From: Fibrisoma montanum
Lineage (GTDB): Bacteria; Bacteroidota; Bacteroidia; Cytophagales; Spirosomataceae
Assembly (NCBI RefSeq): GCF_003583365.1
Contig: NZ_QXED01000004.1
Span: 1-64,000 of the forward strand
DNA length: 64,000 nucleotides
Reading direction: 5' to 3'
Of this stretch, positions 1 to 64,000 are shown one piece after another. Under the pieces are notes generated by a model, which saw only the letters and a list, made by a program, of their open reading frames with translations, did no database searches and was not told the DNA's origin. A program made the translations under genes and the position numbers. Position 1 is the stretch's first letter. Every line of letters starts with the position of its first letter.

Positions 1-76
1 GAACAGAGCCGTTAAGCCCCGCACTGCCGATGGTACTGGAGTCGTTTCCGGGAGAGTAGGTAACTGCCACCTCTTG
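1..76 (+). rRNA. rrf: 5S ribosomal RNA, 3' part
   Basis: The first 76 or so bases match the 3' two thirds of a bacterial 5S rRNA: the GAACAG and GTTAAGC loop region, the CCGATGGTACTGG helix and the GGGAGAGTAGG segment, ending in the strand that closes helix I near CCACCTCTT. The 5' end lies outside the window, so the rest of an rRNA operon should lie to the left. The exact 3' end is uncertain by a few bases. Confidence 0.85.
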
Positions 77-90
77 TCATTTGTAGTTGG

Positions 91-116
91 AAGCCGTCCC
101 CACAAGGACGGCTTTC
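91..116 (+). terminator. Terminator of the rRNA operon
   Basis: AGCCGTCC (92-99) and GGACGGCT (105-112) form a perfect 8-bp GC-rich stem with a short loop, followed by a short T-rich stretch, about 15 bases after the 5S end. It also separates the rRNA operon from the convergent gene at 138-602. Confidence 0.75.
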
Positions 117-137
117 CTGCTTTATAGACGTTTAGAA

Positions 138-602
138 TTAAGCGAAAGAAAGCTCTTCAAGAACTGGCAACTGTATTTTTTCCAATAAACGTTCTTCTAA
201 CAAATTCGCCCATTCATACATGTAGGCTACAACGTCGTCGCGTACATTATGCTTAAGTGCAAGTCGCTTTTCAACGGGAAATCGAGCAAGAACTTGCTTA
301 TCAGACAGTTTCTCGAGGTGCTTTAAATCTTCCAGCATTAGACCAGCGTTAAGCATCTCATTAATTATAATGTCGATGGGGAGTGAGCTCGTTTGGCAAT
401 AATCATCTACCTGTTCATTCCAGTCGCCATAACGCTGCATGGCGTAGGTATGGATCTGATCTTTACTAAGCTTAGTTAGCTCCTGAGCCAGATTACCACA
501 ATTACAGCCGCCCATGTGACCCCATTGATAAGGAGCGCCTTCTTTTAGCTTCTTGGCAGTCCGGCGCAAAGCATTTATTAAGTCAGGATTCGGTCGTGCC
601 AT
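138..602 (-). CDS. Uncharacterised conserved protein with an HxxxCxC motif
   Basis: A 154-residue soluble protein with no signal peptide or membrane segment; I do not recognise a named family. It is mostly helical and charged. Residues 29-35 hold a compact His-Met-Gly-Gly-Cys-Asn-Cys cluster and another Cys lies at about 69, which could bind a metal, but that is speculation. It lies downstream of the leuA terminator, so it probably has its own transcript, and it converges on the 5S gene. The start ATG at 602 follows about 70 bases of AT-rich DNA without a clear TAnnTTTG box. Codon use resembles the neighbours, so it is a real gene rather than a chance frame. Confidence 0.75.
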   Translation of the reverse strand: MARPNPDLINALRRTAKKLKEGAPYQWGHMGGCNCGNLAQELTKLSKDQIHTYAMQRYGDWNEQVDDYCQTSSLPIDIIINEMLNAGLMLEDLKHLEKLSDKQVLARFPVEKRLALKHNVRDDVVAYMYEWANLLEERLLEKIQLPVLEELSFA

Positions 603-672
603 TTTCGTACAAGGTTTTATGGTTTCTTGCCTAACGCTCTGTTATTAAGTTTTGTTCTTTAAGAATCAGTAC

Positions 673-703
673 AAAAAAAGCCGGCTATAAACCGGCTTTT
701 TTT
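673..703 (-). terminator. Terminator at the end of the ilv-leu operon
   Basis: A perfect 12-bp inverted repeat (673-684 with 692-703, core AAAGCCGG/CCGGCTTT) with a 7-base loop. The stem begins inside the leuA stop codon, and the A and T runs make it usable in both directions. It closes the long minus-strand operon. Confidence 0.85.
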
Positions 704-1841
704 ATCTGACTAATTCCATTAAATCTTTATCATTCACTTCTTTCTTGACGTCAGCTAAATCGAGGAAACGCTTATAAATACCATCGAGCGTTGGCTTATC
801 GTATCGATAGCCCAATAACTCAAGCCGATGTTTTAAAGCATGACGACCGCTGCGGGCTGTTAAAATAATAGATGACTTAGGAACGCCGACATCATGAGGA
901 TTTATGATTTCGTAGTTCTCAGCGTGCTTCAGAAAGCCATCCTGGTGAATGCCTGATGAGTGAGCAAAGGCATTACGACCGACAATCGCTTTGTTGGCCT
1001 GAACCGGCATGCGCATCATCTGGGAGACAAGATTACTTACCGGGAATAGGCGGGTTGTATCAATGCCTGTTTCATATCCGAGTTCTTTATGCACTTTGAG
1101 AGCCATCACAACCTCTTCCAAAGACGTATTGCCCGCCCGCTCACCAATGCCATTCATAGTAACTTCAACCTGACGAGCGCCGTTCATGATGCCAGCCAGT
1201 GAGTTGGCAGTCGCCAGGCCAAGATCGTTATGGCAATGAATGGATATTGTCGCCTTGTCTACGTTGGGTACGTTGTCATAGATGTACTTGATCTTTCGAC
1301 CGTACTCGTCAGGCAGGCAGTAGCCGGTCGTATCCGGAATATTGACAACGGTAGCACCCGCCCGAATAACCGCTTCGGTTAGTCGGCAAAGGAAGTCAAG
1401 ATCAGCACGACCCGCATCTTCAGCATAAAACTCTACATCATCGACGTAGTTGCGTGCATGCTTTACGGCCGAAATGGCTTGTTCCAGAATCTGGTTCCGG
1501 GTACTGTTGAACTTATTACGTATATGAATGTCTGACGAGCCAATTCCCGTATGTATACGCCCATGTTTGGCATGTTTTAGCGCTTCGCCGGCGGCATCAA
1601 TATCATCGAGCTTGGCGCGGGAGAGTGCGCAAACTGTAGGCTTGGATACTGCTTTGGCGATTTCAACGACGGACCGAAAATCCCCGGGACTGGATACTGG
1701 AAAGCCGGCCTCAATGATGTCAACGCCCAGACGCTCCAGTTCTTTGGCCACAACCACTTTTTCTTCAGTGGTTAACTGGCAGCCCGGAACCTGTTCACCG
1801 TCACGCAGAGTAGTGTCGAAAATATAGACTCGCTGGCTCAT
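702..1841 (-). CDS. leuA: 2-isopropylmalate synthase, short form
   Basis: Condenses acetyl-CoA with 2-oxoisovalerate in the first committed step of leucine synthesis. The HMGL-like TIM barrel is clear: [10 protein letters not shown] at residues 8-17 with the metal-binding Asp, the metal-binding HCHNDLG motif near residue 203, and the [10 protein letters not shown] motif. At 379 residues it ends after the linker region and lacks the C-terminal LeuA regulatory domain of about 120 residues found in the 500-residue enzymes, so classical leucine feedback through that domain is not expected. Last gene of the operon, 11 bases after leuB; its stop is embedded in the terminator. A homocitrate synthase-like role is possible in principle, but leuBCD next to it argues for leucine. 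Confidence 0.93.
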
Positions 1842-1852
1842 TGTATGTGTTA

Positions 1853-2926
1853 TTAGTTAAGTTCAGCAATTAATCGGGCCCCCATAGCTTCAGTGCCCAG
1901 AATTTTTTCAGACGATGTGTTCCCGTCGGCGATGTCGCGTGTCCGATACCCCGCTTTCAAAACGGTATCTACCGCGGTAAGAACTGTTTCGGCTTCGGAT
2001 TTCAAACCGAACGAAATATCCAGCATCAAAGCAACCGATAGGACAGACGCCAATGGGTTAGCCACTCCTTTGCCGGCAATGTCGTGCGCCGATCCGTGGA
2101 TGGGTTCGTAAAGACCAATTGTGTCACCCACCGAAGCCGAAGCCAGCATACCCATTGAGCCGGCAATCTGCGATGCTTCGTCGGTCAAAATATCGCCGAA
2201 TAGATTTCCAGTCAACACTACGTCAAATCGGCGCGGATCTTTGATGAGCAGCATAGCGGCCGCATCGATGAACTGGTGTTCGACGTCTACTTCCGGGTAA
2301 CGTTTGGCTACTTTCTGTACTACTTCGCGCCAAAGGCGTGACGATTCCAGTACGTTTGCTTTGTCAACTGAACACAATTTCTTTCGGCGAGTCATAGCCG
2401 CTTCAAACGCTTTTACGGCAATCCGTTCAACTTCGTAGCGACTGTAAATCATGGTGTCATAAGCCGTACTTCGATCCTCATTCCGGCCTTTTTCGCCAAA
2501 GTAGACATCGCCGGTTAGCTCGCGAAAAAACAGAATGTCGGCCCCCTGCAAAAACTCCGGCTTGATACTCGAAGCGCCTAAGAGCTCATCGAAAAGTTTA
2601 ATTGGACGCAAATTCGCATACAATCCCAACGCTTTCCGAATCCCCAGCAACCCCTGTTCCGGCCGTAATTTAGCTGATGGATCGTTATCGTACTTCGGAT
2701 GGCCGACGGCTCCGAACAGGATGGCATCTGATGCTTTAGACTTGGTGATGGTTGCTTCCGGCAGCGGATTTCCAGTGGCTTCGATAGCCGCGTGACCAAT
2801 CAACGCTTCATCGTATGTGAATTCGTGGCCAAACTTCCCGGCAATTCGCTCCAGCACCTGTTTACCAACTGCTGTCACTTCCTGACCGATTCCGTCGCCG
2901 GCAATAACTAAAATGTGTTTCTTCAT
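1853..2926 (-). CDS. leuB: 3-isopropylmalate dehydrogenase
   Basis: NAD-dependent oxidative decarboxylation of 3-isopropylmalate, the third leucine-specific step. The 357-residue length is typical. The N-terminal GDGIGQEV motif, the [10 protein letters not shown] segment, the substrate-binding [12 protein letters not shown] loop and the metal-binding [12 protein letters not shown] segment are all present. It lies between leuD, across a 72-base gap that holds a hairpin, and leuA. Confidence 0.96.
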
Positions 2927-2937
2927 TCTACTGGTTA

Positions 2938-2996
2938 AATGACGGAGCTAGTGAATGCTTGAGTCGTTATACACGTCATTCGCTGGCTCAGTCATT
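2938..2996 (-). repeat. Intercistronic inverted repeat between leuD and leuB
   Basis: Bases 2938-2957 and 2977-2996 are inverted copies matching at 17 of 20 positions, with a 19-base loop. This is the only sizeable gap in the leu part of the operon and has no T tract, so it may be an mRNA processing or stability hairpin rather than a terminator. Confidence 0.55.
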
Positions 2997-2998
2997 CA

Positions 2999-3592
2999 TT
3001 ATGCGTGAGCTAAGTCAAACCGATTGATTTCTTCTTTCAGGCTGAGTAAATAATCAATATCGTCGTAGCCGTTCATCAGGCACGTTTTTTTGTACGTATT
3101 AATGTCAAACGACTCATTCAGGCCGTTTGCCAGCGTAATGGTCTGATTCGCCAGATCAACCGTTATGGGCGTATGCGGGTCTGCGTCAATCGCTTTAAAG
3201 ATTTCAGCCAGAAAAGCGTCTGAAACCTGAGCAGGCAGCACAAAGGTATTCAGAGCGTTGTTCTTAAAAATGTCGGCAAAAAAGCTGGAAATAACGACTT
3301 TAAACCCATAGTCGTGGATAGCCCAGGCTGCGTGTTCCCGGCTGGAACCCATACCGAAGTTTTTGCCAGCTACCAGGATTTGGGCATCAGTGTAGGTAGG
3401 GTTGTTCAGTACAAAGTCGGCTTTGGGCGTATCATCAGCGTTGTACCGCCAGTCACGGAATAAGTTATCGCCGAAGCCTTCGCGGGTAGTGGCCTTCAGA
3501 AAGCGGGCTGGAATAATCTGGTCCGTATCAATATTTTCGATAGGCAGGGGAGCCGCAGTTGCCGTCAGTTTTGTAAATGTTTCTTTGCTCAT
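2999..3592 (-). CDS. leuD: 3-isopropylmalate dehydratase small subunit
   Basis: Swivel-domain subunit that pairs with LeuC to isomerise 2-isopropylmalate to 3-isopropylmalate. The 197-residue protein shows the family hallmarks: the [14 protein letters not shown] segment near residue 19, the [13 protein letters not shown] loop around 76-88 and the C-terminal helix. It follows leuC by 12 bases, so the two subunits are probably made together. Confidence 0.95.
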
Positions 3593-3604
3593 GGTTCCTG
3601 AAGG

Positions 3605-5008
3605 TTATACAAACGCTCTGACATCCTGGACTTTGCCCGTAACAGCGGCAACGGCCGCCGTGAGCGGAGATGCCAGAAACGTACGTGACTGGGGCCCTTG
3701 CCGACCTTCAAAGTTGCGGTTCGATGTACTGACGCAATACTTACCGGCCGGAATCTTGTCCTCATTCATGCCCAGACAGGCCGAGCAGCCAGGGTCGCGC
3801 AATTCAAAACCGGCTTCGGCAAACACTTTGTCAAGGCCTTCAGCTTTAGCCTGATTAGCTACCTGTACAGAGCCCGGCACAATCCATACCTCAACGCCGT
3901 TGGCTTTTTGCTTACCTTTTACAAATTCAGCGACCTGGCGCAGGTCTTCAATACGGGCGTTAGTGCATGAGCCAATGAAGACGTAATCGACCGGCTTGCC
4001 TACTAACTCCATACCTGGTTCGAGGCCCATATAGGCCAGCGATTTGGTGTATGAGGCCAGTTCGCTTTCCGGAATTTCGCTCAAATTCGGTACGTGATGA
4101 CTGATTCCGATGCCCATACCCGGGTTGGTACCGTAGGTAATCATCGGTTCAATGTCTTCGGCGTTGATGTCCAGTTCGCGATCAAACGTAGCGCCTTCGT
4201 CGGTTTTTAACGTACGCCAGGTGTCGACCGCCTTCTCGAACGCTTCACCCTGCGGAGCAAACCGTCGGCCACGAATGTAGTCGAACGTCGTTTCGTCGGG
4301 GGCAATCAGACCGCCACGAGCACCCATTTCGATGCTCATGTTGCAAATGGTCATCCGCGCTTCCATCGACAAACTTCGGATCGTATCGCCGGCGTATTCA
4401 ACGAAGTAACCGGTTGCGCCACTGGCCGAAATTTTCGAGATGATGTAAAGGATGATGTCTTTCGACGTAACGCCTTTGCCCAGCTTGCCATTGATGCTGA
4501 TGCGCATCCGTTTGGGCTTGTATTGTAAAATGCATTGCGTGGCCAGTACCTGTTCTACTTCCGACGTACCGATGCCGAACGCAATGTTGCCAAAGGCCCC
4601 ATGGGTACTGGTATGGCTGTCGCCACAAACAATAGTCATACCCGGTAGTGTAAGGCCAAGTTCGGGTCCGATGATGTGCACAATGCCCTGGAACGGATGG
4701 CCAAGGTCGTAGAGTTCAATGCCAAAGTCAGCGCAGTTCTTGCGCAGGGTTTCGACCTGATGACGCGACAGCGCTTCCTTGATCGGCAGGTGCTGATCTT
4801 TAGTTGGTACGTTGTGGTCGGCGGTGGCCGTTGTGCGGCTGACGTTAAATACACCGATACCCCGCTTCCGGAGCCCGTCAAACGCTTGCGGGCTGGTTAC
4901 TTCGTGGATGAAATGGCGGTCAATAAACAACGCATCCGGGTGGCCTTCGGCGTGTTTAACGACGTGCGCATCCCAGATTTTATCAAAAAGAGTTGTGGGC
5001 GTATGCAT
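3605..5008 (-). CDS. leuC: 3-isopropylmalate dehydratase large subunit
   Basis: Aconitase-family catalytic subunit carrying the [4Fe-4S] cluster. The three cluster cysteines are visible in [11 protein letters not shown] and [11 protein letters not shown]; the family segments [13 protein letters not shown] and [10 protein letters not shown] are intact. Its 467 residues match the bacterial LeuC length. It starts 6 bases after the ilvA stop, so ilvA, leuC and leuD are tightly packed. Confidence 0.96.
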
Positions 5009-5014
5009 AGATTC

Positions 5015-6283
5015 TCAAATCAAGAACTCAAATAAATCCGGCTTATCGTTGAGGTATTCAAAGTGAATGCGGGCATCCTGCATACGTATCAGGAGCGGCT
5101 CAAAATCGGCTTTACTTTTCAGTTCTATGCCAACCAGAGCAGGGCCGCGTTCGCGATTCGTTTTCTTAGAATACTCAAAGAGCGTAATATCGTCGTTGGG
5201 ACCGAGTACGTCGCTCAGGAATTCGCGCATAGCACCCGCCCGCTGGGCAAACCGAATGATGAAATAATGCTTCAGGCCTTCGTATAGCAGCGACCGCTCT
5301 TTGATTTCCTCTGTTCGGGTAATGTCGTTATTACCACCGCCGACGAGACAGACCACATTTTTACCTTTGATCTCGTCTTTCAGAAAGTCCAGCGCGGCAA
5401 TAGTAAGCGCTCCTGCCGGCTCGGCTACAATAGCTTCTTCGTTATAAAGCCGCAGAATGGTTGTGCAGACTTTGCCTTCGGGAACCAGCACGACGCGTTC
5501 CAGATTCTGGCGGCACACCTCGAAGGTCATGTCCCCGACGCGCTTAACGGCGGCTCCGTCCACAAACTTGTCAATCTCTTCCAGGGTTACTACGTGGCCC
5601 TCGTCCATCGAAACTTTCATGGACGGTGAACCCAGCGGCTCAACCCCGATCAGCTTGGTTTTGGGGCTCAGCTGGCGAAAAACCGTTGAAACGCCCGATG
5701 CCAGACCGCCCCCGCCAATTGCCATTAGCAGGTAATCAATCTTAAAATTCGAATCTTTGAAGATCTCCAGCCCGACCGTACCCTGACCTTCCATCACCTG
5801 AACGTCGTCGAAGGGGTGGACAAACGTACTGTCGTGCGTATTGACGTATTCGATGGCCGAATGGTACGCATCGTCGTACGTATCACCGGTAAGCACTACG
5901 TCGACAAACTCCTTACCGAACATCCGGACCTGCTTTACCTTCTGGGCGGGGGTAGTCGTCGGCATGAAAATCCGGCCTTTAACACCCATTTTGCGGCAGG
6001 CATAGGCCAGTCCCTGCGCGTGGTTACCGGCGCTCGCACACACGACCCCCTTGGCCAGAGCTTCTTTGGGCAGGCTGGCCATTTTATTGTAGGCTCCCCG
6101 AATTTTATAGGAGCGCACAACCTGTAAATCTTCCCGTTTCAGGAAAATGGTGGCCTGGTACCGATCCGACAGGTTCACGTTTTCCTGGAGGGGCGTGTGC
6201 GTCACGACTCCCCGCAGCCGTTCGGCCGCAAGGTATATATTGTCGAGGTCGGGAAACGTTATTTTCTTCTCTGCTTCTACCAC
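5015..6283 (-). CDS. ilvA: Threonine dehydratase (biosynthetic type, short form)
   Basis: PLP enzyme that deaminates threonine to 2-oxobutanoate, the entry to isoleucine. The PLP lysine lies in SYKIRGAYNK (Lys60), the phosphate-binding loop is the GGGGLASG stretch near 190, and the C-terminal tail from about residue 335 (AGAMREFLSDVLGP) is a single ACT-like regulatory domain. At 422 residues this is the short form with one regulatory repeat rather than the two of E. coli IlvA. Its place in the ilv-leu operon supports a biosynthetic role. A following TTGTTTACT-rich spacer separates it from the methyltransferase gene upstream. Confidence 0.93.
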   Translation of the reverse strand: MVEAEKKITFPDLDNIYLAAERLRGVVTHTPLQENVNLSDRYQATIFLKREDLQVVRSYKIRGAYNKMASLPKEALAKGVVCASAGNHAQGLAYACRKMGVKGRIFMPTTTPAQKVKQVRMFGKEFVDVVLTGDTYDDAYHSAIEYVNTHDSTFVHPFDDVQVMEGQGTVGLEIFKDSNFKIDYLLMAIGGGGLASGVSTVFRQLSPKTKLIGVEPLGSPSMKVSMDEGHVVTLEEIDKFVDGAAVKRVGDMTFEVCRQNLERVVLVPEGKVCTTILRLYNEEAIVAEPAGALTIAALDFLKDEIKGKNVVCLVGGGNNDITRTEEIKERSLLYEGLKHYFIIRFAQRAGAMREFLSDVLGPNDDITLFEYSKKTNRERGPALVGIELKSKADFEPLLIRMQDARIHFEYLNDKPDLFEFLI

Positions 6284-6337
6284 CGCCTGTTTTGTTTACT
6301 ACTGATGACGTTATCCTTCAAATTTACGAAATCTTCA

Positions 6338-6916
6338 TCAGTCTTTTTTTGTCGCTATAATCAAGCCGGTTGACCAGGCTAGTTTCGTCAGAACGATGTC
6401 TTCGCGATCCTCCAGATGAGCTACTAACTGTTGTGCTTTGGCATCATGACCGTCGGGCCAGTTGGGCTGTGGGAGCATGTCGTCAATTACATACAGACCA
6501 CCCGGCTTCAGCATGGCCAGCGTTTCATCGAGTTGTAGATACTTCCCGGCCCAGGTATCGGCGAAAATGAAGTCAAACGTTTCCGTATTCGCATCAATCC
6601 ATTCGGTACCATCCTGACAAACCAGCGTCAGCCGCTTGTCATGGCCTAAAAACCGTTCAGCAATGGCCTGACAGGCAGCATCATTGTCGACCGAAATCAG
6701 CGTCGAATGCTGGTCCATACCATCCAGCAGCCAGGCTGTCGACAGGCCCGTACCAGTGCCTAGCTCCAGAAACGTACCGCTGGGTTTCGACCGCGCCAGC
6801 GTCCGCAGCAGTGAGGCTGTCAGTACGTCGGCGTTCATTGCAAAACCCAGGACGGCTGACGCTGCGACTATGCCCTGATGCGGATCAATGGTTTCGGTGA
6901 TGGTATCGAAAGTCAT
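6338..6916 (-). CDS. Class I SAM-dependent methyltransferase
   Basis: A Rossmann-fold methyltransferase of about 192 residues: motif I FLELGTGTGLSTAWLL, the acidic strand ISVDNDAA, then FDFIFADTWAGKY and GGLYVIDDM. It resembles the O-methyltransferase-like group acting on small molecules, but the substrate cannot be read. I chose the ATG at 6916 (MTFDTITET); a longer frame opens at 6958 but would run through a strong hairpin (6931-6956) that fits better as spacer. It sits between ilvC and ilvA, an unusual tenant of a branched-chain amino acid operon. A role in that pathway is unproven. Confidence 0.8.
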   Translation of the reverse strand: MTFDTITETIDPHQGIVAASAVLGFAMNADVLTASLLRTLARSKPSGTFLELGTGTGLSTAWLLDGMDQHSTLISVDNDAACQAIAERFLGHDKRLTLVCQDGTEWIDANTETFDFIFADTWAGKYLQLDETLAMLKPGGLYVIDDMLPQPNWPDGHDAKAQQLVAHLEDREDIVLTKLAWSTGLIIATKKD

Positions 6917-6930
6917 GCTACGTTGGCTAA

Positions 6931-6956
6931 GGTGCCGGGCTCGAAAACCCGGCACC
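6931..6956 (-). repeat. GC-rich hairpin between ilvC and the methyltransferase gene
   Basis: GGTGCCGGG (6931-6939) and CCCGGCACC (6948-6956) form a perfect 9-bp stem with an 8-base loop, 8 bases beyond the ilvC stop. There is no T tract. It may hold back exonucleases and favour upstream ilvC message, or reduce flow into the distal genes. Confidence 0.65.
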
Positions 6957-6964
6957 ATATGATG

Positions 6965-8008
6965 TTAGCTTCGCTCGGGGCGCAGGCTCCGAACGGCGGT
7001 GCCGGCTTTCCACATTTCCGATTCGCGCAGTTCTTTCAGCTCCTCTTCCAGCTTCTCCCGGTAGTCGGGCTGAGAGTTACGAGTGATCGAAATATTCGCC
7101 TGCTCGCCGGCTTTTACCGAGTTGTAGAGCTGTTCAAAGACCGGCTTTGTGGCATCGCGGAACGGTTTCCACCAGTCGAGAGCACCCCGCTGGGCAGTGG
7201 TTGAGCAGTTGGCGTACATCCAGTCCATACCGTTCTCAGCAACGAGCGGCATGAGTGACTGCGTCAGTTCTTCTACCGTTTCGTTGAAGGCTTCGGAGGG
7301 GCTGTGGCCATTGGCCCGGAGGACTTCATACTGAGCCGCGAAGATGCCCTGGATCGCGCCCATCAACGTACCACGTTCACCGGTCAGGTCGGAGGTAACT
7401 TCTTTGTAAAAATCGGTTTCGAACAGATAGCCTGAACCTACGCCGATACCCATAGCAATGCACTTTTCACGAGCATGACCTGAAGCGTCCTGATAGATGG
7501 CGAAGCTGGAATTCAACCCCTTGCCTTCGACAAACAGGCGACGCAGCGACGTACCGGAACCTTTCGGGGCAACCAGAAATACATCCACATCAGTCGGCGG
7601 AACAATTCCCGTCTGGTCTTTGTACGTTACGCCGAAGCCGTGTGAGAAGTACAGCGATTTGCCGGGTTTGAGGTATGACTTAACCGTCGGCCACAGTTCA
7701 ATCTGGGCGGCATCCGACAGCAGGAAGCAAATGATCGTACCGCGCTCCAGAGCCTCCTCGATTTCGAACAGCGTTTCGCCGGGAACCCAACCGTCGGCAA
7801 CGGCTTTGTCGTACGTTTTGCCTTTGCGCTGGCCGACGATTACGTTGAACCCGTTGTCGCGCATGTTGAGCGACTGACCGGGTCCCTGAACGCCGTAGCC
7901 GATAACGGCAATGACTTCATCTTTGAGTACGTCGAGGGCTTTCTCAAGAGGAAACTCTTCGCGGGTTACTACGTCTTCTTCTACTCCGCCGAAGTTAATT
8001 TTTGCCAT
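6965..8008 (-). CDS. ilvC: Ketol-acid reductoisomerase
   Basis: Isomerises and reduces acetolactate and acetohydroxybutyrate to dihydroxy acids. The N-terminal Rossmann motif is VIGYGVQGPGQ, the cofactor-specificity loop follows at VGQRKGK, and the C-terminal knotted domain carries the metal ligands in the DLTGERGTLMGAIQG stretch and in FNETVEELTQSL. At 347 residues it is a class I (short) enzyme. It follows ilvN by 30 bases. Cofactor preference (NADPH or NADH) cannot be decided from reading alone. Confidence 0.95.
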   Translation of the reverse strand: MAKINFGGVEEDVVTREEFPLEKALDVLKDEVIAVIGYGVQGPGQSLNMRDNGFNVIVGQRKGKTYDKAVADGWVPGETLFEIEEALERGTIICFLLSDAAQIELWPTVKSYLKPGKSLYFSHGFGVTYKDQTGIVPPTDVDVFLVAPKGSGTSLRRLFVEGKGLNSSFAIYQDASGHAREKCIAMGIGVGSGYLFETDFYKEVTSDLTGERGTLMGAIQGIFAAQYEVLRANGHSPSEAFNETVEELTQSLMPLVAENGMDWMYANCSTTAQRGALDWWKPFRDATKPVFEQLYNSVKAGEQANISITRNSQPDYREKLEEELKELRESEMWKAGTAVRSLRPERS

Positions 8009-8038
8009 GACAGACAGTTTTATAAAAGGTTAAACAAA

Positions 8039-8572
8039 TTACAGATAGTATTCCCACTCCGTTTCCGGCAGGTATTCCACGAGCCCTTTTTCGGTTTTTC
8101 CTACCGCGACCCGACCCGATCGTACGAATTCAAGAATGCTGTGCGGTTTGATGTATTCGAAAAAGGTAAAGATTTCCTCTTCGGTCCCCGTCTTCTCGAT
8201 CACGACGTAGTCCAGCCCCCAGTACACCACCCAGGCCTTGTACTGATTGTTGATCGTTTCAATATCCAGTGGCTTTGCGCCCAGTGGTGTTTCAATCTTG
8301 AACAGGGCGATTTCGTTGTACACGACGTCTTCGTTCAGATAGCCGAAGACCGCGAGAACTTCCACGATCTTCCGAATCTGCCGCACCAGTTTCTCTACGG
8401 TCTCCCGCGACTCGTGCTTGATGACGATGGTGAACCGGGACACGCCCTTCCGCTCGGTTTCCGATACGGTGAGGCTTTCGATGTTGATCCGTCGCCGGGT
8501 GAAAATAATTGTGATGCGGTTGAGTAGTCCGATCGTGTTTTCGGTGAATATGCAAATGGTGTAGGTCGTCAT
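8039..8572 (-). CDS. ilvN: Acetolactate synthase small (regulatory) subunit
   Basis: Regulatory partner of IlvB. An N-terminal ACT domain (TYTICIFTENTIGLLNRIT, then the RRINIESLTVS strand) should bind valine or another end product, and a C-terminal domain completes the 177 residues. It lies 4 bases downstream of ilvB, the usual arrangement. With LeuA lacking its regulatory domain, this subunit and the ACT-like tail of IlvA are the visible feedback points in the operon. Confidence 0.94.
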   Translation of the reverse strand: MTTYTICIFTENTIGLLNRITIIFTRRRINIESLTVSETERKGVSRFTIVIKHESRETVEKLVRQIRKIVEVLAVFGYLNEDVVYNEIALFKIETPLGAKPLDIETINNQYKAWVVYWGLDYVVIEKTGTEEEIFTFFEYIKPHSILEFVRSGRVAVGKTEKGLVEYLPETEWEYYL

Positions 8573-8576
8573 CGGG

Positions 8577-10319
8577 CTATTCGAGTCTAATGCTGGCTAC
8601 GCTTGTGCCGGCCGGAACCATAGGAAATACGTTTTCTTCCTTTTCAACAATGACTTCGAGCAGGTACGGCTTGTCGGAGTTGAGGAGCGTGTCAAGCGAA
8701 GCTGACAAATCCTCGCGGTGGTTGCAGGTGTGGCCGTCGATGCCAAAACCCCGGGCAATGGTAATGAAGTCGGGATTCTGTAATTCCACGAACGAATACC
8801 GACGCTCGAAGAACAACTGCTGCCACTGACGTACCATACCGAGGTAATTGTTGTTGAGGATGATCGCCTTAACCGGTAGCTTACTTTGGGCAATCGTACC
8901 CAACTCCTGAATGGTCATCTGGAAGCAACCGTCACCGATGATCGCGATAACCTCCCGGCTCGGATCGCCTACTTTGGCTCCGAAGGCCGCGGGTAAGGCA
9001 AAGCCCATCGTGCCGAGGCCACCCGACGTAATAAGGCTGTTCGGACGCTTGTACTGGTAAAAAGCCGAGGCAATCATCTGGTGCTGACCAACATCGGCAA
9101 CCAGCACGGCTTCACCATTGGTCTTTTTAGACAGCAGGTCGATTACCTCCGGCATTTTAATTTTCTCCGTGGTTGGGGCCAGTGCCGGGCGCTTCACCTT
9201 TTCGTCTTCAATGGCGTCGTATTTCCGGAACTCGTTGCGCCAGACGGTGTGATCGTTCGGATGCACCAATGGAGTCAGGCGGTCCAGCACCTCTTTAGCA
9301 TCTCCTATAACCGGAGCGTGCGCCTTGATTATCTTGTCGATCTCAGACGGGTCAATCTCAATATGAACCACCTTAGCCTGAGGGGCGAATAAGCTGGCAT
9401 TGCCCGTTACCCGGTCGTCGAAGCGCATCCCAATGCCGATCAGTACGTCGCACTCGCTGGTCATTACGTTCGGGCCGTAGTTGCCGTGCATACCGAGCCA
9501 GCCTGCATACAGCGGATGATCGGCCGGGAAGGCCGACTGACCGAGCAACGTCGTGGCGACTGGTATACCGGTTTTCTCGGCAAACGTCAACAGTTCCTTT
9601 TCGGCTTTGGCAATCAGTACCCCGTGACCAACCAGCATGTAGGGCTTTTTGGCGCTGTTGATAAGTTCAGCCGCTTTTTCTACCTGTTCCTGCTTTGGAA
9701 TCAGGCGCGGGCGGTAGCTGACGAGTGTCTGGCAGCGTTGGTACTGAAACGGCCTGGTCATCAGCTCCTGCTGTGCATTCTTCGTAATATCGATTACGAC
9801 TGGTCCCGGCCGTCCCGACTGCGCAATGTAGAACGCTTTGGAAACAATATCCGGAATTTCGTCAGCGTTGGTAACCTGATAGTTCCACTTGGAAATTGGC
9901 ATTGTAACGCCAATTACATCGGTTTCCTGAAACGCATCGGTACCCAGCAGGTTTTTACCAACCTGACCGATCAGGCAAACCATAGGGGTTGAGTCAATCA
10001 ACGCATCGGCAATGCCGGTAACCAGATTGGTCGCTCCGGGGCCTGACGTAACCAGGCATACACCCGCCCTGCCAGTGATGCGGGCATACCCTTCGGCCGC
10101 GTGGGCTGCTCCCTGCTCGTGGCGGACCAGTATGTGGTGGAGCCGGTCCTGAAAGTCGTAAAGCGCATCATAAACGGGCATAATTGCCCCGCCCGGATAG
10201 CCAAAAATTGTTTCAACTCCCTCTGCGACGAGTGACCGCATGAGCGCTTCGGAACCAGTGATCAGCTTCACCTCTTCCGTTATCGTTTCTTTCTCTGGTA
10301 CGACGCTAACCGTTTCCAT
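8577..10319 (-). CDS. ilvB: Acetolactate synthase large (catalytic) subunit
   Basis: Thiamine diphosphate enzyme that joins two pyruvates, or pyruvate with 2-oxobutanoate. The catalytic Glu lies in RHEQGAAHAAEGYAR, the TSGPGATN loop follows, and the ThDP/Mg motif runs from GDGCFQM to ILNNNYLGM. At 580 residues it is a normal AHAS large subunit, and the adjacent ilvN supports a biosynthetic rather than catabolic enzyme. It starts 57 bases downstream of the PIN toxin gene. Confidence 0.95.
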   Translation of the reverse strand: METVSVVPEKETITEEVKLITGSEALMRSLVAEGVETIFGYPGGAIMPVYDALYDFQDRLHHILVRHEQGAAHAAEGYARITGRAGVCLVTSGPGATNLVTGIADALIDSTPMVCLIGQVGKNLLGTDAFQETDVIGVTMPISKWNYQVTNADEIPDIVSKAFYIAQSGRPGPVVIDITKNAQQELMTRPFQYQRCQTLVSYRPRLIPKQEQVEKAAELINSAKKPYMLVGHGVLIAKAEKELLTFAEKTGIPVATTLLGQSAFPADHPLYAGWLGMHGNYGPNVMTSECDVLIGIGMRFDDRVTGNASLFAPQAKVVHIEIDPSEIDKIIKAHAPVIGDAKEVLDRLTPLVHPNDHTVWRNEFRKYDAIEDEKVKRPALAPTTEKIKMPEVIDLLSKKTNGEAVLVADVGQHQMIASAFYQYKRPNSLITSGGLGTMGFALPAAFGAKVGDPSREVIAIIGDGCFQMTIQELGTIAQSKLPVKAIILNNNYLGMVRQWQQLFFERRYSFVELQNPDFITIARGFGIDGHTCNHREDLSASLDTLLNSDKPYLLEVIVEKEENVFPMVPAGTSVASIRLE

Positions 10320-10376
10320 GGATCTACGCGTTTAAATATCGTTTTCTGTTGTTCACTGTGAATAAACCCCCTCGGT

Positions 10377-10766
10377 CTATTTACTCAGGCTTTGGTAGTT
10401 CAACCCGTCTATTTTCTGAAAGTCACTATCGTTCGTAGGCAGCAAGGTAAAGTCATAAACCAGCGCTGTAGCGGCAATAATGGCGTCGGGCAGTTTTACA
10501 CTTCTGTATTGTCGTCGTAAGCGGATGGTCTGAAGAATGACTGGTTCATCAAGCGATAGTACGCTGGAAACTGTAATGAACTCCCGAACACTTGCTTCCA
10601 CTTCTTTGACAACTGCTACCCAACTAAGAAGCTCGATTCTTGTAATGACAGAAATAATCGGGTTCATCTCTACGGTTTCAGCCATTAAATCGAGCTTGTC
10701 AGGGAGTAGCAAACCACTCAGATATTTGCTGTAGGCCGATGTGTCAATTAAATAGGCCTTTCCCAT
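10377..10766 (-). CDS. PIN-domain ribonuclease toxin (VapC-like)
   Basis: A 129-residue single PIN domain. The acidic quartet is intact: Asp8 in YLIDTSAYSKY, Glu45 in TRIELL, Asp94 in KLPDAIIAAT and Asp113 or Asp115 in PTNDSDF, so it should be an active Mg-dependent RNase. Its start overlaps the end of the upstream antitoxin gene by 19 bases, which implies translational coupling. The pair lies between ilvD and ilvB on the same strand and with no visible promoter of its own. Confidence 0.88.
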   Translation of the reverse strand: MGKAYLIDTSAYSKYLSGLLLPDKLDLMAETVEMNPIISVITRIELLSWVAVVKEVEASVREFITVSSVLSLDEPVILQTIRLRRQYRSVKLPDAIIAATALVYDFTLLPTNDSDFQKIDGLNYQSLSK

Positions 10767-11005
10767 TCGTTTCGCATGTCATCTAACTGCTTTTGCATTT
10801 CCAGGCGTTCTTCCAGCGGTAAATGCGCCCACTTGCCGCGAAATCGCGTTAAATCTGGTTTCGTATCTTTGTCAACAAGCCCACCTGTATCTTCTTCAAA
10901 AATTATACGCAGCTTTATCTGTTTACCATTCCATTCCGCGGGTACATCAAAGTGTAAGTCGATGGCTCCGTTTTTTGGCTCAACCGTTTTTTCGATGATG
11001 TTCAT
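10748..11005 (-). CDS. Putative antitoxin partner of the PIN toxin
   Basis: An 85-residue protein upstream of and overlapping the PIN gene, the standard antitoxin-toxin order. The N-terminal half looks beta-rich; the C-terminal half (RFRGKWAHLPLEERLEMQK and then MRNEWER) resembles the toxin-wrapping tails of antitoxins found with PIN toxins in Bacteroidota and Cyanobacteria. I cannot see a classical AbrB, RHH or Phd DNA-binding domain, so autoregulation is uncertain. It begins 32 bases after the ilvD stop. Confidence 0.75.
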   Translation of the reverse strand: MNIIEKTVEPKNGAIDLHFDVPAEWNGKQIKLRIIFEEDTGGLVDKDTKPDLTRFRGKWAHLPLEERLEMQKQLDDMRNEWERPI

Positions 11006-11037
11006 GGCTTCGTTGCTTGTTTATGCATTAACAACGT

Positions 11038-12738
11038 TCATACTTCATCCGTTACACACCCTTCACTGGCCGGCTTCACGTCGCGGATGTATTTGCCAAG
11101 CATACCCCGCGTAAACCGAGGTTCGGGCTTCGTCCACTGACTCCGGCGCTCGGCCAGTTCTTCGTCTGATACGTGTAGGGTAATGTTGCGCGAAACAGCG
11201 TCGAGCGTGATACGGTCGCCGTCTTTAACAAATGCAATCGGGCCGCCTTCGTGCGCTTCGGGGGTAATGTGACCTACCACGAAGCCGTGTGTACCCCCTG
11301 AGAAACGGCCATCAGTAATCAAAGCGACCTTGTCGCCCAATCCGGCACCCATGATGGCGGAGGTAGGCTTCAGCATCTCGGCCATTCCCGGACCACCTTT
11401 AGGGCCCGCGTTCCGGATCACAATGACCTGCCCGGGCAAAATTTCGCCTTTGGCCAGGGCATCGATGATTTCGCCTTCGTGTTCGCAAACTTTGGCAATG
11501 CCGTCAAAGCGTTCGCCTTCTTTACCTGTAATCTTGGCAACACCGCCCTGGGGAGCCAGATTGCCGTATAAAACCTGAATGTGACCTGTTTTTTTGATGG
11601 CCTGCGACAAGGGGAAGATAATCTTCTGCGCGTCGAAGTCGAGATCAGGGGCTTCGGACAGGTTTTCGGCAACAGTTTTGCCCGTTACGGTCAGGCAATC
11701 GCCGTGGATCATGCCCTGCGCGTAGAGGTACTTCATTACCGCCGGAACGCCACCAATGGCCAGCATGTCTTCCATGTAATACTTTCCGCTCGGCTTCAGG
11801 TCGGCCAGTAAAGGCACACGGTCGCTGATAGCCTGAATATCGTCAAGGGTTAAGGAAATGCCCGCTGTCCGGGCAATAGCCAGATAATGCAGCACGGCAT
11901 TGGTCGAACCGCCAAGCGCCATGACTATTGTCAGCGCGTTTTCGAGGGATTCGCGGCTGATGATTTCTCTGGGCGTAATGTTACGCTCGAGCAGTACCTT
12001 CATAGCCGCACCGATCTTCTTGCATTCCTGCTGCTTGCCCTCGTGCGTAGCCGGGTAGCTGCTGCTGAAGGGCAGGCTCAGGCCCATCGCTTCGATGGAA
12101 GAAGCCATTGTATTGGCGGTATACATACCTCCGCAGGCACCCGCACCCGGAATCGAGTTCTGGATGACGCCTTTGTAATCTTCGTCGGATATGTTGTTGG
12201 CGAGCTTCTTGCCCAGGGCTTCAAAGGCCGAAACGATGTCTAATTTCTGACCTTTATAGTGTCCGGACCGGATTGTTCCGCCATATACCATGATACTTGG
12301 CCGGTCGAGCCGTGCCATGGCCATGATAGCTCCGGGCATATTTTTATCACAGCCAACTACTGTCACCACGCCATCGTACCACTGGGCCGCTACCACCGTT
12401 TCGATCGAATCGGCAATTAGATCGCGGCTGGGCAGGGAGTAACGCATGCCGTCGTTTCCGTTCGTCATGCCGTCTGAAACGCCAATGGTGTTGAAGATCA
12501 AACCGACCATATCATTCGCCTGAATGCCCTGCTTCACATAAACCGATAAGCCGTTGAGATGCATATTACAGGTATTACCTTCGTAACCTGTGCTGGCAAT
12601 CCCGATCTGCGGTTTATCCATATCCGCTTCTGTCAAACCAACTCCATAGAGCATGGCTTGGGCGGCAGGATTACTTACTTCCTGGGTCAGAATACGACTG
12701 AATCGGTTTAATTGAATGGTGACGACTTCGGTGTTCAT
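11038..12738 (-). CDS. ilvD: Dihydroxy-acid dehydratase
   Basis: Fe-S dehydratase common to valine, isoleucine and leucine synthesis, here the first gene of the operon. Cluster ligands are visible as Cys in [10 protein letters not shown], in [10 protein letters not shown] and in [15 protein letters not shown]; the C-terminal GRFSGGTHG motif is intact. I place the start at the ATG at 12738 (MNTEVVTIQ, 566 residues). The frame extends to 12777, but a candidate promoter predicts transcription starting near 12770, inside that extension, and the family aligns from about the later Met. Confidence 0.95.
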
Positions 12739-12742
12739 AATT

Positions 12743-12756
12743 AGCGAAATTTCGCT
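12743..12756 (-). promoter_or_regulatory. 14-bp perfect palindrome in the ilvD leader
   Basis: AGCGAAATTTCGCT is a perfect palindrome lying 4 bases upstream of the ilvD start codon, within the predicted untranslated leader. It could be an operator for a dimeric regulator or pair in the mRNA next to the ribosome site. No regulator gene is adjacent. Confidence 0.45.
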
Positions 12757-12774
12757 GTTGGCGTAATAACGCTT

Positions 12775-12805
12775 CAAATAAATAAGACTTGAACCACTTA
12801 TGCAA
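12775..12805 (-). promoter_or_regulatory. Candidate promoter of the ilv-leu operon
   Basis: Read on the minus strand, TTG (12803-12805), 20 bases, then TTTATTTG (12775-12782), one mismatch from the Bacteroidota -7 box TAnnTTTG. Transcription would start near 12770, leaving a leader of about 32 bases before ilvD, too short for a classical attenuator. Confidence 0.5.
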
Positions 12806-12820
12806 GAAATTTTAGGTTAA

Positions 12821-12851
12821 TTGTAGCTTTACTGGCAGGAGATTACCTTTG
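12821..12851 (+). promoter_or_regulatory. Promoter of murQ
   Basis: TTG at 12821-12823, 20 bases, then TACCTTTG at 12844-12851, an exact match to the Bacteroidota TTG/TAnnTTTG pattern. The box ends only 4 bases before the murQ ATG, so the transcript should begin at or next to the start codon. Confidence 0.75.
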
Positions 12852-12855
12852 ATAC

Positions 12856-13653
12856 ATGATTACGGAAACTACTTCGCATTACGATCATTTAGAATCTATG
12901 TCAGTACATGAGCTACTGACGAACATTAATAAGGAAGACAAAACGGTGCCTTTGGCGGTTGAAAAAGCCATTCCTCAAATTGAATCACTGGTCACTCAGA
13001 TCGTAGCGCGAATGAAGGAAGGCGGACGGCTTTTTTATATCGGCGCTGGTACGAGTGGTCGGTTGGGCATTGTCGATGCATCTGAATGCCCGCCTACTTA
13101 TGGCGTTTCACATGATCTGGTAATCGGTCTGATTGCCGGTGGCGATGGAGCTATCCGGAAAGCCGTTGAATTTGCTGAGGATGACCCGGATCAAGCCTGG
13201 AAGGATTTACAGGCGTATCATATCGAAGCCGTCGACACCGTAATTGGTATTGCTGCCTCCGGTCGTACACCCTACGTTATTGGTGGTCTGGATCAGGCCC
13301 GGGCGGCCGGCTGTCTGACCGGCTGTATTGTCTGCAATCCTGGTTCGGCGGTAGCTCAGGCGGCCGAATTCCCGGTTGAGGTGGTTGTTGGTCCTGAATT
13401 TGTGACTGGGAGCACACGCATGAAAGCGGGTACGGCACAGAAACTAGTATTAAACATGGTCTCGACGTCGGTTATGATCCAGTTGGGTCGGGTGAAAGGA
13501 AACAAAATGGTTGATATGCAGCTGACGAACATCAAATTGCAGGACCGGGCTGCGAAGATGGTGATGAGTGAATTAGACGTCAGCCGCGAAAAAGCCGAAG
13601 AGCTGCTGGCCAAGTACGGGAACGTACGGGGTGCCATTGAGGCCCAGCAGTAA
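12856..13653 (+). CDS. murQ: N-acetylmuramic acid 6-phosphate etherase
   Basis: Cleaves the lactyl ether of MurNAc-6-phosphate to GlcNAc-6-phosphate during cell-wall recycling. The SIS fold is clear: LFYIGAGTSGRLGIVDASE with the catalytic Glu at residue 77, a second candidate Glu at 108 in KAVEFAEDD, and the C-terminal EFVTGSTRMKAGTAQK signature. At 265 residues it is somewhat shorter than the E. coli enzyme (about 298), as is common in Bacteroidota. No MurP transporter or kinase lies alongside; an AGE-family epimerase 1.5 kb away may handle related amino sugars. Start chosen because residues 3-16 align with the family N-terminus. Confidence 0.94.
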   Translation: MITETTSHYDHLESMSVHELLTNINKEDKTVPLAVEKAIPQIESLVTQIVARMKEGGRLFYIGAGTSGRLGIVDASECPPTYGVSHDLVIGLIAGGDGAIRKAVEFAEDDPDQAWKDLQAYHIEAVDTVIGIAASGRTPYVIGGLDQARAAGCLTGCIVCNPGSAVAQAAEFPVEVVVGPEFVTGSTRMKAGTAQKLVLNMVSTSVMIQLGRVKGNKMVDMQLTNIKLQDRAAKMVMSELDVSREKAEELLAKYGNVRGAIEAQQ

Positions 13654-13738
13654 ACCAGGCGCGTCTTTGCTTTAGATCATATTAGTCTGGCCGGCTTAAT
13701 ACCAGCAGCCGTTGCCCATAAGCTATTCCTAAACCCAC

Positions 13739-15199
13739 ATGAAACATAAAATCCTGTTGTCGGCCGTCTGGTTAGCCATCACCACTGCCGGTGCTCAATC
13801 ATTACCCGAAATTACAGTCAACCAAAATCAGCGCTATCTACAGACGGCCGATGGAAAGCCGTTTTTCTGGTTAGGTGATACCGATTGGGAGCTGTTTCAT
13901 CGTCTGAACCGGGAGGAAACCGAAGCTTTTCTGGAAACTCGCCGAAAGCAGGGCTTTAACGTCATTCAGGCGGTGGCACTAGCTGAATTTGACGGTGTCC
14001 GTACGCCAAACCGCTATGGAGATGTTCCGCTTGTAAACGAAGACCCGGCAAAGCTGGCCATTACTCCCGGCGCTGATCCTAAAGAACCAGCGCAGTACGA
14101 CTACTGGGACCATGTAGACTATGTCGTGCAGACGGCCAGCCGGAAAGGGTTATACATCGGATTGCTGCCTACCTGGGGCGACAAGCTGACCCGTGACTGG
14201 GGCGCTGGTCCGGTTATTTTCACGCCTGAAAACGCGCGCGTTTACGGACGAACACTGGGGCAGCGGTACGGCCGGTACAATGTTATCTGGATTTTGGGTG
14301 GCGATCGTCCGGCCATTTACAAAGGACGTAAGGAGAACAAAGACAAAGAATTCGACGACCGTCCCATCTGGCGGGCGATGGCAGAGGGTATTGTCGAGGG
14401 AGTTGGGCATGATCCGTTTATTACGTATCATCCACCCGGTGGCCCAAATTCAACCTCGCAGTACGTTCATAACGAACTCTGGCTGGATATGAATGCGTTC
14501 CAGTCTGGTCATGGGTCGCGGGAAATCAAGGCCTGGGATCTGGTTGCGCGGGATCTGGCTATCAAGCTACAAAAGCCAACGCTGGATATGGAGCCGTGTT
14601 ACGAAGATCACCCGGTGAATCCCTGGGATGGCAAATGGACCCGCCAACGCGGCTACTTTTCGGCTTACGATGTTCGTGCTCGTACGTACCGGGGCGTTTT
14701 TGCCGGGGCTTGTGGTGTAACGTATGGTCACCATCAGATCTGGCAATTTGTGAACAAAGCCCTGTACGAGCCGATCAACATTGGCGATACACTCATTCCG
14801 TGGCAACAAGCCGCCAATGCCGAAGCCGCTAACCAGATGCAGTATTTGAAGCGCCTGATGCTGTCAAGACCGTATAGTTCACGGATTGGTGATCAAAGCG
14901 TAATTGCATCGGCGGCTGGTACGTCTTATGTTGACCGCGTCGAAGCTACCCGCGATGCTGATGGAACCTACCTGATGGTGTACTTGCCACAGAATCAGCC
15001 GGTCAGCCTCAATCTGGAGAAGCTGTCCGGAAACCAGATGCGTGTCTGGTGGTACGATCCCCGCACGGGGAAAGCCACATCCGGCGGACTAATGAAAAAA
15101 GTAGGTGCGCAGTCATTTACGCCACCCTCGAACGGGAAAGACTGGGTGCTGGTAGTGGACGATGCATCGAAAAAGTACAAAGCGCCCGGCCAGATCTAA
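13739..15199 (+). CDS. Secreted glycoside hydrolase, DUF4038/GH140-like
   Basis: A 486-residue exported protein with a signal peptide (first 19 residues, ending GAQS). The DUF4038 TIM-barrel begins at the [17 protein letters not shown] segment; [16 protein letters not shown] and the LDMEPCYED segment are typical of this fold, and the C-terminal 90 residues form a small beta domain with [10 protein letters not shown] as in the so-called collagen-binding domain at the end of these enzymes. Characterised members (GH140) are endo-apiosidases acting on rhamnogalacturonan II; the true substrate here is unknown. Its end overlaps the convergent epimerase gene by 4 bases. Confidence 0.8.
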
Positions 15200-16398
15200 G
15201 CGACCCGAACGTTTCGGCCAAGGGGTTGCAACTGGCCGCACTTACTCAAGGTCTGCGCTGTTTCGGCCAAACATCGTATAGCCGAGTAGCAGCCCGTTTC
15301 GTGGGTAACTTTGACTGGCATGAATGGGTGATTTTTATGGTCAAGTACCAGATGCCAGCCAATATGCCTGGGATCGGGGAAAACATGAAAAACGTAGTCG
15401 TGTATGCGCTTAAACCATTTTGGGCACTCGGGATGTCGGGTATGAAAATAACCTTTCGTCAAAGCCGATAACGCTTCCAGATGTACCCAGGCCCATTTTT
15501 GTCGCCAGTCCGGAAAGGGGAGGGGCTGTTCTTTAAAATCGATGTACTGAAAAAAACCTTCATTAGGCTCATCCCAGGCTTGTTCACACGCCCGGAGCGC
15601 CCAGGTAACCGTCTGCATGGCCAGCTTGCGGTTGGGCAGTTGATCGCATAAATCAAGCAGGACGCTCACCGCCCGGAAAGTCAGACCCGTGTTCAACCGG
15701 CGGCCTTCGGGCGTATTCACAAACGCGCCTTCTGGCAGAACGTACTCGCGTAGGGTGTCGGTACGTCGGTCCAGAAATTCACGCAGCAGTTCCAGCAGAA
15801 GGGCGTCGATGGCTTCTTTCCAGATCTCTTCGCTCAGAAGTGGCTGCATGTCCAACACAGCAGAAAGCACGGCTACTGGCTCGCTCAGATGCCGTAACTG
15901 CCGGAAACCACCCAGGGTTTTTACCTGATCGAGCCGAATCGTGGCGCGCCGGTGCAGGAGCGTCCGGAAGGTTTGCTGCGCCAGCATAGACCATTCGTCA
16001 TCCCCAGTGGCCTGGTACATCTGCACATAGGCCCTTACCGTAAAACTATCAGGAACTACGTCAGCTGCCGCAGCGACCGGACGGCCCCGGCGGTCGAGAA
16101 TACCGTAGCAGTCGAGGTGTTCGTTATGCGCAAACTGGCTGAGGAAGGCAGCGCCGTAGCGGGCATGATCGAGCCAGGCCGATTGACCATCCAGCCGATT
16201 GTACAACCAGGCAAACGCCCACACCTGCTGGGCCTGACTGGTTATGTATTTATCGGTTTCAACAATGTCGCCCGTTGTTGTAAGTGTATCAAAATACCCT
16301 CCGCATAGCTCGTCCCGGCTGTTTTTCAGCCAGAACGGCACGACCTGCCTCAGGAGTGCCTGCTGGTAATCGGCGGAAAGTTTTTGAAAATCGAGCAT
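15196..16398 (-). CDS. AGE-family sugar epimerase/isomerase
   Basis: A 400-residue (alpha/alpha)6-barrel protein of the N-acylglucosamine 2-epimerase family. The N-terminal [18 protein letters not shown] segment, the [16 protein letters not shown] helix, and the C-terminal [11 protein letters not shown] and [13 protein letters not shown] stretches hold the conserved His and Arg residues of the active-site cavity. Members interconvert GlcNAc/ManNAc, cellobiose or mannose/glucose; reading alone does not choose among them. Proximity to murQ makes an amino-sugar substrate attractive, but the strands differ. Confidence 0.8.
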
Positions 16399-16413
16399 AC
16401 CTGTAAAATATAG

Positions 16414-16506
16414 AACGAGGTTGCCGCAGATTACCGCATCGGCGGGCTAATGAATGCAGACAGATAAAAATCTGTGTTCATCAGCGCAATCTACAGCAAC
16501 CTCGTT
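16414..16506. repeat. Imperfect palindromic element between lon and the epimerase gene
   Basis: The outer arms AACGAGGTTGC (16414-16424) and GCAACCTCGTT (16496-16506) are perfect inverts, followed inward by AGATT/AATCT and an inner ACAGAT-aaaa-ATCTGT hairpin (16460-16475). The whole 93 bases fill the gap after the lon stop. The segment CGCATCGGCGG recurs in altered form (TGCATCGGCGG) in the palindrome at 48790-48851, suggesting a dispersed repeat family. Confidence 0.6.
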
Positions 16507-16515
16507 TTAACGGAA

Positions 16516-19014
16516 TTAATACGCTCGCTCGACTTCGCGCTCCCGTTGCGAGTCGCGCTCTTCCGGGAAAATAAACTTCATGGGCTTGCCAACCTGACCC
16601 GGTAACAAGGCCGTCTCCAGTACCTGATCCACCGTATCGACGTAGTGGAAAGTCAGGTCTTTGATGTAGGTCTGGTTGATTTCCTCAATGTCCTTGCGGT
16701 TCTTGGAACAGAGGATAACCTCTTTAATGCCGGCTCGGTTAGCTGCCAGTATCTTTTCTTTGATGCCGCCGACGGGAAGCACCTTGCCCCGCAGTGTAAC
16801 CTCACCCGTCATGGCTAAGTACGGACGTACCCGGCGCTGGGTGTAGATTGATGCCATCGAGGTCAGCATCGTAATACCTGCCGAGGGACCATCTTTTGGT
16901 ACTGCACCCGCCGGAATATGAATGTGCAGGTCGTAGTGGTTGAAAATCCGGTAGTCGATGCCCAGATCGTCGGCATGAGCCTTCAAGTAAGAAAGCGCCG
17001 TAATCGCCGATTCCTTCATCACATCGCCCAACTGGCCCGAAAGCGTTAACGTACCTTTGCCACGGCTCAGACTGGATTCAATAAGCAGGATTTCGCCACC
17101 CACCTGTGTCCAGGCCAGGCCCGTTACGATACCGGCAATGTCGTCGTCGGCATATAGTTCCTTATCAAATAGTTCTGCACCAAGCATCTTTGGAATATCG
17201 GTGGCTTTGACTACGTGATTGTATTCCTCCTCCATAGCAATGGATTTGGCTACCTTCCTGACCAGGGCCCCAATCTTCTGCTCCAGATTTCGAACTCCCG
17301 ACTCCCGCGTGTACCCTTCGATGATGCGCAGGATGGCTTTGTCTTCAATCTGCAAATCCTTGGTTTTCAGACCATGGTCTTTTCGCTGCTTTGGAATCAA
17401 ATACTTCTTTGCGATCTGAACTTTCTCCTCAACCGTGTAGCCGGCGATATCGATAATTTCCATCCGGTCGCGCAGGGCAGGGTGGATAGTATCGAGTGTA
17501 TTGGCCGTAGCTACGAACAATACCCGCGACAGGTCAAACTCTGTCTCCAGGTAGTTATCCATGAACGTAGAGTTTTGCTCGGGGTCGAGTACTTCCAGCA
17601 GCGCCGACGACGGATCGCCCCGGAAATCAGAGCTTACCTTGTCGATCTCGTCGAGAATAAAAACCGGGTTGGCCGTGCCACACTTCCGAATATTCTGGAT
17701 GATTTTTCCCGGCATAGCACCGATGTACGTTTTCCGATGGCCACGTATTTCGGCTTCATCGTGAACGCCACCGAGGGCCATCCGGCTGTATTTACGTCCC
17801 AATGCTTTCGCAACAGACCGGCCGAGCGACGTTTTACCAACGCCCGGAGGGCCGTACAGGCACAGAATGGGTGCCTTCATGTCGTTCTTCAGCTTCAGAA
17901 CGGCCAGGTACTCGATAATCCGCTCCTTAACCTTTTCCAGGCCGAAATGGTCCGTATCCAGAATTTTCTGCGCCCGCTTCAGATCGAAGTTGTCTTTCGT
18001 ATACTCGTTCCAGGGCAGATCAACCATCAGTTCGATGTAATTCATCGTTACCGGATATTCCGGCGCCATTGGGTTGATGCGCTGCAGCTTGTTCAGTTCC
18101 TTATCAAAATGCGCCCGGACATCCGCCGACCATTTTTTCTGATCGGCCCGGATCCGAAGTTCTTCCAGGTCGCGGTCGGGATTATCCATCCCCAGTTCGT
18201 CCTGCAGCACTTTCATCTGCTGACGAAGGTAATAGTCGCGCTGCTGCTGGTCGAGGTCTGAGCTGGCTTTCGATTGAATTTCACGTTTCAGTTCGAGAAG
18301 CTGCACTTCGCGAAGCATGTATTCCAGCAGAAGCTGTGCCTGCTGATTGCCTTCCAGTGTTTCGAGAAGCCGTTGCTTATCCGCTACCTCCGCGTTGATG
18401 TTCGACGACAGGAAATGAAGCAGAAACGTAGGACTTTCGATGTTATCCAGCGCAATACGGGCTTCCTGTGGAATTTCCGGATTTAGCCGCAGAATCTTAT
18501 AAGCCGCATCCTTTAACGACTGGAGCAGGGCTTTTCCTTCTTTCTTGTTAACATTAGGGAAGGCATCATCAATCTGACGTACCTGCGCCGTCATAAACGG
18601 CTCTTCCTGAACGATTTGTTGAACTTCGAACCGCTTTTTACCCTGAATGATAATGGTAATATTACCATCGGGCAGGGTAATCATCTTGATGATGTACGCC
18701 ACCGTGCCCAGCCGGTATAAATCATCGGCTGTTGGTTCGTCTTTTTGCTGATTCAGTTGTGCAACAACGCCGATTATGCGATTGCCCTTGTATGCTTTTT
18801 TGACCAACCGGATTGATTTCTGACGACCAACCGTTACCGGGATGACCATGCCCGGAAAAAGCACGGTGTTTCGAACCGGCAGAATAGGCAGGTTGGTCGG
18901 TAACTCGTAATCATCGTCAAGGCCTTCGGGTGACCCCAGGGGCACAATCTCCAGGTTGTCCGAATCAAAATCGGCCAGCAACAGGCGGGCTGTTAAATCT
19001 TTATCTGAAATCAT
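16516..19014 (-). CDS. lon: ATP-dependent protease Lon
   Basis: An 832-residue Lon protease for quality control of misfolded and regulatory proteins in the cytoplasm. The N-terminal substrate-binding domain begins near [16 protein letters not shown]; the AAA+ module has Walker [12 protein letters not shown] and Walker [11 protein letters not shown]; the C-terminal protease domain has the catalytic Ser in [11 protein letters not shown] (about residue 712) and the Lys in [10 protein letters not shown]. Length and domain order are normal for LonA. It stands alone on the minus strand, with 181 bases upstream that show no clear TAnnTTTG box. Confidence 0.97.
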
Positions 19015-19195
19015 ATAGTGACTGCCAAACTGACAGCTATCAATTCGTTTGTCGGTGTCTTAAAAATGAAAAGGCTAGTGTATGAAGTGTTTACAAGGGT
19101 CGTGCCAGAATGGGCTATTCTGACGGAACGCCAGTGATTATGCGCAATACACAAAATAACTAAAACTAATGGGTTATCATTTATAAAATTTACTT

Positions 19196-19747
19196 TCAGA
19201 GAGAAACGGGCTGTATGGGTTGATTTTTGCGGAATACAAAGGTTTTTTTCTGGCCAGAGTGTTGAATATTGACCATGTTTACCTGATCATCAAACAGTTC
19301 CATCAGCACATCCTGCTTCATCTGACCGCCCTGAAAAGCTTCGGCATACGGCATTTGGATATACACCCAGCAAGCGTCAGTTTCCAACTCATGGCCCACG
19401 TAGTCAATGGGTTTGCGCTGCCGGTCGGAAGTTACATAAGCAAAATGAGCTCTGATATACTTTTCTATTAACGGGTCAAATTTCTCATCAGTCGACAGGT
19501 GTACTTTCTGGCCGCTTTCCCGAGCCAGGGCTGTTTCCAGGTCGTCTGTAAACAAACGGATACTGATCTCAAAGGCTTTCTCCTTCGGGTTGAACTGCAT
19601 CTGCGTAACGCTGGCATGAAAGTCATGCAAATGCAGCGGCCGGGCACCCAACAGGCAGCCGGCCACTGCAAACAAAAGAACGATTGAAACGCTGCGTTTA
19701 ATCAAGTCCTTAAAAAACGGCTTTAAAAACGTCGTTGAAAATAGCAA
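19196..19747 (-). CDS. DUF6702 family exported protein
   Basis: A small exported protein with the DUF6702 signature: after the hydrophobic segment comes HDFHASVTQMQFNPKEKAFE and then ISIRLFTDDLETAL, and the C-terminal half is beta-rich. The function is unknown. The hydrophobic N-terminus contains a lipobox-like VAGC, so it may be a lipoprotein. The ATG at 19747 overlaps the rseP end by 38 bases; a TTG at 19705 (giving MIKRSVSIVLLF) would start just after the rseP stop and give a tidier signal sequence, so the start is open. It is the last gene of the GH3-dxr-rseP operon. Confidence 0.8.
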   Translation of the reverse strand: MLFSTTFLKPFFKDLIKRSVSIVLLFAVAGCLLGARPLHLHDFHASVTQMQFNPKEKAFEISIRLFTDDLETALARESGQKVHLSTDEKFDPLIEKYIRAHFAYVTSDRQRKPIDYVGHELETDACWVYIQMPYAEAFQGGQMKQDVLMELFDDQVNMVNIQHSGQKKTFVFRKNQPIQPVSL

Positions 19748-21026
19748 AGGCCATCAGTCCGAGCAGGATAACCATACCAACCCGTTGCGCGGCCTCCAGG
19801 AACCGGTCAGACGGTTTCCGGCCCGATACAATCTCATACATGAGGATGGTAGCATGACCGCCGTCGAGGGCCGGTATCGGCAACGCATTCATGAACGCCA
19901 GGGCCATGGATAACAGACCCGTTACGGTCCAGAACCGGTCCCATACCCAGATGCCACCGAACAGATTCTGAGCAATACCGATCGGGCCGCTCAGGGCTTT
20001 CGAAGCGGATACTTCGCCCCGGAAAATTTTGCCAAAGCCTTTGATATTGTCGAACACGACCTGGAAAGCCCGCTCCGTTCCGACAACCAGCGCTTCGCCG
20101 AAGGTGTACTCCTGAGTGGTGTACTTCAGCAAACTTTTTGGGTAGAAGCCAATTGTACCGGTTTCGGTGGTTGTTACGTTGAGCGTCAGCGACTGGCCGT
20201 TTCGATTGATGCCGAGGGAAAGGGGCTTGTTGGGATAGGGCTTTACGCCTTCAACAAACTCGTGATAGAACCGGATAGGCTTTCCATTCACGCTGGTAAT
20301 TACGTCGCCTACTTTCAACCCGGCCTTAGCCGCCGGCTGGTCGGGAACGAGTTCGCCGACTTTAAACGGCTGCGCAATGTCGATGAACTCGCCGGCGCTT
20401 TTCCGGTCGGCCAGTTTATCAACGAGGTTGTTAGGGATATAAATCTCTTCCTGCTGGCCATTCCGCTCGATTGTATAATAGCTGTTGGTACCGAGCAATA
20501 CGTCCGTACTCGTGATGTCATTGAAACGCTCGTACGGTTTGCCGTTAATTTTAACAATTTTATCTCCAGTCCGTAGACCGATCTCCTGAGCTAATTTTCC
20601 GGCAACGATACCGTATTTAGCGTCTTCAGCGGCAATGTAAGTATTCCCATTCTTATAGGTCATGAACACGAAAATCATGATACCCACAATGACGTTGACA
20701 ATGATACCGCCGAGCATAACAATCAACCGCTGCCAGGCTGGCTTAGCCCGGAACTCGTAGGGTTTAGGATCGGCTTTCATTTGTTCGGTGTCGAGCGATT
20801 CGTCGATCATACCGGATATTTTTACGAATCCTCCCAGCGGGATAGCCCCCACGCCATATTCCGTTTCTCCCCGTTTCGTACTCCAGATTTTGGGCGGAAA
20901 CCCAATAAAATACTGCTCTACCCGCATGCCAAACGCCTTAGCAGCCAGTAAATGGCCTAGCTCATGCAGTCCTACCAGGATGGACAGGCCCAGAATGAGC
21001 TGCCCCGCCATTATTAATACTTCCAT
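19710..21026 (-). CDS. rseP: Site-2 intramembrane zinc metalloprotease
   Basis: A 438-residue RseP/S2P-type protease of the inner membrane that cleaves transmembrane substrates such as anti-sigma factors. The zinc motif HELGH lies at residues 21-25 in the first membrane segment, PDZ-type sequence (GELVPDQPAAKAGLKVGD) occupies the middle, and the C-terminal membrane part has the zinc-ligand region NALPIPALDGGHA. It follows dxr, the neighbour seen in many bacteria, with a 25-residue membrane peptide gene between them. Confidence 0.95.
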   Translation of the reverse strand: MEVLIMAGQLILGLSILVGLHELGHLLAAKAFGMRVEQYFIGFPPKIWSTKRGETEYGVGAIPLGGFVKISGMIDESLDTEQMKADPKPYEFRAKPAWQRLIVMLGGIIVNVIVGIMIFVFMTYKNGNTYIAAEDAKYGIVAGKLAQEIGLRTGDKIVKINGKPYERFNDITSTDVLLGTNSYYTIERNGQQEEIYIPNNLVDKLADRKSAGEFIDIAQPFKVGELVPDQPAAKAGLKVGDVITSVNGKPIRFYHEFVEGVKPYPNKPLSLGINRNGQSLTLNVTTTETGTIGFYPKSLLKYTTQEYTFGEALVVGTERAFQVVFDNIKGFGKIFRGEVSASKALSGPIGIAQNLFGGIWVWDRFWTVTGLLSMALAFMNALPIPALDGGHATILMYEIVSGRKPSDRFLEAAQRVGMVILLGLMAFAIFNDVFKAVF

Positions 21027-21070
21027 GTATGTCTGAACTGTGATTAACTAACTTTCTTTTTGTCAATAGT

Positions 21071-21148
21071 TTAGGAACGGCGTCTGAAAAAGCGCAGCAA
21101 AAACAGGCCTAATGCAATGCCGATGATAAACCAGATCCAATATTCCAT
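21071..21148 (-). CDS. 25-residue single-pass membrane peptide
   Basis: Between dxr and rseP on the same strand, an ATG at 21148 opens a 25-codon frame ending in TAA at 21071. The peptide starts MEYWIWFIIGIALG, continues with a Leu/Phe-rich helix and ends in FFRRRS: one membrane helix with a positive C-terminal anchor. It lies 40 bases after the dxr stop and 44 bases before rseP, an operon position that favours translation. It is too short for most gene finders, and chance cannot be excluded from one genome. It could modulate RseP or another membrane enzyme, which is conjecture. Confidence 0.55.
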   Translation of the reverse strand: MEYWIWFIIGIALGLFLLRFFRRRS

Positions 21149-21188
21149 GCGATATGAACGTTGAGAGAAGCCCCTATTGTCTAAACAC

Positions 21189-22361
21189 TTAAACTAAACT
21201 TTTGATTCGCTCAGCCGCTACACGTCGTGTTTCTTCGTCGGTCAGGACGTAGTCGGTATAAGCCGGGGTTTCAATAAAGTTAACCTTTGCGAGGCAGTTT
21301 TCAATAACCTCCGAAATTTCGAGAAACCCGATCGCATCGTGTAGAAACGCATCAACAGCTACCTCATTCGCGGCATTTATGATACACGGAGCATTGCCGC
21401 CCCGCTCCAACGCATCAAACGCTAACTGCAAATTGCGAAACGTTTCGGTGTCCGGCTGCTCAAATGTGAGGGACGGATAGTTGACGAAGTTGAAACGGGG
21501 AAAAGTAGACGATAAGCGGTTGGGGTAGCCTAAGGCAAACTGGATCGGTAGCCGCATATCCGGCAGACCCATCTGCGCCTTCATGCTGCCGTCCTCAAAC
21601 TGCACAATGGAGTGAATAATACTTTGCGGGTGAACGATAACGTCGATCTGATCCGGACGAAGACCAAACAGCCACTTGGCCTCAATCACTTCCAGGCCCT
21701 TGTTCATCAACGTAGCCGAGTCGATCGTAATCTTGGCACCCATCGTCCAGTTCGGATGTTTCAGCGCCTGCTCTTTGGTAACACTGGCCAGAAACTCCCG
21801 CGATTTTCCCCGGAACGGCCCGCCGGAAGCCGTCAGAATAATTTTTTCGATGGGGTTATGGAACTCACCCACCAAGCACTGAAAAATTGCCGAGTGTTCA
21901 GAATCGACGGGGTAGAGATTTACGCCTTTCTGTTGAGCCAAGGCGGTAATTAATTCACCCGCCACTACCAGCGTTTCCTTGTTGGCAAGGGCGATGTGTT
22001 TACCGGCTTCGATGGCTTTGATCGTTGGCAGTAAGCCGGCGTAACCGACCATAGCCGTCAGGACGATGTCAATGCTATCCATCTGCACGACCGACGCAAT
22101 CGACTGAATGCCGGCGTACACTTTAATATTCAGCGGATCAAGGGCGGCAAATACCTGATCGTAACGGTCCTGGTTGCAGATAACGACTACGTTAGGCTTC
22201 AGGTCGATGGCCTGTTGGATAAGCAGGTCGGCATTGTTGTTTGTCGTTAGCACCTCGACCTGAAAGATATCCGGATGGGCTTTAATCACCTCAACGGCCT
22301 GCGTACCGATTGAGCCCGTGCTGCCGAGGATGGCGATATGGCGTTTCTTTAATTCAGTCAT
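21189..22361 (-). CDS. dxr: 1-deoxy-D-xylulose 5-phosphate reductoisomerase
   Basis: NADPH-dependent second enzyme of the MEP isoprenoid pathway, cytoplasmic and normally essential where this pathway is used. The N-terminal ILGSTGSIGTQAVEVI nucleotide motif, the ALANKETLVVAGEL segment, the metal-binding PVDSEHSAIFQCL and the NKGLEVIEAKWLF segment are intact; 390 residues is normal. Its ATG overlaps the stop of the HNH gene upstream (ATGA), so its translation may be coupled to the accessory gene. Confidence 0.97.
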   Translation of the reverse strand: MTELKKRHIAILGSTGSIGTQAVEVIKAHPDIFQVEVLTTNNNADLLIQQAIDLKPNVVVICNQDRYDQVFAALDPLNIKVYAGIQSIASVVQMDSIDIVLTAMVGYAGLLPTIKAIEAGKHIALANKETLVVAGELITALAQQKGVNLYPVDSEHSAIFQCLVGEFHNPIEKIILTASGGPFRGKSREFLASVTKEQALKHPNWTMGAKITIDSATLMNKGLEVIEAKWLFGLRPDQIDVIVHPQSIIHSIVQFEDGSMKAQMGLPDMRLPIQFALGYPNRLSSTFPRFNFVNYPSLTFEQPDTETFRNLQLAFDALERGGNAPCIINAANEVAVDAFLHDAIGFLEISEVIENCLAKVNFIETPAYTDYVLTDEETRRVAAERIKSLV

Positions 22362-22948
22362 GTAGTCTTTAACAAGCCAAAGTTAACTTTGACGTTCAGT
22401 TCTTCTTCGATAGCCCGGATAAAGTAAAGAGCATCTGGGTCAGTACGTAGCAAATCATCGATAAAATCCTGTGGATTCTTTTGAGACATTGAAATCGTGC
22501 TTTTTAGCCGTTTGATATACCGTTTGCGGGTTGAAGCTAGATCAGCATCATCTAATTTCAATAAACGGATCAAGTTAACTGCCTCTTGGTCGGTCGAGGA
22601 GGCTGCGTCATAGTCGCCTTCAAAGTAGATAATTCGTTGTTCAAAATCAGTTGCAGTAGGATGCAGAACGGGCTGATATTGTCCCCACTTTGCTCCCTTT
22701 TCGGTATTCCACTGGGCTTTGACTAAAAACCAGTTTTCGTAACTATCGTTAGGCCGACCTTTTAATGTAGGATTGAAATGCTCAATATCTTTCTTATCAG
22801 TACGTCCTAAATACGTTTCTGTATAAGCACAAATGTTGTGTTGTTCTTGACATAAGGCTTCCGACAAATTCCTGTTATCTCCGCCATTTTTGTATTTCAG
22901 GTTCTTAACCAGAATTTCTGAATTGGCAGGTTTATTCACTCGACGCAT
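22358..22948 (-). CDS. HNH-type nuclease homologue, PtuB-like (Septu candidate)
   Basis: A 196-residue protein resembling the retron/Septu HNH group (TIGR02646-like): an N-terminal basic start, LCQEQHNICAYTET around residues 33-45, DIEHFNP with His57, an NWFLVKAQWN segment around 72-81, then PVLHPTATDFE and a helical tail LIRLLKLDDADLAS. Family members usually show CAYCE and later zinc cysteines; here the second Cys is Thr43, so the zinc knuckle appears lost or altered. It follows the ATPase gene by 5 bases and overlaps dxr by 4. Together with the ATPase it looks like a two-gene defence module; nuclease activity is not proven. Confidence 0.7.
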   Translation of the reverse strand: MRRVNKPANSEILVKNLKYKNGGDNRNLSEALCQEQHNICAYTETYLGRTDKKDIEHFNPTLKGRPNDSYENWFLVKAQWNTEKGAKWGQYQPVLHPTATDFEQRIIYFEGDYDAASSTDQEAVNLIRLLKLDDADLASTRKRYIKRLKSTISMSQKNPQDFIDDLLRTDPDALYFIRAIEEELNVKVNFGLLKTT

Positions 22949-22953
22949 TCAAT

Positions 22954-24291
22954 TCAAAAATTATAGCGGTTACCTAATTCCAACCGTTCTGCTATTAATT
23001 GATTTTTCTTTTGCTCATCCGTCTCATTTCGAATTTGCATGCCTAATTGACGATATTTCTGATAAGCTTCCAAGCCTTCATCAAGCATCAGTTCGGTAAG
23101 ACCAAAATCTTCACTTAAAATGTCGTTTGGATCATCACCAATTGGCGCAACACCATTGCGACATTTTACTTCGCCGTTTTCGTTGAAATATAGAATGAAA
23201 CGTTCGCATGGCTCGAAGGCCGATGCGATAATGGGTGAATGCGTAGCAAAAAAGAACTGAGCTTTTGGAGCAAGAGAGGTGTAATAATTGACTAGTTTAC
23301 GTTGAATGTCCGGAAATAAAGATCTTTCGGGCTCATCAAAGAGAACAACTGAATCAGTTGTGTTGAATTTGTAGAGGGGAATAACTGTAGCCAATAGTTG
23401 CCGAGTACCTGTACTAAGGTAAGAACTGTCGATTTTTACCCCCTGCCTGGTACGTAGTGTAATAGGAACTTTACCTTTTTCGCTATCATTAACCTCTAGA
23501 AAAAAATTGTGTAGAATTGGATTCAAACATTCTTCCGCTAACTTAATACGTGGATCAGACTCTACCCACTTTTGTAACTCTTCCGGTACTTTACTCTTTG
23601 CTGTATTTTGAATGATATTAGTGATCTGATTTACTGTAGCCTCATCGTATTCGTCAATATCTTTAAGCAAATATTGCCATACAGAGACAGATTGCATATC
23701 GCCTAAAGAAATAGCTTTTTTAGACCCTACTGCATTCATCCGGTCATTCTGTAAAACTTTTTCTTTTTCAATCTGGGTATCTGTTTTTACAAAATCAGAA
23801 ATAGTTTGTGGGTGATTTTTTTGTTCGAATAAAAATGCATCCGCTTCATGAGCAATAGATTCTTTTATATATAGGCAAAATTTCTTCGTATTTTCTTGGT
23901 TTTTTAAAATTTCATAAATAGCAAGATCTTTAAACCAATGATAGCCTAAATTTGCATATCCTGATTCTACATAGTCTTTAAGTGTGGTATAGTTTAAACT
24001 TATTTTCTTCTCAACATAAATAGCATCAACTTTTATTCCTTCAAATGTACTATAAGGCTCATTGTTTACAGGGATATTTTCAAGGGCTACCCGCTGGTAA
24101 CCATCTATAAAAACTTGGAAGAAATCCCAGATAATATTTAGTAACGTAGTTTTTCCTGTCCCACTTTGACCGATAAAGCACACCTTTTCCAAAGACTGAC
24201 CTTCTTTCGGGTGGCCCTCCGGATACGTGAAATCAAATTTAATATTTTTAAACTGGCGATATTCTCCAATTTCAATACCGGTTATTTTCAT
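22954..24291 (-). CDS. AAA/ABC-type ATPase, PtuA-like (Septu candidate)
   Basis: A 445-residue SMC/RecF-like ATPase of the AAA_15 type. Walker A is GQSGTGKTTLL (residues 41-51), the ABC signature LSTGTRQLL is at 292-300, Walker B VVLFDEPERS has Asp319 and Glu320, and the switch His351 lies in FFATHSP. The middle part is helical and variable. The gene is visibly more AT-rich than its neighbours, a sign of transfer. It begins 3 bases after the GH3-family gene stop and precedes the HNH gene by 5 bases, the PtuA-PtuB order of Septu and retron-Ec78-type systems. An OLD-family or other DNA-metabolism ATPase is the alternative. Confidence 0.75.
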   Translation of the reverse strand: MKITGIEIGEYRQFKNIKFDFTYPEGHPKEGQSLEKVCFIGQSGTGKTTLLNIIWDFFQVFIDGYQRVALENIPVNNEPYSTFEGIKVDAIYVEKKISLNYTTLKDYVESGYANLGYHWFKDLAIYEILKNQENTKKFCLYIKESIAHEADAFLFEQKNHPQTISDFVKTDTQIEKEKVLQNDRMNAVGSKKAISLGDMQSVSVWQYLLKDIDEYDEATVNQITNIIQNTAKSKVPEELQKWVESDPRIKLAEECLNPILHNFFLEVNDSEKGKVPITLRTRQGVKIDSSYLSTGTRQLLATVIPLYKFNTTDSVVLFDEPERSLFPDIQRKLVNYYTSLAPKAQFFFATHSPIIASAFEPCERFILYFNENGEVKCRNGVAPIGDDPNDILSEDFGLTELMLDEGLEAYQKYRQLGMQIRNETDEQKKNQLIAERLELGNRYNF

Positions 24292-24294
24292 CAG

Positions 24295-25797
24295 CTAAAC
24301 CGTTTGTTTTGTTTCCAGCAACCCCTCCGCAATGTTCCGGTCGTTTGCCAGCCGCGGTACTTTGTTTTGACCGCCCAGCTTGCCCTGCGATTTCATGTAC
24401 CGTTGAAACGCCCCGCGTGGTAACGTAGTGAGCTTCAACGGGCGCAGAATGCTACCTGTAATCAGGTCGTCGTAGTAAACGTTTAGTTCAATCAATCGGT
24501 TATCCACATCCTGTGCAAACGCAGCCGGATCGTTGGGTGGCGTAGCGAATTCAATCAGCCATTCGTGATACGGCAACCCTTCGGCCGGGCTCACCATTGG
24601 CGCAACCGTAAACTCCACTACCTCGGTTTCGGGATGGCGTTCCATGGCGTATTGCAGCGCTTTCTCTACTTCCTCACCAATGACGTGTTCGCCAAAGGCC
24701 GAGATGAAGTGTTTGATACGTCCCGTTACGACCAGTCGGTACGGATCGCGGGACACAAACTTGACCGTATCGCCGATCGAGTAACCCCAAAGTCCTGCGT
24801 TGTTGTTGATGATTACGGCGTAGTTTTTACCTAACTCTACTTCATCGATCGTCAGTCGGCGCGGATTCTCAGAGAAATACTCATCGGCCGGGATGAATTC
24901 GAAGAAAATGCCACTGTCTAACAGCAGCAAAAGACCTTCTTCCGTCTGTGAGTCCTGAAAGGCGATGAAGCCTTCTGATGCCGGGTAGGTTTCAATCGAA
25001 TCAATGCGTTTGCCGATGCTGTCGAACAGTTTGGCGCGGTACGGTTCGAAATTAACGCCACCGTACACGAACACCGAAAAGTCGGGAAAAACGTCTTTGA
25101 TCTTTTTGCCGGTACGTTCCTGAATCCGGTCGAAGTACATCTGCACCCAGGGCGGAATGCCCGAGATCAGCGACATGGGCTGGTCGATCGTTTCATCGAT
25201 AATCCGATCCAGCTTGGTTTCCCAATCCTCAATGATGTTGGTCTCCCAGGAGGGTAGCTGATTGGTACGGAGGTAGGCCGGTACGTGGTGGTTCGCGATT
25301 CCCGACAGCCGTCCGGTTTTGATGCCCGCTTTTTCGTCCAGTTCGGGGCTGCCCGACAGAAAAATGAGTTTCTTGTCCAGAAAGGCGCCGTTGCCGGTTT
25401 CGTTTACGTAGTTCAGCAGCGCGTCGCGGGCCGAATCGATGTGGTTAGGGATCGAATCGCTGGTAATCGGAATGTATTTTGTGCCGGAGGTGGTACCCGA
25501 GGTCTTGGCGAAATACGTTGGTTTGCCTTTCCACAGTACGTCGGACTGACCGGCCAGAACTTTTTCAATGTAAGGCTTCAGTTCCTCATAATCGCGGACG
25601 GGAACGGCCTGCCGGAACTCCTCAACGGTTTGCACATCGCGGAACTTATGGTCCTGGCCAAACAGGGTTTGCCGACCTCCCTGGACCAGCCGCCTGAACC
25701 AGCGTTGCTGTGCTTCGGCGGGTCGGTACATCCATTCCTGCTGCCGTTGGACCACCCATTTAGCCAGCGGTCGGCTCAATACTGATCGTACTCCCAT
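24295..25797 (-). CDS. GH3-family acyl-adenylating protein
   Basis: A 500-residue member of the GH3 (auxin-responsive promoter-like) family, ANL-type enzymes that adenylate a carboxylic acid and pass it to an amine or thiol. The adenylate-binding loop TSGTTSGTKYIPIT is clear, as are FVYGGVNFEPYRAKLF and the C-terminal VVTGRIKHFISAFGEHV. Bacterial substrates are unknown. I chose the ATG at 25797 (MGVRSVLSRP); a frame extends to 25827 but a candidate -7 box at 25805-25812 falls inside that extension. It heads the operon leading to dxr and rseP. Confidence 0.85.
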   Translation of the reverse strand: MGVRSVLSRPLAKWVVQRQQEWMYRPAEAQQRWFRRLVQGGRQTLFGQDHKFRDVQTVEEFRQAVPVRDYEELKPYIEKVLAGQSDVLWKGKPTYFAKTSGTTSGTKYIPITSDSIPNHIDSARDALLNYVNETGNGAFLDKKLIFLSGSPELDEKAGIKTGRLSGIANHHVPAYLRTNQLPSWETNIIEDWETKLDRIIDETIDQPMSLISGIPPWVQMYFDRIQERTGKKIKDVFPDFSVFVYGGVNFEPYRAKLFDSIGKRIDSIETYPASEGFIAFQDSQTEEGLLLLLDSGIFFEFIPADEYFSENPRRLTIDEVELGKNYAVIINNNAGLWGYSIGDTVKFVSRDPYRLVVTGRIKHFISAFGEHVIGEEVEKALQYAMERHPETEVVEFTVAPMVSPAEGLPYHEWLIEFATPPNDPAAFAQDVDNRLIELNVYYDDLITGSILRPLKLTTLPRGAFQRYMKSQGKLGGQNKVPRLANDRNIAEGLLETKQTV

Positions 25798-25804
25798 AGT
25801 CCTG

Positions 25805-25812
25805 CAAAAGTA
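25805..25812 (-). promoter_or_regulatory. Candidate -7 box of the GH3-dxr-rseP operon
   Basis: TACTTTTG on the minus strand matches TAnnTTTG and ends 7 bases before the GH3 gene ATG, predicting a leader of only a few bases. No TTG at the normal distance was found. Confidence 0.5.
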
Positions 25813-25947
25813 ATGGATAATAGACAATGGATAACGTATAAGCCCAATAGCTCATTTTACGCAGCCCCGAATCCATTTATCTGATAGTCATTTGAAAAAT
25901 ACAATACTCTATTCAGATAGTGGGCATGAATTATCTCGAATAATCCA

Positions 25948-25955
25948 TATTTTTG
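25948..25955 (+). promoter_or_regulatory. Candidate -7 box of mreB
   Basis: TATTTTTG matches TAnnTTTG and lies about 50 bases before the chosen mreB ATG. No TTG at the usual spacing. It supports the start at 26007 over an upstream TTG at 25953 that lies inside the box. Confidence 0.55.
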
Positions 25956-26006
25956 CAAACCTTTCAAAAAACTGTACGCGTAACGAAGCTTCTTAGCAAA
26001 CCTGAA

Positions 26007-27032
26007 ATGGGACTTTTCAATTTCTTGACCAGCGACATTGCGATTGACCTGGGTACGGCGAACACCTTGATTATTCACAAGGATCGGATTGTGGTGGATG
26101 AACCCTCGATTATCGCGATGGACAAGGTCAGCGGTAAAGTGCTGGCAATTGGCCACAAGGCCATGCAGATGCACGAAAAAACGAACGAGAATATAAAAAC
26201 GATTCGGCCGTTGAAAGACGGGGTGATCGCTGACTTTACGGCTGCTGAATTGATGATTCGCGGCTTGATCAAGATGATCGATACCGGCAGCAAACTGTTT
26301 TCGCCGTCGCACCGGATGGTTATCTGCATTCCGTCGGGTATTACAGAGGTAGAAAAGCGGGCCGTAAAGGATTCAGCCGAACACGCTGGTGCCAAAGAAG
26401 TCTACATGGTGCACGAGCCGATTGCAGCCGCCATCGGCATTGGCATCGACATCACCCAGCCGAACGGAACGATGATCGTTGATATCGGCGGTGGAACGAC
26501 CGAGATCGCCGTGATCGCCCTGTCGGGTATCGTCTGCGAACAGTCGATCCGTATTGCCGGCGACGTATTTACCCGCGATATTGTTGACTACATGCGTCGG
26601 GAGCATAACCTGCTCATCGGCGAACGCTCCGCCGAGCAGATCAAGATGGAGGTTGGATCGGCTCTGCCCGAACTCGACAACCCGCCGTCGGACTACGAGA
26701 TTCGCGGTCGTGACCTGATGACCGGTATTCCGAAAGAAATCAAGGTGACGTACAGTGAGATTGCGTATTCACTGGATAAGTCGATTTCAAAGATCGAAGA
26801 GGCCGTAATGAAGGCCCTTGAAATTTCACCGCCGGAGCTTTCGGCCGATATCTACACCAACGGGATTCACCTGACGGGCGGAGGGGCGCTGCTGCATGGC
26901 CTGGACAAGCGGTTGGCCGCCAAGACCAAACTGCCTATTCACGTAGCTGACGATCCGCTCAAGGCCGTTGTAAAAGGTACCGGGGAGGTGATCAAAAACC
27001 TCGACATGTACAAGTCAGTATTGATTAGCTAA
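26007..27032 (+). CDS. mreB: Rod shape-determining protein MreB
   Basis: Actin-like ATPase forming membrane-bound filaments that guide side-wall peptidoglycan synthesis. The start MGLFNFLTSDIAIDLGTANT has the amphipathic N-terminus and the phosphate-1 loop; phosphate-2 is MIVDIGGGTTEIAVI; the adenosine motif is HLTGGGALLHG. The 341 residues are normal. First gene of mreBCD. Three inverted repeats lie between it and mreC and may set the ratio of the two. Confidence 0.97.
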   Translation: MGLFNFLTSDIAIDLGTANTLIIHKDRIVVDEPSIIAMDKVSGKVLAIGHKAMQMHEKTNENIKTIRPLKDGVIADFTAAELMIRGLIKMIDTGSKLFSPSHRMVICIPSGITEVEKRAVKDSAEHAGAKEVYMVHEPIAAAIGIGIDITQPNGTMIVDIGGGTTEIAVIALSGIVCEQSIRIAGDVFTRDIVDYMRREHNLLIGERSAEQIKMEVGSALPELDNPPSDYEIRGRDLMTGIPKEIKVTYSEIAYSLDKSISKIEEAVMKALEISPPELSADIYTNGIHLTGGGALLHGLDKRLAAKTKLPIHVADDPLKAVVKGTGEVIKNLDMYKSVLIS

Positions 27033-27037
27033 TTGTA

Positions 27038-27151
27038 CTCCGAACAGCTGTCCGGAGCCGATTAGGTGCATTATTTTAAATTGTCAGCCTGGTCTACACG
27101 GACTGAAGCCCAGGCTACATGATAGGTTTGAGTTACTGGCTCAAACCTATC
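27038..27151 (+). repeat. Three successive hairpins between mreB and mreC
   Basis: A near-perfect 20-bp palindrome at 27038-27057 (core ACAGCTGT), a 7-bp stem AGCCTGG/CCAGGCT at 27086-27092 and 27110-27116, and a perfect 12-bp stem GATAGGTTTGAG/CTCAAACCTATC at 27121-27132 and 27140-27151 with a 7-base loop. None has a good T tract. They fill most of the 155-base gap and could act in mRNA processing or partial termination. Confidence 0.65.
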
Positions 27152-27187
27152 GCCGTTTTCTGCCATCATTCCACCGTTGCCCGACGC

Positions 27188-28024
27188 ATGGGAGAGTTAT
27201 TTGATTTTATTGTCCGTAGCCGGAATTTCATTTTGTTTGTGTTGCTGGAGGTGATCTGCTTTTACTTCATCATCAACACGAGCAATTACTGGAGCGCGAC
27301 CTACTTTAATACATCCAACCGGTACGCAGCGCAGATGCTGGCCTGGTCGAACGCGGTTGGCGAGTACACCCAGCTACGTCAGGTGAACGCTGATCTGGCG
27401 ACCGAAAACCAACGGCTTAATCAGGAACTTACGAGGCTTAAACAAGCGCAGCCGGCTGCTCCTGCTCAGTATAAGGCCGATTCGTTGTTTGCCAATCGCT
27501 TTAAATACACGGTTGCGAAGGTAGTTAACAACACCACCCAGTTTGCCAACAATTACATCACCATCGACAAGGGAACGGACGACGGCATTCAGCCGGGTAT
27601 GGGTGTAATTTCGCCAACCGGCATTGTTGGAAAAGTAAAAATCTGCAACAGACACTTCTCGGTCATCACGTCCATTCTGCACTCCGAATTTCTGGTGTCG
27701 TCCAAACTGATCAAGGCCAATGAAATCGGAACGGCGCGCTGGGATGGCGTCGATCCAAATCTGGTCAAGCTCCGCGACATTTCCCGTATCAAGCCGGTAA
27801 GCAAGGGCGATTCGGTGGTTACGTCGGAGTTTAACTCTACGTTTCCCCCCGGAATTTTGGTGGGTCGGGTGCGTTCTGTTGGCGTAGAGCCGAACCAGAC
27901 CTTCCATGACATTACGCTTAATCTGTCCACCAATTTTGGCAACCTGGCTTTTGTGTATGTCGTTCAGAACCTGTTACGGCCTGAGCAGGAGCAACTGGAA
28001 AAACAACTGGAGGCCGAAAAATAA
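27188..28024 (+). CDS. mreC: Rod shape-determining protein MreC
   Basis: Periplasmic bitopic protein that links MreB to the cell-wall synthesis enzymes. The start MGELFDFIVRSRNFILFVLL leads into one membrane helix, followed by a coiled-coil (about residues 60-85, LATENQRLNQELTRLKQ) and the beta-rich MreC domain (ITIDKGTDDGIQPGMGVIS). I use the ATG at 27188, giving 278 residues; an earlier ATG at 27119 lies next to the strong hairpin and would add 23 residues not expected in the family. Confidence 0.94.
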   Translation: MGELFDFIVRSRNFILFVLLEVICFYFIINTSNYWSATYFNTSNRYAAQMLAWSNAVGEYTQLRQVNADLATENQRLNQELTRLKQAQPAAPAQYKADSLFANRFKYTVAKVVNNTTQFANNYITIDKGTDDGIQPGMGVISPTGIVGKVKICNRHFSVITSILHSEFLVSSKLIKANEIGTARWDGVDPNLVKLRDISRIKPVSKGDSVVTSEFNSTFPPGILVGRVRSVGVEPNQTFHDITLNLSTNFGNLAFVYVVQNLLRPEQEQLEKQLEAEK

Positions 28025-28077
28025 CCGGGTCACAAGCATCCGTAAACCACCATACATCCGACAATACACCGCTACGC

Positions 28078-28590
28078 ATGACTATGACCTTACGTGAGAT
28101 TGTACGAACCACGCTACTGTTTGTCTTTTATCTGGCTCTGCAAATCTTGCTGGTACGCAATCTTGTGTTGTTCGATTATGCGTTTTGCTTCGTGTACATA
28201 GCCTGCATCCTGATGCTGCCGCTGGATACCAGTCTGACCGTCCTGCTGGTGACGGCTTTCGTGACGGGCCTTATCGTCGATACATTCTACAATACGTTGG
28301 GGATGCACGCGGCTGCTACGGTGCTGATGGCTTATTTTCGGCCTGTCATCGCCCGAACGCAGATTGATCAGTCGGGGCAGGAGTTTCGCACGGAGGTAAT
28401 GTTACAGGATCTGGAAACCGGCCAGTTTTTCCGGTACGTATTCATACTGGCCTTAATCCACCACACGGCTTTGTTCTTTATTGAAGCGAGCACCATTACA
28501 CTACTGATGCCTACGCTCATCCGGATTGGTGCCAGCGTATTGTTCACTACGATCAGCATCATGCTGCTTACTTTTTTTACCAAACGATAA
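28078..28590 (+). CDS. mreD: Rod shape-determining protein MreD
   Basis: A 170-residue inner-membrane protein of about five helices, the third member of the Mre complex. The loop VTGLIVDTFYNTLGMHAAAT carries the small-residue and Asp pattern typical of MreD. It follows mreC by 53 bases. An in-frame ATG at 28084 is an equally possible start. The gene after it is not mrdA or rodA, as would be common, but a GAF-domain reductase. Confidence 0.9.
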   Translation: MTMTLREIVRTTLLFVFYLALQILLVRNLVLFDYAFCFVYIACILMLPLDTSLTVLLVTAFVTGLIVDTFYNTLGMHAAATVLMAYFRPVIARTQIDQSGQEFRTEVMLQDLETGQFFRYVFILALIHHTALFFIEASTITLLMPTLIRIGASVLFTTISIMLLTFFTKR

Positions 28591-28596
28591 TTGACT

Positions 28597-29082
28597 ATGG
28601 CGGAGACCCTGCTTATTCCTCAAACTGCCGATCGGGAAGCCATTTATGAAAGTTTGATTCCGCAGATAGCCGCCCTGACGGAAGGTGAGCCGGATCTGAC
28701 GGCGAATCTTGCCAATATCGCGGCCGCGCTGAAAGAAGCGTTTGGGTTTTTCTGGGTTGGTTTCTACCTGAAAAAAGACGACCAACTGGTGCTTGGGCCG
28801 TTTCAGGGACCAATTGCCTGCACACGTATTGCCTTTGATAAAGGCGTGTGCGGAGCCGCTTACTCGCGCCGGGAAACCATCCTCGTGCCCGACGTAGACC
28901 AGTTTCCGGGGCACATTGCCTGTAGTTCAGCATCGAAGTCGGAGGTGGTCGTTCCCGTATTTGACCGCCTGGGCGACGTTCGTATGGTGCTGGATGTAGA
29001 CAGTGATCAGCTTGATGATTTTAGCGACGTTGATGTAAAAGGGCTTGAACGAGTCGCAGCGCTGATTACAGCGTTTTTGTAA
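28597..29082 (+). CDS. Free methionine-(R)-sulfoxide reductase (GAF domain)
   Basis: A 161-residue single GAF-domain protein of the fRMsr (YebR/MsrC) type that reduces free Met-R-sulfoxide. The three redox cysteines are in place: GPIACTRIAF, DKGVCGAAY and HIACSSASKSE, as in the E. coli enzyme. ATG at 28597 chosen over a TTG 6 bases earlier. It starts 6 bases after mreD, so it is probably co-transcribed with the shape genes although the functions have no obvious link. Confidence 0.9.
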   Translation: MAETLLIPQTADREAIYESLIPQIAALTEGEPDLTANLANIAAALKEAFGFFWVGFYLKKDDQLVLGPFQGPIACTRIAFDKGVCGAAYSRRETILVPDVDQFPGHIACSSASKSEVVVPVFDRLGDVRMVLDVDSDQLDDFSDVDVKGLERVAALITAFL

Positions 29083-29135
29083 TTTATTCCCTTCCGTCTG
29101 GCCAGGACTTTGGGATCGCTGTAAGGGTAAAGTCC

Positions 29136-29158
29136 ACCTAAAATTGTCTTTTTTAGGT
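29136..29158 (+). terminator. Possible terminator after the mreBCD operon
   Basis: ACCTAAAA (29136-29143) and TTTTAGGT (29151-29158) form a perfect 8-bp AT-rich stem with loop TTGTCTT. It lies 53 bases after the reductase stop and 18 before the next ATG. Weak stem and no separate T run, so modest support. Confidence 0.45.
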
Positions 29159-29176
29159 AAACCCTGACAAACGACC

Positions 29177-30235
29177 ATGATTTTCCGTTCGTCCCGCCGG
29201 TCATTCCTGAGGCAGGCTTCCTTACTCACAGCTGCAGGCCTGTCCACTCCGTCGTTGCTGTTCGCTTCGGCCGCCAACGAAACGGTCGTACTGGGCCATA
29301 ATTCCCACCGGTATCGGGTTGTGCCCAACTGGGGCCTGCTGGATGCCGGCGTTAACCCCGTCAACGATTGTCATGAAATGGTACAGGACGCCAAAGGGCG
29401 GATTATCCTGCTTACCAACGAAACGAAGAACAATATCTTAGTTTATGATAAGTCGGGCAAGCTCCTCGAAACCTGGGGACATGACTATCCGGGTGGACAT
29501 GGCCTGACCCTGGCTGGCGACGGCAATGACCAGTTTCTCCTTATCTGCGATCCGGACCGGCATCAGGTCATCAAGACGGATCTGAAAGGCCGGGAGCTCA
29601 TGAAACTCGATTACCCGAAAGAAACCGGCAAATACGCGTACCCCTCGCAGTACAAACCAACCGAAACGGCGGTTAACCCCGCCAACGGCGATATTTACGT
29701 AGTCGATGGCTATGGGCTGAACTACGTGATGCAGTATGATCAGAAAGGCCGTTTTATCCGTCATTGGGGCGGCAAAGGCGCCGGCGAAGAAACGTTCGAC
29801 TGTTGCCACGGCATTGTGGTGGATCGACGCACGGCATCCCCAACCCTGTTGATAACCGACCGTCGACGTAACGCCCTAAAGCGTTTCTCGCTGGATGGCA
29901 AGTATATGTCCACCATCGCGCTGCCCGGTTCATACATCTGCCGGCCAGTGATTCATGGCGACAACATCTACGGGGCGGTGTTCCGCAGTACGTCCGATTC
30001 GTACCCGGATTCCGGATACATAACCATTCTGGATAAAAACGACCGGGTTATATCGACGCCGGGCGGATCGGAGCCGGTTTATGCAAACGGTAAACTGGGC
30101 GAACAACGTAAGGACCGCAGCGCTACCATTTTTATGCATCCGCACGACGTACTGGTTGATGAGGACGATAATCTCTACGTAGCGCAGTGGAATTCACGGA
30201 AAACGTATCCGGTCAAACTGGAACGCGTCGCCTGA
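29177..30235 (+). CDS. Tat-exported beta-propeller (NHL-type) protein
   Basis: A 352-residue protein with a twin-arginine signal (SSRRSFLRQASLLTAAG) followed by a six-bladed propeller of NHL type; blades show repeats such as NNILVYDKSGKLLETWG, GDIYVVDGYGLNYVMQYD and HPHDVLVDEDDNLYVAQW. Such proteins are often annotated as 6-bladed propellers in planctomycete-like sugar-degradation cassettes; some relatives are lactonases or peptidylglycine lyases, but no catalytic set can be claimed. It overlaps the next gene by one base (TGATG), so it opens the cassette 29177-39126. Confidence 0.82.
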   Translation: MIFRSSRRSFLRQASLLTAAGLSTPSLLFASAANETVVLGHNSHRYRVVPNWGLLDAGVNPVNDCHEMVQDAKGRIILLTNETKNNILVYDKSGKLLETWGHDYPGGHGLTLAGDGNDQFLLICDPDRHQVIKTDLKGRELMKLDYPKETGKYAYPSQYKPTETAVNPANGDIYVVDGYGLNYVMQYDQKGRFIRHWGGKGAGEETFDCCHGIVVDRRTASPTLLITDRRRNALKRFSLDGKYMSTIALPGSYICRPVIHGDNIYGAVFRSTSDSYPDSGYITILDKNDRVISTPGGSEPVYANGKLGEQRKDRSATIFMHPHDVLVDEDDNLYVAQWNSRKTYPVKLERVA

Positions 30236-32250
30236 TGAAGTATGCTTTTTTGTTGATTCTGGCAGGGGTTTGTATGACCGCAACGGCGCAGCAGCGAACG
30301 TCGGCTCCGGCAAAACGACAGGTACCGCTTCGGCGAGCCGATAGTTTTTTCGGGCTCCACTTTGATTTTCACGCCGAAAAAAACGATACCCTCATTGGCC
30401 GAACCCTGACCGAGGGCATGATCGACACCTTGCTGACCCGCGTCAGGCCCGATTTCATCCAGGTTGATTGTAAAGGGCATCAGGGGATTTCGAGTTACCC
30501 GACCAAAGTGGGCTACTCGCCCGATCGGTTTGTCAAAAACACCCTGGAGTTGTTTCGCACCGTAACGCGTCGGCATGGTGTAGGGCTCTACGTCCACTAT
30601 TCAGGTATCTGGGACTTTGAAGCGCTCCGGCACCATGCTAACTGGGCGCGGGTTGACCCAGATGGTAAGCCAGATGCAAGGTCTATGTCGGTGTATGGCC
30701 CTTACGTGGACAGTTTGCTGATTCCACAGCTGAAAGAAATCAGCGAGTACGGTGTCGATGGCGTCTGGGTCGATGGCGACTGCTGGGCCACCGTGCCTGA
30801 TTATAGCCCAGTGGCGCAGAATGCGTTTCGGGCCGAAACGGGCCTTCAGGACGTACCGAGGAAGAAAGCAGACACCGGCTATGATGCCCTGCTGGAAACC
30901 CAGCGTCGCGCTTTTCGGCGGTACGTGGGACACTACGCTGACGAACTGCATCGCTACAAACCAGCGTTTCAGGTGGCCAGCAACTGGGCGTTTTCGTCGT
31001 TCATGCCTGAACCGGTGGACATCAACGTCGATTTTATTTCGGGCGATCTGGCTCCGACGAACAGCGTTAACAGTGCGGCCTACGAAGCCCGGTGCATTGC
31101 GCCACAGGGAAAACCCTGGGATCTGATGGCGTGGAGCTTTGGCAGTAATTATGACGAAGTACATTCGCCCAAGCCCGCCCGGCAGTTGTGTCAGGAAGCC
31201 GCGCAGGTGATGGCAATGGGGGGCGGTTTTCAGGCCTACTATACTCAGCAGCGCGACGCCAGCATCAAGCTCTGGGAGGTGGACGTTATGGAAGAACTGG
31301 CCCGGTTCTGCCGCGCTCGTCAGGCCTATACGCACAAGGCGGCTCCTGTGCCGCAGATCGCTCTGCTATACTCATCCGTTGGGTATAAAAAACTTAGTAC
31401 GGGTATATATCCCGGCTCCAATGGCATTAATCAGGCGCTGATCGGGATTCTTGATATGCTGCTTTACAATCAGTACCCAACGGAGGTACTGATGGAGCAC
31501 CACCTGCGGGGCCGAATGCAGGCGTATCCGGTTATTGTTGTTCCTGAGTGGGCAACGCTCGATCCAGCCTTCCGGGATGAACTGGTGCAGTACGCCCGAA
31601 ACGGCGGCAACCTGCTGGTGATAGGGAGTGAAGCGGTCCTCAACTTTCGGGATGTGCTGGGCGTACAACTGAACGACGTAGTAAAAGGGGGCCTGTCGGT
31701 TGGTCTCGCAAATCAGATTACGGGCACGCCCGAAGCCTACCAGACATTTTCCCCGTCGGTCGGTACGCGGACAATTGGTGGCCTGTATCGTCGGCGGGAT
31801 ATGCGCAGTTACGTAGGGCCCGCGGCTTCGGTGGCCTCGGTAGGAAAAGGGCGTATTGCGGCTATCTATGTGAATATGGGCGCTAACTATTTAAAGCGCG
31901 AAACCGTACAGAATCGGGATTTCCTGAAGGCGGTCGTTCGTGAGGTGTTTGCTAAGCCGCTGGTTGACGTACAGGGCTCCCGTAAAGTACACGTAGCGGT
32001 GAATCGGAAAGGTAGTCAGCTGCTGGTCAACCTTATCAACATGACGGGCGTACACGGCAATAAAGCCGTTCATACCTACGATGACATTACACCTGTAGGG
32101 CCGCTGACCGTGAACCTGCGGAGCCCGTCCCGACCCAAACGCATTACACTTCAGCCGGGAAACGTTCCGGTGCAGTTCACAGCGAAAAGTGATAAAATAT
32201 CATTAATAATTCCGAAATTAGACATTCATTCTGTGCTGGTTATAGAATAG
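30235..32250 (+). CDS. Secreted glycoside hydrolase-like protein, TIM barrel plus trimerisation domain
   Basis: A 671-residue exported protein. I start it at the ATG overlapping the previous stop (MKYAFLLILAGVCMTATAQ, a clear signal peptide); the longer frame runs back into the propeller gene. The N-terminal 330 residues look like an alpha-amylase/GH42-type barrel (VGLYVHYSGIWDFEAL, YGVDGVWVDGDCW with candidate acidic residues). Residues around 400-500 (AYPVIVVPEWATLDPAFRDE, NGGNLLVIGSEAVL) resemble the beta-galactosidase trimerisation domain, and a beta domain closes the protein. No CAZy family can be assigned with confidence. Its place suggests supply of sugars from a complex polymer. Confidence 0.72.
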   Translation: MKYAFLLILAGVCMTATAQQRTSAPAKRQVPLRRADSFFGLHFDFHAEKNDTLIGRTLTEGMIDTLLTRVRPDFIQVDCKGHQGISSYPTKVGYSPDRFVKNTLELFRTVTRRHGVGLYVHYSGIWDFEALRHHANWARVDPDGKPDARSMSVYGPYVDSLLIPQLKEISEYGVDGVWVDGDCWATVPDYSPVAQNAFRAETGLQDVPRKKADTGYDALLETQRRAFRRYVGHYADELHRYKPAFQVASNWAFSSFMPEPVDINVDFISGDLAPTNSVNSAAYEARCIAPQGKPWDLMAWSFGSNYDEVHSPKPARQLCQEAAQVMAMGGGFQAYYTQQRDASIKLWEVDVMEELARFCRARQAYTHKAAPVPQIALLYSSVGYKKLSTGIYPGSNGINQALIGILDMLLYNQYPTEVLMEHHLRGRMQAYPVIVVPEWATLDPAFRDELVQYARNGGNLLVIGSEAVLNFRDVLGVQLNDVVKGGLSVGLANQITGTPEAYQTFSPSVGTRTIGGLYRRRDMRSYVGPAASVASVGKGRIAAIYVNMGANYLKRETVQNRDFLKAVVREVFAKPLVDVQGSRKVHVAVNRKGSQLLVNLINMTGVHGNKAVHTYDDITPVGPLTVNLRSPSRPKRITLQPGNVPVQFTAKSDKISLIIPKLDIHSVLVIE

Positions 32251-32290
32251 CACGTTATTCTACGTCGGCCATTCTTGAGTAGACCTTACC

Positions 32291-33820
32291 ATGAACCAGT
32301 TTACCCTCTTGCTCCAGGCAACTACATCACCATCCGATTGGGTCCTGTTTTTCGGACACTTTCACCCGCTGATTGTACACCTGCCCATCGGTTTCTTACT
32401 TGTTGCTGGTATTCTTGAAGCAGGTCGGCGGCTTGGGAAAGTCAGCGTCAGCGATTCGGCCATTACCAACGTATTGTTCTGGTCGGCGGTGAGTGCTACG
32501 GTGGCCTGTCTTTTTGGCTATCTGTTGTCGCTGGGTGGAGGGTACGAACAGGAAACGCTGGATAGCCACATGTGGCAGGGCATCGGGGTAGCGGTATTTG
32601 CCTGGATCGCCTGGGCGGTTAAATCGGACTACGTCGGCGATCGCATCCCGTTCGGGTCGGCTCTTTACCTGCCTGCGCTGGTGGTGGCGATTGTGCTGCT
32701 TGGTACCGCCGGCCACCTCGGCGGCTCGCTGACCCACGGCTCCGACTACCTGACGCAGTACACCCCGGAGCCGTTCCGCACGCTGGCCGGTATTCCGCCC
32801 CGGACGCAGGAAGTCGCCATCAAGCCCATTACGGATGTCAACCAGGCACTGGTTTACGAGCAGATTGTTAACCCGATCTTAAAGACCCGTTGCGTACAGT
32901 GCCATAACGCGGAGAAATCGAAAGGGGATCTGCGCTTTGATACCGCCGAGATGCTGAAAAAAGGGGGTGAAAACGGCCCCGTCTTTGTTGCGGGCAAAGG
33001 GACTGACAGCGAACTGGTGAAGCGGTGCCTGCTGCCCGAAGAGGACGATCATCACATGCCGCCCAAGGGAAAGACTCAGCTTACCGAAGGCCAGATAGCG
33101 CTGCTGACCTGGTGGATTGACCAGGGTGCCCCTTTCGACAAAAAGGTGTCTGAACTCAACGTGAATGACGCTATCAAACCCGTGCTGGCTTCGCTGGGAA
33201 CCGGGGCACCGGCTGGTGGTGCCGGGCTGGCTGCGTCGGGTCCCGCGCCCGTATCGCCCGTTTTGACAATGAAGCTCCCGACCCCTGATCCTAAAGCCGT
33301 CGATGAGTTGAAGCAAACGGGCCTGCTGGTCCTGCCCCTGTCGAAAGAGCAGAACCAGCTGGAAGTCAGTGCTGTCAATGCCAAAGCCTTCAATGATGCC
33401 CAAGCTGCGGTACTGCCCAAACTTTCAAATCAGATTGTGTGGTTGAAGCTTGGTGAAACGGCCATTACGGATGCAGCGCTGGCGCAGATCGCTAAACTTA
33501 AAAACCTACAGAAACTGCATCTGGAGCAGACTAAAGTGACTGACGCTGGTTTGAAGCAACTGAAGGCATTGCCTAACCTGGAGTATCTGAATCTCTATGG
33601 CACGTCCATTACGGACGCGGGGTTGAAAGAACTGGCCGGGCTAAAGAGCCTGAAAACCGTTTATCTCTGGCAAACGAACGTAACGGAGCCGGCGCTTGCT
33701 GAGTTGAAAAAAGCCCTTCCTGACGTCGAATTTGTGGGTGGCATCAGTGAACAGGCGGTGGCTGAATTTACAAAAGCCGGAGCCGCGAATGCACAGCCTG
33801 ACGAGGACAAGAAAAACTGA
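32291..33820 (+). CDS. Membrane-bound c-type cytochrome with leucine-rich repeats (DUF2231-PSCyt1-LRR)
   Basis: A 509-residue three-part protein. Residues 15-150 form a DUF2231-type membrane bundle (FFGHFHPLIVHLPIGFLL, with paired His that may bind haem). Residues 190-290 are a planctomycete-type cytochrome with the haem motif CVQCH at 201-205 and a distal MPPKG methionine. After a Pro/Ala/Gly-rich linker, about residues 340-490 hold leucine-rich repeats (ITDAGLKELAGLKSLKTVYL). It may pass electrons between the membrane and the partner haem protein downstream, while the repeats bind a partner; both are inference. Confidence 0.82.
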   Translation: MNQFTLLLQATTSPSDWVLFFGHFHPLIVHLPIGFLLVAGILEAGRRLGKVSVSDSAITNVLFWSAVSATVACLFGYLLSLGGGYEQETLDSHMWQGIGVAVFAWIAWAVKSDYVGDRIPFGSALYLPALVVAIVLLGTAGHLGGSLTHGSDYLTQYTPEPFRTLAGIPPRTQEVAIKPITDVNQALVYEQIVNPILKTRCVQCHNAEKSKGDLRFDTAEMLKKGGENGPVFVAGKGTDSELVKRCLLPEEDDHHMPPKGKTQLTEGQIALLTWWIDQGAPFDKKVSELNVNDAIKPVLASLGTGAPAGGAGLAASGPAPVSPVLTMKLPTPDPKAVDELKQTGLLVLPLSKEQNQLEVSAVNAKAFNDAQAAVLPKLSNQIVWLKLGETAITDAALAQIAKLKNLQKLHLEQTKVTDAGLKQLKALPNLEYLNLYGTSITDAGLKELAGLKSLKTVYLWQTNVTEPALAELKKALPDVEFVGGISEQAVAEFTKAGAANAQPDEDKKN

Positions 33821-33864
33821 ATCGTTTGAATACCTAGGAGCCCTGTTCGACCCTGTCGGCCCTG

Positions 33865-34076
33865 AGTCATTCGGCACGGTCGAAGGAGATTGCACTCATG
33901 AAGCAGCTGTATGCCGAAGAGAAGGCTGCGTTTAGGCGACGCCCGCAGCAGGCGGTCAGTTTGCTCACTGTGGGCGATACAAAACCCGATTCTCACATTC
34001 CGGCCACTGAATTGGCGGCCTGACAATCGTGGTGAGTGCCGTCATGAATCATAATAAAGTAATTATGAAACGATAG
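33865..34076 (+). pseudogene. Remnant of the C-terminus of a second PSD1 (DUF1553) gene
   Basis: The gap 33821-34152 holds no intact gene, but its frame from about 33865 reads SARSKEIALMKQLYAEE and so on to a TGA at 34021. Skipping one missing base there, the next frame continues TIVVSAVMNHNKVIMKR and ends in TAG at 34074-34076. The combined stretch matches the last 68 or so residues of the PSD1 protein encoded just downstream (34153-37620): 34 of 68 positions identical by hand count, both ending in the same Lys-Arg-stop. So this is the decayed tail of a diverged paralogue; the rest of the gene is gone. Confidence 0.82.
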
Positions 34077-34152
34077 AACGATTCGATAATGAAATTAGGT
34101 TTTACTTCTAACTCGCGCAATAAAAACGTAGTTTTATAACTTATAACCTGCT

Positions 34153-37100
34153 ATGTCTCAACGTATGCCCATCTGGTCTGACATACGATTTAAATACGCA
34201 GCGCTATCAGTAGCCATTGGCGCGTTTGGCGTAACGGTATGGTCATCGTGCAGCCATAGCTCGGTCGAGAAACCGGCCGACGTGGTGACTGCGGAGGTTA
34301 ACCTGCCCGAAAAGGTCGATTATAATCTGCACATCAAGCCCATACTGTCGGATCGCTGTTTTGCCTGCCATGGGCCCGACAAGAACAAGCAGCAGGCAGG
34401 TTTGCGGCTCGATACGCCCGAAGGCGCTTACGAGGCATTGGCGGAAAGCGGTAAAAAGGCGATTGTACCGCACGATCTCGGCGAGAGTGAGGTATTTCAC
34501 CGGATTACCAGCACCGATCCGGAGTATGTGATGCCGACGCCGGAATCGAATCTGAGCCTGAACGCCGAAGAAAAAGCCTTGCTTATCCGTTGGATTGAGC
34601 AGGGTGCCGAATACAAAGAGCATTGGTCGCTCATTGCCCCGACTACACCCGAGTTGCCCAAAGTATCCGACGAAAAATGGGTCAAAAACGACATTGACCG
34701 CTTTGTACTGGCCAAGCAGGAAGCCAAAAAGCTAAGCCATGCAGCCGAAGCCGATAAAGCGACGTTGCTGCGTCGGGTCAGTCTGGACCTGACGGGTTTG
34801 CCACCTACGCCAGCCGAAGTGGATGCGTTCCTGGCCGATACATCCCCGAACGCGTACGAAAAGGTGGTGAATCGGCTGCTGGCCAGTCCGCATTACGGCG
34901 AACGCCAGGCTATTGAGTGGCTCGATGTCGCTCGCTACGCCGATACGCACGGCTATCAGGACGACGGCCTGCGGACAATGTGGCCTTACCGGGACTGGGT
35001 CATCAAAGCATACAACCGGAACCTGCCATTCGACAAGTTCATCACCTGGCAGCTAGCCGGCGACCTGCTGCCAAAGTCTACCAATCCGGATGTGAACCGA
35101 AGCCGGATGATTGCGACCGCCTTTAACCGCAATCACCAGCAAAGCCAGGAGGGTGGTATCGTACCGGAAGAATACCTGGCTGAATACATCGCCGACCGCG
35201 CCAATACGTTCGGGAAAGCCATGCTGGGCCTTACGGTGGAGTGCGCCCGTTGCCACGACCACAAGTACGATCCCATCAGCCAGAAGGATTACTACGCACT
35301 GGGAGCATTCTTCGCTCAGAATAACGAATACGGCCAGATACCATACAACGGTGAACCATCGCCCCACATAACCATCCCGAAGCCGGAAGCGCAGGCCAAA
35401 CTCAAATACATTCGGGAGCAGATCCGATCGGTAGATGGCCAGCTGGCTACTGAAATGAAAGCGGGTGCCCGGCAGCGGTTCAACTCCTGGCTGACACAGG
35501 CGCAGCGCGATCCGGCCAAAGCGCTGATGCCCGGCAATCAGGATCTGATCGTTTACGTTCCGTTTGACCAGAGCAAGGACGTACCAGCCGATAAGCCAAA
35601 AAAGGAGGACAACAAAACGAAAGAAGCGGCTCAAAAAGCAGCAAAAGCAGCTAAGAAAGAGGATGAGGTAGCAAAGAAACCGCGTGTTCGCCGGCTCTTC
35701 CAGAACCTGGCCAACGATACCATTCCGCTCGAAACCCATGGCGATCTGGACTTCCCGGTTCCGTACGTGAAAGGCCCGGTTGGTCAGGGAGTGAAGCTGA
35801 TTGGCGAAAGCTACCTGGAGTTGAAGTGGGTCAACAGTGCCAAAAAGCCGGAAAAAGACGAAAAATACAAGCAGCCAACCTGGTTTGAACGAAACGAGCC
35901 CTTCACGGTTAGCTTGTGGGTCAACGTGCAGGACCCTAAGCTGAAAGGTCCGCTTTTTAACCGGAACATGGGCCCCTTCAATGGCTTCCGGGGCTACGAA
36001 TGCGTTCGGCTGGAGGATGGCCGCCTGGCGTTTCGGTTCAGCTACGTCTGGCCCGACGATGCCATCGACGTGGAAACGCTGGACAAGCTGCCGCTTAACC
36101 GCTGGGCGTTGCTGACCATGACCTACGACGGAACCAGCCGGGCGTCGGGTATGCACATCTACGTAAACGGGCAGCCGGCCCGTACGCGGATCATGACCGA
36201 TAACCTGACGCAGAGTACCGTTTGGGGTAAAGAAGGCTCAAGCTGGGGGGCTGGGGCTCCGAACCTGGCCATGGGCCAGCGCCACGATTATAACTTTAAA
36301 GGCTACTCAATTGACGAACTGCGCGTTTACGCCCGGAAGCTAACTCCGCTGGAAGTTCAGGGTCTATATACGCAGCAAAATCACCTGCTTCAGGCGCTTA
36401 AAACACCCAGCCGGTCACCAGCCCAGCAAACGGCTCTGTTCGACTACTACGTAACTAACGTTGACCGACCAGCGCAGGAACGCCGGCTAACCCGGGAGCA
36501 GGAGCTGGGTGAAGAAACCCGGGTGCTGAGCGAACAGATCGACGTCATGGTGATGCGGGAGCGTAAATACCCACGGCCTACCTTTATTCTGAAGCGTGGG
36601 GCTTATGATGCGCCCGGCGATCCGGTTGGCCCTGATACGCCTGACAAGTTCTATAAAATCCCCGACAACCTGCCGAAGAACCGGTTGGGTCTGGCTCAGT
36701 GGTTATTACTGCCCGAAAATCCGCTGTTTGCCCGGGTTATGGTAAACCGGTTCTGGCAGCACTATTTTGGGCAGGGGCTGGCTAAAAACAGCGATGACTT
36801 TGGTAACCAGGGGGCCTTACCAACCCACGCCGAGTTGTTGGACTACCTGGCCGTTCAATTTCGCGAGAGTGGCTGGAATGTGAAGGCCATGCAGAAGCTG
36901 ATCGTGATGTCAGCAACGTACCGGCAGTCGTCGGCGGTATCGGAGAAAGCCCGCGAATTGGATCTCGACAACTCGTTCCTGACGCGTGGACCGAGCTACC
37001 GGATGTCGGCGGAGCAGGTTCGCGACAATGCGCTGGCCGCGAGTGGCCTGCTTACCCGAACCATTGGCGGACCCAGTGTGCATCCGTATCAGCCGGCCGG

Positions 37101-37620
37101 GATCTGGGAAGCGTTAGCCACCCGTAATGCCGTGAAGTACGTTCAGAACCACGGCGACAGCCTGTACCGCCGGTCAATGTACACGATCTGGAAGCGGAGT
37201 TCGCCCCCACCGATGATGCTTAACTTCGACGCCAGCGAACGCCATTTCTGCACGGTGAAGCGTCAGAAAACTAGTACGCCCTTGCAGGCGCTGGTAACAC
37301 TCAATGACCCGCAGTTCGTCGAAGCGGCCCGGGTGCTGGCCCAGCGGGGGCTGGCGCAGGGGCAAACCGGCGACGTCTTCATCAGTAATGCCTTCAAAGC
37401 GGTAGTAAGTCGTCCGGCCCGGCCGGCGGAGATGAGTTTGATGAAGCAGTTGTACGCCGACGAATTGGCCGATTTTCGTCGTAATCCTAAACGGGCCAGT
37501 GAGTTGCTCTCCGTAGGGGAGTACCCCGTTGATAAAAAACTAAGCCCGGAGGAGCTGGCAGCCTGGACGGTAGTTGCCAGCACCATCATGAACGTTGACG
37601 AAGCGATTATTAAACGATAG
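34153..37620 (+). CDS. PSCyt1-PSCyt2-LamG-PSD1 protein (DUF1549/DUF1553), two haem motifs
   Basis: An 1155-residue exported protein of planctomycete type. After an N-terminal hydrophobic stretch with WSSCSHSS (a lipobox-like site), PSCyt1 carries CFACH at 69-73. PSCyt2/DUF1549 follows (LLRRVSLDLTGLPPTPAEVD, AIEWLDVARYADTHGYQDD) with a second haem motif CARCHDHKYDP at 364. A Lys-rich linker near residues 475-515 leads to a concanavalin/LamG-like module (about 580-750). PSD1/DUF1553 fills the rest (NRFWQHYFGQGLAKNSDDFG, PLQALVTLNDPQFVEAARVL). The family is paired with DUF1501 proteins, as here. Its biochemical activity is not established; links to polysaccharide breakdown have been proposed. 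Confidence 0.9.
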   Translation: MSQRMPIWSDIRFKYAALSVAIGAFGVTVWSSCSHSSVEKPADVVTAEVNLPEKVDYNLHIKPILSDRCFACHGPDKNKQQAGLRLDTPEGAYEALAESGKKAIVPHDLGESEVFHRITSTDPEYVMPTPESNLSLNAEEKALLIRWIEQGAEYKEHWSLIAPTTPELPKVSDEKWVKNDIDRFVLAKQEAKKLSHAAEADKATLLRRVSLDLTGLPPTPAEVDAFLADTSPNAYEKVVNRLLASPHYGERQAIEWLDVARYADTHGYQDDGLRTMWPYRDWVIKAYNRNLPFDKFITWQLAGDLLPKSTNPDVNRSRMIATAFNRNHQQSQEGGIVPEEYLAEYIADRANTFGKAMLGLTVECARCHDHKYDPISQKDYYALGAFFAQNNEYGQIPYNGEPSPHITIPKPEAQAKLKYIREQIRSVDGQLATEMKAGARQRFNSWLTQAQRDPAKALMPGNQDLIVYVPFDQSKDVPADKPKKEDNKTKEAAQKAAKAAKKEDEVAKKPRVRRLFQNLANDTIPLETHGDLDFPVPYVKGPVGQGVKLIGESYLELKWVNSAKKPEKDEKYKQPTWFERNEPFTVSLWVNVQDPKLKGPLFNRNMGPFNGFRGYECVRLEDGRLAFRFSYVWPDDAIDVETLDKLPLNRWALLTMTYDGTSRASGMHIYVNGQPARTRIMTDNLTQSTVWGKEGSSWGAGAPNLAMGQRHDYNFKGYSIDELRVYARKLTPLEVQGLYTQQNHLLQALKTPSRSPAQQTALFDYYVTNVDRPAQERRLTREQELGEETRVLSEQIDVMVMRERKYPRPTFILKRGAYDAPGDPVGPDTPDKFYKIPDNLPKNRLGLAQWLLLPENPLFARVMVNRFWQHYFGQGLAKNSDDFGNQGALPTHAELLDYLAVQFRESGWNVKAMQKLIVMSATYRQSSAVSEKARELDLDNSFLTRGPSYRMSAEQVRDNALAASGLLTRTIGGPSVHPYQPAGIWEALATRNAVKYVQNHGDSLYRRSMYTIWKRSSPPPMMLNFDASERHFCTVKRQKTSTPLQALVTLNDPQFVEAARVLAQRGLAQGQTGDVFISNAFKAVVSRPARPAEMSLMKQLYADELADFRRNPKRASELLSVGEYPVDKKLSPEELAAWTVVASTIMNVDEAIIKR

Positions 37621-37671
37621 CCTGTTGGTTGCTGAGTCATTCTGTGCTCAACGACCCACTGATAAACGACT

Positions 37672-39126
37672 ATGGACATTCAGGACGAAATCCACGATCA
37701 GCTTAGCCGCCGGACTTTTCTGGGTCAGAGCAGCGCCGGTTTAGGTACCATTGCGCTGGCGTCGCTTTTAAATCCTAAAAACCTGTTTGCGGGGGCCTCG
37801 GCTCCCGGCGAAATGCCGGAATTGGGTAAACCGCACTTTGCGCCCAAGGTGAAACGCGTAATTTACCTGTTCCAGAGTGGGGCGCCCTCGCAGCTGGAAT
37901 TGTTCGATTACAAGCCTAAGCTGGAAAGCATGTGGGGCAAAGACCTGCCGGAGTCCGTGCGGAAAGGACAGCGGCTGACCGGTATGACAGCCGGGCAAAG
38001 CCACTTCCCGCTGGCTGCATCCCGCTATAAATTTGCGCAGTACGGTCCCAGCCGGATGTGGATCAGTGAGTTGTTGCCTTATACCTCCCGCATTGTCAAC
38101 GACCTGACGTTTATCCGGTCGATGCATACAGAAGCAATCAACCACGACCCGGCCGTTACGTTCTTCCAGACGGGTAGTCAACAGGCCGGCCGGCCGAGTT
38201 TTGGGTCATGGATTAGCTACGGCCTTGGGTCGGACAACCAGAACCTGCCGGCTTTCGTGGTGTTGCTGTCGAAGGGGCGTGACGGCGATCAGCCCCTGTA
38301 TGCGAAGCTATGGAGCAATGGCTTTCTGCCTTCCGTGCATCAGGGGGTTGTGTTCCGGTCGGGGCCAGATCCGGTTTATTATTTGAACAATCCGCCGGGC
38401 ATTGATAAAGCCAGTCGTCGGCGGATGCTCGATTATCTGGCCAAAATGCATCAGGAGCAATATAAGCACGTACTGGATCCGGAAATCAATAACCGCATGG
38501 CCCAGTATGAAATGGCTTACCGGATGCAGACCTCCGTGCCCGAAACGCTCGACATCTCGAAGGAGCCCGACTACATCTTCGATATGTACGGTCCTGAATC
38601 GCGCAAACCCGGTACGTTTGCGGCTAACTGCCTGCTGGCCCGGAAACTGATTGAGAAGGATGTAAAATTTGTGCAGCTTTACCACCAGGGCTGGGATCAG
38701 CACGGCAACCTGCCCAACGACATTAAAATTCAGACGAAGAGCGTTGACCAGCCCTCGGCCGCCCTGATCCTGGACCTGAAGCAGCGGGGTTTGCTCGACG
38801 ACACGCTGGTGATCTGGGGGGGAGAGTTCGGCCGAACGAATTATTCGCAGGGTAAACTGACTAAAGATAATTACGGACGCGACCACCACCCCCGTTGTTT
38901 CTCGATCTGGATGGCAGGTGCCGGCATCAAAAAAGGGATGGTCTATGGCGAAACGGATGAATTTGGCTACAACATTGCCAAAGACCCCGTCCATGTCCAT
39001 GATTTTCAGGCAACGGTACTGCACCTGCTGGGGATGGACCACGAGAAATTAACCTTCAAACATCAGGGCCGTCGCTACCGGCTGACGGACGTTCATGGTA
39101 AGGTCGTTAAGCCCCTGTTAGCCTGA
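37672..39126 (+). CDS. DUF1501 family Tat-exported protein
   Basis: A 484-residue protein with a Tat signal (SRRTFLGQSSAGLGTIALAS) and the sulfatase/alkaline phosphatase-like DUF1501 fold: VIYLFQSGAPSQLELFDYKP near the start, NHDPAVTFFQTG, VKFVQLYHQGWDQHGNL, VIWGGEFGRTNY and GRDHHPRCFSIWMAG with conserved Asp and His residues that resemble a metal site. It follows the PSD1 gene by 51 bases and closes the cassette. DUF1501 and PSD1 proteins occur as pairs in Planctomycetes, Verrucomicrobia and Cytophagales; the reaction is unknown. Confidence 0.9.
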   Translation: MDIQDEIHDQLSRRTFLGQSSAGLGTIALASLLNPKNLFAGASAPGEMPELGKPHFAPKVKRVIYLFQSGAPSQLELFDYKPKLESMWGKDLPESVRKGQRLTGMTAGQSHFPLAASRYKFAQYGPSRMWISELLPYTSRIVNDLTFIRSMHTEAINHDPAVTFFQTGSQQAGRPSFGSWISYGLGSDNQNLPAFVVLLSKGRDGDQPLYAKLWSNGFLPSVHQGVVFRSGPDPVYYLNNPPGIDKASRRRMLDYLAKMHQEQYKHVLDPEINNRMAQYEMAYRMQTSVPETLDISKEPDYIFDMYGPESRKPGTFAANCLLARKLIEKDVKFVQLYHQGWDQHGNLPNDIKIQTKSVDQPSAALILDLKQRGLLDDTLVIWGGEFGRTNYSQGKLTKDNYGRDHHPRCFSIWMAGAGIKKGMVYGETDEFGYNIAKDPVHVHDFQATVLHLLGMDHEKLTFKHQGRRYRLTDVHGKVVKPLLA

Positions 39127-39183
39127 TCATATACCACAACCCGAACCGGTGGTCTTATCAGATTCCGGTTCAGTTGCTCAATT

Positions 39184-39211
39184 AAAAAGCTGACCAACCG
39201 GTCGGCTTTTT
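39184..39211 (+). terminator. Terminator of the PSD1-DUF1501 cassette
   Basis: AAAAAGCTGACC (39184-39195) pairs with GGTCGGCTTTTT (39200-39211) through 12 bp including one G-T pair, with loop AACC and a T run. It lies 57 bases after the DUF1501 stop. A TAATTTTG box at 39211-39218 overlaps its tail and may serve the next gene. Confidence 0.85.
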
Positions 39212-39285
39212 AATTTTGCAGGTGTGTAAGGCTTGTTGAGAAGCCGGTTTTCAGGGAATGCCCACCATCAAATGATACGGAAGGT

Positions 39286-40413
39286 ATGCAACAACAGATA
39301 GATAGCTGGATTCGGGAGATAATACGCTGGTTTGGTTTCGTACCAAACCGAGATTTGTCGGGCTGGATATTGCTCATTATAGCCGTCGTGCTTGGCCTGA
39401 TCGTTAACGTGATCGTAACGTGGGTGATTCGGTCGATTCTGAAAAGACAGAACCCTGACTTTCTGCTGATCTTACGCCGTCATCTGCGATGGGCGTTTTA
39501 CGTATTTGTGCCGTCGCTGTTTTTTCTGATCGCGACCAACCTGCAGTCCGAACGGTTCATCCGCCGACATCCCGTTGCCGATAAAACGGCGGAGGTATTC
39601 TTTCTGATCGCGACAACCTGGCTACTCATTAAGCTGCTGAAATTTGGGGAGGTGCTCCTGATTCGGCAGTATGACACCTCGAAAGATATCAATCTGTCGC
39701 AACGGAAGTTTGTGACGCAGGTACGGTTCATTCGGCGCACGATCGGGTTGGCCGTAGTCATCATCAGTGCGTCGTTGCTGCTGATTACGTTTCAGGGAAG
39801 CCGGAAAGTTGGCCTGAGCGTACTGACGTCCGCGGGGGTCGTTTCGGTACTGATTGGTTTTGCGGCCCAGAAAACCCTGGGTAACTTCCTGGCGGGCGTG
39901 CAGATTGCCTTTACGCAGCAAATTCGCCTGGACGATGCCGTTGTTGTCGAGAAAGAATGGGGCCGAATTGAGGAAATTAACCTGACCAATGTAGTTGTGC
40001 GGCTCTGGGACCGACGACGCCTGATTCTGCCCATTACGTATTTTGTCGAAACACCGTTCGAAAACTGGACCCGTTCCGATGCGTCGATCACCGGTGCCGT
40101 TATGCTTTACCTCGACTACAACCTGCCGGTGGACAAACTACGCGCAAAAGCCCATGAGCTGGCTGAAAACGATCCACTCTGGAACGGCGAAGTCTTCGCC
40201 GTTCAGGTGGTCGATACGCAGCCTACCTGCATTGTCGTACGGGTGTTGATGTCGGCGGCCGATGCACCGTCGGCTTTTGACCTGCGCTGCAACATGCGTG
40301 AAAAACTCATTCAATTCATCCGCGATGAATACCCGCAGAGCCTGCCCCAGACCCGGCTTCTGCTGGCTGAAGAACTCAAACCTAAAGACGCTGTACCAAG
40401 TCCGGCCAGCTGA
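39286..40413 (+). CDS. MscS-family mechanosensitive channel
   Basis: A 375-residue small-conductance mechanosensitive channel for release of solutes on osmotic downshock. Four or so membrane helices precede the pore-lining helix and beta domain: VLTSAGVVSVLIGFAAQKTLGN is the characteristic TM3 stretch, followed by GRIEEINLTNVVVRLWDRRR. The C-terminus lacks extra sensory domains. Its 3' end overlaps the convergent reductase gene by 32 bases. Confidence 0.9.
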   Translation: MQQQIDSWIREIIRWFGFVPNRDLSGWILLIIAVVLGLIVNVIVTWVIRSILKRQNPDFLLILRRHLRWAFYVFVPSLFFLIATNLQSERFIRRHPVADKTAEVFFLIATTWLLIKLLKFGEVLLIRQYDTSKDINLSQRKFVTQVRFIRRTIGLAVVIISASLLLITFQGSRKVGLSVLTSAGVVSVLIGFAAQKTLGNFLAGVQIAFTQQIRLDDAVVVEKEWGRIEEINLTNVVVRLWDRRRLILPITYFVETPFENWTRSDASITGAVMLYLDYNLPVDKLRAKAHELAENDPLWNGEVFAVQVVDTQPTCIVVRVLMSAADAPSAFDLRCNMREKLIQFIRDEYPQSLPQTRLLLAEELKPKDAVPSPAS

Positions 40414-41965
40414 CACCCTGTTGGATAGCCTCAACGGACGGCAAACGACCGGTCTGCATTAATTCCCGGATAGCGATCATGTCCTGATCGCGCTTAACGC
40501 CGGCCGCGGCTTTAACCTGCCCTGCCTGTACGTAGAAGGCAATAAATGCTTCGTCCTGCTCAGGGTCGCCGTCGTAGATGATGTCGTCGATGCGATCAGT
40601 ATGGCCAACGTAGTTGATTCGCGTTCCCTGCTGATTCGTCCAGAAGAAGGGTACGCTACGGTAAGGAGTAGCCTGACCGGCCATGTTCAGGCCTGCTACG
40701 TGCCCCTGGAGTCCGGCCACTTTCCAGTGTTCAATCCGCTGAGGACCGTCGGCGGTCGGGTAATGGACAATATCACCGGCGGCATATAAACCATCGGCAA
40801 TCTGCAGGTATTCATCTGACTTAACTCCGCCATCGTTCTCCAGCTGAATACCCTGTAAAAAGTCGGTCCGGGGGCTTACTCCCAGGCCTACCAGTACAAA
40901 ATCGGTGGAAAGGCGCTGGCCATTGCTGAGAACAACATGCGTAACGTGGCCGGCATTACCTTCAAGCCGCTCAACGCGTTGGCCAAGGTGGAACCGGACT
41001 CCTTTCTTTTCGTGCCAGCCCTGAACAAGGCGACCCATTTTTTCACCCAGTACTGATTGGAAAGGTACTGGGTGAGACCCTACTACGTCGACCTCGCAGC
41101 CCAGCTTGCGCAGGCTCATGGCGCCTTCCAGACCAATAAACGAACTTCCGATGATGACAACTCGCTTGCGGATCTGGCCCATGGCGCGTAGCATCCGGCT
41201 ATCCTGCAAACTCCGCAGCGTGTGCACGCCATCCAGATCGGCTCCCGGTACGTTTAACGGATTAGGGGTGCCACCGGAGCAGACCAGCGCTTTCTGGTAC
41301 GTTATGCTTTCGCCGGAGGTCAGGTCGATACGTTTCTGTTGTGGGTCCAGCGAGGCTACCTGCTGACCACGCCGAATGTCGATGCCGTATGATTCGTAAA
41401 AGTCATCGTCGCGCAACGGCATCCACTCGTCCGGCGCTTCGCCCTGCAAAAAATCTTTACTGCAATTAGGGCGGTCGTATGGGCCTTCGGTATCCTGCGT
41501 CAGCATAACGATCCGGCCCGTAAACCCGCCCTGGCGTAGGGCTTCGGCAGCAAAAGCCCCGGCCCCGCCACCGCCAATAATCACATAGGTGTCGGTATTG
41601 GACTCGTCGGGTGCCGCCATAGGGTTTGGCGTACTTTCCTGATCCGTCGTTAAGCGAACGAATACCTGATCGCCTTCAATGCGTACTTCATGCGTAGGTA
41701 ATCCGTTCAAGGCGGGCGATTCCAGACGGTGCCCCGTGCGAACGTCGAAACAGGCGTTGTGCCACGGACAAATCAGTCGATTGCCCTGCAGCAGCCCTTT
41801 GGCTAACGGGGCCTGGTAGTGCGTACATTTAGGGGGAAACGCATAGAATTGGCCTTCAACACGAGCCAGCAGCACATCCGTATCGCCAACGCGTACTTCT
41901 TTTAATTGGCCATCAAGCAAATCAGAGACGCTGCACACAGCAGCCTCGGTGAAGTTGGTAGTCAT
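40382..41965 (-). CDS. Rieske-FAD/NAD(P)H oxidoreductase fusion (AIFM3-like)
   Basis: A 527-residue fusion. Residues 1-105 are a Rieske [2Fe-2S] domain with Cys47-x-His49 and Cys66-x-x-His69 (CTHYQ and CPWHN). From residue 125 a two-dinucleotide-fold flavoprotein follows: YVIIGGGGAGAFAAEALR for FAD, VVIIGSSFIGLEGAMSLRKL for NAD(P)H, and LYAAGDIVHYP near the end, as in ferredoxin reductases and AIFM3. It may reduce a ferredoxin or act in redox repair; no partner oxygenase or ferredoxin is adjacent. The genomic neighbour alkB is separated by exbBD, so a direct link is unsupported. Confidence 0.88.
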   Translation of the reverse strand: MTTNFTEAAVCSVSDLLDGQLKEVRVGDTDVLLARVEGQFYAFPPKCTHYQAPLAKGLLQGNRLICPWHNACFDVRTGHRLESPALNGLPTHEVRIEGDQVFVRLTTDQESTPNPMAAPDESNTDTYVIIGGGGAGAFAAEALRQGGFTGRIVMLTQDTEGPYDRPNCSKDFLQGEAPDEWMPLRDDDFYESYGIDIRRGQQVASLDPQQKRIDLTSGESITYQKALVCSGGTPNPLNVPGADLDGVHTLRSLQDSRMLRAMGQIRKRVVIIGSSFIGLEGAMSLRKLGCEVDVVGSHPVPFQSVLGEKMGRLVQGWHEKKGVRFHLGQRVERLEGNAGHVTHVVLSNGQRLSTDFVLVGLGVSPRTDFLQGIQLENDGGVKSDEYLQIADGLYAAGDIVHYPTADGPQRIEHWKVAGLQGHVAGLNMAGQATPYRSVPFFWTNQQGTRINYVGHTDRIDDIIYDGDPEQDEAFIAFYVQAGQVKAAAGVKRDQDMIAIRELMQTGRLPSVEAIQQGVSWPDLVQRL

Positions 41966-42013
41966 AGATGAATGGGTCAGTGCAGATATAAACTACCATC
42001 CCGGCCAAATTGA

Positions 42014-42067
42014 TTGATCACTAACGCAAAAAGCCGCTCCAGAGCGGCTTTTTGCGTTAGTGATCAA
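42014..42067 (-). terminator. Long perfect hairpin, terminator of exbB-exbD
   Basis: Bases 42014-42039 and 42042-42067 form a perfect 26-bp inverted repeat with a 2-base centre (core AAAAAGCCGCTC/GAGCGGCTTTTT). It begins 12 bases beyond the exbD stop. The inner 12 bp with its A and T runs is a bidirectional intrinsic terminator; the outer 14 bp (from TTGATCACTAACGC) extend it far beyond the usual length. Confidence 0.85.
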
Positions 42068-42078
42068 AAAGTGAGCAG

Positions 42079-42486
42079 CTACTTCGACGTAGCCATCACC
42101 ATTTTGATATTCAGTTTGGCCCCCGTCTGCAACACATTGACCAAATCCTGAACGGTCAGTGATTTGTCAAAGCGAACGACTACGGTGGGCTCGGCAATAC
42201 CGGCCATGATCGTTTGCAATTCAGTTTCCAGATTGGCCGGGTCAACCGGTTTACGATCAATGAAATACTGCTTGTTGCCGTCTACCGAGAGCGTTACCTG
42301 CTTTTTACTCAGCTGCTGAGAGGACGATGCCTTTGGCAGCAATAGCTTGATTACGTTAGGATTTGCTACGGTTGAGATGATGAGGAAGAACAACAGCAGG
42401 AAGAACATGATGTCGTTCAGCGATGAAGTCGCTACCTCAGCGGCAAACTTGCGTTTTCTTCGGAGTTTCATAATAGTCGGGGCCAA
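42079..42486 (-). CDS. ExbD/TolR-family biopolymer transport protein
   Basis: A 135-residue protein with a short basic N-terminus, one membrane helix containing the proton-carrying Asp (SLNDIMFFLLLFFLI), and a periplasmic domain. It partners the ExbB-type protein encoded 23 bases upstream to drive TonB- or Tol-type energy transfer across the envelope. No tonB gene follows, so it may serve a TonB elsewhere or another machine. Confidence 0.92.
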   Translation of the reverse strand: MAPTIMKLRRKRKFAAEVATSSLNDIMFFLLLFFLIISTVANPNVIKLLLPKASSSQQLSKKQVTLSVDGNKQYFIDRKPVDPANLETELQTIMAGIAEPTVVVRFDKSLTVQDLVNVLQTGAKLNIKMVMATSK

Positions 42487-42509
42487 GGGTCTGCTTAGCC
42501 CGTAAATGT

Positions 42510-43220
42510 CTAACGCATCCGAACCGTTTCTGTCGGCTTCTGAAGGACTTCAATGAACTCAAACGCATTCATTTCCAGCGCGAGCGTGAACTTCTCGATC
42601 ATCATGTTCAGCAGGTGGTAACCCGTGTAGGCAATTACGCCCACAATCAGACCGGCCCCGGACGTGATCATTTTTTCGTACAATCCACCGGCGATAATCC
42701 CAACGCTGATGTTGTCGGACAGCGAGATATCGTAGAAGATACGAATGATACCCGAGATGGTACCGATAAAGCCCAGCAGCGGTGCGATACCGGCGATGAT
42801 GCCCAGATACCCCAGATTACGTTCCAGTCGACCGATTTCAATCTGCCCGACCGTTTCGACCGTGGCTTCGATCTCCCGGATAGGTGAACCAATCCGGCCA
42901 ATGGCTTTCTCGAAGATTCGACCAGTGGCGGTACGTTGGTTTTTGCAGAATGACTCAGCCGATTTGATGTTGCCCTGCAGCACCATATCCTTCACGTTGT
43001 CGATGAAGCCGGCATCAGTCCGGGTTTGAGCCCGAATGATGAAGAATCGCTCGAAGATCAGGTATAAAGCGCAGAAGAACAGAAAAGCGATGGGAATCAT
43101 TACCCAGCCGCCTTTGGCTACTAAGTCCAGCAGTTGCAGACTTTGTTGAGGAGCAGCCCCCGAAGCGGCCGATAACGACGCGGCCGTGGTGTCGGTGGCC
43201 GGAACCTGAAGCAATAGCAT
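42510..43220 (-). CDS. MotA/TolQ/ExbB proton channel family protein
   Basis: A 236-residue protein with three membrane helices. The first follows a periplasmic N-terminus (WVMIPIAFLFFCALYLIFE); the conserved channel region is LGIIAGIAPLLGFIGTISGI and GLIVGVIAYTGYHLLN. With the downstream ExbD-like protein it should form a proton-driven motor complex in the inner membrane. Confidence 0.92.
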   Translation of the reverse strand: MLLLQVPATDTTAASLSAASGAAPQQSLQLLDLVAKGGWVMIPIAFLFFCALYLIFERFFIIRAQTRTDAGFIDNVKDMVLQGNIKSAESFCKNQRTATGRIFEKAIGRIGSPIREIEATVETVGQIEIGRLERNLGYLGIIAGIAPLLGFIGTISGIIRIFYDISLSDNISVGIIAGGLYEKMITSGAGLIVGVIAYTGYHLLNMMIEKFTLALEMNAFEFIEVLQKPTETVRMR

Positions 43221-43296
43221 ACAGACGATACAAGTGAAAATGGTTCAACCAATGGTCGTTAGGAAACAAACGACTTTGGTTTTCGGATATTGTTGT

Positions 43297-43304
43297 CAAA
43301 GATA
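43297..43304 (-). promoter_or_regulatory. Candidate -7 box of exbB-exbD
   Basis: TATCTTTG on the minus strand matches TAnnTTTG, 77 bases before the exbB ATG. The -33 position holds TTC rather than TTG. Confidence 0.5.
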
Positions 43305-43370
43305 AGGAAGCTGCCAAAATTCAGAAGAGAAACTTAGGAAATGTCCACGATTTTGGCCGAGTAAAATGCA

Positions 43371-44486
43371 TTATGCGAACTGCCGGACAACGGCCGCAAT
43401 TTCGTCGGCACTACAGGCTCGCTGCTGCCAGCGTTCGAGCCGTGGATTCATAACCCGGAACCACAGGGGCGGCACCAGTGCGAGCAGAATCATGGTCGGG
43501 TAGCCGGAGGGAAGCTGGGGGCTTTCGTCGAAGTGACGCAGCACCTGATACGGTCGTGATGCATAAGCGTGGTGATCGGAATGGCGCTGAAGCTGAAACA
43601 AAACCAGATTGCTGATCAATTCGCTGGCATTCCACGAGTGCAGAGGATTAACGCGTTCATACCGGCCGGGCGCTACTTCCCGCCGGGTTATACCATAATG
43701 CTCGATGTAATTGATACTTTCCAGCAGCAGGATGGCTACAAAGCTTTGAACGACAAAAAAAACAGGTACCAACCAGACCAGCCTACCAGCCCAGCCGCTG
43801 AACCCGGCCATTAGTGCCGCGCAAAGCAGAACCGGGAGAATGGTAAACCAGATCATATCGTTGTGGCGGCTCCAGCCGGAGTGCCCTGACTTCATCAACC
43901 GTTTTTTCTCGATCTGCCATGCACTGCGGTAGCTGCCCACGAGACTTTGCCGCCAGAACGCATACAACGTCTGATTTTTGCGGGCAGTGGCCGGGTCGGC
44001 CGGGGTTGCTACGTGGACATGATGGCCCCGATTGTGTTCAATCAGGAAATGCATGTAGCTGACCGACAGCAGTGCCATCCTGGCGTGAAATTGAGCGATA
44101 CGACTACTACGGTGCCCCAGTTCATGAGCTACGTTGATGATGGTGCCGGAAAATAGTCCGATGTTGATCATTAAGCGAACTTTCTGGATCGTAGTCAGCG
44201 GATCAGTCGTCAGGACGTAGCAGCCCCAGAGCAGCAGACCGTATTGGAGATAGACGGACGAGTACAGCAGCACGTCGAAGTAGCGATCGGTCAACGTGGC
44301 TTCAAAAGCGTCGCGGCTGATGTTGGATCGATCGCGGCCCGCCAGAAAATCGAGCAGCGGTACAACACAATATACGTAGAAGGCACCCGCCCAGGTCCAC
44401 GGCGAGTCGCCGACGTAGTAGCCAGCCAGAATAACAGCCAGCAAACTGTACGACCACAGAAAACCAAGTTTTTTGAATGGATTCAT
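43371..44486 (-). CDS. alkB: Alkane 1-monooxygenase (AlkB-type di-iron hydroxylase)
   Basis: A 371-residue integral membrane hydroxylase. The three His boxes and the AlkB-specific motif are intact: HELGHR at 121, EHNRGHH at 150-156, LQRHSDHH at 299-306, and NYIEHYG at 259-265, which separates alkane hydroxylases from desaturases. It would oxidise terminal methyl groups of alkanes or related chains using O2 and electrons from rubredoxin or ferredoxin. No rubredoxin gene is next to it. An MDR-family reductase gene lies 57 bases upstream on the same strand. Confidence 0.92.
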   Translation of the reverse strand: MNPFKKLGFLWSYSLLAVILAGYYVGDSPWTWAGAFYVYCVVPLLDFLAGRDRSNISRDAFEATLTDRYFDVLLYSSVYLQYGLLLWGCYVLTTDPLTTIQKVRLMINIGLFSGTIINVAHELGHRSSRIAQFHARMALLSVSYMHFLIEHNRGHHVHVATPADPATARKNQTLYAFWRQSLVGSYRSAWQIEKKRLMKSGHSGWSRHNDMIWFTILPVLLCAALMAGFSGWAGRLVWLVPVFFVVQSFVAILLLESINYIEHYGITRREVAPGRYERVNPLHSWNASELISNLVLFQLQRHSDHHAYASRPYQVLRHFDESPQLPSGYPTMILLALVPPLWFRVMNPRLERWQQRACSADEIAAVVRQFA

Positions 44487-44543
44487 GGTACGTGTTTTTA
44501 AGCGGCTAACCAGCTTTCTTCAAACGGGTTAGCCTCCCAAAAA

Positions 44544-45515
44544 TTACGGTTTCACCAGAATCTTTCCAAACCGGGCGGTTTGTTCGGCATGTTCAACGGC
44601 CTTCGTGATATCGTCGAGGGAGTAGCTGGCTTCGACCGGTAGCTGAATCTGACCCGATGCCAGCAGTTGAATGACATTCTGGGCTACGTCCTGGCGCGTC
44701 TGGCTATCGACCCGGCGCATCCAGTCGGTGAGCCAGAACCCTTTGACGGTCAGTTCGCGGAAGATCATCATACCGGCATTCAGCGTTGGGTCCTGCAGGC
44801 TGAGCAACCCATAAATGATCATGGTACCGCCTTTACTCAGGCATTTCATCGCTTCACTGGCCGTGTGGCCACCGACGGCATCCAGCACGCAGGCAACCCC
44901 ATTCCCATCGGTTATCTGCTTCACACGAGCGGGCAGGTTCTCATGCTCCGTATTGATGATCTCAGTAATACCGAGCGTTTTAAGTTCATCGTTCAGGGTA
45001 TCGCGCCGGACGGTACCGATGGTCTGAATACCCCGCATTTTGCACAATTGAATCACCAGTTTACCAAATGCGGAACCGGCCGCCGTAAGCATGAGCCAGC
45101 CTCCTTCCGGAACTTTCGATTCCTGCACCAATGCATAGGCCGTAAACGGATTCACAAACAACTGAGCCGCTATGTCGTCGCTGATTGACTCCGGTACCGG
45201 AATCAGACTACGGTGGTGCGCAATGGCATACTCTGACCATGTCCCGACGCTGGTGAAGCTGACCCGCATTCCGGTTCGCATCTGTACACCCTCCCCGAGT
45301 GCATCCACAATACCGACGCCCTCAAACCCGGCCCCGGATGGTAGCTGCGGCCGAATGCCATACATGTTTTGCACAAACATCAGGTCGGAGGGGTTGATCG
45401 GACTGGCCAGCACTTTCACCCGAACCTCGCCCGGTTTAGGTTCCGGAGCCGGCAAATCAGTAACTTTCAGGATGTCGGTGGGTTTTCCAGTTTGCTCAAA
45501 GACAATGGTTTTCAT
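44544..45515 (-). CDS. MDR-family NAD(P)H-dependent reductase (quinone/enoyl reductase-like)
   Basis: A 323-residue medium-chain dehydrogenase/reductase without the catalytic and structural zinc cysteines, so of the quinone oxidoreductase or 2-enoyl thioester reductase type. Seen: GEVRVKVLASPINPSDL, then SGAGFEGVGIV, VNPFTAYALV, the cofactor loop MLTAAGSAFGKLVIQLCK and VLDAVGGHTA. Start set at the ATG at 45515 because a candidate -7 box at 45545-45552 lies inside the longer frame that opens at 45569. It may share a message with alkB, although an 8-bp hairpin (44504-44511 with 44527-44534) lies between them. Confidence 0.85.
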   Translation of the reverse strand: MKTIVFEQTGKPTDILKVTDLPAPEPKPGEVRVKVLASPINPSDLMFVQNMYGIRPQLPSGAGFEGVGIVDALGEGVQMRTGMRVSFTSVGTWSEYAIAHHRSLIPVPESISDDIAAQLFVNPFTAYALVQESKVPEGGWLMLTAAGSAFGKLVIQLCKMRGIQTIGTVRRDTLNDELKTLGITEIINTEHENLPARVKQITDGNGVACVLDAVGGHTASEAMKCLSKGGTMIIYGLLSLQDPTLNAGMMIFRELTVKGFWLTDWMRRVDSQTRQDVAQNVIQLLASGQIQLPVEASYSLDDITKAVEHAEQTARFGKILVKP

Positions 45516-45544
45516 GGAGTTGAGAAAATGAGTTGCGTTTGGCC

Positions 45545-45552
45545 CAAAAATA
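45545..45552 (-). promoter_or_regulatory. Candidate -7 box of the MDR reductase gene
   Basis: TATTTTTG on the minus strand matches TAnnTTTG, 29 bases before the chosen ATG. No TTG at the normal spacing was found. Confidence 0.45.
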
Positions 45553-45593
45553 TGGCTTAATTCGCACAAACTATTCCTAAACCAAGCTTATTG

Positions 45594-46319
45594 ATGCAAA
45601 CGTCTCCTTTCCTGGGTGAGCTTATTGGAACGACAGTGCTGCTCCTGCTCGGCAACGGTGTTGTTGCCAACGTAGTGCTGAAACAAACCAAAGGTGAAGC
45701 GGCCGGCTGGATGGTTATAACAACCGGCTGGGCCTTTGCCGTAACCATCGCCGTCTTTGTCGCCAAAGCATTCGGCAGCGTCGATGCTCACCTGAACCCT
45801 GCCGTAACGGTTGCCTTTGCGGTAGCCACCAACGAGTACAACACTATTGCAACCTACATTCCGGCGCAGCTGATCGGGTCCTTTCTCGGTGCCGTTCTCG
45901 TCTGGCTACAGTACGCTCCTCACTGGGCGGCTACTCCAGGTCCCGGCGATAAACTGGCCTGTTTTGCCACCGGACCGGCCATTCGCAACACGGGTGCCAA
46001 TCTGCTGAGCGAGTCGTTGGCTACTTTGGTGCTGATTCTGGGTCTGGCCGGGATTTCATCCAAAAATCTGGGTACCCTGGCTATCGGGGTTGGACCGTAT
46101 CTGGTCGGTGTGCTGGTCTGGAGCATCGGTCTGTCCTTGGGCGGCACAACCGGATACGCCATCAACCCCGTCCGCGATTTAGGACCGCGCATCGCCCATG
46201 CTATCCTACCGATTCCCGGCAAAGGGTCGTCCGACTGGAGCTACGGCTGGATTCCCATCGTAGGGCCCCTGATCGGTGGCGCGCTGGGCGGGGTATTAAT
46301 CCGGTGGTTTGCGTTGTAA
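45594..46319 (+). CDS. glpF: Glycerol facilitator (aquaporin family)
   Basis: A 241-residue MIP-family channel with six membrane helices and two half-helix motifs: HLNPAVT (canonical NPA) and INPVRDLGPR, where the second motif is NPV rather than NPA. The Asp after the second motif is typical of glycerol facilitators. It precedes glpK by 44 bases, giving a glycerol uptake and phosphorylation unit. A TTG 3 bases before the ATG is an alternative start. Confidence 0.92.
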   Translation: MQTSPFLGELIGTTVLLLLGNGVVANVVLKQTKGEAAGWMVITTGWAFAVTIAVFVAKAFGSVDAHLNPAVTVAFAVATNEYNTIATYIPAQLIGSFLGAVLVWLQYAPHWAATPGPGDKLACFATGPAIRNTGANLLSESLATLVLILGLAGISSKNLGTLAIGVGPYLVGVLVWSIGLSLGGTTGYAINPVRDLGPRIAHAILPIPGKGSSDWSYGWIPIVGPLIGGALGGVLIRWFAL

Positions 46320-46363
46320 ACTAAATAGGCTAACGAACTTTCATACGGATCTAACCATTTCTT

Positions 46364-47863
46364 ATGCCCACCTACATAGCTGCCATTGACCAGGGCACAA
46401 CCAGCACGCGTTGCATCGTATTCGACCGCTCCGGCGCTATCGTATCCTTAGCTCAGAAAGAGCACCGCCAAATTTATCCTCAGCCGGGCTGGGTCGAGCA
46501 TGACCCTGACGAAATCTGGCGTAATACCCTTGAGGTGATTGCGCTGGCCCGTATCAAAGCCAAACTTCAGGTTGGCGATATTGCGGCCGTAGGGATTACC
46601 AACCAGCGCGAAACAACCGTCGTCTGGAATCGTCGGACCGGGAAGCCTTACTACAATGCCCTTGTCTGGCAGGATATGCGGACGGCCGACTACGTATCGC
46701 GGTTCTCGAACGACGGTGGTCAGGATCGTTTCCGGGCCAAGACGGGTCTGCCGCTGGCTACGTATTTCAGCGGTCTGAAACTTCGCTGGCTGCTCGACAA
46801 CGTTGACGGTTTACGAGCTGATGCCGAGCGGGGCGATGCCTTGTTTGGTAATATGGATACGTTTCTGGTCTGGAACCTGACCGGTGGTCCGCAGGGTGGG
46901 CTGCACCTGACGGACCAGACCAACGCGAGCCGAACGCAGCTTATGGATCTGGAAACACTCAACTGGGACAATGAACTGCTGCAGGCTTTTGACGTACCGC
47001 GGGCGATGCTTCCCGACATCCGGCCGAGTAGTGGTGATTTCGGTACGGTTTCGTCGGAAGTATTGCCGGGGGTACCCATTGCCGGTATCTTGGGCGATCA
47101 GCAGGCCGCGCTGGTTGGACAGACCTGCTTCGAGCCCGGGCAAGCCAAAAATACGTACGGCACCGGCTGTTTTCTGCTGATGAATACCGGTACGGAGCTA
47201 CGTCATTCAACCTACGGATTACTGACCACCGTGGCGTATCAGTTTCGAGGTCAGCCCGTACACTACGCGCTGGAGGGTAGTGTCGCCATTACGGGCGCGT
47301 TGGTACAGTGGTTGCGCGACAATCTCGGGATTATAAAAAATAGCGTCGATATTGAAAAATTGGCCGGCTCAGTGGATGATAACGGCGGAGCGTATTTTGT
47401 GCCGGCTTTCTCCGGTTTGTATGCGCCCTACTGGAAAGCTGATGCCCGGGGCGTCATTGCCGGACTAACCCGGTTTGTCAACAAGGGTCACCTGGCGCGG
47501 GCCGTATTGGAAGCAACCGCCTACCAGACCGTCGACGTAGTGCGCGCCATGGAGCAGGACGCCAGTGTGAAACTGAGCTCGCTCCGGGTTGATGGGGGTA
47601 TGACCGTCAACGACTTACTGATGCAGTTTCAGTCCGACGTACTCGACGTACCGGTTGTGCGTCCGACCATTACGGAGACAACCGCCCTCGGAGCGGCTTA
47701 CGCAGCGGGGCTGGCCGTTGGGTACTGGAATGGGCTGGACGACCTGCGCCAGAACTGGGGGATTGCCCGGACTTACGAGCCAAAAATGGAGCCGGATACC
47801 CGAAGTCGGCTGCTGCACGGTTGGCAAAAAGCCGTTGAACGATCGTTCGGCTGGGAGGACTAG
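46364..47863 (+). CDS. glpK: Glycerol kinase
   Basis: A 499-residue FGGY-family kinase that traps glycerol as sn-glycerol 3-phosphate. Motifs: [15 protein letters not shown] at the start, [11 protein letters not shown], the FGGY signature region [20 protein letters not shown] and [15 protein letters not shown]. Length normal. It forms a pair with glpF; no glpD dehydrogenase or regulator is adjacent. Its product is also the substrate of PlsY encoded at 62179. Confidence 0.96.
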
Positions 47864-47921
47864 ACGCTGACGGTGCGATTGTTTTCGATTTTGGTAGTCA
47901 ACAATTCCACCGAAACCTATA

Positions 47922-47929
47922 TACCTTTG
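47922..47929 (+). promoter_or_regulatory. Candidate -7 box of the exonuclease gene
   Basis: TACCTTTG matches TAnnTTTG, 30 bases before the ATG at 47960. No TTG at the expected spacing. Confidence 0.5.
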
Positions 47930-47959
47930 TAGTCATACCGCGCAAAGCCCGCATTGGTC

Positions 47960-48784
47960 ATGACGCATCAACTTGTACTCAAAAAGCCGCTGGCCTTTTT
48001 CGACCTCGAAACAACCGGCATCAATATCGCCAAAGACCGTATCATCGACATCTGCATCGCCAAGGCATTGCCCAATGGCGAAGTGGTTGTCAAAACGCAT
48101 CGGGTCAACCCTGGCATGCCCATTCCGGTAGAATCGAGCATGATCCACGGTATTTTCGATGAGGATGTGAAAGACGCGCCCCCGTTCAAATCGGTTGCCC
48201 GGACGCTGGCGCAATTTCTGGAAGGCTGCGATCTGGCCGGGTTCAACTGCAACCGGTTCGACGTACCGCTGCTGGTCGAGGAGTTTCTTCGCGCCAATGT
48301 CGACTTCGACATGAAAAACCGGCGGTTAGTCGACGCCCAGCGCATTTTCCACCTCATGGAGCCCCGCAACCTGTCGGCAGCCTACCGGTTCTATTGCGGC
48401 AAGGAACTCCTGAACGCACACAGCGCCGAAGCCGATACACTGGCTACGCTGGAGGTGCTCGACGCGCAGGTGCAGAAGTACGTTGGCCGGATGGCAAAGG
48501 ATGATAATGGCCAGGATGTTGTCTTTCAGAACGATGTTGACATGCTGCACAATCTGACGGCCAATAAGAATGTTGATCTGGCCGGGCGGATGATTGTCAA
48601 TGAGAAAGGCGAAGAAGTATTCAACTTCGGCAAGCACAAAGGATTGCCCGTGCTGGATGTGCTGAAAAAAGAACCGTCGTTTTACGACTGGATGCTGAAA
48701 GGGGAGTTTCCGCTCGATACCAAGCGCCGACTCACCGAAATCCGGCTACGGATGTTTGCCAACGGGTTCAACGGGAAGAAATAG
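47960..48784 (+). CDS. DnaQ-like 3'-5' exonuclease
   Basis: A 274-residue protein. The N-terminal 170 residues are a DEDDh exonuclease: FFDLETTGINI (Exo I), AGFNCNRFDVPLL (Exo II) and NAHSAEADTLATL (Exo III with His and Asp). The C-terminal 60 residues carry FNFGKHKGLPVLDVLKKEP, a DUF3820-like tail common in Bacteroidota versions. It could proofread or trim DNA or RNA; whether it is the polymerase III epsilon subunit is not shown. ATG at 47960 preferred over a TTG at 47954. Confidence 0.88.
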   Translation: MTHQLVLKKPLAFFDLETTGINIAKDRIIDICIAKALPNGEVVVKTHRVNPGMPIPVESSMIHGIFDEDVKDAPPFKSVARTLAQFLEGCDLAGFNCNRFDVPLLVEEFLRANVDFDMKNRRLVDAQRIFHLMEPRNLSAAYRFYCGKELLNAHSAEADTLATLEVLDAQVQKYVGRMAKDDNGQDVVFQNDVDMLHNLTANKNVDLAGRMIVNEKGEEVFNFGKHKGLPVLDVLKKEPSFYDWMLKGEFPLDTKRRLTEIRLRMFANGFNGKK

Positions 48785-48789
48785 CTTCC

Positions 48790-48851
48790 GCTTATTGCAT
48801 CGGCGGATTAGCAAATCTGGCCGGTTTGACCGGTCTCCGCGGGCAATAAGC
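48790..48851. repeat. Palindromic element after the exonuclease gene
   Basis: GCTTATTGC (48790-48798) and GCAATAAGC (48843-48851) are perfect inverts; nested inside are GCGGA/TCCGC and CCGGT-TTG-ACCGG (48821-48833). It begins 6 bases after the stop and may end the transcript without a T tract. The segment TGCATCGGCGGATTAG echoes the element at 16414-16506. Confidence 0.6.
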
Positions 48852-48883
48852 ATAATCTGTGGCATTGGTATTCTATGATACAT

Positions 48884-48912
48884 TTGAGGAAGTCGAATAA
48901 TCCGTAACTTTG
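48884..48912 (+). promoter_or_regulatory. Promoter of nuoKLMN
   Basis: TTG (48884-48886), 18 bases, TAACTTTG (48905-48912): a full Bacteroidota promoter, with about 25 bases to the nuoK ATG. It shows that nuoK heads its own transcript here. Confidence 0.72.
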
Positions 48913-48937
48913 CGGCAATTTTTAGCAACCGGTTAAC

Positions 48938-49282
48938 ATGCAACCCACGCAGAACGTCCTGATCCCGGAAGTCATTCAGCAAATACCGCTTACCTATTAT
49001 ATCATCATCAGTACGGCGCTGTTCGTCATTGGCATCATCGGCGTACTCACCCGGCGAAACGCCATCATCATCTTCATGTCCATCGAGTTGATGCTGAACG
49101 CGGTCAACCTGTTACTGATTGCGTTTTCGTCGTATCGCTCCGATTCGTCCGGGCAGGTGTTCGTCTTTTTTATCATGGCCGTGGCAGCCGCTGAGGTGTC
49201 GGTCGGGCTGGCCATCATTGTGATGATTTACCGAAATACCCGCTCTATCGACGTGGGCTTACTGAATAAATTAAAATGGTAA
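48938..49282 (+). CDS. nuoK: NADH-quinone oxidoreductase subunit K
   Basis: A 114-residue, three-helix membrane subunit of complex I. The second helix IIIFMSIELMLNAVNLLL carries the conserved Glu, and the third MAVAAAEVSVGLAIIVMIYR carries the second one, both part of the proton path. First gene of a nuoKLMN run. Confidence 0.95.
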   Translation: MQPTQNVLIPEVIQQIPLTYYIIISTALFVIGIIGVLTRRNAIIIFMSIELMLNAVNLLLIAFSSYRSDSSGQVFVFFIMAVAAAEVSVGLAIIVMIYRNTRSIDVGLLNKLKW

Positions 49283-49357
49283 ACACCGTCAGGCTGTCGA
49301 TGAGCGCTCCTGTTCATACCGTACTGACGTACTGACCTACCGATTTACTGACTACCT

Positions 49358-51286
49358 ATGCAGACAGACTTACTCTGTGCCTTAATTCCGCTCTTTCCTC
49401 TCATTGGTTTCATCATCAATGGCTTCGGGTTTCGTCGGATACCCAAAAGCCTGGCTGGGGCCATTGCAACCGTAGCTGTTCTCGCGTCGTTTCTGACGAG
49501 TTGTTTTCTGTTCGGCGCTTTTCTGGGTAATGCCAACCTTACCAGTACCGCCGGTCCGCTGAAAGCCGTTTTGTTCGACTGGATTAGCGTCGGCGACCTG
49601 GATATCAGCTTCTCGTTCCAGATCGACCAGCTCTCGCTGCTGATGCTGTTGGTTGTTACGGGCGTTGGCTCGCTGATTCACCTGTACAGCATCGGTTACA
49701 TGAAGCACGACGAAGGGTTTGGTAAGTTCATGGCTTTCCTGAACCTGTTCGTGTTTTTCATGCTGCTGCTGGTGATGGGGTCAAACTACGTCATCATGTT
49801 CATCGGCTGGGAGGGCGTTGGTTTATGCTCTTACCTGCTGATCGGCTTCTGGAATACAAACACGAATTATAACAATGCGGCCCGCAAAGCCTTTGTCATG
49901 AACCGCATTGGTGACCTGGGTTTTTTGCTGGGGATTTTCTGGATCATAAACCTGTTCGGTACGACTGAGTACACCGACGTATTCAAGCAGGCTACCAGCC
50001 TCGCTATCGGCGATCCTGAAATTCTGGCGATTACATTGCTGCTGTTCGTCGGCGCGATGGGTAAGTCGGCACAGATTCCGCTTTACACCTGGCTTCCCGA
50101 CGCCATGGCTGGTCCAACCCCCGTATCGGCCCTTATCCACGCAGCTACGATGGTTACGGCCGGTATCTACATGGTGGTTCGCTCGAACGTACTGTATACG
50201 CTCTCGCCCCTGACGCTGGAAATCATCGGTGGTATTGCAATCGCTACGGCACTGCTGGCGGCTTCGATTGGTCTGCTGCAAAATGACATCAAGAAAGTGC
50301 TCGCTTATTCGACGGTCAGTCAGTTAGGCTATATGTTTCTTGGCTTGAGCGTGACGGCTTACACGGCGGGGATGTTCCACGTTATTACCCACGCATTCTT
50401 CAAAGCTTTGCTTTTCCTGGGTGCCGGTAGCGTAATTCACGCTATGTCCGATGAGCAGGACATCCGAAACATGGGTGGCCTGCGGAAGTCTCTCCCCGTT
50501 ACGTTCATTACGTTCCTGATCGGTACCATCGCTATTTCGGGCTTGCCACCGTTTGCGGGCTTCTTTTCGAAAGACGAAATTTTGGCGCACGTATTCGAAC
50601 ACAATAAAGTGCTGTGGGCACTGGGTGTGCTGGGTTCGGCGTTGACGTCATTTTATATGTTCCGGCTGCTGTTTCTGACGTTCTTCGGCGAGTTCCGGGG
50701 TACGGAAGAGCAACGGCATCACCTCCACGAATCACCCGCTACGATGACGGCTCCCCTGGTATTTCTGGCCATACTGTCGGCGGCTGGTGGCGTATTGAAT
50801 CTGCCGGGCGGTGGCTGGCTGAGCGATTTCATGGCACCGCTGTTTGAGGGCTCGCGGCAGGTAAATCCCGAAGCATTTGCTGAATCAACGATCGACCACA
50901 GTACCGAATACATCCTTATGGCTGTTTCGGCCGGTGTGGCGTTGATTTCCGGCATCATTGCCTATGTCATGTACGTCAGTCGCGGGGCGGTTCCGGCACC
51001 CGAAACGACCGAGCGGTCAATGCCTGAACAGGTGGTGTATAACAAGTACTACGTTGATGAGTTCTACGAAGCCATTATTGTCCGGCCCATCCGGGGCCTG
51101 GGCGATGCGCTCTACAGCTTCGGCGAGTTTATCATCGACGGTGTTGTCAACGGAGTGGCCTGGCTGGTACGGGCCGGCTCGAATCAACTGCGGCTGCTGC
51201 AGAACGGCTCGATTGGTTTCTACGTCTTTGCGATGGTACTGAGCATTGTTGCCATCATCGCCCTGCGATTCTTCGTCCGTTTTTAA
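49358..51286 (+). CDS. nuoL: NADH-quinone oxidoreductase subunit L
   Basis: A 642-residue antiporter-like subunit with 14 or more membrane helices plus the long lateral helix. Conserved parts: LLMLLVVTGVGSLIHLYSIGY, the MFIGWEGVGLCSYLLIGFW stretch with the key Glu, GAMGKSAQIPLYTWLPDAM with the key Lys, and HAFFKALLFLGAGSVIHAM. It follows nuoK by 75 bases. Confidence 0.96.
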   Translation: MQTDLLCALIPLFPLIGFIINGFGFRRIPKSLAGAIATVAVLASFLTSCFLFGAFLGNANLTSTAGPLKAVLFDWISVGDLDISFSFQIDQLSLLMLLVVTGVGSLIHLYSIGYMKHDEGFGKFMAFLNLFVFFMLLLVMGSNYVIMFIGWEGVGLCSYLLIGFWNTNTNYNNAARKAFVMNRIGDLGFLLGIFWIINLFGTTEYTDVFKQATSLAIGDPEILAITLLLFVGAMGKSAQIPLYTWLPDAMAGPTPVSALIHAATMVTAGIYMVVRSNVLYTLSPLTLEIIGGIAIATALLAASIGLLQNDIKKVLAYSTVSQLGYMFLGLSVTAYTAGMFHVITHAFFKALLFLGAGSVIHAMSDEQDIRNMGGLRKSLPVTFITFLIGTIAISGLPPFAGFFSKDEILAHVFEHNKVLWALGVLGSALTSFYMFRLLFLTFFGEFRGTEEQRHHLHESPATMTAPLVFLAILSAAGGVLNLPGGGWLSDFMAPLFEGSRQVNPEAFAESTIDHSTEYILMAVSAGVALISGIIAYVMYVSRGAVPAPETTERSMPEQVVYNKYYVDEFYEAIIVRPIRGLGDALYSFGEFIIDGVVNGVAWLVRAGSNQLRLLQNGSIGFYVFAMVLSIVAIIALRFFVRF

Positions 51287-51307
51287 CCACCGCTACTCGA
51301 ACGACCT

Positions 51308-52786
51308 ATGCTAACGCTTGCACTTATACTTTTTCCGGCCGTAGCGGCTACGTTACTACTTTTTGTGAACGGGGAAACATCCCGCACATTGGCGTTTGGG
51401 GCCGCTCTGCTTGAGCTGGCACTGGCGGCTTACGTCTTTGTTGGGTTCGTGCCCGACGCAAAAACGCAGTTTGCCTTCGATTATCCCTGGATCGGCTCGC
51501 TGGGTATTCGGTTCAGCGCGGGTGTGGATGGGATTAGCCTGCTGCTGGTACTACTGACCGGCCTGCTGACGCCCTTTATCGTCCTGTCGACGTTCAACCG
51601 GAACTACAGCCGGGCATCGGTATTTTATGCCCTCATGCTGTACATGCAGGCTGCGTTGATGGGAGTCTTTACCGCCCGCGACGGATTCCTGTTCTATTTA
51701 TTCTTCGAAGCCGCGCTGATTCCCATTTACTTCCTGGCGGCCATGTGGGGTGGTGAAAACCGGATTCCGGTTACGTTCAAGTTTTTTGTTTACACGATTT
51801 TTGGCAGCCTGTTCATGCTGGTAGCGCTGGTTTACCTGTATTACCAGACAGGACCGATAAACGGCGCACCGCATTCGTCAGCCATCACGGATTTTTATAA
51901 CTTAAAGCTTACGCCGACTGCGCAGGGCTGGGTATTCTGGGCGTTTTTCATTGCGTTTGCGATCAAGATGCCCATATTCCCATTCCATACGTGGCAACCC
52001 GACACCTACGTAGAATCACCGACGCCCGCTACCATGCTGCTGGCTGGTATTATGCTGAAGATGGGGGTGTATGGCCTGATCCGGTTCATCCTGCCGATCG
52101 TTCCCATTGGCGTTGAAGCCTGGGGGACAACAGCTATCATTCTGTCGGTCATCGGTATAGTATATGGCTCGATCATCGCCATCCGTCAGCAGGATATGAA
52201 GCGGCTGATTGCGTACTCCTCGTTCTCGCACGTAGGGTTGATGGCTGCCGGGGTTTTCTCACAGACCGAAACGGGTCTGCAGGGGGCACTGGTTCAAATG
52301 CTGGCACACGGTATCAACGTAGTGGGCATGTTTTTTATCGCTGATGTCATTTTCTCGCGGACCAATACCCTGCAACTTGATCAACTGGGGGGCATTACGA
52401 AAACGACGCCTAAACTGACCGTATATTTCATGATTATGCTGCTGGGTAGCGTTGCGTTGCCGCTCACCAATGGCTTCGTAGGTGAATTCCTGCTGCTGCA
52501 TGGCGTATTTACGTTCAATCACTACCTCGGTTTAGCGGCTGGGTTTACTATTATTTTTGGTGCGGTTTATATGCTTCGGATGTTTCAGAAAAGCATGTTC
52601 GGCGCTTCATCCACCCGCACCGAGTCGTTTGCTGATCTGACCGGTTCAGAAAGCTGGGTGCTGCTGCCACTGGCCATTATGGTATTCTGGATTGGTATTT
52701 ACCCGGTTTCTTTCCTGAAAGTGACAGAACCGGCTGTAGTTAACTTGATGAAATACATCGGCACAACGGCCGTATCCCTGAAATGA
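51308..52786 (+). CDS. nuoM: NADH-quinone oxidoreductase subunit M
   Basis: A 492-residue antiporter-like complex I subunit. Seen: FSAGVDGISLLLVLLTGLL, then FYLFFEAALIPIYFLAAMWG with the key Glu, KMPIFPFHTWQPDTYVESP, and KRLIAYSSFSHVGLMAAGV. It starts 21 bases after nuoL. Confidence 0.96.
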   Translation: MLTLALILFPAVAATLLLFVNGETSRTLAFGAALLELALAAYVFVGFVPDAKTQFAFDYPWIGSLGIRFSAGVDGISLLLVLLTGLLTPFIVLSTFNRNYSRASVFYALMLYMQAALMGVFTARDGFLFYLFFEAALIPIYFLAAMWGGENRIPVTFKFFVYTIFGSLFMLVALVYLYYQTGPINGAPHSSAITDFYNLKLTPTAQGWVFWAFFIAFAIKMPIFPFHTWQPDTYVESPTPATMLLAGIMLKMGVYGLIRFILPIVPIGVEAWGTTAIILSVIGIVYGSIIAIRQQDMKRLIAYSSFSHVGLMAAGVFSQTETGLQGALVQMLAHGINVVGMFFIADVIFSRTNTLQLDQLGGITKTTPKLTVYFMIMLLGSVALPLTNGFVGEFLLLHGVFTFNHYLGLAAGFTIIFGAVYMLRMFQKSMFGASSTRTESFADLTGSESWVLLPLAIMVFWIGIYPVSFLKVTEPAVVNLMKYIGTTAVSLK

Positions 52787-52800
52787 GTTATTCAGTTCGG

Positions 52801-52866
52801 AGTTTGTAGTTTGAAAGCCGGCTTAACCCCCTGAACCTTTTAACTGCAAACAACAAACTACAAACT
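52801..52866 (+). repeat. Inverted repeat in the nuoM-nuoN gap
   Basis: AGTTTGTAGTTTG (52801-52813) and CAAACTACAAACT (52854-52866) are perfect 13-bp inverts separated by 40 bases. They fill the gap between nuoM and nuoN. Their AT-rich, low-complexity form suggests a dispersed extragenic element or an mRNA-level fold. Confidence 0.6.
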
Positions 52867-52873
52867 AAACCAT

Positions 52874-54280
52874 ATGTTTCCCATCGTTCTGTTATCAGTT
52901 TTTGGCATTCTGTTGCTGTTTCTGGGCTTTCTGAAGTCAAGGGCCATCCTGTTGCCGGCTGCGTTACTATTTCTGCTGGTCTCTCTGGCCGTCAACTTTA
53001 TCGACTGGAACAAAACGTACCTGTATTTTAACGGCATGCTGTTGTCCGACAACCTGTCCATGGTGTTCACGGCCATTGTTCTTGGTTCAGCGTTCATGGT
53101 CGTTGCCTTGTCGGGTAGTTTTATGGAAGACGAATCCGCCCAGCCCGCCGAATACTACGGTATTTTGCTGTTCTCGCTGGTTGGAGCGCTCATGATGATC
53201 GGGTTTGAGAACCTCATCATGCTTTTTGTGGGCGTTGAAATTTTGTCAGTAGCCATGTATGTCCTGACTGGCAGCGACAAGCGTAATCTGCGTTCCAACG
53301 AGGCCGCGCTGAAATACTTTCTGATGGGGGCCTTTACTACGGGCATCATGCTCTTTGGGATGGCGCTGCTCTACGGCGCTACCGGATCATTCACCCTGGG
53401 TGGTATTCGAGCGTATGCCGTAAACCCACAGGTTGGCCTTTCATTGCTGTTTTACGTCGGTCTGCTGATGTTATTGATCGGGTTGCTCTTTAAGGTCTCT
53501 GCGGCCCCCTTCCATTTCTGGACGCCAGACGTTTACGACGGCGCACCTACGCTCTTTACCGCGTTTATGTCGACGGTGGTTAAAACGGCCGGATTCGCAG
53601 CACTGTTTCGGTTGTTGTCAATTTCGTTTAGTGGTGTGTATACCTTCTGGTGGACCATTCTGGCTATCATTACGACCCTGACCCTGGTAGCGGGCAATAT
53701 TACCGCCGTGTATCAGAATAGTTTCAAGCGGATGATGGCTTACTCCAGCATTTCTCATGCCGGGTACTTACTGATTGGCCTGGCGGCCCTGGGTCAGCAA
53801 ACGAAGCAAGCCATCGTCTTTTACTCCCTGGCGTATTCGGTCGCAACAATTGCAGCCTTTGGGGTGCTGCTTTTGGTAGCCCGGCAGCGAAACGCCGAAA
53901 CAATCACGTCGGGGGGCAGTTCCAGCGAGAGTTTTGATGCGTTCAATGGATTGGCCCGGCAAAATCCGCTGCTTGGTTTCGCCATGGCGGTCTCTATGCT
54001 GTCGTTGGCCGGTATTCCGCTCACGGCAGGTTTCTGGGGAAAATTTTACATGTTCTCAACGGCCGTCGAACGGGGCCAGATCTGGCTCTTGGTGGTCGCC
54101 GTGCTAATGTCGGCGGTCGGTATTTATTATTATTTCCGGGTAATTATTGCCATGTATTTCCGCGAAGGCGCAACCGCTCCGATTCGGGTAGCACCGTTCT
54201 ATCGGTACGTGCTGGTAGTTGCCACTTTATTAACAATTGGCCTGGGAATTGCTCCTGGTTTGCTGGAAGGTTTATTCTGA
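52874..54280 (+). CDS. nuoN: NADH-quinone oxidoreductase subunit N
   Basis: A 468-residue antiporter-like complex I subunit. Seen: MLFVGVEILSVAMYVLTG with the key Glu, FKVSAAPFHFWTPDVYDGAP, FKRMMAYSSISHAGYLLIGL and the C-terminal YYYFRVIIAMYF. It ends the nuoKLMN cluster; no nuoA-J genes are in the window, so the peripheral arm and remaining membrane subunits are encoded elsewhere. Confidence 0.95.
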   Translation: MFPIVLLSVFGILLLFLGFLKSRAILLPAALLFLLVSLAVNFIDWNKTYLYFNGMLLSDNLSMVFTAIVLGSAFMVVALSGSFMEDESAQPAEYYGILLFSLVGALMMIGFENLIMLFVGVEILSVAMYVLTGSDKRNLRSNEAALKYFLMGAFTTGIMLFGMALLYGATGSFTLGGIRAYAVNPQVGLSLLFYVGLLMLLIGLLFKVSAAPFHFWTPDVYDGAPTLFTAFMSTVVKTAGFAALFRLLSISFSGVYTFWWTILAIITTLTLVAGNITAVYQNSFKRMMAYSSISHAGYLLIGLAALGQQTKQAIVFYSLAYSVATIAAFGVLLLVARQRNAETITSGGSSSESFDAFNGLARQNPLLGFAMAVSMLSLAGIPLTAGFWGKFYMFSTAVERGQIWLLVVAVLMSAVGIYYYFRVIIAMYFREGATAPIRVAPFYRYVLVVATLLTIGLGIAPGLLEGLF

Positions 54281-54325
54281 TCTGGCGCCGTTAGATGTCC
54301 CGTACCCTCAGTTATAAATGCAGGT

Positions 54326-54358
54326 TTGGGTGGTTTTCAGGCCGAGTAGATACTTTTG
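54326..54358 (+). promoter_or_regulatory. Promoter of the GtrA-family gene
   Basis: TTG (54326-54328), 22 bases, TACTTTTG (54351-54358). The box ends 38 bases before the GTG start at 54397, which fits that start. Confidence 0.6.
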
Positions 54359-54396
54359 TAAGTCAATGGCTATAACAGCCCCTACCACCTAAGCCT

Positions 54397-54891
54397 GTGA
54401 ATGTAAGCGGTGTCGAACAGTCGGGAAATAGAGAAGCTAGAAGTCTGTTTACATTTTTTCTAACAGCATTGCTGGGCGCATCCATCAATTTTGTTAGTCA
54501 GATCGTCTATCGTAATTTTTTCAACTTCGAGACCAGCGTTTTTTGTGGGTATCTGACAGCAACTGTTCTTACGTTTCTGCCCACGAAACGATTTGCCTTC
54601 TCGGCCGGCGGTACAGGCAACACCGGTCGGGAAGCCGTTAAATTCCTGGGCATTGCACTCGTAGCCCTGGTAGTTCAGGTAATGGTGTCGAAGTATACGC
54701 TCGAATGGATTGCTAAGCCACTGCTGCCTCAGACAAGTAATTTTGTTCGCGAAAAGGGCTCGCACGTAGTTGGAATGGGAGTCAGTTTTTTAGCAAACTA
54801 CTTTGGTCATAAGCTGCTCACATTTCGTAGCACGGGTGTGTACGACCGCATCAAGGCTCGTTCGGTACGTCAGCGGGAACGTCAGCTGTAA
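54397..54891 (+). CDS. GtrA-family membrane protein
   Basis: A 164-residue protein with four membrane helices of the GtrA type (FFLTALLGASINFVSQIVYR, then CGYLTATVLTFLPTKRFAF with the conserved basic residue after helix 2, VVGMGVSFLANYFGHKLLTF). Family members help move polyprenyl-linked sugars across the membrane or otherwise support cell-surface polysaccharide assembly. It starts with GTG. No glycosyltransferase is adjacent. Confidence 0.85.
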   Translation: MNVSGVEQSGNREARSLFTFFLTALLGASINFVSQIVYRNFFNFETSVFCGYLTATVLTFLPTKRFAFSAGGTGNTGREAVKFLGIALVALVVQVMVSKYTLEWIAKPLLPQTSNFVREKGSHVVGMGVSFLANYFGHKLLTFRSTGVYDRIKARSVRQRERQL

Positions 54892-54966
54892 TCTTCAATA
54901 AGTTCTATAGACTTCAGGATTTTTTTAAGACCTAGTACTACCTAAGTAAAAATTTAGGTGTCAATA

Positions 54967-54995
54967 TTGTATTGTTTTCTAAAAAAGTATATTTG
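54967..54995 (+). promoter_or_regulatory. Promoter of the small lipoprotein gene
   Basis: TTG (54967-54969), 18 bases, TATATTTG (54988-54995): a complete Bacteroidota promoter with about 25 bases to the ATG at 55027. The AT-rich surroundings suggest strong expression. Confidence 0.75.
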
Positions 54996-55026
54996 TAACG
55001 AAAAACCTTAAACACCACTAAAGGCA

Positions 55027-55224
55027 ATGAAAAAAGTTTTCGCTTTACTGTTCGTTGGTAGCATGCTGACGTTCGCTGCTTGCCAGAGCAAACCTAAGAC
55101 TGAAGAAGCTGGCGTTGATTCAACAGCTACTATGTCGACTGACACTACCATGATGGCTACTGATTCAGCGTCAACAATGGCTACTGATTCAGCATCGACC
55201 ATGGCTGCCGACAGCGCGAACTAA
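55027..55224 (+). CDS. Small Ser/Thr/Asp-rich lipoprotein
   Basis: A 65-residue protein with a lipoprotein signal (MKKVFALLFVGSMLTFAAC, lipobox FAAC with Cys19). The mature part has no folded domain: it is rich in Ser, Thr, Asp, Ala and Met and carries the repeated unit TMATDSAS. It has its own good promoter and a strong terminator, so it is a single-gene transcript. Function unknown; similar short disordered lipoproteins are common in Cytophagales. Confidence 0.85.
   Translation: MKKVFALLFVGSMLTFAACQSKPKTEEAGVDSTATMSTDTTMMATDSASTMATDSASTMAADSAN
55153..55218 (+). repeat. 24-bp tandem repeat inside the lipoprotein gene
   Basis: Units at 55153-55176 and 55177-55200 begin ATGGCTACTGATTCAGC and differ at few positions; a partial, more diverged third unit runs to 55218. 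The period is a multiple of three, so unit number can change without breaking the frame. Confidence 0.8.
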
Positions 55225-55248
55225 TTAGCTCCGTTGTCCAGAATTTTC

Positions 55249-55278
55249 GAAAAAGCCCTATTTTTATAGGGCTTTTTC
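55249..55278 (+). terminator. Terminator of the small lipoprotein gene
   Basis: GAAAAAGCCCTA (55249-55260) and TAGGGCTTTTTC (55267-55278) form a perfect 12-bp stem with a 6-base loop, followed by ATTTTTA. It lies 24 bases after the stop and 11 before the next start. Confidence 0.9.
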
Positions 55279-55289
55279 ATTTTTACACA

Positions 55290-55913
55290 TTGACCGACAT
55301 CTTCACAAACTACCTGCCGGCGGCTTCAGTGATCTATTGCCGGGAGCTCTGGCAACGATATGCCTTCGATTTTGTCGTCGCAAAGCCACGTCGGACGCGT
55401 TTGGGCGATTTTAGGGTTCGGCCGGATGGCCGTATGCAGATAACGGTCAATGCTGATTTAAGTCCGTTTGCCTGCCTGATTACGTATGTTCACGAAGTGG
55501 CGCACGCCGACGTTGAAACTTCCGGGCGTCTACAGCGTCGCAGGCGTCGAGTGGCTCCGCATGGTATTGAATGGCAAACGGCTTTTCAGCGGTTGATGCA
55601 GCCGTTGTTAACCGAGGCCGTATTTCCGTTTCACATCCTTAAGCCATTGCAGGATTATATGCAGAAACCGGCCGCAACGACGTACGCTCATCCCGAGCTT
55701 ATGATGGCATTACGAAAAGCCGACAGGCAGATCGCCGAGCCAATCGTAACGGATCGCCGGTTATTACGCGACGTGCCCGAGGGACAGGCATTTGTGCTTA
55801 ACAAAAAGACTTTCGTTCGGGGCACGATGCGCCGGACTCGCGTCGTTTGTAAAGAGGTGCCCTCAGGGAAGTCATACGCAATTCTGGCTCATGCGTGGGT
55901 GGAAACAAAATAA
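55290..55913 (+). CDS. SprT-like zinc metalloprotease-fold protein
   Basis: A 207-residue protein with a SprT-like domain: the zinc motif HEVAHA at 68-73, preceded by the beta strand GRMQITVNADLS, and a later HGIEWQTAF segment supplying the third ligand. Bacterial SprT proteins are poorly characterised; eukaryotic Spartan repairs DNA-protein crosslinks. The likely start is TTG at 55290, since no ATG occurs upstream after the terminator. Its end overlaps porU by 23 bases. Confidence 0.8.
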   Translation: MTDIFTNYLPAASVIYCRELWQRYAFDFVVAKPRRTRLGDFRVRPDGRMQITVNADLSPFACLITYVHEVAHADVETSGRLQRRRRRVAPHGIEWQTAFQRLMQPLLTEAVFPFHILKPLQDYMQKPAATTYAHPELMMALRKADRQIAEPIVTDRRLLRDVPEGQAFVLNKKTFVRGTMRRTRVVCKEVPSGKSYAILAHAWVETK

Positions 55914-58900
55914 GCTGCTGCTATCTGTCTGCTTCGGGTTGCTGGCCGTTACGGCACTGGCGCAACCCGCAGAATCGGTATTGAAAACGGGCGTCTGGGT
56001 TAAGATCGGCGTAACTGAATCTGGTGTCTTCCGGCTTGACCAGCCTACCTTAGCCCGGCTGAATCCGGCGTTTGCCACAGCTAACCCCCAGCTCCTTCGT
56101 CTGTATGGCAACGGTGGCGCCACCTTGCCGCAAAGCAATGCGGTACCCCGGCCGGCCGATCTGACGGAAAATGCAATCCAGGTGACCGGTGAAGCAGATG
56201 GTCGGTTTGATGCCGGCGATGCGCTGCTGTTTTTCGGGCAGAGTCCACACGTTGTTCATTACGATACAGTGAACCGGCGGTTTACCCACCAGGTCAACGT
56301 CTACTCAGATACTACGTTTTACTTCCTGACAATCGGTACCGCGCCGGGACTGCGAATTACCGAACGACCCGCCGGTAATGGTACAAGTGGAACCGCAATT
56401 ACGGCGTTTGATGACTACCAGTTTCATGAAAAAGATCTCACCAAACTTACCTCGGTTCGTTCCGGACGCTTTGCATTAGGTGAGTATTTCAGTCTCGAAA
56501 CGACCCGCGCCTTTTCGTTTGATATGGCTGGCCTGGTACCGAACTCGCCTGTGCGAATCAGAACTGCGGTCGTGTCGGGTGCGGCTGCGCCAACCCAATT
56601 TCAATTAAGCCTGAATGGCCGTATTGTCGATACGATCCGACTCAACTCTGTGTCAGGCTATCGCTACGATTTCCAGGCGGTTGCCAGACAGGATACGTTC
56701 TTGGTCAGGTCGGTTCAACAGAGCCCTCTGCAGCTAACCCTTGCTTACGATAAAGCCGGCGTGAATTCTGCTCAGGGTTACCTCGACTACATTGGCATCC
56801 AGGCTCGGCGTGAGTTACGGCAGTATGACCGGCCCGTCTGGATTCGGCGGCTGACTCCTGGTCGCTATACCGTTCGGCAGGCAACCAATAGCCTGCGGGT
56901 ATGGAACGTAACAAATCCGCTGGTCCCGGTAAGCCAGATGTATTCGCTTTCGGCAGCGCAGGAGGCCATGTGGTCCTCAGCTACATTGGGGGATTACTAC
57001 GTCTTTTCGGACAATCAGTTGTTGACACCCGTATCGGCGGTATCAATGCCAAACCAGAACCTTCGTGCTCAGGCAGCACCCGAATTGCTGATCATTACGC
57101 CCGCAACCTGGCGCGACGAAGCGGATCGCCTGGCCGAGTTCCGGCGTCAGCACGACAAGCTCTCCGTTTCGGTGATAACCACTCAGCAGGTGTACAACGA
57201 ATTTGGGTCGGGACAGCCTGACCCAACGGCGATCCGGGATATGGTGCGGTATTTTTACCAGAAACAGCCCGGCCAGGTACGGTATTTGCTGTTATTTGGC
57301 GATGCTACGTTCGATTACCGTAATATCCTGAACCAGCTAAAACCCGCCGAACTGGCGAACATGGTGCCCGTTTATGAAAGCCGCGAGTCGCTGCACCCGG
57401 TTTATAGCTATTCGTCGGATGATTACTACGGATTCATGGATGCCAATGAAGGCGAATGGGTAGAAAACACCGCTGGCGATCACAAGGTAGATATTGGCAT
57501 TGGCCGGCTTCCTGTGAAATCGCGTGAAGAAGCCCGGACGGTTGTCGATAAACTCATCCGATACGCAAACGACCCAACCCTGACCGGCGACTGGCAGACG
57601 CGTGTTATGCTCGTTGCGGACGACGGCGATTTCAATATCCATCAGCAGGATGTTGATAAAATGGCAGGGGAGATCGAACGAACGGCTCCCATGTACCGAC
57701 CCGAACGGGTGTTTCTCGATGCGTATCCGCAGCAGTCGACGGCGAACGGACAGCGAGCGCCCGTGATTAACCAGCTCATCAATCGGGCGATGAACGATGG
57801 ACGATTGATCATCAATTATAGTGGGCACGGTGGCGAAACGGGCCTGGCGGAGGAGCAGGTCGTTACGCTGCAGGACATTTTGTCGTGGAAAAACCGCCGG
57901 TTGCCTTTATTAGTCACCGCTACGTGCGAGTTTGGCCGCTACGATGACCCAAACATAAACTCCGGCGCGGAATTGTCGTTGCTAAGCCGGCTGGGCGGTG
58001 CCATTGGCTTGCTTACAACCACCCGGCCTGTATTTGCCAATACGAACCTGGTGCTTAACCGGGCGTTTTACCAATCCGTATTTACGCCGGTTGACGGTCA
58101 GATGCCGCGCTTGGGGGACGTTATGCGGGCGACAAAGAATAATAGCTTAAGCGGACCCGTAAACCGCAACTTTGCACTGTTAGGTGATCCCTCCATGCGA
58201 CTGGCGTACCCCAGAGCACAGGTAGCTCTGACGCAGGTAAACGGCCGGTCGGTTGATAAAGGCGGGGTAGACACATTGCGGGCTTTGCAGACGACGGAAC
58301 TGACCGGCGAAATACGCCAGGCGGGTCAACGTCTAAACGATTTCACCGGTACACTCCGGCTGACCTTATACGATAAGGCGACTACTCAGACAACACTGGG
58401 TACCGAGAGCAGCCGAATGTCGTACAGTACGTTTAACAGCCCCGTTTTCACGGGCCAGGTAGCGGTTCAGCAGGGGCGGTTTACGGTCCGGTTCGTGATG
58501 CCAAAAGATATTGACTATGCCATTGGTAAAGCCAAGCTATATGCCTACGCCGTTCGTGCGGACAGTTTATTCGATGCCATCGGCAGCTACGATAGCCTGA
58601 AGGTGGGAGGAAGTGCTACGCCGGAAAAGATTGACAATCAGCCACCCGTTGTTCAGCTGTCGGTAAAGGATGGACAAGCCGACGGTGAGGTGGTGCGGGT
58701 GTCCGGTCCCGACGTAACGTTACGGATCTCCCTGAGCGATGATCAGGGGATTAATCTGGCGCGATCAGGATTAGGGCACGAACTGACGGCTCAACTGGGG
58801 GACCGACAATCGATAATACTGAATGACTCGTATGTAGCAACGGGCTCCGACGGCCGACAGGGCGAAGTGCTGTATACATTTACAAATGTTACTCCTGGGC

Positions 58901-59298
58901 GGTATACCGTTCGGGTGAAAGCCTGGGATATTAACAATAATTCAGCAGAAGGGGCGTTGACCATAATAGTTTCCGAAAAGCCGACACTCATTATCCGGAC
59001 CCTTCGGGCCAGCCCGAATCCGGTGGTTGGGCAAACCACACTGACCCTTGAACACAACCGATCAGGAGAGCCGCTGGACTGGATACTCAGCGTCCATGAC
59101 CTCAACGGCCGCTTGTTTAACCGCCAGACGGGCCAGTGCAGCGATTGTAGCGAAACACTTGAGGTGGGTAGCTGGGACGGTCGGGCAGATACCGGGCAGA
59201 TACTGCCAAACGGGCTTTACATCTATCAGGTCCAGGTCCGGTCGGTGGCCGACGGAGCCGAAGCCACCAGCAAAGGGCGATTGGTACTATCCAGGTGA
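55891..59298 (+). CDS. porU: Type IX secretion system sortase PorU
   Basis: A 1135-residue exported protein of the gingipain-like (C25) family that removes C-terminal signals from type IX cargo at the cell surface and attaches them. The signal peptide is KLLLSVCFGLLAVTALAQP; the catalytic pair is His646 in YSGHGGETG and Cys679 in TATCEFGRYDDP; the C-terminus is a T9SS-type sorting domain (ASPNPVVGQTTLTLEH, NGLYIYQVQV). I start at the ATG at 55891, which precedes the signal peptide; the frame continues upstream inside the SprT gene. porV follows, as in other Bacteroidota. Confidence 0.93.
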   Translation: MRGWKQNKLLLSVCFGLLAVTALAQPAESVLKTGVWVKIGVTESGVFRLDQPTLARLNPAFATANPQLLRLYGNGGATLPQSNAVPRPADLTENAIQVTGEADGRFDAGDALLFFGQSPHVVHYDTVNRRFTHQVNVYSDTTFYFLTIGTAPGLRITERPAGNGTSGTAITAFDDYQFHEKDLTKLTSVRSGRFALGEYFSLETTRAFSFDMAGLVPNSPVRIRTAVVSGAAAPTQFQLSLNGRIVDTIRLNSVSGYRYDFQAVARQDTFLVRSVQQSPLQLTLAYDKAGVNSAQGYLDYIGIQARRELRQYDRPVWIRRLTPGRYTVRQATNSLRVWNVTNPLVPVSQMYSLSAAQEAMWSSATLGDYYVFSDNQLLTPVSAVSMPNQNLRAQAAPELLIITPATWRDEADRLAEFRRQHDKLSVSVITTQQVYNEFGSGQPDPTAIRDMVRYFYQKQPGQVRYLLLFGDATFDYRNILNQLKPAELANMVPVYESRESLHPVYSYSSDDYYGFMDANEGEWVENTAGDHKVDIGIGRLPVKSREEARTVVDKLIRYANDPTLTGDWQTRVMLVADDGDFNIHQQDVDKMAGEIERTAPMYRPERVFLDAYPQQSTANGQRAPVINQLINRAMNDGRLIINYSGHGGETGLAEEQVVTLQDILSWKNRRLPLLVTATCEFGRYDDPNINSGAELSLLSRLGGAIGLLTTTRPVFANTNLVLNRAFYQSVFTPVDGQMPRLGDVMRATKNNSLSGPVNRNFALLGDPSMRLAYPRAQVALTQVNGRSVDKGGVDTLRALQTTELTGEIRQAGQRLNDFTGTLRLTLYDKATTQTTLGTESSRMSYSTFNSPVFTGQVAVQQGRFTVRFVMPKDIDYAIGKAKLYAYAVRADSLFDAIGSYDSLKVGGSATPEKIDNQPPVVQLSVKDGQADGEVVRVSGPDVTLRISLSDDQGINLARSGLGHELTAQLGDRQSIILNDSYVATGSDGRQGEVLYTFTNVTPGRYTVRVKAWDINNNSAEGALTIIVSEKPTLIIRTLRASPNPVVGQTTLTLEHNRSGEPLDWILSVHDLNGRLFNRQTGQCSDCSETLEVGSWDGRADTGQILPNGLYIYQVQVRSVADGAEATSKGRLVLSR

Positions 59299-59304
59299 TT
59301 TATC

Positions 59305-59328
59305 GGGCCATATGCCCTGTTTTTTTTC
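59305..59328 (+). terminator. Possible terminator after porU
   Basis: GGGC (59305-59308) and GCCC (59314-59317) with loop CATAT, then a run of eight T from 59320 or so. The stem is short but GC-only and well placed 7 bases after the stop. Confidence 0.55.
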
Positions 59329-59346
59329 TAATCTAACGAATCGTCG

Positions 59347-59354
59347 TAATTTTG
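59347..59354 (+). promoter_or_regulatory. Candidate -7 box of porV
   Basis: TAATTTTG matches TAnnTTTG, 58 bases before the porV ATG. The -33 region lacks TTG. It suggests porV can be expressed apart from porU. Confidence 0.5.
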
Positions 59355-59412
59355 ACCGCGCAGTATTGCCTTTTGAATAAATGGCGATGGCTGTGGTTGA
59401 CCAACACAATTT

Positions 59413-60639
59413 ATGAAGCGCATTTTTTCCTGTGTTCTTTTAAGTGCCAGTAGCTTCCTCCCGTTTCTTGCCAACGCGCAAAATGGTTCATTGACAGCCT
59501 TAAGTGGCCAGGTTTTGCGAACGCCAACATCGGCTGTACCCTTTCTGAATTTTACGCCCGATGCCCGTAGTGGAGCGTTGGGCGAAGCAGGTGTAGCCCT
59601 TGGTGATCCCGATGCCAATGCGATGTTCTGGAACCCCTCCAAGCTGGTGTTTGCCAAGCAGGATAAAGGTGCTACCATTTCATATACTCCCTGGCTTCGG
59701 GAGTTGATCGGCGATATGTACTATACGTATCTGGCCGGTTATTCCAAAATTGGCAAGAACTCAGTGGTAGGTGGCTCTCTGATGTATTTTGATTTAGGAA
59801 CCGTCGATTTTACCAACGCGCAGGGTGTTCAGCTTGGCTCGTTCAACTCGCGTGAGTATGCCATAACAGCTTCGTATTCCCAGCGGCTGTCGCAGAATTT
59901 TTCATTGGGTGTCAATCTGAAATATCTGAACTCCAACCTGGCGGCCGGTTCGGCTAATCCGGGTTTGCAGCCGGGCGCTACGGCCGCAGCTGAAATCAGT
60001 GCCTTTTACCAGAATCAGGTACGTGATGATGCTACGGGTAAGGGACTCGGCTGGACGTTTGGGGGAATGATCTCCAATCTTGGTGGTCGAATCAATTACG
60101 GCGGAACCGAGCGTTACTTTATTCCGACAAATCTACGGCTGGGCGCCGGCTTGACGTATTACGCCGACCAGTACAACAAATTCAACTTTGTCGTGGATGC
60201 GAATAAGCTGATGGTCCCAACGCCCCCTTCAACTACCGTAGTAAACGGACAATCGGTGATCCTGGCTGGTCAAAATCCGAATCGAAATTATTTCAGCGCC
60301 ATTTTCGGCTCGTTTGCCGATGCACCCGACGGCTTTAGCGAAGAAATCAGAGAATTTACTATCTCAACTGGTGTTGAGTACTGGTACAACGATCAGTTTG
60401 CGGTTCGGGGCGGTTATTTTGGCGAATCGAACCTGAAAGGTGGCCGTAAATATTTCACGACGGGAGTTGGTTTCCGGCTACAGCAACGGTTTGGTGTCGA
60501 CTTCTCGTACCTGTTGCCAATTAGACAGGGTAGCCCATTAGCCCAGACGTTCAGGGTATCGCTCCTGTTTAATTTCAACCGAGGGTCGGGGGCCTTTAGT
60601 GATGATAGTGAAGAGTCAATAACCAACGACTCGAATTAA
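59413..60639 (+). CDS. porV: Type IX secretion system outer-membrane protein PorV
   Basis: A 408-residue FadL-like beta-barrel that carries secreted cargo from the translocon to the PorU sortase. A signal peptide ends near FLANAQN; the PorV-type N-terminal segment FLNFTPDARSGALGEAG and the following DPDANAMFWNPSKL are characteristic. The C-terminal strands end in an aromatic-rich barrel strand (FRVSLLFNFNRG) before a short acidic tail. Confidence 0.94.
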   Translation: MKRIFSCVLLSASSFLPFLANAQNGSLTALSGQVLRTPTSAVPFLNFTPDARSGALGEAGVALGDPDANAMFWNPSKLVFAKQDKGATISYTPWLRELIGDMYYTYLAGYSKIGKNSVVGGSLMYFDLGTVDFTNAQGVQLGSFNSREYAITASYSQRLSQNFSLGVNLKYLNSNLAAGSANPGLQPGATAAAEISAFYQNQVRDDATGKGLGWTFGGMISNLGGRINYGGTERYFIPTNLRLGAGLTYYADQYNKFNFVVDANKLMVPTPPSTTVVNGQSVILAGQNPNRNYFSAIFGSFADAPDGFSEEIREFTISTGVEYWYNDQFAVRGGYFGESNLKGGRKYFTTGVGFRLQQRFGVDFSYLLPIRQGSPLAQTFRVSLLFNFNRGSGAFSDDSEESITNDSN

Positions 60640-60685
60640 ATACATAATGATGTTGAATGCCTTCATTTAACGTCGGTGCATTAAC

Positions 60686-60716
60686 AATGGCATTTCTCAC
60701 TGAGATGCCATTTTAT
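60686..60716 (+). terminator. Terminator after porV
   Basis: AATGGCAT (60686-60693) and ATGCCATT (60705-60712) form a perfect 8-bp stem with an 11-base loop and a short T run. It lies 47 bases after the porV stop. Confidence 0.65.
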
Positions 60717-60734
60717 GTTTAGGGTAGTTCCACT

Positions 60735-62063
60735 ATGATAATTGATAGAACACAGTCTCCTGCCTACCAGGCTATTCAGGAAATTCGCCTGCCGACCGTA
60801 CAAACGCAAACACTCGACAATGGCATGTTGCTTCATTCGGTTGCCGTTCAGCAGCAGCCAATTCTTCGCCTGGAGTGTATTTTCGATGCGGGTACCTGGT
60901 ACGAAACAACGTCGAATACGGCATTTTTTGCCGTGAAGATGCTGGGCGAGGGTACGCAGGGCCGTACAGCGAGTCAGATTAGCGAGTACATTGATCGATA
61001 CGGCGCGTTCCTTGAGCTTAGCAGTGGGCCCGACCGGGCCAGTCTGGTCGTTTATTGCCTGACTAAATTCCTCCCCAACGTTCTGCCCCTGATTCGGGAG
61101 CTGCTTACGGAACCCGTCTTCCCCGAGAAAGAACTGGAAGACTTACGCAACATCACCCTCCAGAACCTGCGGGTTAATTACGAGAAGAATGCCTATCTGG
61201 CCGGTGTACTTTTTCGTGAGAAGCTTTTCGGGAGCGATCACCCATACGGCCGTAGTCAGCGCCCGGAATTAATCGAAAAGTTAACCCGGGATGAGATACT
61301 GGGCTTTTACGAACGGGTTATCCAAAATCGCCCATTCCAGGTTCTGGTAGCCGGTCAGGTCACAGAAAACGAAAGTATCCTGATTAACAGGGAACTTGGA
61401 CAGTTGCCGGTTCAGGGCGATACGGCGGTACCAGCCCATACTATACGCCAGGAAGGCGATCAACAGCCGGTTCTATTTGAAAAAACGGCCAGTATCCAAT
61501 CGTCGATTCGGTTCGGACGTCGGCTGTTTACCCGCCAGCACCCCGATTTCTTTCCTATGCTGGTAACGAATGAGGTGTTGGGTGGCTACTTTGGGTCCCG
61601 ATTGATGAAAAACATTCGGGAAGAGAAAGGATTTACCTATGGCATTTCATCAAACGTAGTGTCGTTCCGGCGCGACGGCTACTTTCTGATCGGAACGGAT
61701 GTAAACCGGGAAAACACAGAACAGACGCTGGACGAGATACGTAAGGAAATCCGGTTGCTGCAAACCGAACTGGTCACATCCGAAGAACTGGAAACCGTGA
61801 AAAATTTCATGGCCGGGGAATTTGTCGGCTCATTAAACACCCCGTTTGAAATTGCAGACCGATATAAAGTAATCTTACTGGACGGATTGCCTGCCGATTT
61901 CTTGACTACCTATATTGCGAATCTACGGATGGTTACGCCTGAACAGATACTGGAGGCCGCCAGACAGTATTTGATTGACGATAGTTTGCAGGAAGTCGTT
62001 GTTGGGGGGAAAGTAATGTTACCCGATGAAATTAATAAGGTAACCAAACTGTTTCATAAGTAA
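60735..62063 (+). CDS. M16-family peptidase homologue lacking the zinc site
   Basis: A 442-residue two-domain M16 protein. Where active members have HxxEH after the first strand (here expected at 64-68), this one reads FFAVK within SNTAFFAVKMLGEGT, so the zinc ligands and catalytic Glu are gone. The C-terminal half keeps the substrate-binding pattern GGYFGSRLMKNIREEKGFTYG, the half usually supplied in trans by the inactive partner of an M16 pair. An active partner normally lies next to it, but none is in the window. No signal peptide is seen. It may complement a distant M16 peptidase or act as a scaffold. Confidence 0.85.
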   Translation: MIIDRTQSPAYQAIQEIRLPTVQTQTLDNGMLLHSVAVQQQPILRLECIFDAGTWYETTSNTAFFAVKMLGEGTQGRTASQISEYIDRYGAFLELSSGPDRASLVVYCLTKFLPNVLPLIRELLTEPVFPEKELEDLRNITLQNLRVNYEKNAYLAGVLFREKLFGSDHPYGRSQRPELIEKLTRDEILGFYERVIQNRPFQVLVAGQVTENESILINRELGQLPVQGDTAVPAHTIRQEGDQQPVLFEKTASIQSSIRFGRRLFTRQHPDFFPMLVTNEVLGGYFGSRLMKNIREEKGFTYGISSNVVSFRRDGYFLIGTDVNRENTEQTLDEIRKEIRLLQTELVTSEELETVKNFMAGEFVGSLNTPFEIADRYKVILLDGLPADFLTTYIANLRMVTPEQILEAARQYLIDDSLQEVVVGGKVMLPDEINKVTKLFHK

Positions 62064-62068
62064 ATTGG

Positions 62069-62099
62069 TTGTCTTTTTGCTAATAGTAGCATAATTTTG
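62069..62099 (+). promoter_or_regulatory. Promoter of plsY
   Basis: TTG (62069-62071), 20 bases, TAATTTTG (62092-62099): a full Bacteroidota promoter, with a leader of about 75 bases before the plsY ATG. Confidence 0.7.
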
Positions 62100-62178
62100 A
62101 GGTCACATTCCCTTCACTTACCGGTAGGTTCACGAGCCTGCTCTCTTTGCTTAGTTACAGCTTACTTTACTCAGTTAA

Positions 62179-62835
62179 ATGAACGTTCTGTTAATTAGTG
62201 CAACTACGGTATTGGCGTATCTGTTGGGGTCTATCCCGACAGCAGTTTGGTATGGTCAGGGTTTTTTCAGCATCGACATCCGACAATTTGGAAGCGGCAA
62301 TGCCGGCGCAACGAACACGTTTCGCGTGTTAGGCAAACGAGCTGGTACCATCGTTATGCTGGTTGATGTATTGAAGGGATACACAGCCGCCGTTTTGTCG
62401 ACGCTCCTCTGGCATTTCGGCATAATTACGTTCAATGAAGTACTGACGTTCAAGCTGGTTTTTGGCATAGTTGCCGTAATTGGGCATTTGTATCCGGTAT
62501 TTGCTGATTTCAAAGGTGGGAAAGGCGTAGCGTCACTACTGGGCATGATCCTGGCCATTCATCCTGAGATGGCGGCCGTTTGCATCGGGATCTTCCTGCT
62601 CGTTGTGATTGCTTCACAATACGTATCTCTCGGCTCCATGATGGCTGCCCTCGCCTTCCCGGTGCTGTTGCTGCTGCGCATTTTTGGTGAAAAGGAAAGT
62701 CCGCTGCTGATTGCGTTCGGTTTTCTGATTTTTGTTATGGTGGTGTTGACCCACCAGAAAAACATTGGCCGGCTCCTGCGGGGGCAGGAAAGCCGTACCG
62801 TGCTGATCCGCTTACGAAAGAAGCGCGAAGAATAA
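62179..62835 (+). CDS. plsY: Acyl-phosphate:glycerol-3-phosphate acyltransferase
   Basis: A 218-residue polytopic membrane enzyme that makes lysophosphatidic acid from acyl phosphate and glycerol 3-phosphate, the first acylation step of phospholipids. The three conserved loops are present: LGSIPTAVWYGQ, then RQFGSGNAGATNTFRVLG, and ADFKGGKGVASLLG; the last includes the glycerol-phosphate site. Partner PlsX is not in the window. It stands alone between its own promoter and terminator. Confidence 0.94.
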   Translation: MNVLLISATTVLAYLLGSIPTAVWYGQGFFSIDIRQFGSGNAGATNTFRVLGKRAGTIVMLVDVLKGYTAAVLSTLLWHFGIITFNEVLTFKLVFGIVAVIGHLYPVFADFKGGKGVASLLGMILAIHPEMAAVCIGIFLLVVIASQYVSLGSMMAALAFPVLLLLRIFGEKESPLLIAFGFLIFVMVVLTHQKNIGRLLRGQESRTVLIRLRKKREE

Positions 62836-62859
62836 GAAATTAGTGCTATACTTATATGA

Positions 62860-62906
62860 CGCCCCGTCGTTGCGCGAAAAGTGCGTAACTTCGGGGCGAC
62901 TTTTTT
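62860..62906 (+). terminator. Terminator of plsY
   Basis: CGCCCC (62860-62865) pairs with GGGGCG (62893-62898), and inside it GTTGCGC with GCGTAAC (one G-T pair); six T follow at 62901-62906. It ends 5 bases before the next ATG. Confidence 0.75.
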
Positions 62907-62911
62907 GACGT

Positions 62912-64000
62912 ATGACTGACTACCTCGACACCCACAAGCAGCGGTTTCTTGATGAACTGCTGGAGTTACTACGCATTCCATCTGTCTCGGCGGATTCAGC
63001 ATTTAAGGACGATGTTCGGCGGGCGGCCGAGTACGTAAAAGAGAAGCTACTGGCGGCCGGGCTGGATAAAGCCGAGTTGTACGAAACGGCGGGCCATCCG
63101 GTCGTTTACGGCGAAAAGATTGTTGATCCGGCTAAGCCAACCGTGCTGGTATACGGCCATTATGACGTTCAGCCGGCTGATCCGTACGACCTTTGGCAAA
63201 CGCCCCCTTTTGAGCCTACCATCCGCAATGAACGCATCTATGCCCGGGGCGCCTGCGATGATAAAGGCCAGTTTTACATGCACATTAAGGCAATTGAAGC
63301 CATGGTAGCAACCGATGGCCTGCCTTGTAATGTGAAAGTAATGATTGAAGGTGAAGAGGAGGTTGGGTCTGATCATCTGGGTACGTTCGTGGCCCAGAAC
63401 CGCGATATGCTGAAGGCCGACGTCATTCTGATCTCGGACACCAGTATCATTTCCAACGAAACCCCCTCGCTTGAAACCGGATTGCGGGGTTTGTCGTACG
63501 TTGAAGTGGAGGTAACCGGCCCTAACCGCGATCTGCATTCGGGTGTGTACGGCGGGGGCGTGGCTAATCCAATCAACGTACTTTGCGACATGATTGCCTC
63601 GCTTAAGGATGAAAACGGGCAGATTGCAATTCCCGGCTTTTACGACAAGGTGGTCGACCTGAGTGACGCCGACCGGGCCGAGTTGGCCAAAGCACCCTTT
63701 GATCTGGATGAATACAAGCGCGATCTGGGTATCGCCGAAGTAGCGGGTGAAGTGGGGTATTCCACCAACGAGCGAACATCAATCCGACCAACGCTTGACG
63801 TAAACGGTATCTGGGGTGGGTATATAGGGCAGGGCGCGAAAACGGTGCTGCCGTCTAAAGCAAGCGCTAAGATCAGCATGCGTCTGGTACCTGACCAGAA
63901 TCCGGACGAGATCACTGAACTGTTTGCCCGCCACTTTACGGCCATCGCCCCGCCAACGGTAACGGTGAAAGTTACGCCCCATCACGGTGGGCTTCCCTAC
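62912..64000 (+). CDS. M20-family dipeptidase, 3' end beyond the window
   Basis: The frame opens at the ATG at 62912 (MTDYLDTHKQRFLDELLEL) and is still open at the window edge after 363 codons. It is a zinc-dependent M20 peptidase of the carnosinase/CNDP-like group: the first metal motif is VLVYGHYDVQPAD, then RGACDDKGQ, the catalytic MIEGEEEVGS and DTSIISNETPSLETGLRG, followed by the dimerisation (lid) domain with TGPNRDLHSGVYGG. Such enzymes cleave dipeptides in the cytoplasm. The metal ligands seen are complete up to the cut; the last His ligand should lie to the right. Confidence 0.92.
   Translation, partial: MTDYLDTHKQRFLDELLELLRIPSVSADSAFKDDVRRAAEYVKEKLLAAGLDKAELYETAGHPVVYGEKIVDPAKPTVLVYGHYDVQPADPYDLWQTPPFEPTIRNERIYARGACDDKGQFYMHIKAIEAMVATDGLPCNVKVMIEGEEEVGSDHLGTFVAQNRDMLKADVILISDTSIISNETPSLETGLRGLSYVEVEVTGPNRDLHSGVYGGGVANPINVLCDMIASLKDENGQIAIPGFYDKVVDLSDADRAELAKAPFDLDEYKRDLGIAEVAGEVGYSTNERTSIRPTLDVNGIWGGYIGQGAKTVLPSKASAKISMRLVPDQNPDEITELFARHFTAIAPPTVTVKVTPHHGGLPY

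Follow-up and report, generated by a model that had tools for sequence, protein, structure and literature searches.

Decayed end of a probable second PSD1 gene in front of psdA in Fibrisoma montanum

Gene remnants in bacterial spacers have been identified through intact orthologues in relatives, in Rickettsia (PMC2374718) as well as in a survey of prokaryotic pseudogenes (PMC522871). The gene end described here (hereafter the stub), located upstream of a PSD1 gene of Fibrisoma montanum, is an unusually well documented case of this already known kind of feature. As in the earlier examples, a short decayed piece is found where a relative keeps the whole gene, and one gene, named here psdB, appears to have been eroded repeatedly in several lineages. 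The stub differs from remnants of the Rickettsia type in that its host is a free-living member of the Spirosomataceae and not a reduced intracellular genome, and in that one gene end remains, beside the probable promoter of the neighbouring gene. PSCyt/PSD genes have been discussed in Verrucomicrobia, with no known function (PMC5615132), and DUF1553 (PSD1) is mentioned in a planctomycete microarray study. Like the PSCyt/PSD1-DUF1501 pairs (PF07583, PF07587, PF07394; PMC5615132), psdB and its neighbour psdA carry PSCyt1, PSCyt2, LamG and PSD1 domains (from Pfam, for psdA of the window) and adjoin a DUF1501 gene. Unlike those pairs, the cassette studied here has a cytochrome-leucine-rich-repeat gene (cytLRR) and would ancestrally have held two tandem PSD1 paralogues. 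In the literature searched, which left most subscription papers outside, no report of the psdB-psdA pair or of its relics was found.

The window, that is, the whole 64,000-nt stretch of DNA that was analysed, comes from an assembly of 7.79 Mb in 39 contigs, and Fibrisoma was represented by two genomes, that of the window species and that of F. limi (G001, and L050 with the same loci). The cassette consists, all on the plus strand, of a beta-propeller gene, a glycosidase-like gene, cytLRR, the gap that contains the stub, psdA and the DUF1501 gene (Table 1). According to Pfam, the cytLRR product combines a DUF2231 membrane part, a PSCyt1 cytochrome and leucine-rich repeats. The sister species F. 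limi has a single PSD1 gene and a short gap; its cytLRR and DUF1501 genes are 91-92% and 98% identical, respectively, to those of the window. From the same comparison, the start of psdA is probably at 34165 (MPIWSDIRF, the same in F. limi) and not at 34153.

Table 1. Features of the psdA cassette in the window, and places of the piece of about 55 nt in related loci
Feature	Location	Strand	Basis
cytLRR gene, left neighbour of the slot	32291..33820	+	ORF, Pfam
Presumed deletion junction, cytLRR stop to surviving psdB end	33821..33855	.	inferred
Stub: 3′ end (73 codons and stop) of a PSD1 gene, most likely psdB; one frameshift	33856..34076	+	alignment against shuffles
Frameshift site within the stub	34021..34022	+	alignment picks up in the other frame at 34023
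psdA leader	34077..34164	+	box before psdA in relatives; F. limi alignment
psdA, intact PSD1 gene	34153..37620	+	ORF, Pfam
Exchanged psdA centre with LamG, between the end of PSCyt2 and the start of PSD1	35272..36690	+	limits approximate
C-terminal part of psdA matching the stub	37399..37620	+	alignment
DUF1501 gene, right neighbour	37672..39126	+	ORF, Pfam
Piece of about 55 nt, in intact psdB	L124:9008-9066		
Piece of about 55 nt	L133:7847-7900		
Piece of about 55 nt	L174:1549-1601	-	
Piece of about 55 nt	L008:2497-2553		
Piece of about 55 nt	L067:7049-7107		
Piece of about 55 nt	L177:1468-1513	-	

When the last 75 residues of the psdA protein were aligned with the 332-nt gap (33821-34152) by a frameshift-aware protein-to-DNA method, a score of 153 was obtained, against a mean of 23 and a maximum of 31 for 60 shuffled gaps. 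The alignment covers 33856-34073 in 73 columns, 35 of them identical to psdA residues 1083-1155, and the stub and psdA both terminate in Lys-Arg-stop (TAG at 34074-34076 in the stub). With a Spirosoma psdB tail as query the homology begins slightly earlier, at 33850; the psdB tail of the Spirosoma genome G088 scored 133 against the gap, compared with a maximum of 35 in 400 dinucleotide-preserving shuffles. The original prediction, made from raw sequence alone, had read in this gap a PSD1 C-terminus with the Lys-Arg-stop end and a break of frame at about 34021-34023, and both readings were borne out. It had the stub begin at 33865, about 9 nt inside the homology, had counted 34 identities in 68 residues where we find 35 in 73, and had matched the stub to 37411-37617 of psdA, of which the end holds and the start moves to 37399 (counterpart 37399-37617). 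The TBLASTN comparison that it had proposed as a check also gave a significant match, with no frameshift allowed (27/55 identities, E = 6e-14 in a tiny search space), and the stub was recovered independently by a search of the whole assembly (E = 1e-7). Since only 73 of about 1050-1155 codons are left, with a frameshift among them, no full product can be made. Its homology to a protein family is significant, and a relative keeps the gene intact at the corresponding place (locus L124 of G088). These are properties of a pseudogene, and the stub most likely does nothing at present.

A family search with the translated stub revealed several genomes carrying two PSD1 genes in a row. In G088, a one-contig genome of 5.83 Mb from the genus that includes Spirosoma, the order at L124 is beta-propeller gene, cytLRR (4469-6013), psdB (6050-9193), psdA (9254-12715), DUF1501 (12816-14267) and a mechanosensitive channel gene. 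Thus, the relative predicted to keep an extra PSD1 gene between cytLRR and psdA exists: its slot is occupied by a full, intact gene, starting 36 nt past the cytLRR stop and encoding 1047 residues with the domain order PSCyt1-PSCyt2-LamG-PSD1, and the gene order is otherwise that of the window. Tandem psdB-psdA genes are also present at L004, L005/L122 (G053), L123 (G033), L125 (G016) and L200 (G042). Directly behind cytLRR, psdB is found in only two other genomes, G088 and probably G007, in which cytLRR-psdB stands at the end of one contig, with DUF1501 and a fragment of psdA on another. A search with the centre of the gene only identified psdB in 6 of the 222 Spirosomataceae genomes, belonging to five genera, with a clear gap in scores (at least 380 bits for psdB, at most 231 for the rest), and in one of 291 genomes that sample the order. 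All psdB sequences, including the G007 copy, are united in the tree of the central segment and separated there from every psdA (support 100), which argues that psdB is an old paralogue of psdA; that it was then mostly lost would be the simplest reading of its distribution. Repeated transfer could possibly also produce so patchy a pattern, but it alone would not explain the relics described below.

Using the intact G088 psdB tail as query, decayed psdB ends were found in the gaps of other Spirosoma loci (L133, L006/L067/L173 and L008, with weaker cases in L014/L178), and the L172 gap contains the last 11 psdB codons and the stop. At the DNA level the L133 relic is identical at 46 of 56 bases (score 66, shuffled maximum 32), with 37/48 for L067, 41/60 for L174, 40/57 for L008 and 24/28 for L172, and each of these five exceeded all 500 shuffles of its own gap. 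Relative to G088, the distance from relic to psdA ATG differs by -9 nt in L133 and by +22 to +26 nt in L178, L067 and L173; alignment positions give about -2 for L008 and +50 for L172. Each relic outside the window is short, and the case depends on the agreement of several of them in both position and sequence. That other Spirosoma carry decayed ends at corresponding distances from psdA indicates that psdB was lost repeatedly and that the window stub belongs to the resulting series. In this way a prediction from raw sequence was confirmed, and one odd gap led to multiple losses of one gene, whose intact, half-decayed and vanished states coexist within one bacterial family. In L133 and L172 unrelated genes stand between cytLRR and the relic, so that psdB would there have been partly replaced. 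The F. limi gap was considered as an additional relic and rejected as weak, with no more than a trace of psdB (22/41 bases ahead of the stop, p 0.002 ungapped and p 0.22 gapped). The 3-kb gaps of Rudanella were likewise rejected as psdB remnants, being filled by an unrelated esterase-like gene, and the apparent psdB N-terminal matches in them were taken as reading-frame overlap with that gene.

Unrelated genes are taken up by the slot between cytLRR and psdA in L133, L174, L172, L127 and L003. Its contents include two minus-strand genes in G142 and likewise in G135, a 6.5-kb stretch with several genes in G156 and the esterase-like gene in Rudanella.

The parentage of the stub was approached by phylogeny, divergence and position. 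Trees of the 73-column tail bring long branches together, and the psdB tails themselves do not form one clade; an approximately unbiased (AU) test rejected neither the grouping with the window's own psdA (p 0.67) nor that with psdB (p 0.65). A 73-residue tail being beyond assignment by phylogeny, position decides between the two, and the stub lies between cytLRR and psdA on the same strand, as psdB lies between psdA and cytLRR or its replacement. The centre that sets psdB apart is missing from the stub. Instead of coming from psdB, the stub might be what is left of a decayed tandem copy of the window's psdA, or of an imported psdA-type gene. The tail tree is compatible with this, the best-scoring matches are psdA tails of other genera (e.g. 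L127 and L122), and the exchanged centre of the window psdA (see below) attests to contact between this gene and foreign psdA DNA. However, the nucleotide identity of the stub is 0.58 to Fibrisoma psdA and 0.59 to psdA of some other genera, and the differences from psdA fall on codon positions 1, 2 and 3 in the numbers 31, 19 and 43. Pure decay would give an even spread, from which these numbers depart at p of about 0.01 by our own arithmetic; therefore, a large part of the divergence accumulated while the sequence was still constrained by coding, before the gene died. Equal distance and coding constraint together argue that the stub is not a fresh copy, and the slot of relatives held psdB, whose decayed ends are found there. 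We regard a psdA-type origin as unlikely, though a duplicate of the own psdA keeps a share; coding-constrained divergence and position favour psdB as the parent. The genome's other PSD1 gene (contig C3) was rejected as a source, its tail being only 24% identical to the psdA tail, and a collection of plasmids gave no match. As to the earlier claim of a diverged paralogue and not a fresh copy, the codon bias and the equal distances speak for it, short of proof given the two AU values. The claim that the cassette once had two PSD1 genes is strengthened by the position in the slot and by the relics elsewhere. The claim that a deletion removed almost all of one of them names the simplest course, a single large deletion, and not an observed event.

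Arrival of the tail fragment by itself, through recombination or transfer, into a slot that never held the full gene is very improbable: unrelated genes do enter the slot in relatives, but the stub has the orientation and the order of frames that the missing gene would have had, follows cytLRR immediately and stops as far ahead of psdA as the intact G088 psdB does, and no trace of a mobile element was seen at it. Chance resemblance in an ordinary spacer is refuted by the scores against shuffled gaps.

The history that we hold to be highly probable, that of a psdB gene deleted in place, would start from the order cytLRR-psdB-psdA-DUF1501, with psdB as an old psdA paralogue of the same domains and its own type of centre, surviving in few Spirosomataceae and lost in most. 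In this Fibrisoma lineage a deletion would have removed psdB from close to its start up to a point some 75 codons short of its end. The remaining end, kept in front of the probable psdA promoter, has decayed and acquired a frameshift. The motif TAnnTTTG is the -7 element of Bacteroidota promoters. As a promoter-like box it occurs within 110 nt before the psdA ATG in 33 of the 43 genomes without adjacent psdB, 4.0 being expected from shuffles, at 29-57 nt from the ATG and just behind the place of the psdB stop. The psdA leader of the window has TAGTTTTA at 34129-34136, which is the box with one mismatch, and the F. limi box is TAGTTTTG. Deletions reaching further right would therefore remove the box and would be predicted to silence psdA; the tail probably outlived its gene because the psdA promoter starts directly behind the psdB stop. 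A spacer before a gene can thus be worn-down coding sequence. In these PSD1/DUF1501 cassettes of unknown function, one of two paralogues is dispensable.

Reuse of part of such a stub is also hinted at. Spirosoma gaps without psdB repeatedly contain one and the same piece of about 55 nt from the 3′ end of that gene, kept in at least five lineages (L133, L174, L008, L006/L067 and L177). Between these its pairwise identity is 0.50-0.69 (the close pair L067/L006 excluded), compared with 0.31-0.44 at fourfold-degenerate sites of flanking genes in the same lineage pairs, a comparison subject to selection bias, as the block was chosen for being best aligned. Identity above that of fourfold-degenerate sites suggests constraint on a non-coding stretch. 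The same piece emerged from a pairwise upstream comparison made without the G088 query and with the cytLRR coding sequence removed. Furthermore, a 2-nt deletion relative to intact psdB, dependent on the alignment, is common to L133, L174 and L008 and suggests that the copy of their common ancestor was probably already broken. Tentatively, the Spirosoma piece might be a part of dead psdB kept as a working non-coding element, e.g. an operator, some 165-265 nt ahead of psdA. A search for further copies in 36 genomes gave only matches at chance level (best E about 0.004 per genome), apart from a weak recovery of its known places in G159 and G135. Rfam had no match, whether in five loci at gathering scores or, with E up to 1, in the surroundings of the gap. 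This DNA word is absent from the window stub, for which the reading as a plain remnant therefore stands.

The intact psdA of the window is itself a chimera by sequence comparison, its middle exchanged since the split from F. limi. The flanks of the two genes are 92% identical and the centres 40%; the next most divergent centre in any psdA pair whose flanks agree at 88-98% still shows 76% identity. In the trees, the flanks fall with F. limi (support 100) and the centre with Rudanella, Runella and G156 (support 99). A derivation of the exchanged centre from psdB was rejected, since it groups with psdA of those three, and the exchange showed no link with psdB. In these PSD1/DUF1501 cassettes, the lectin-like middle domain of psdA can thus be exchanged. 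In Spirosoma telluris (L079:5437-10578) cytLRR is broken into two and psdA into three reading frames, through either real decay or assembly errors. In G016 (L125:5836-12474, minus strand) the psdB flanks join the genome's own psdA in the flank tree while the centre remains of psdB type, which suggests gene conversion of the ends between tandem psdB and psdA copies.
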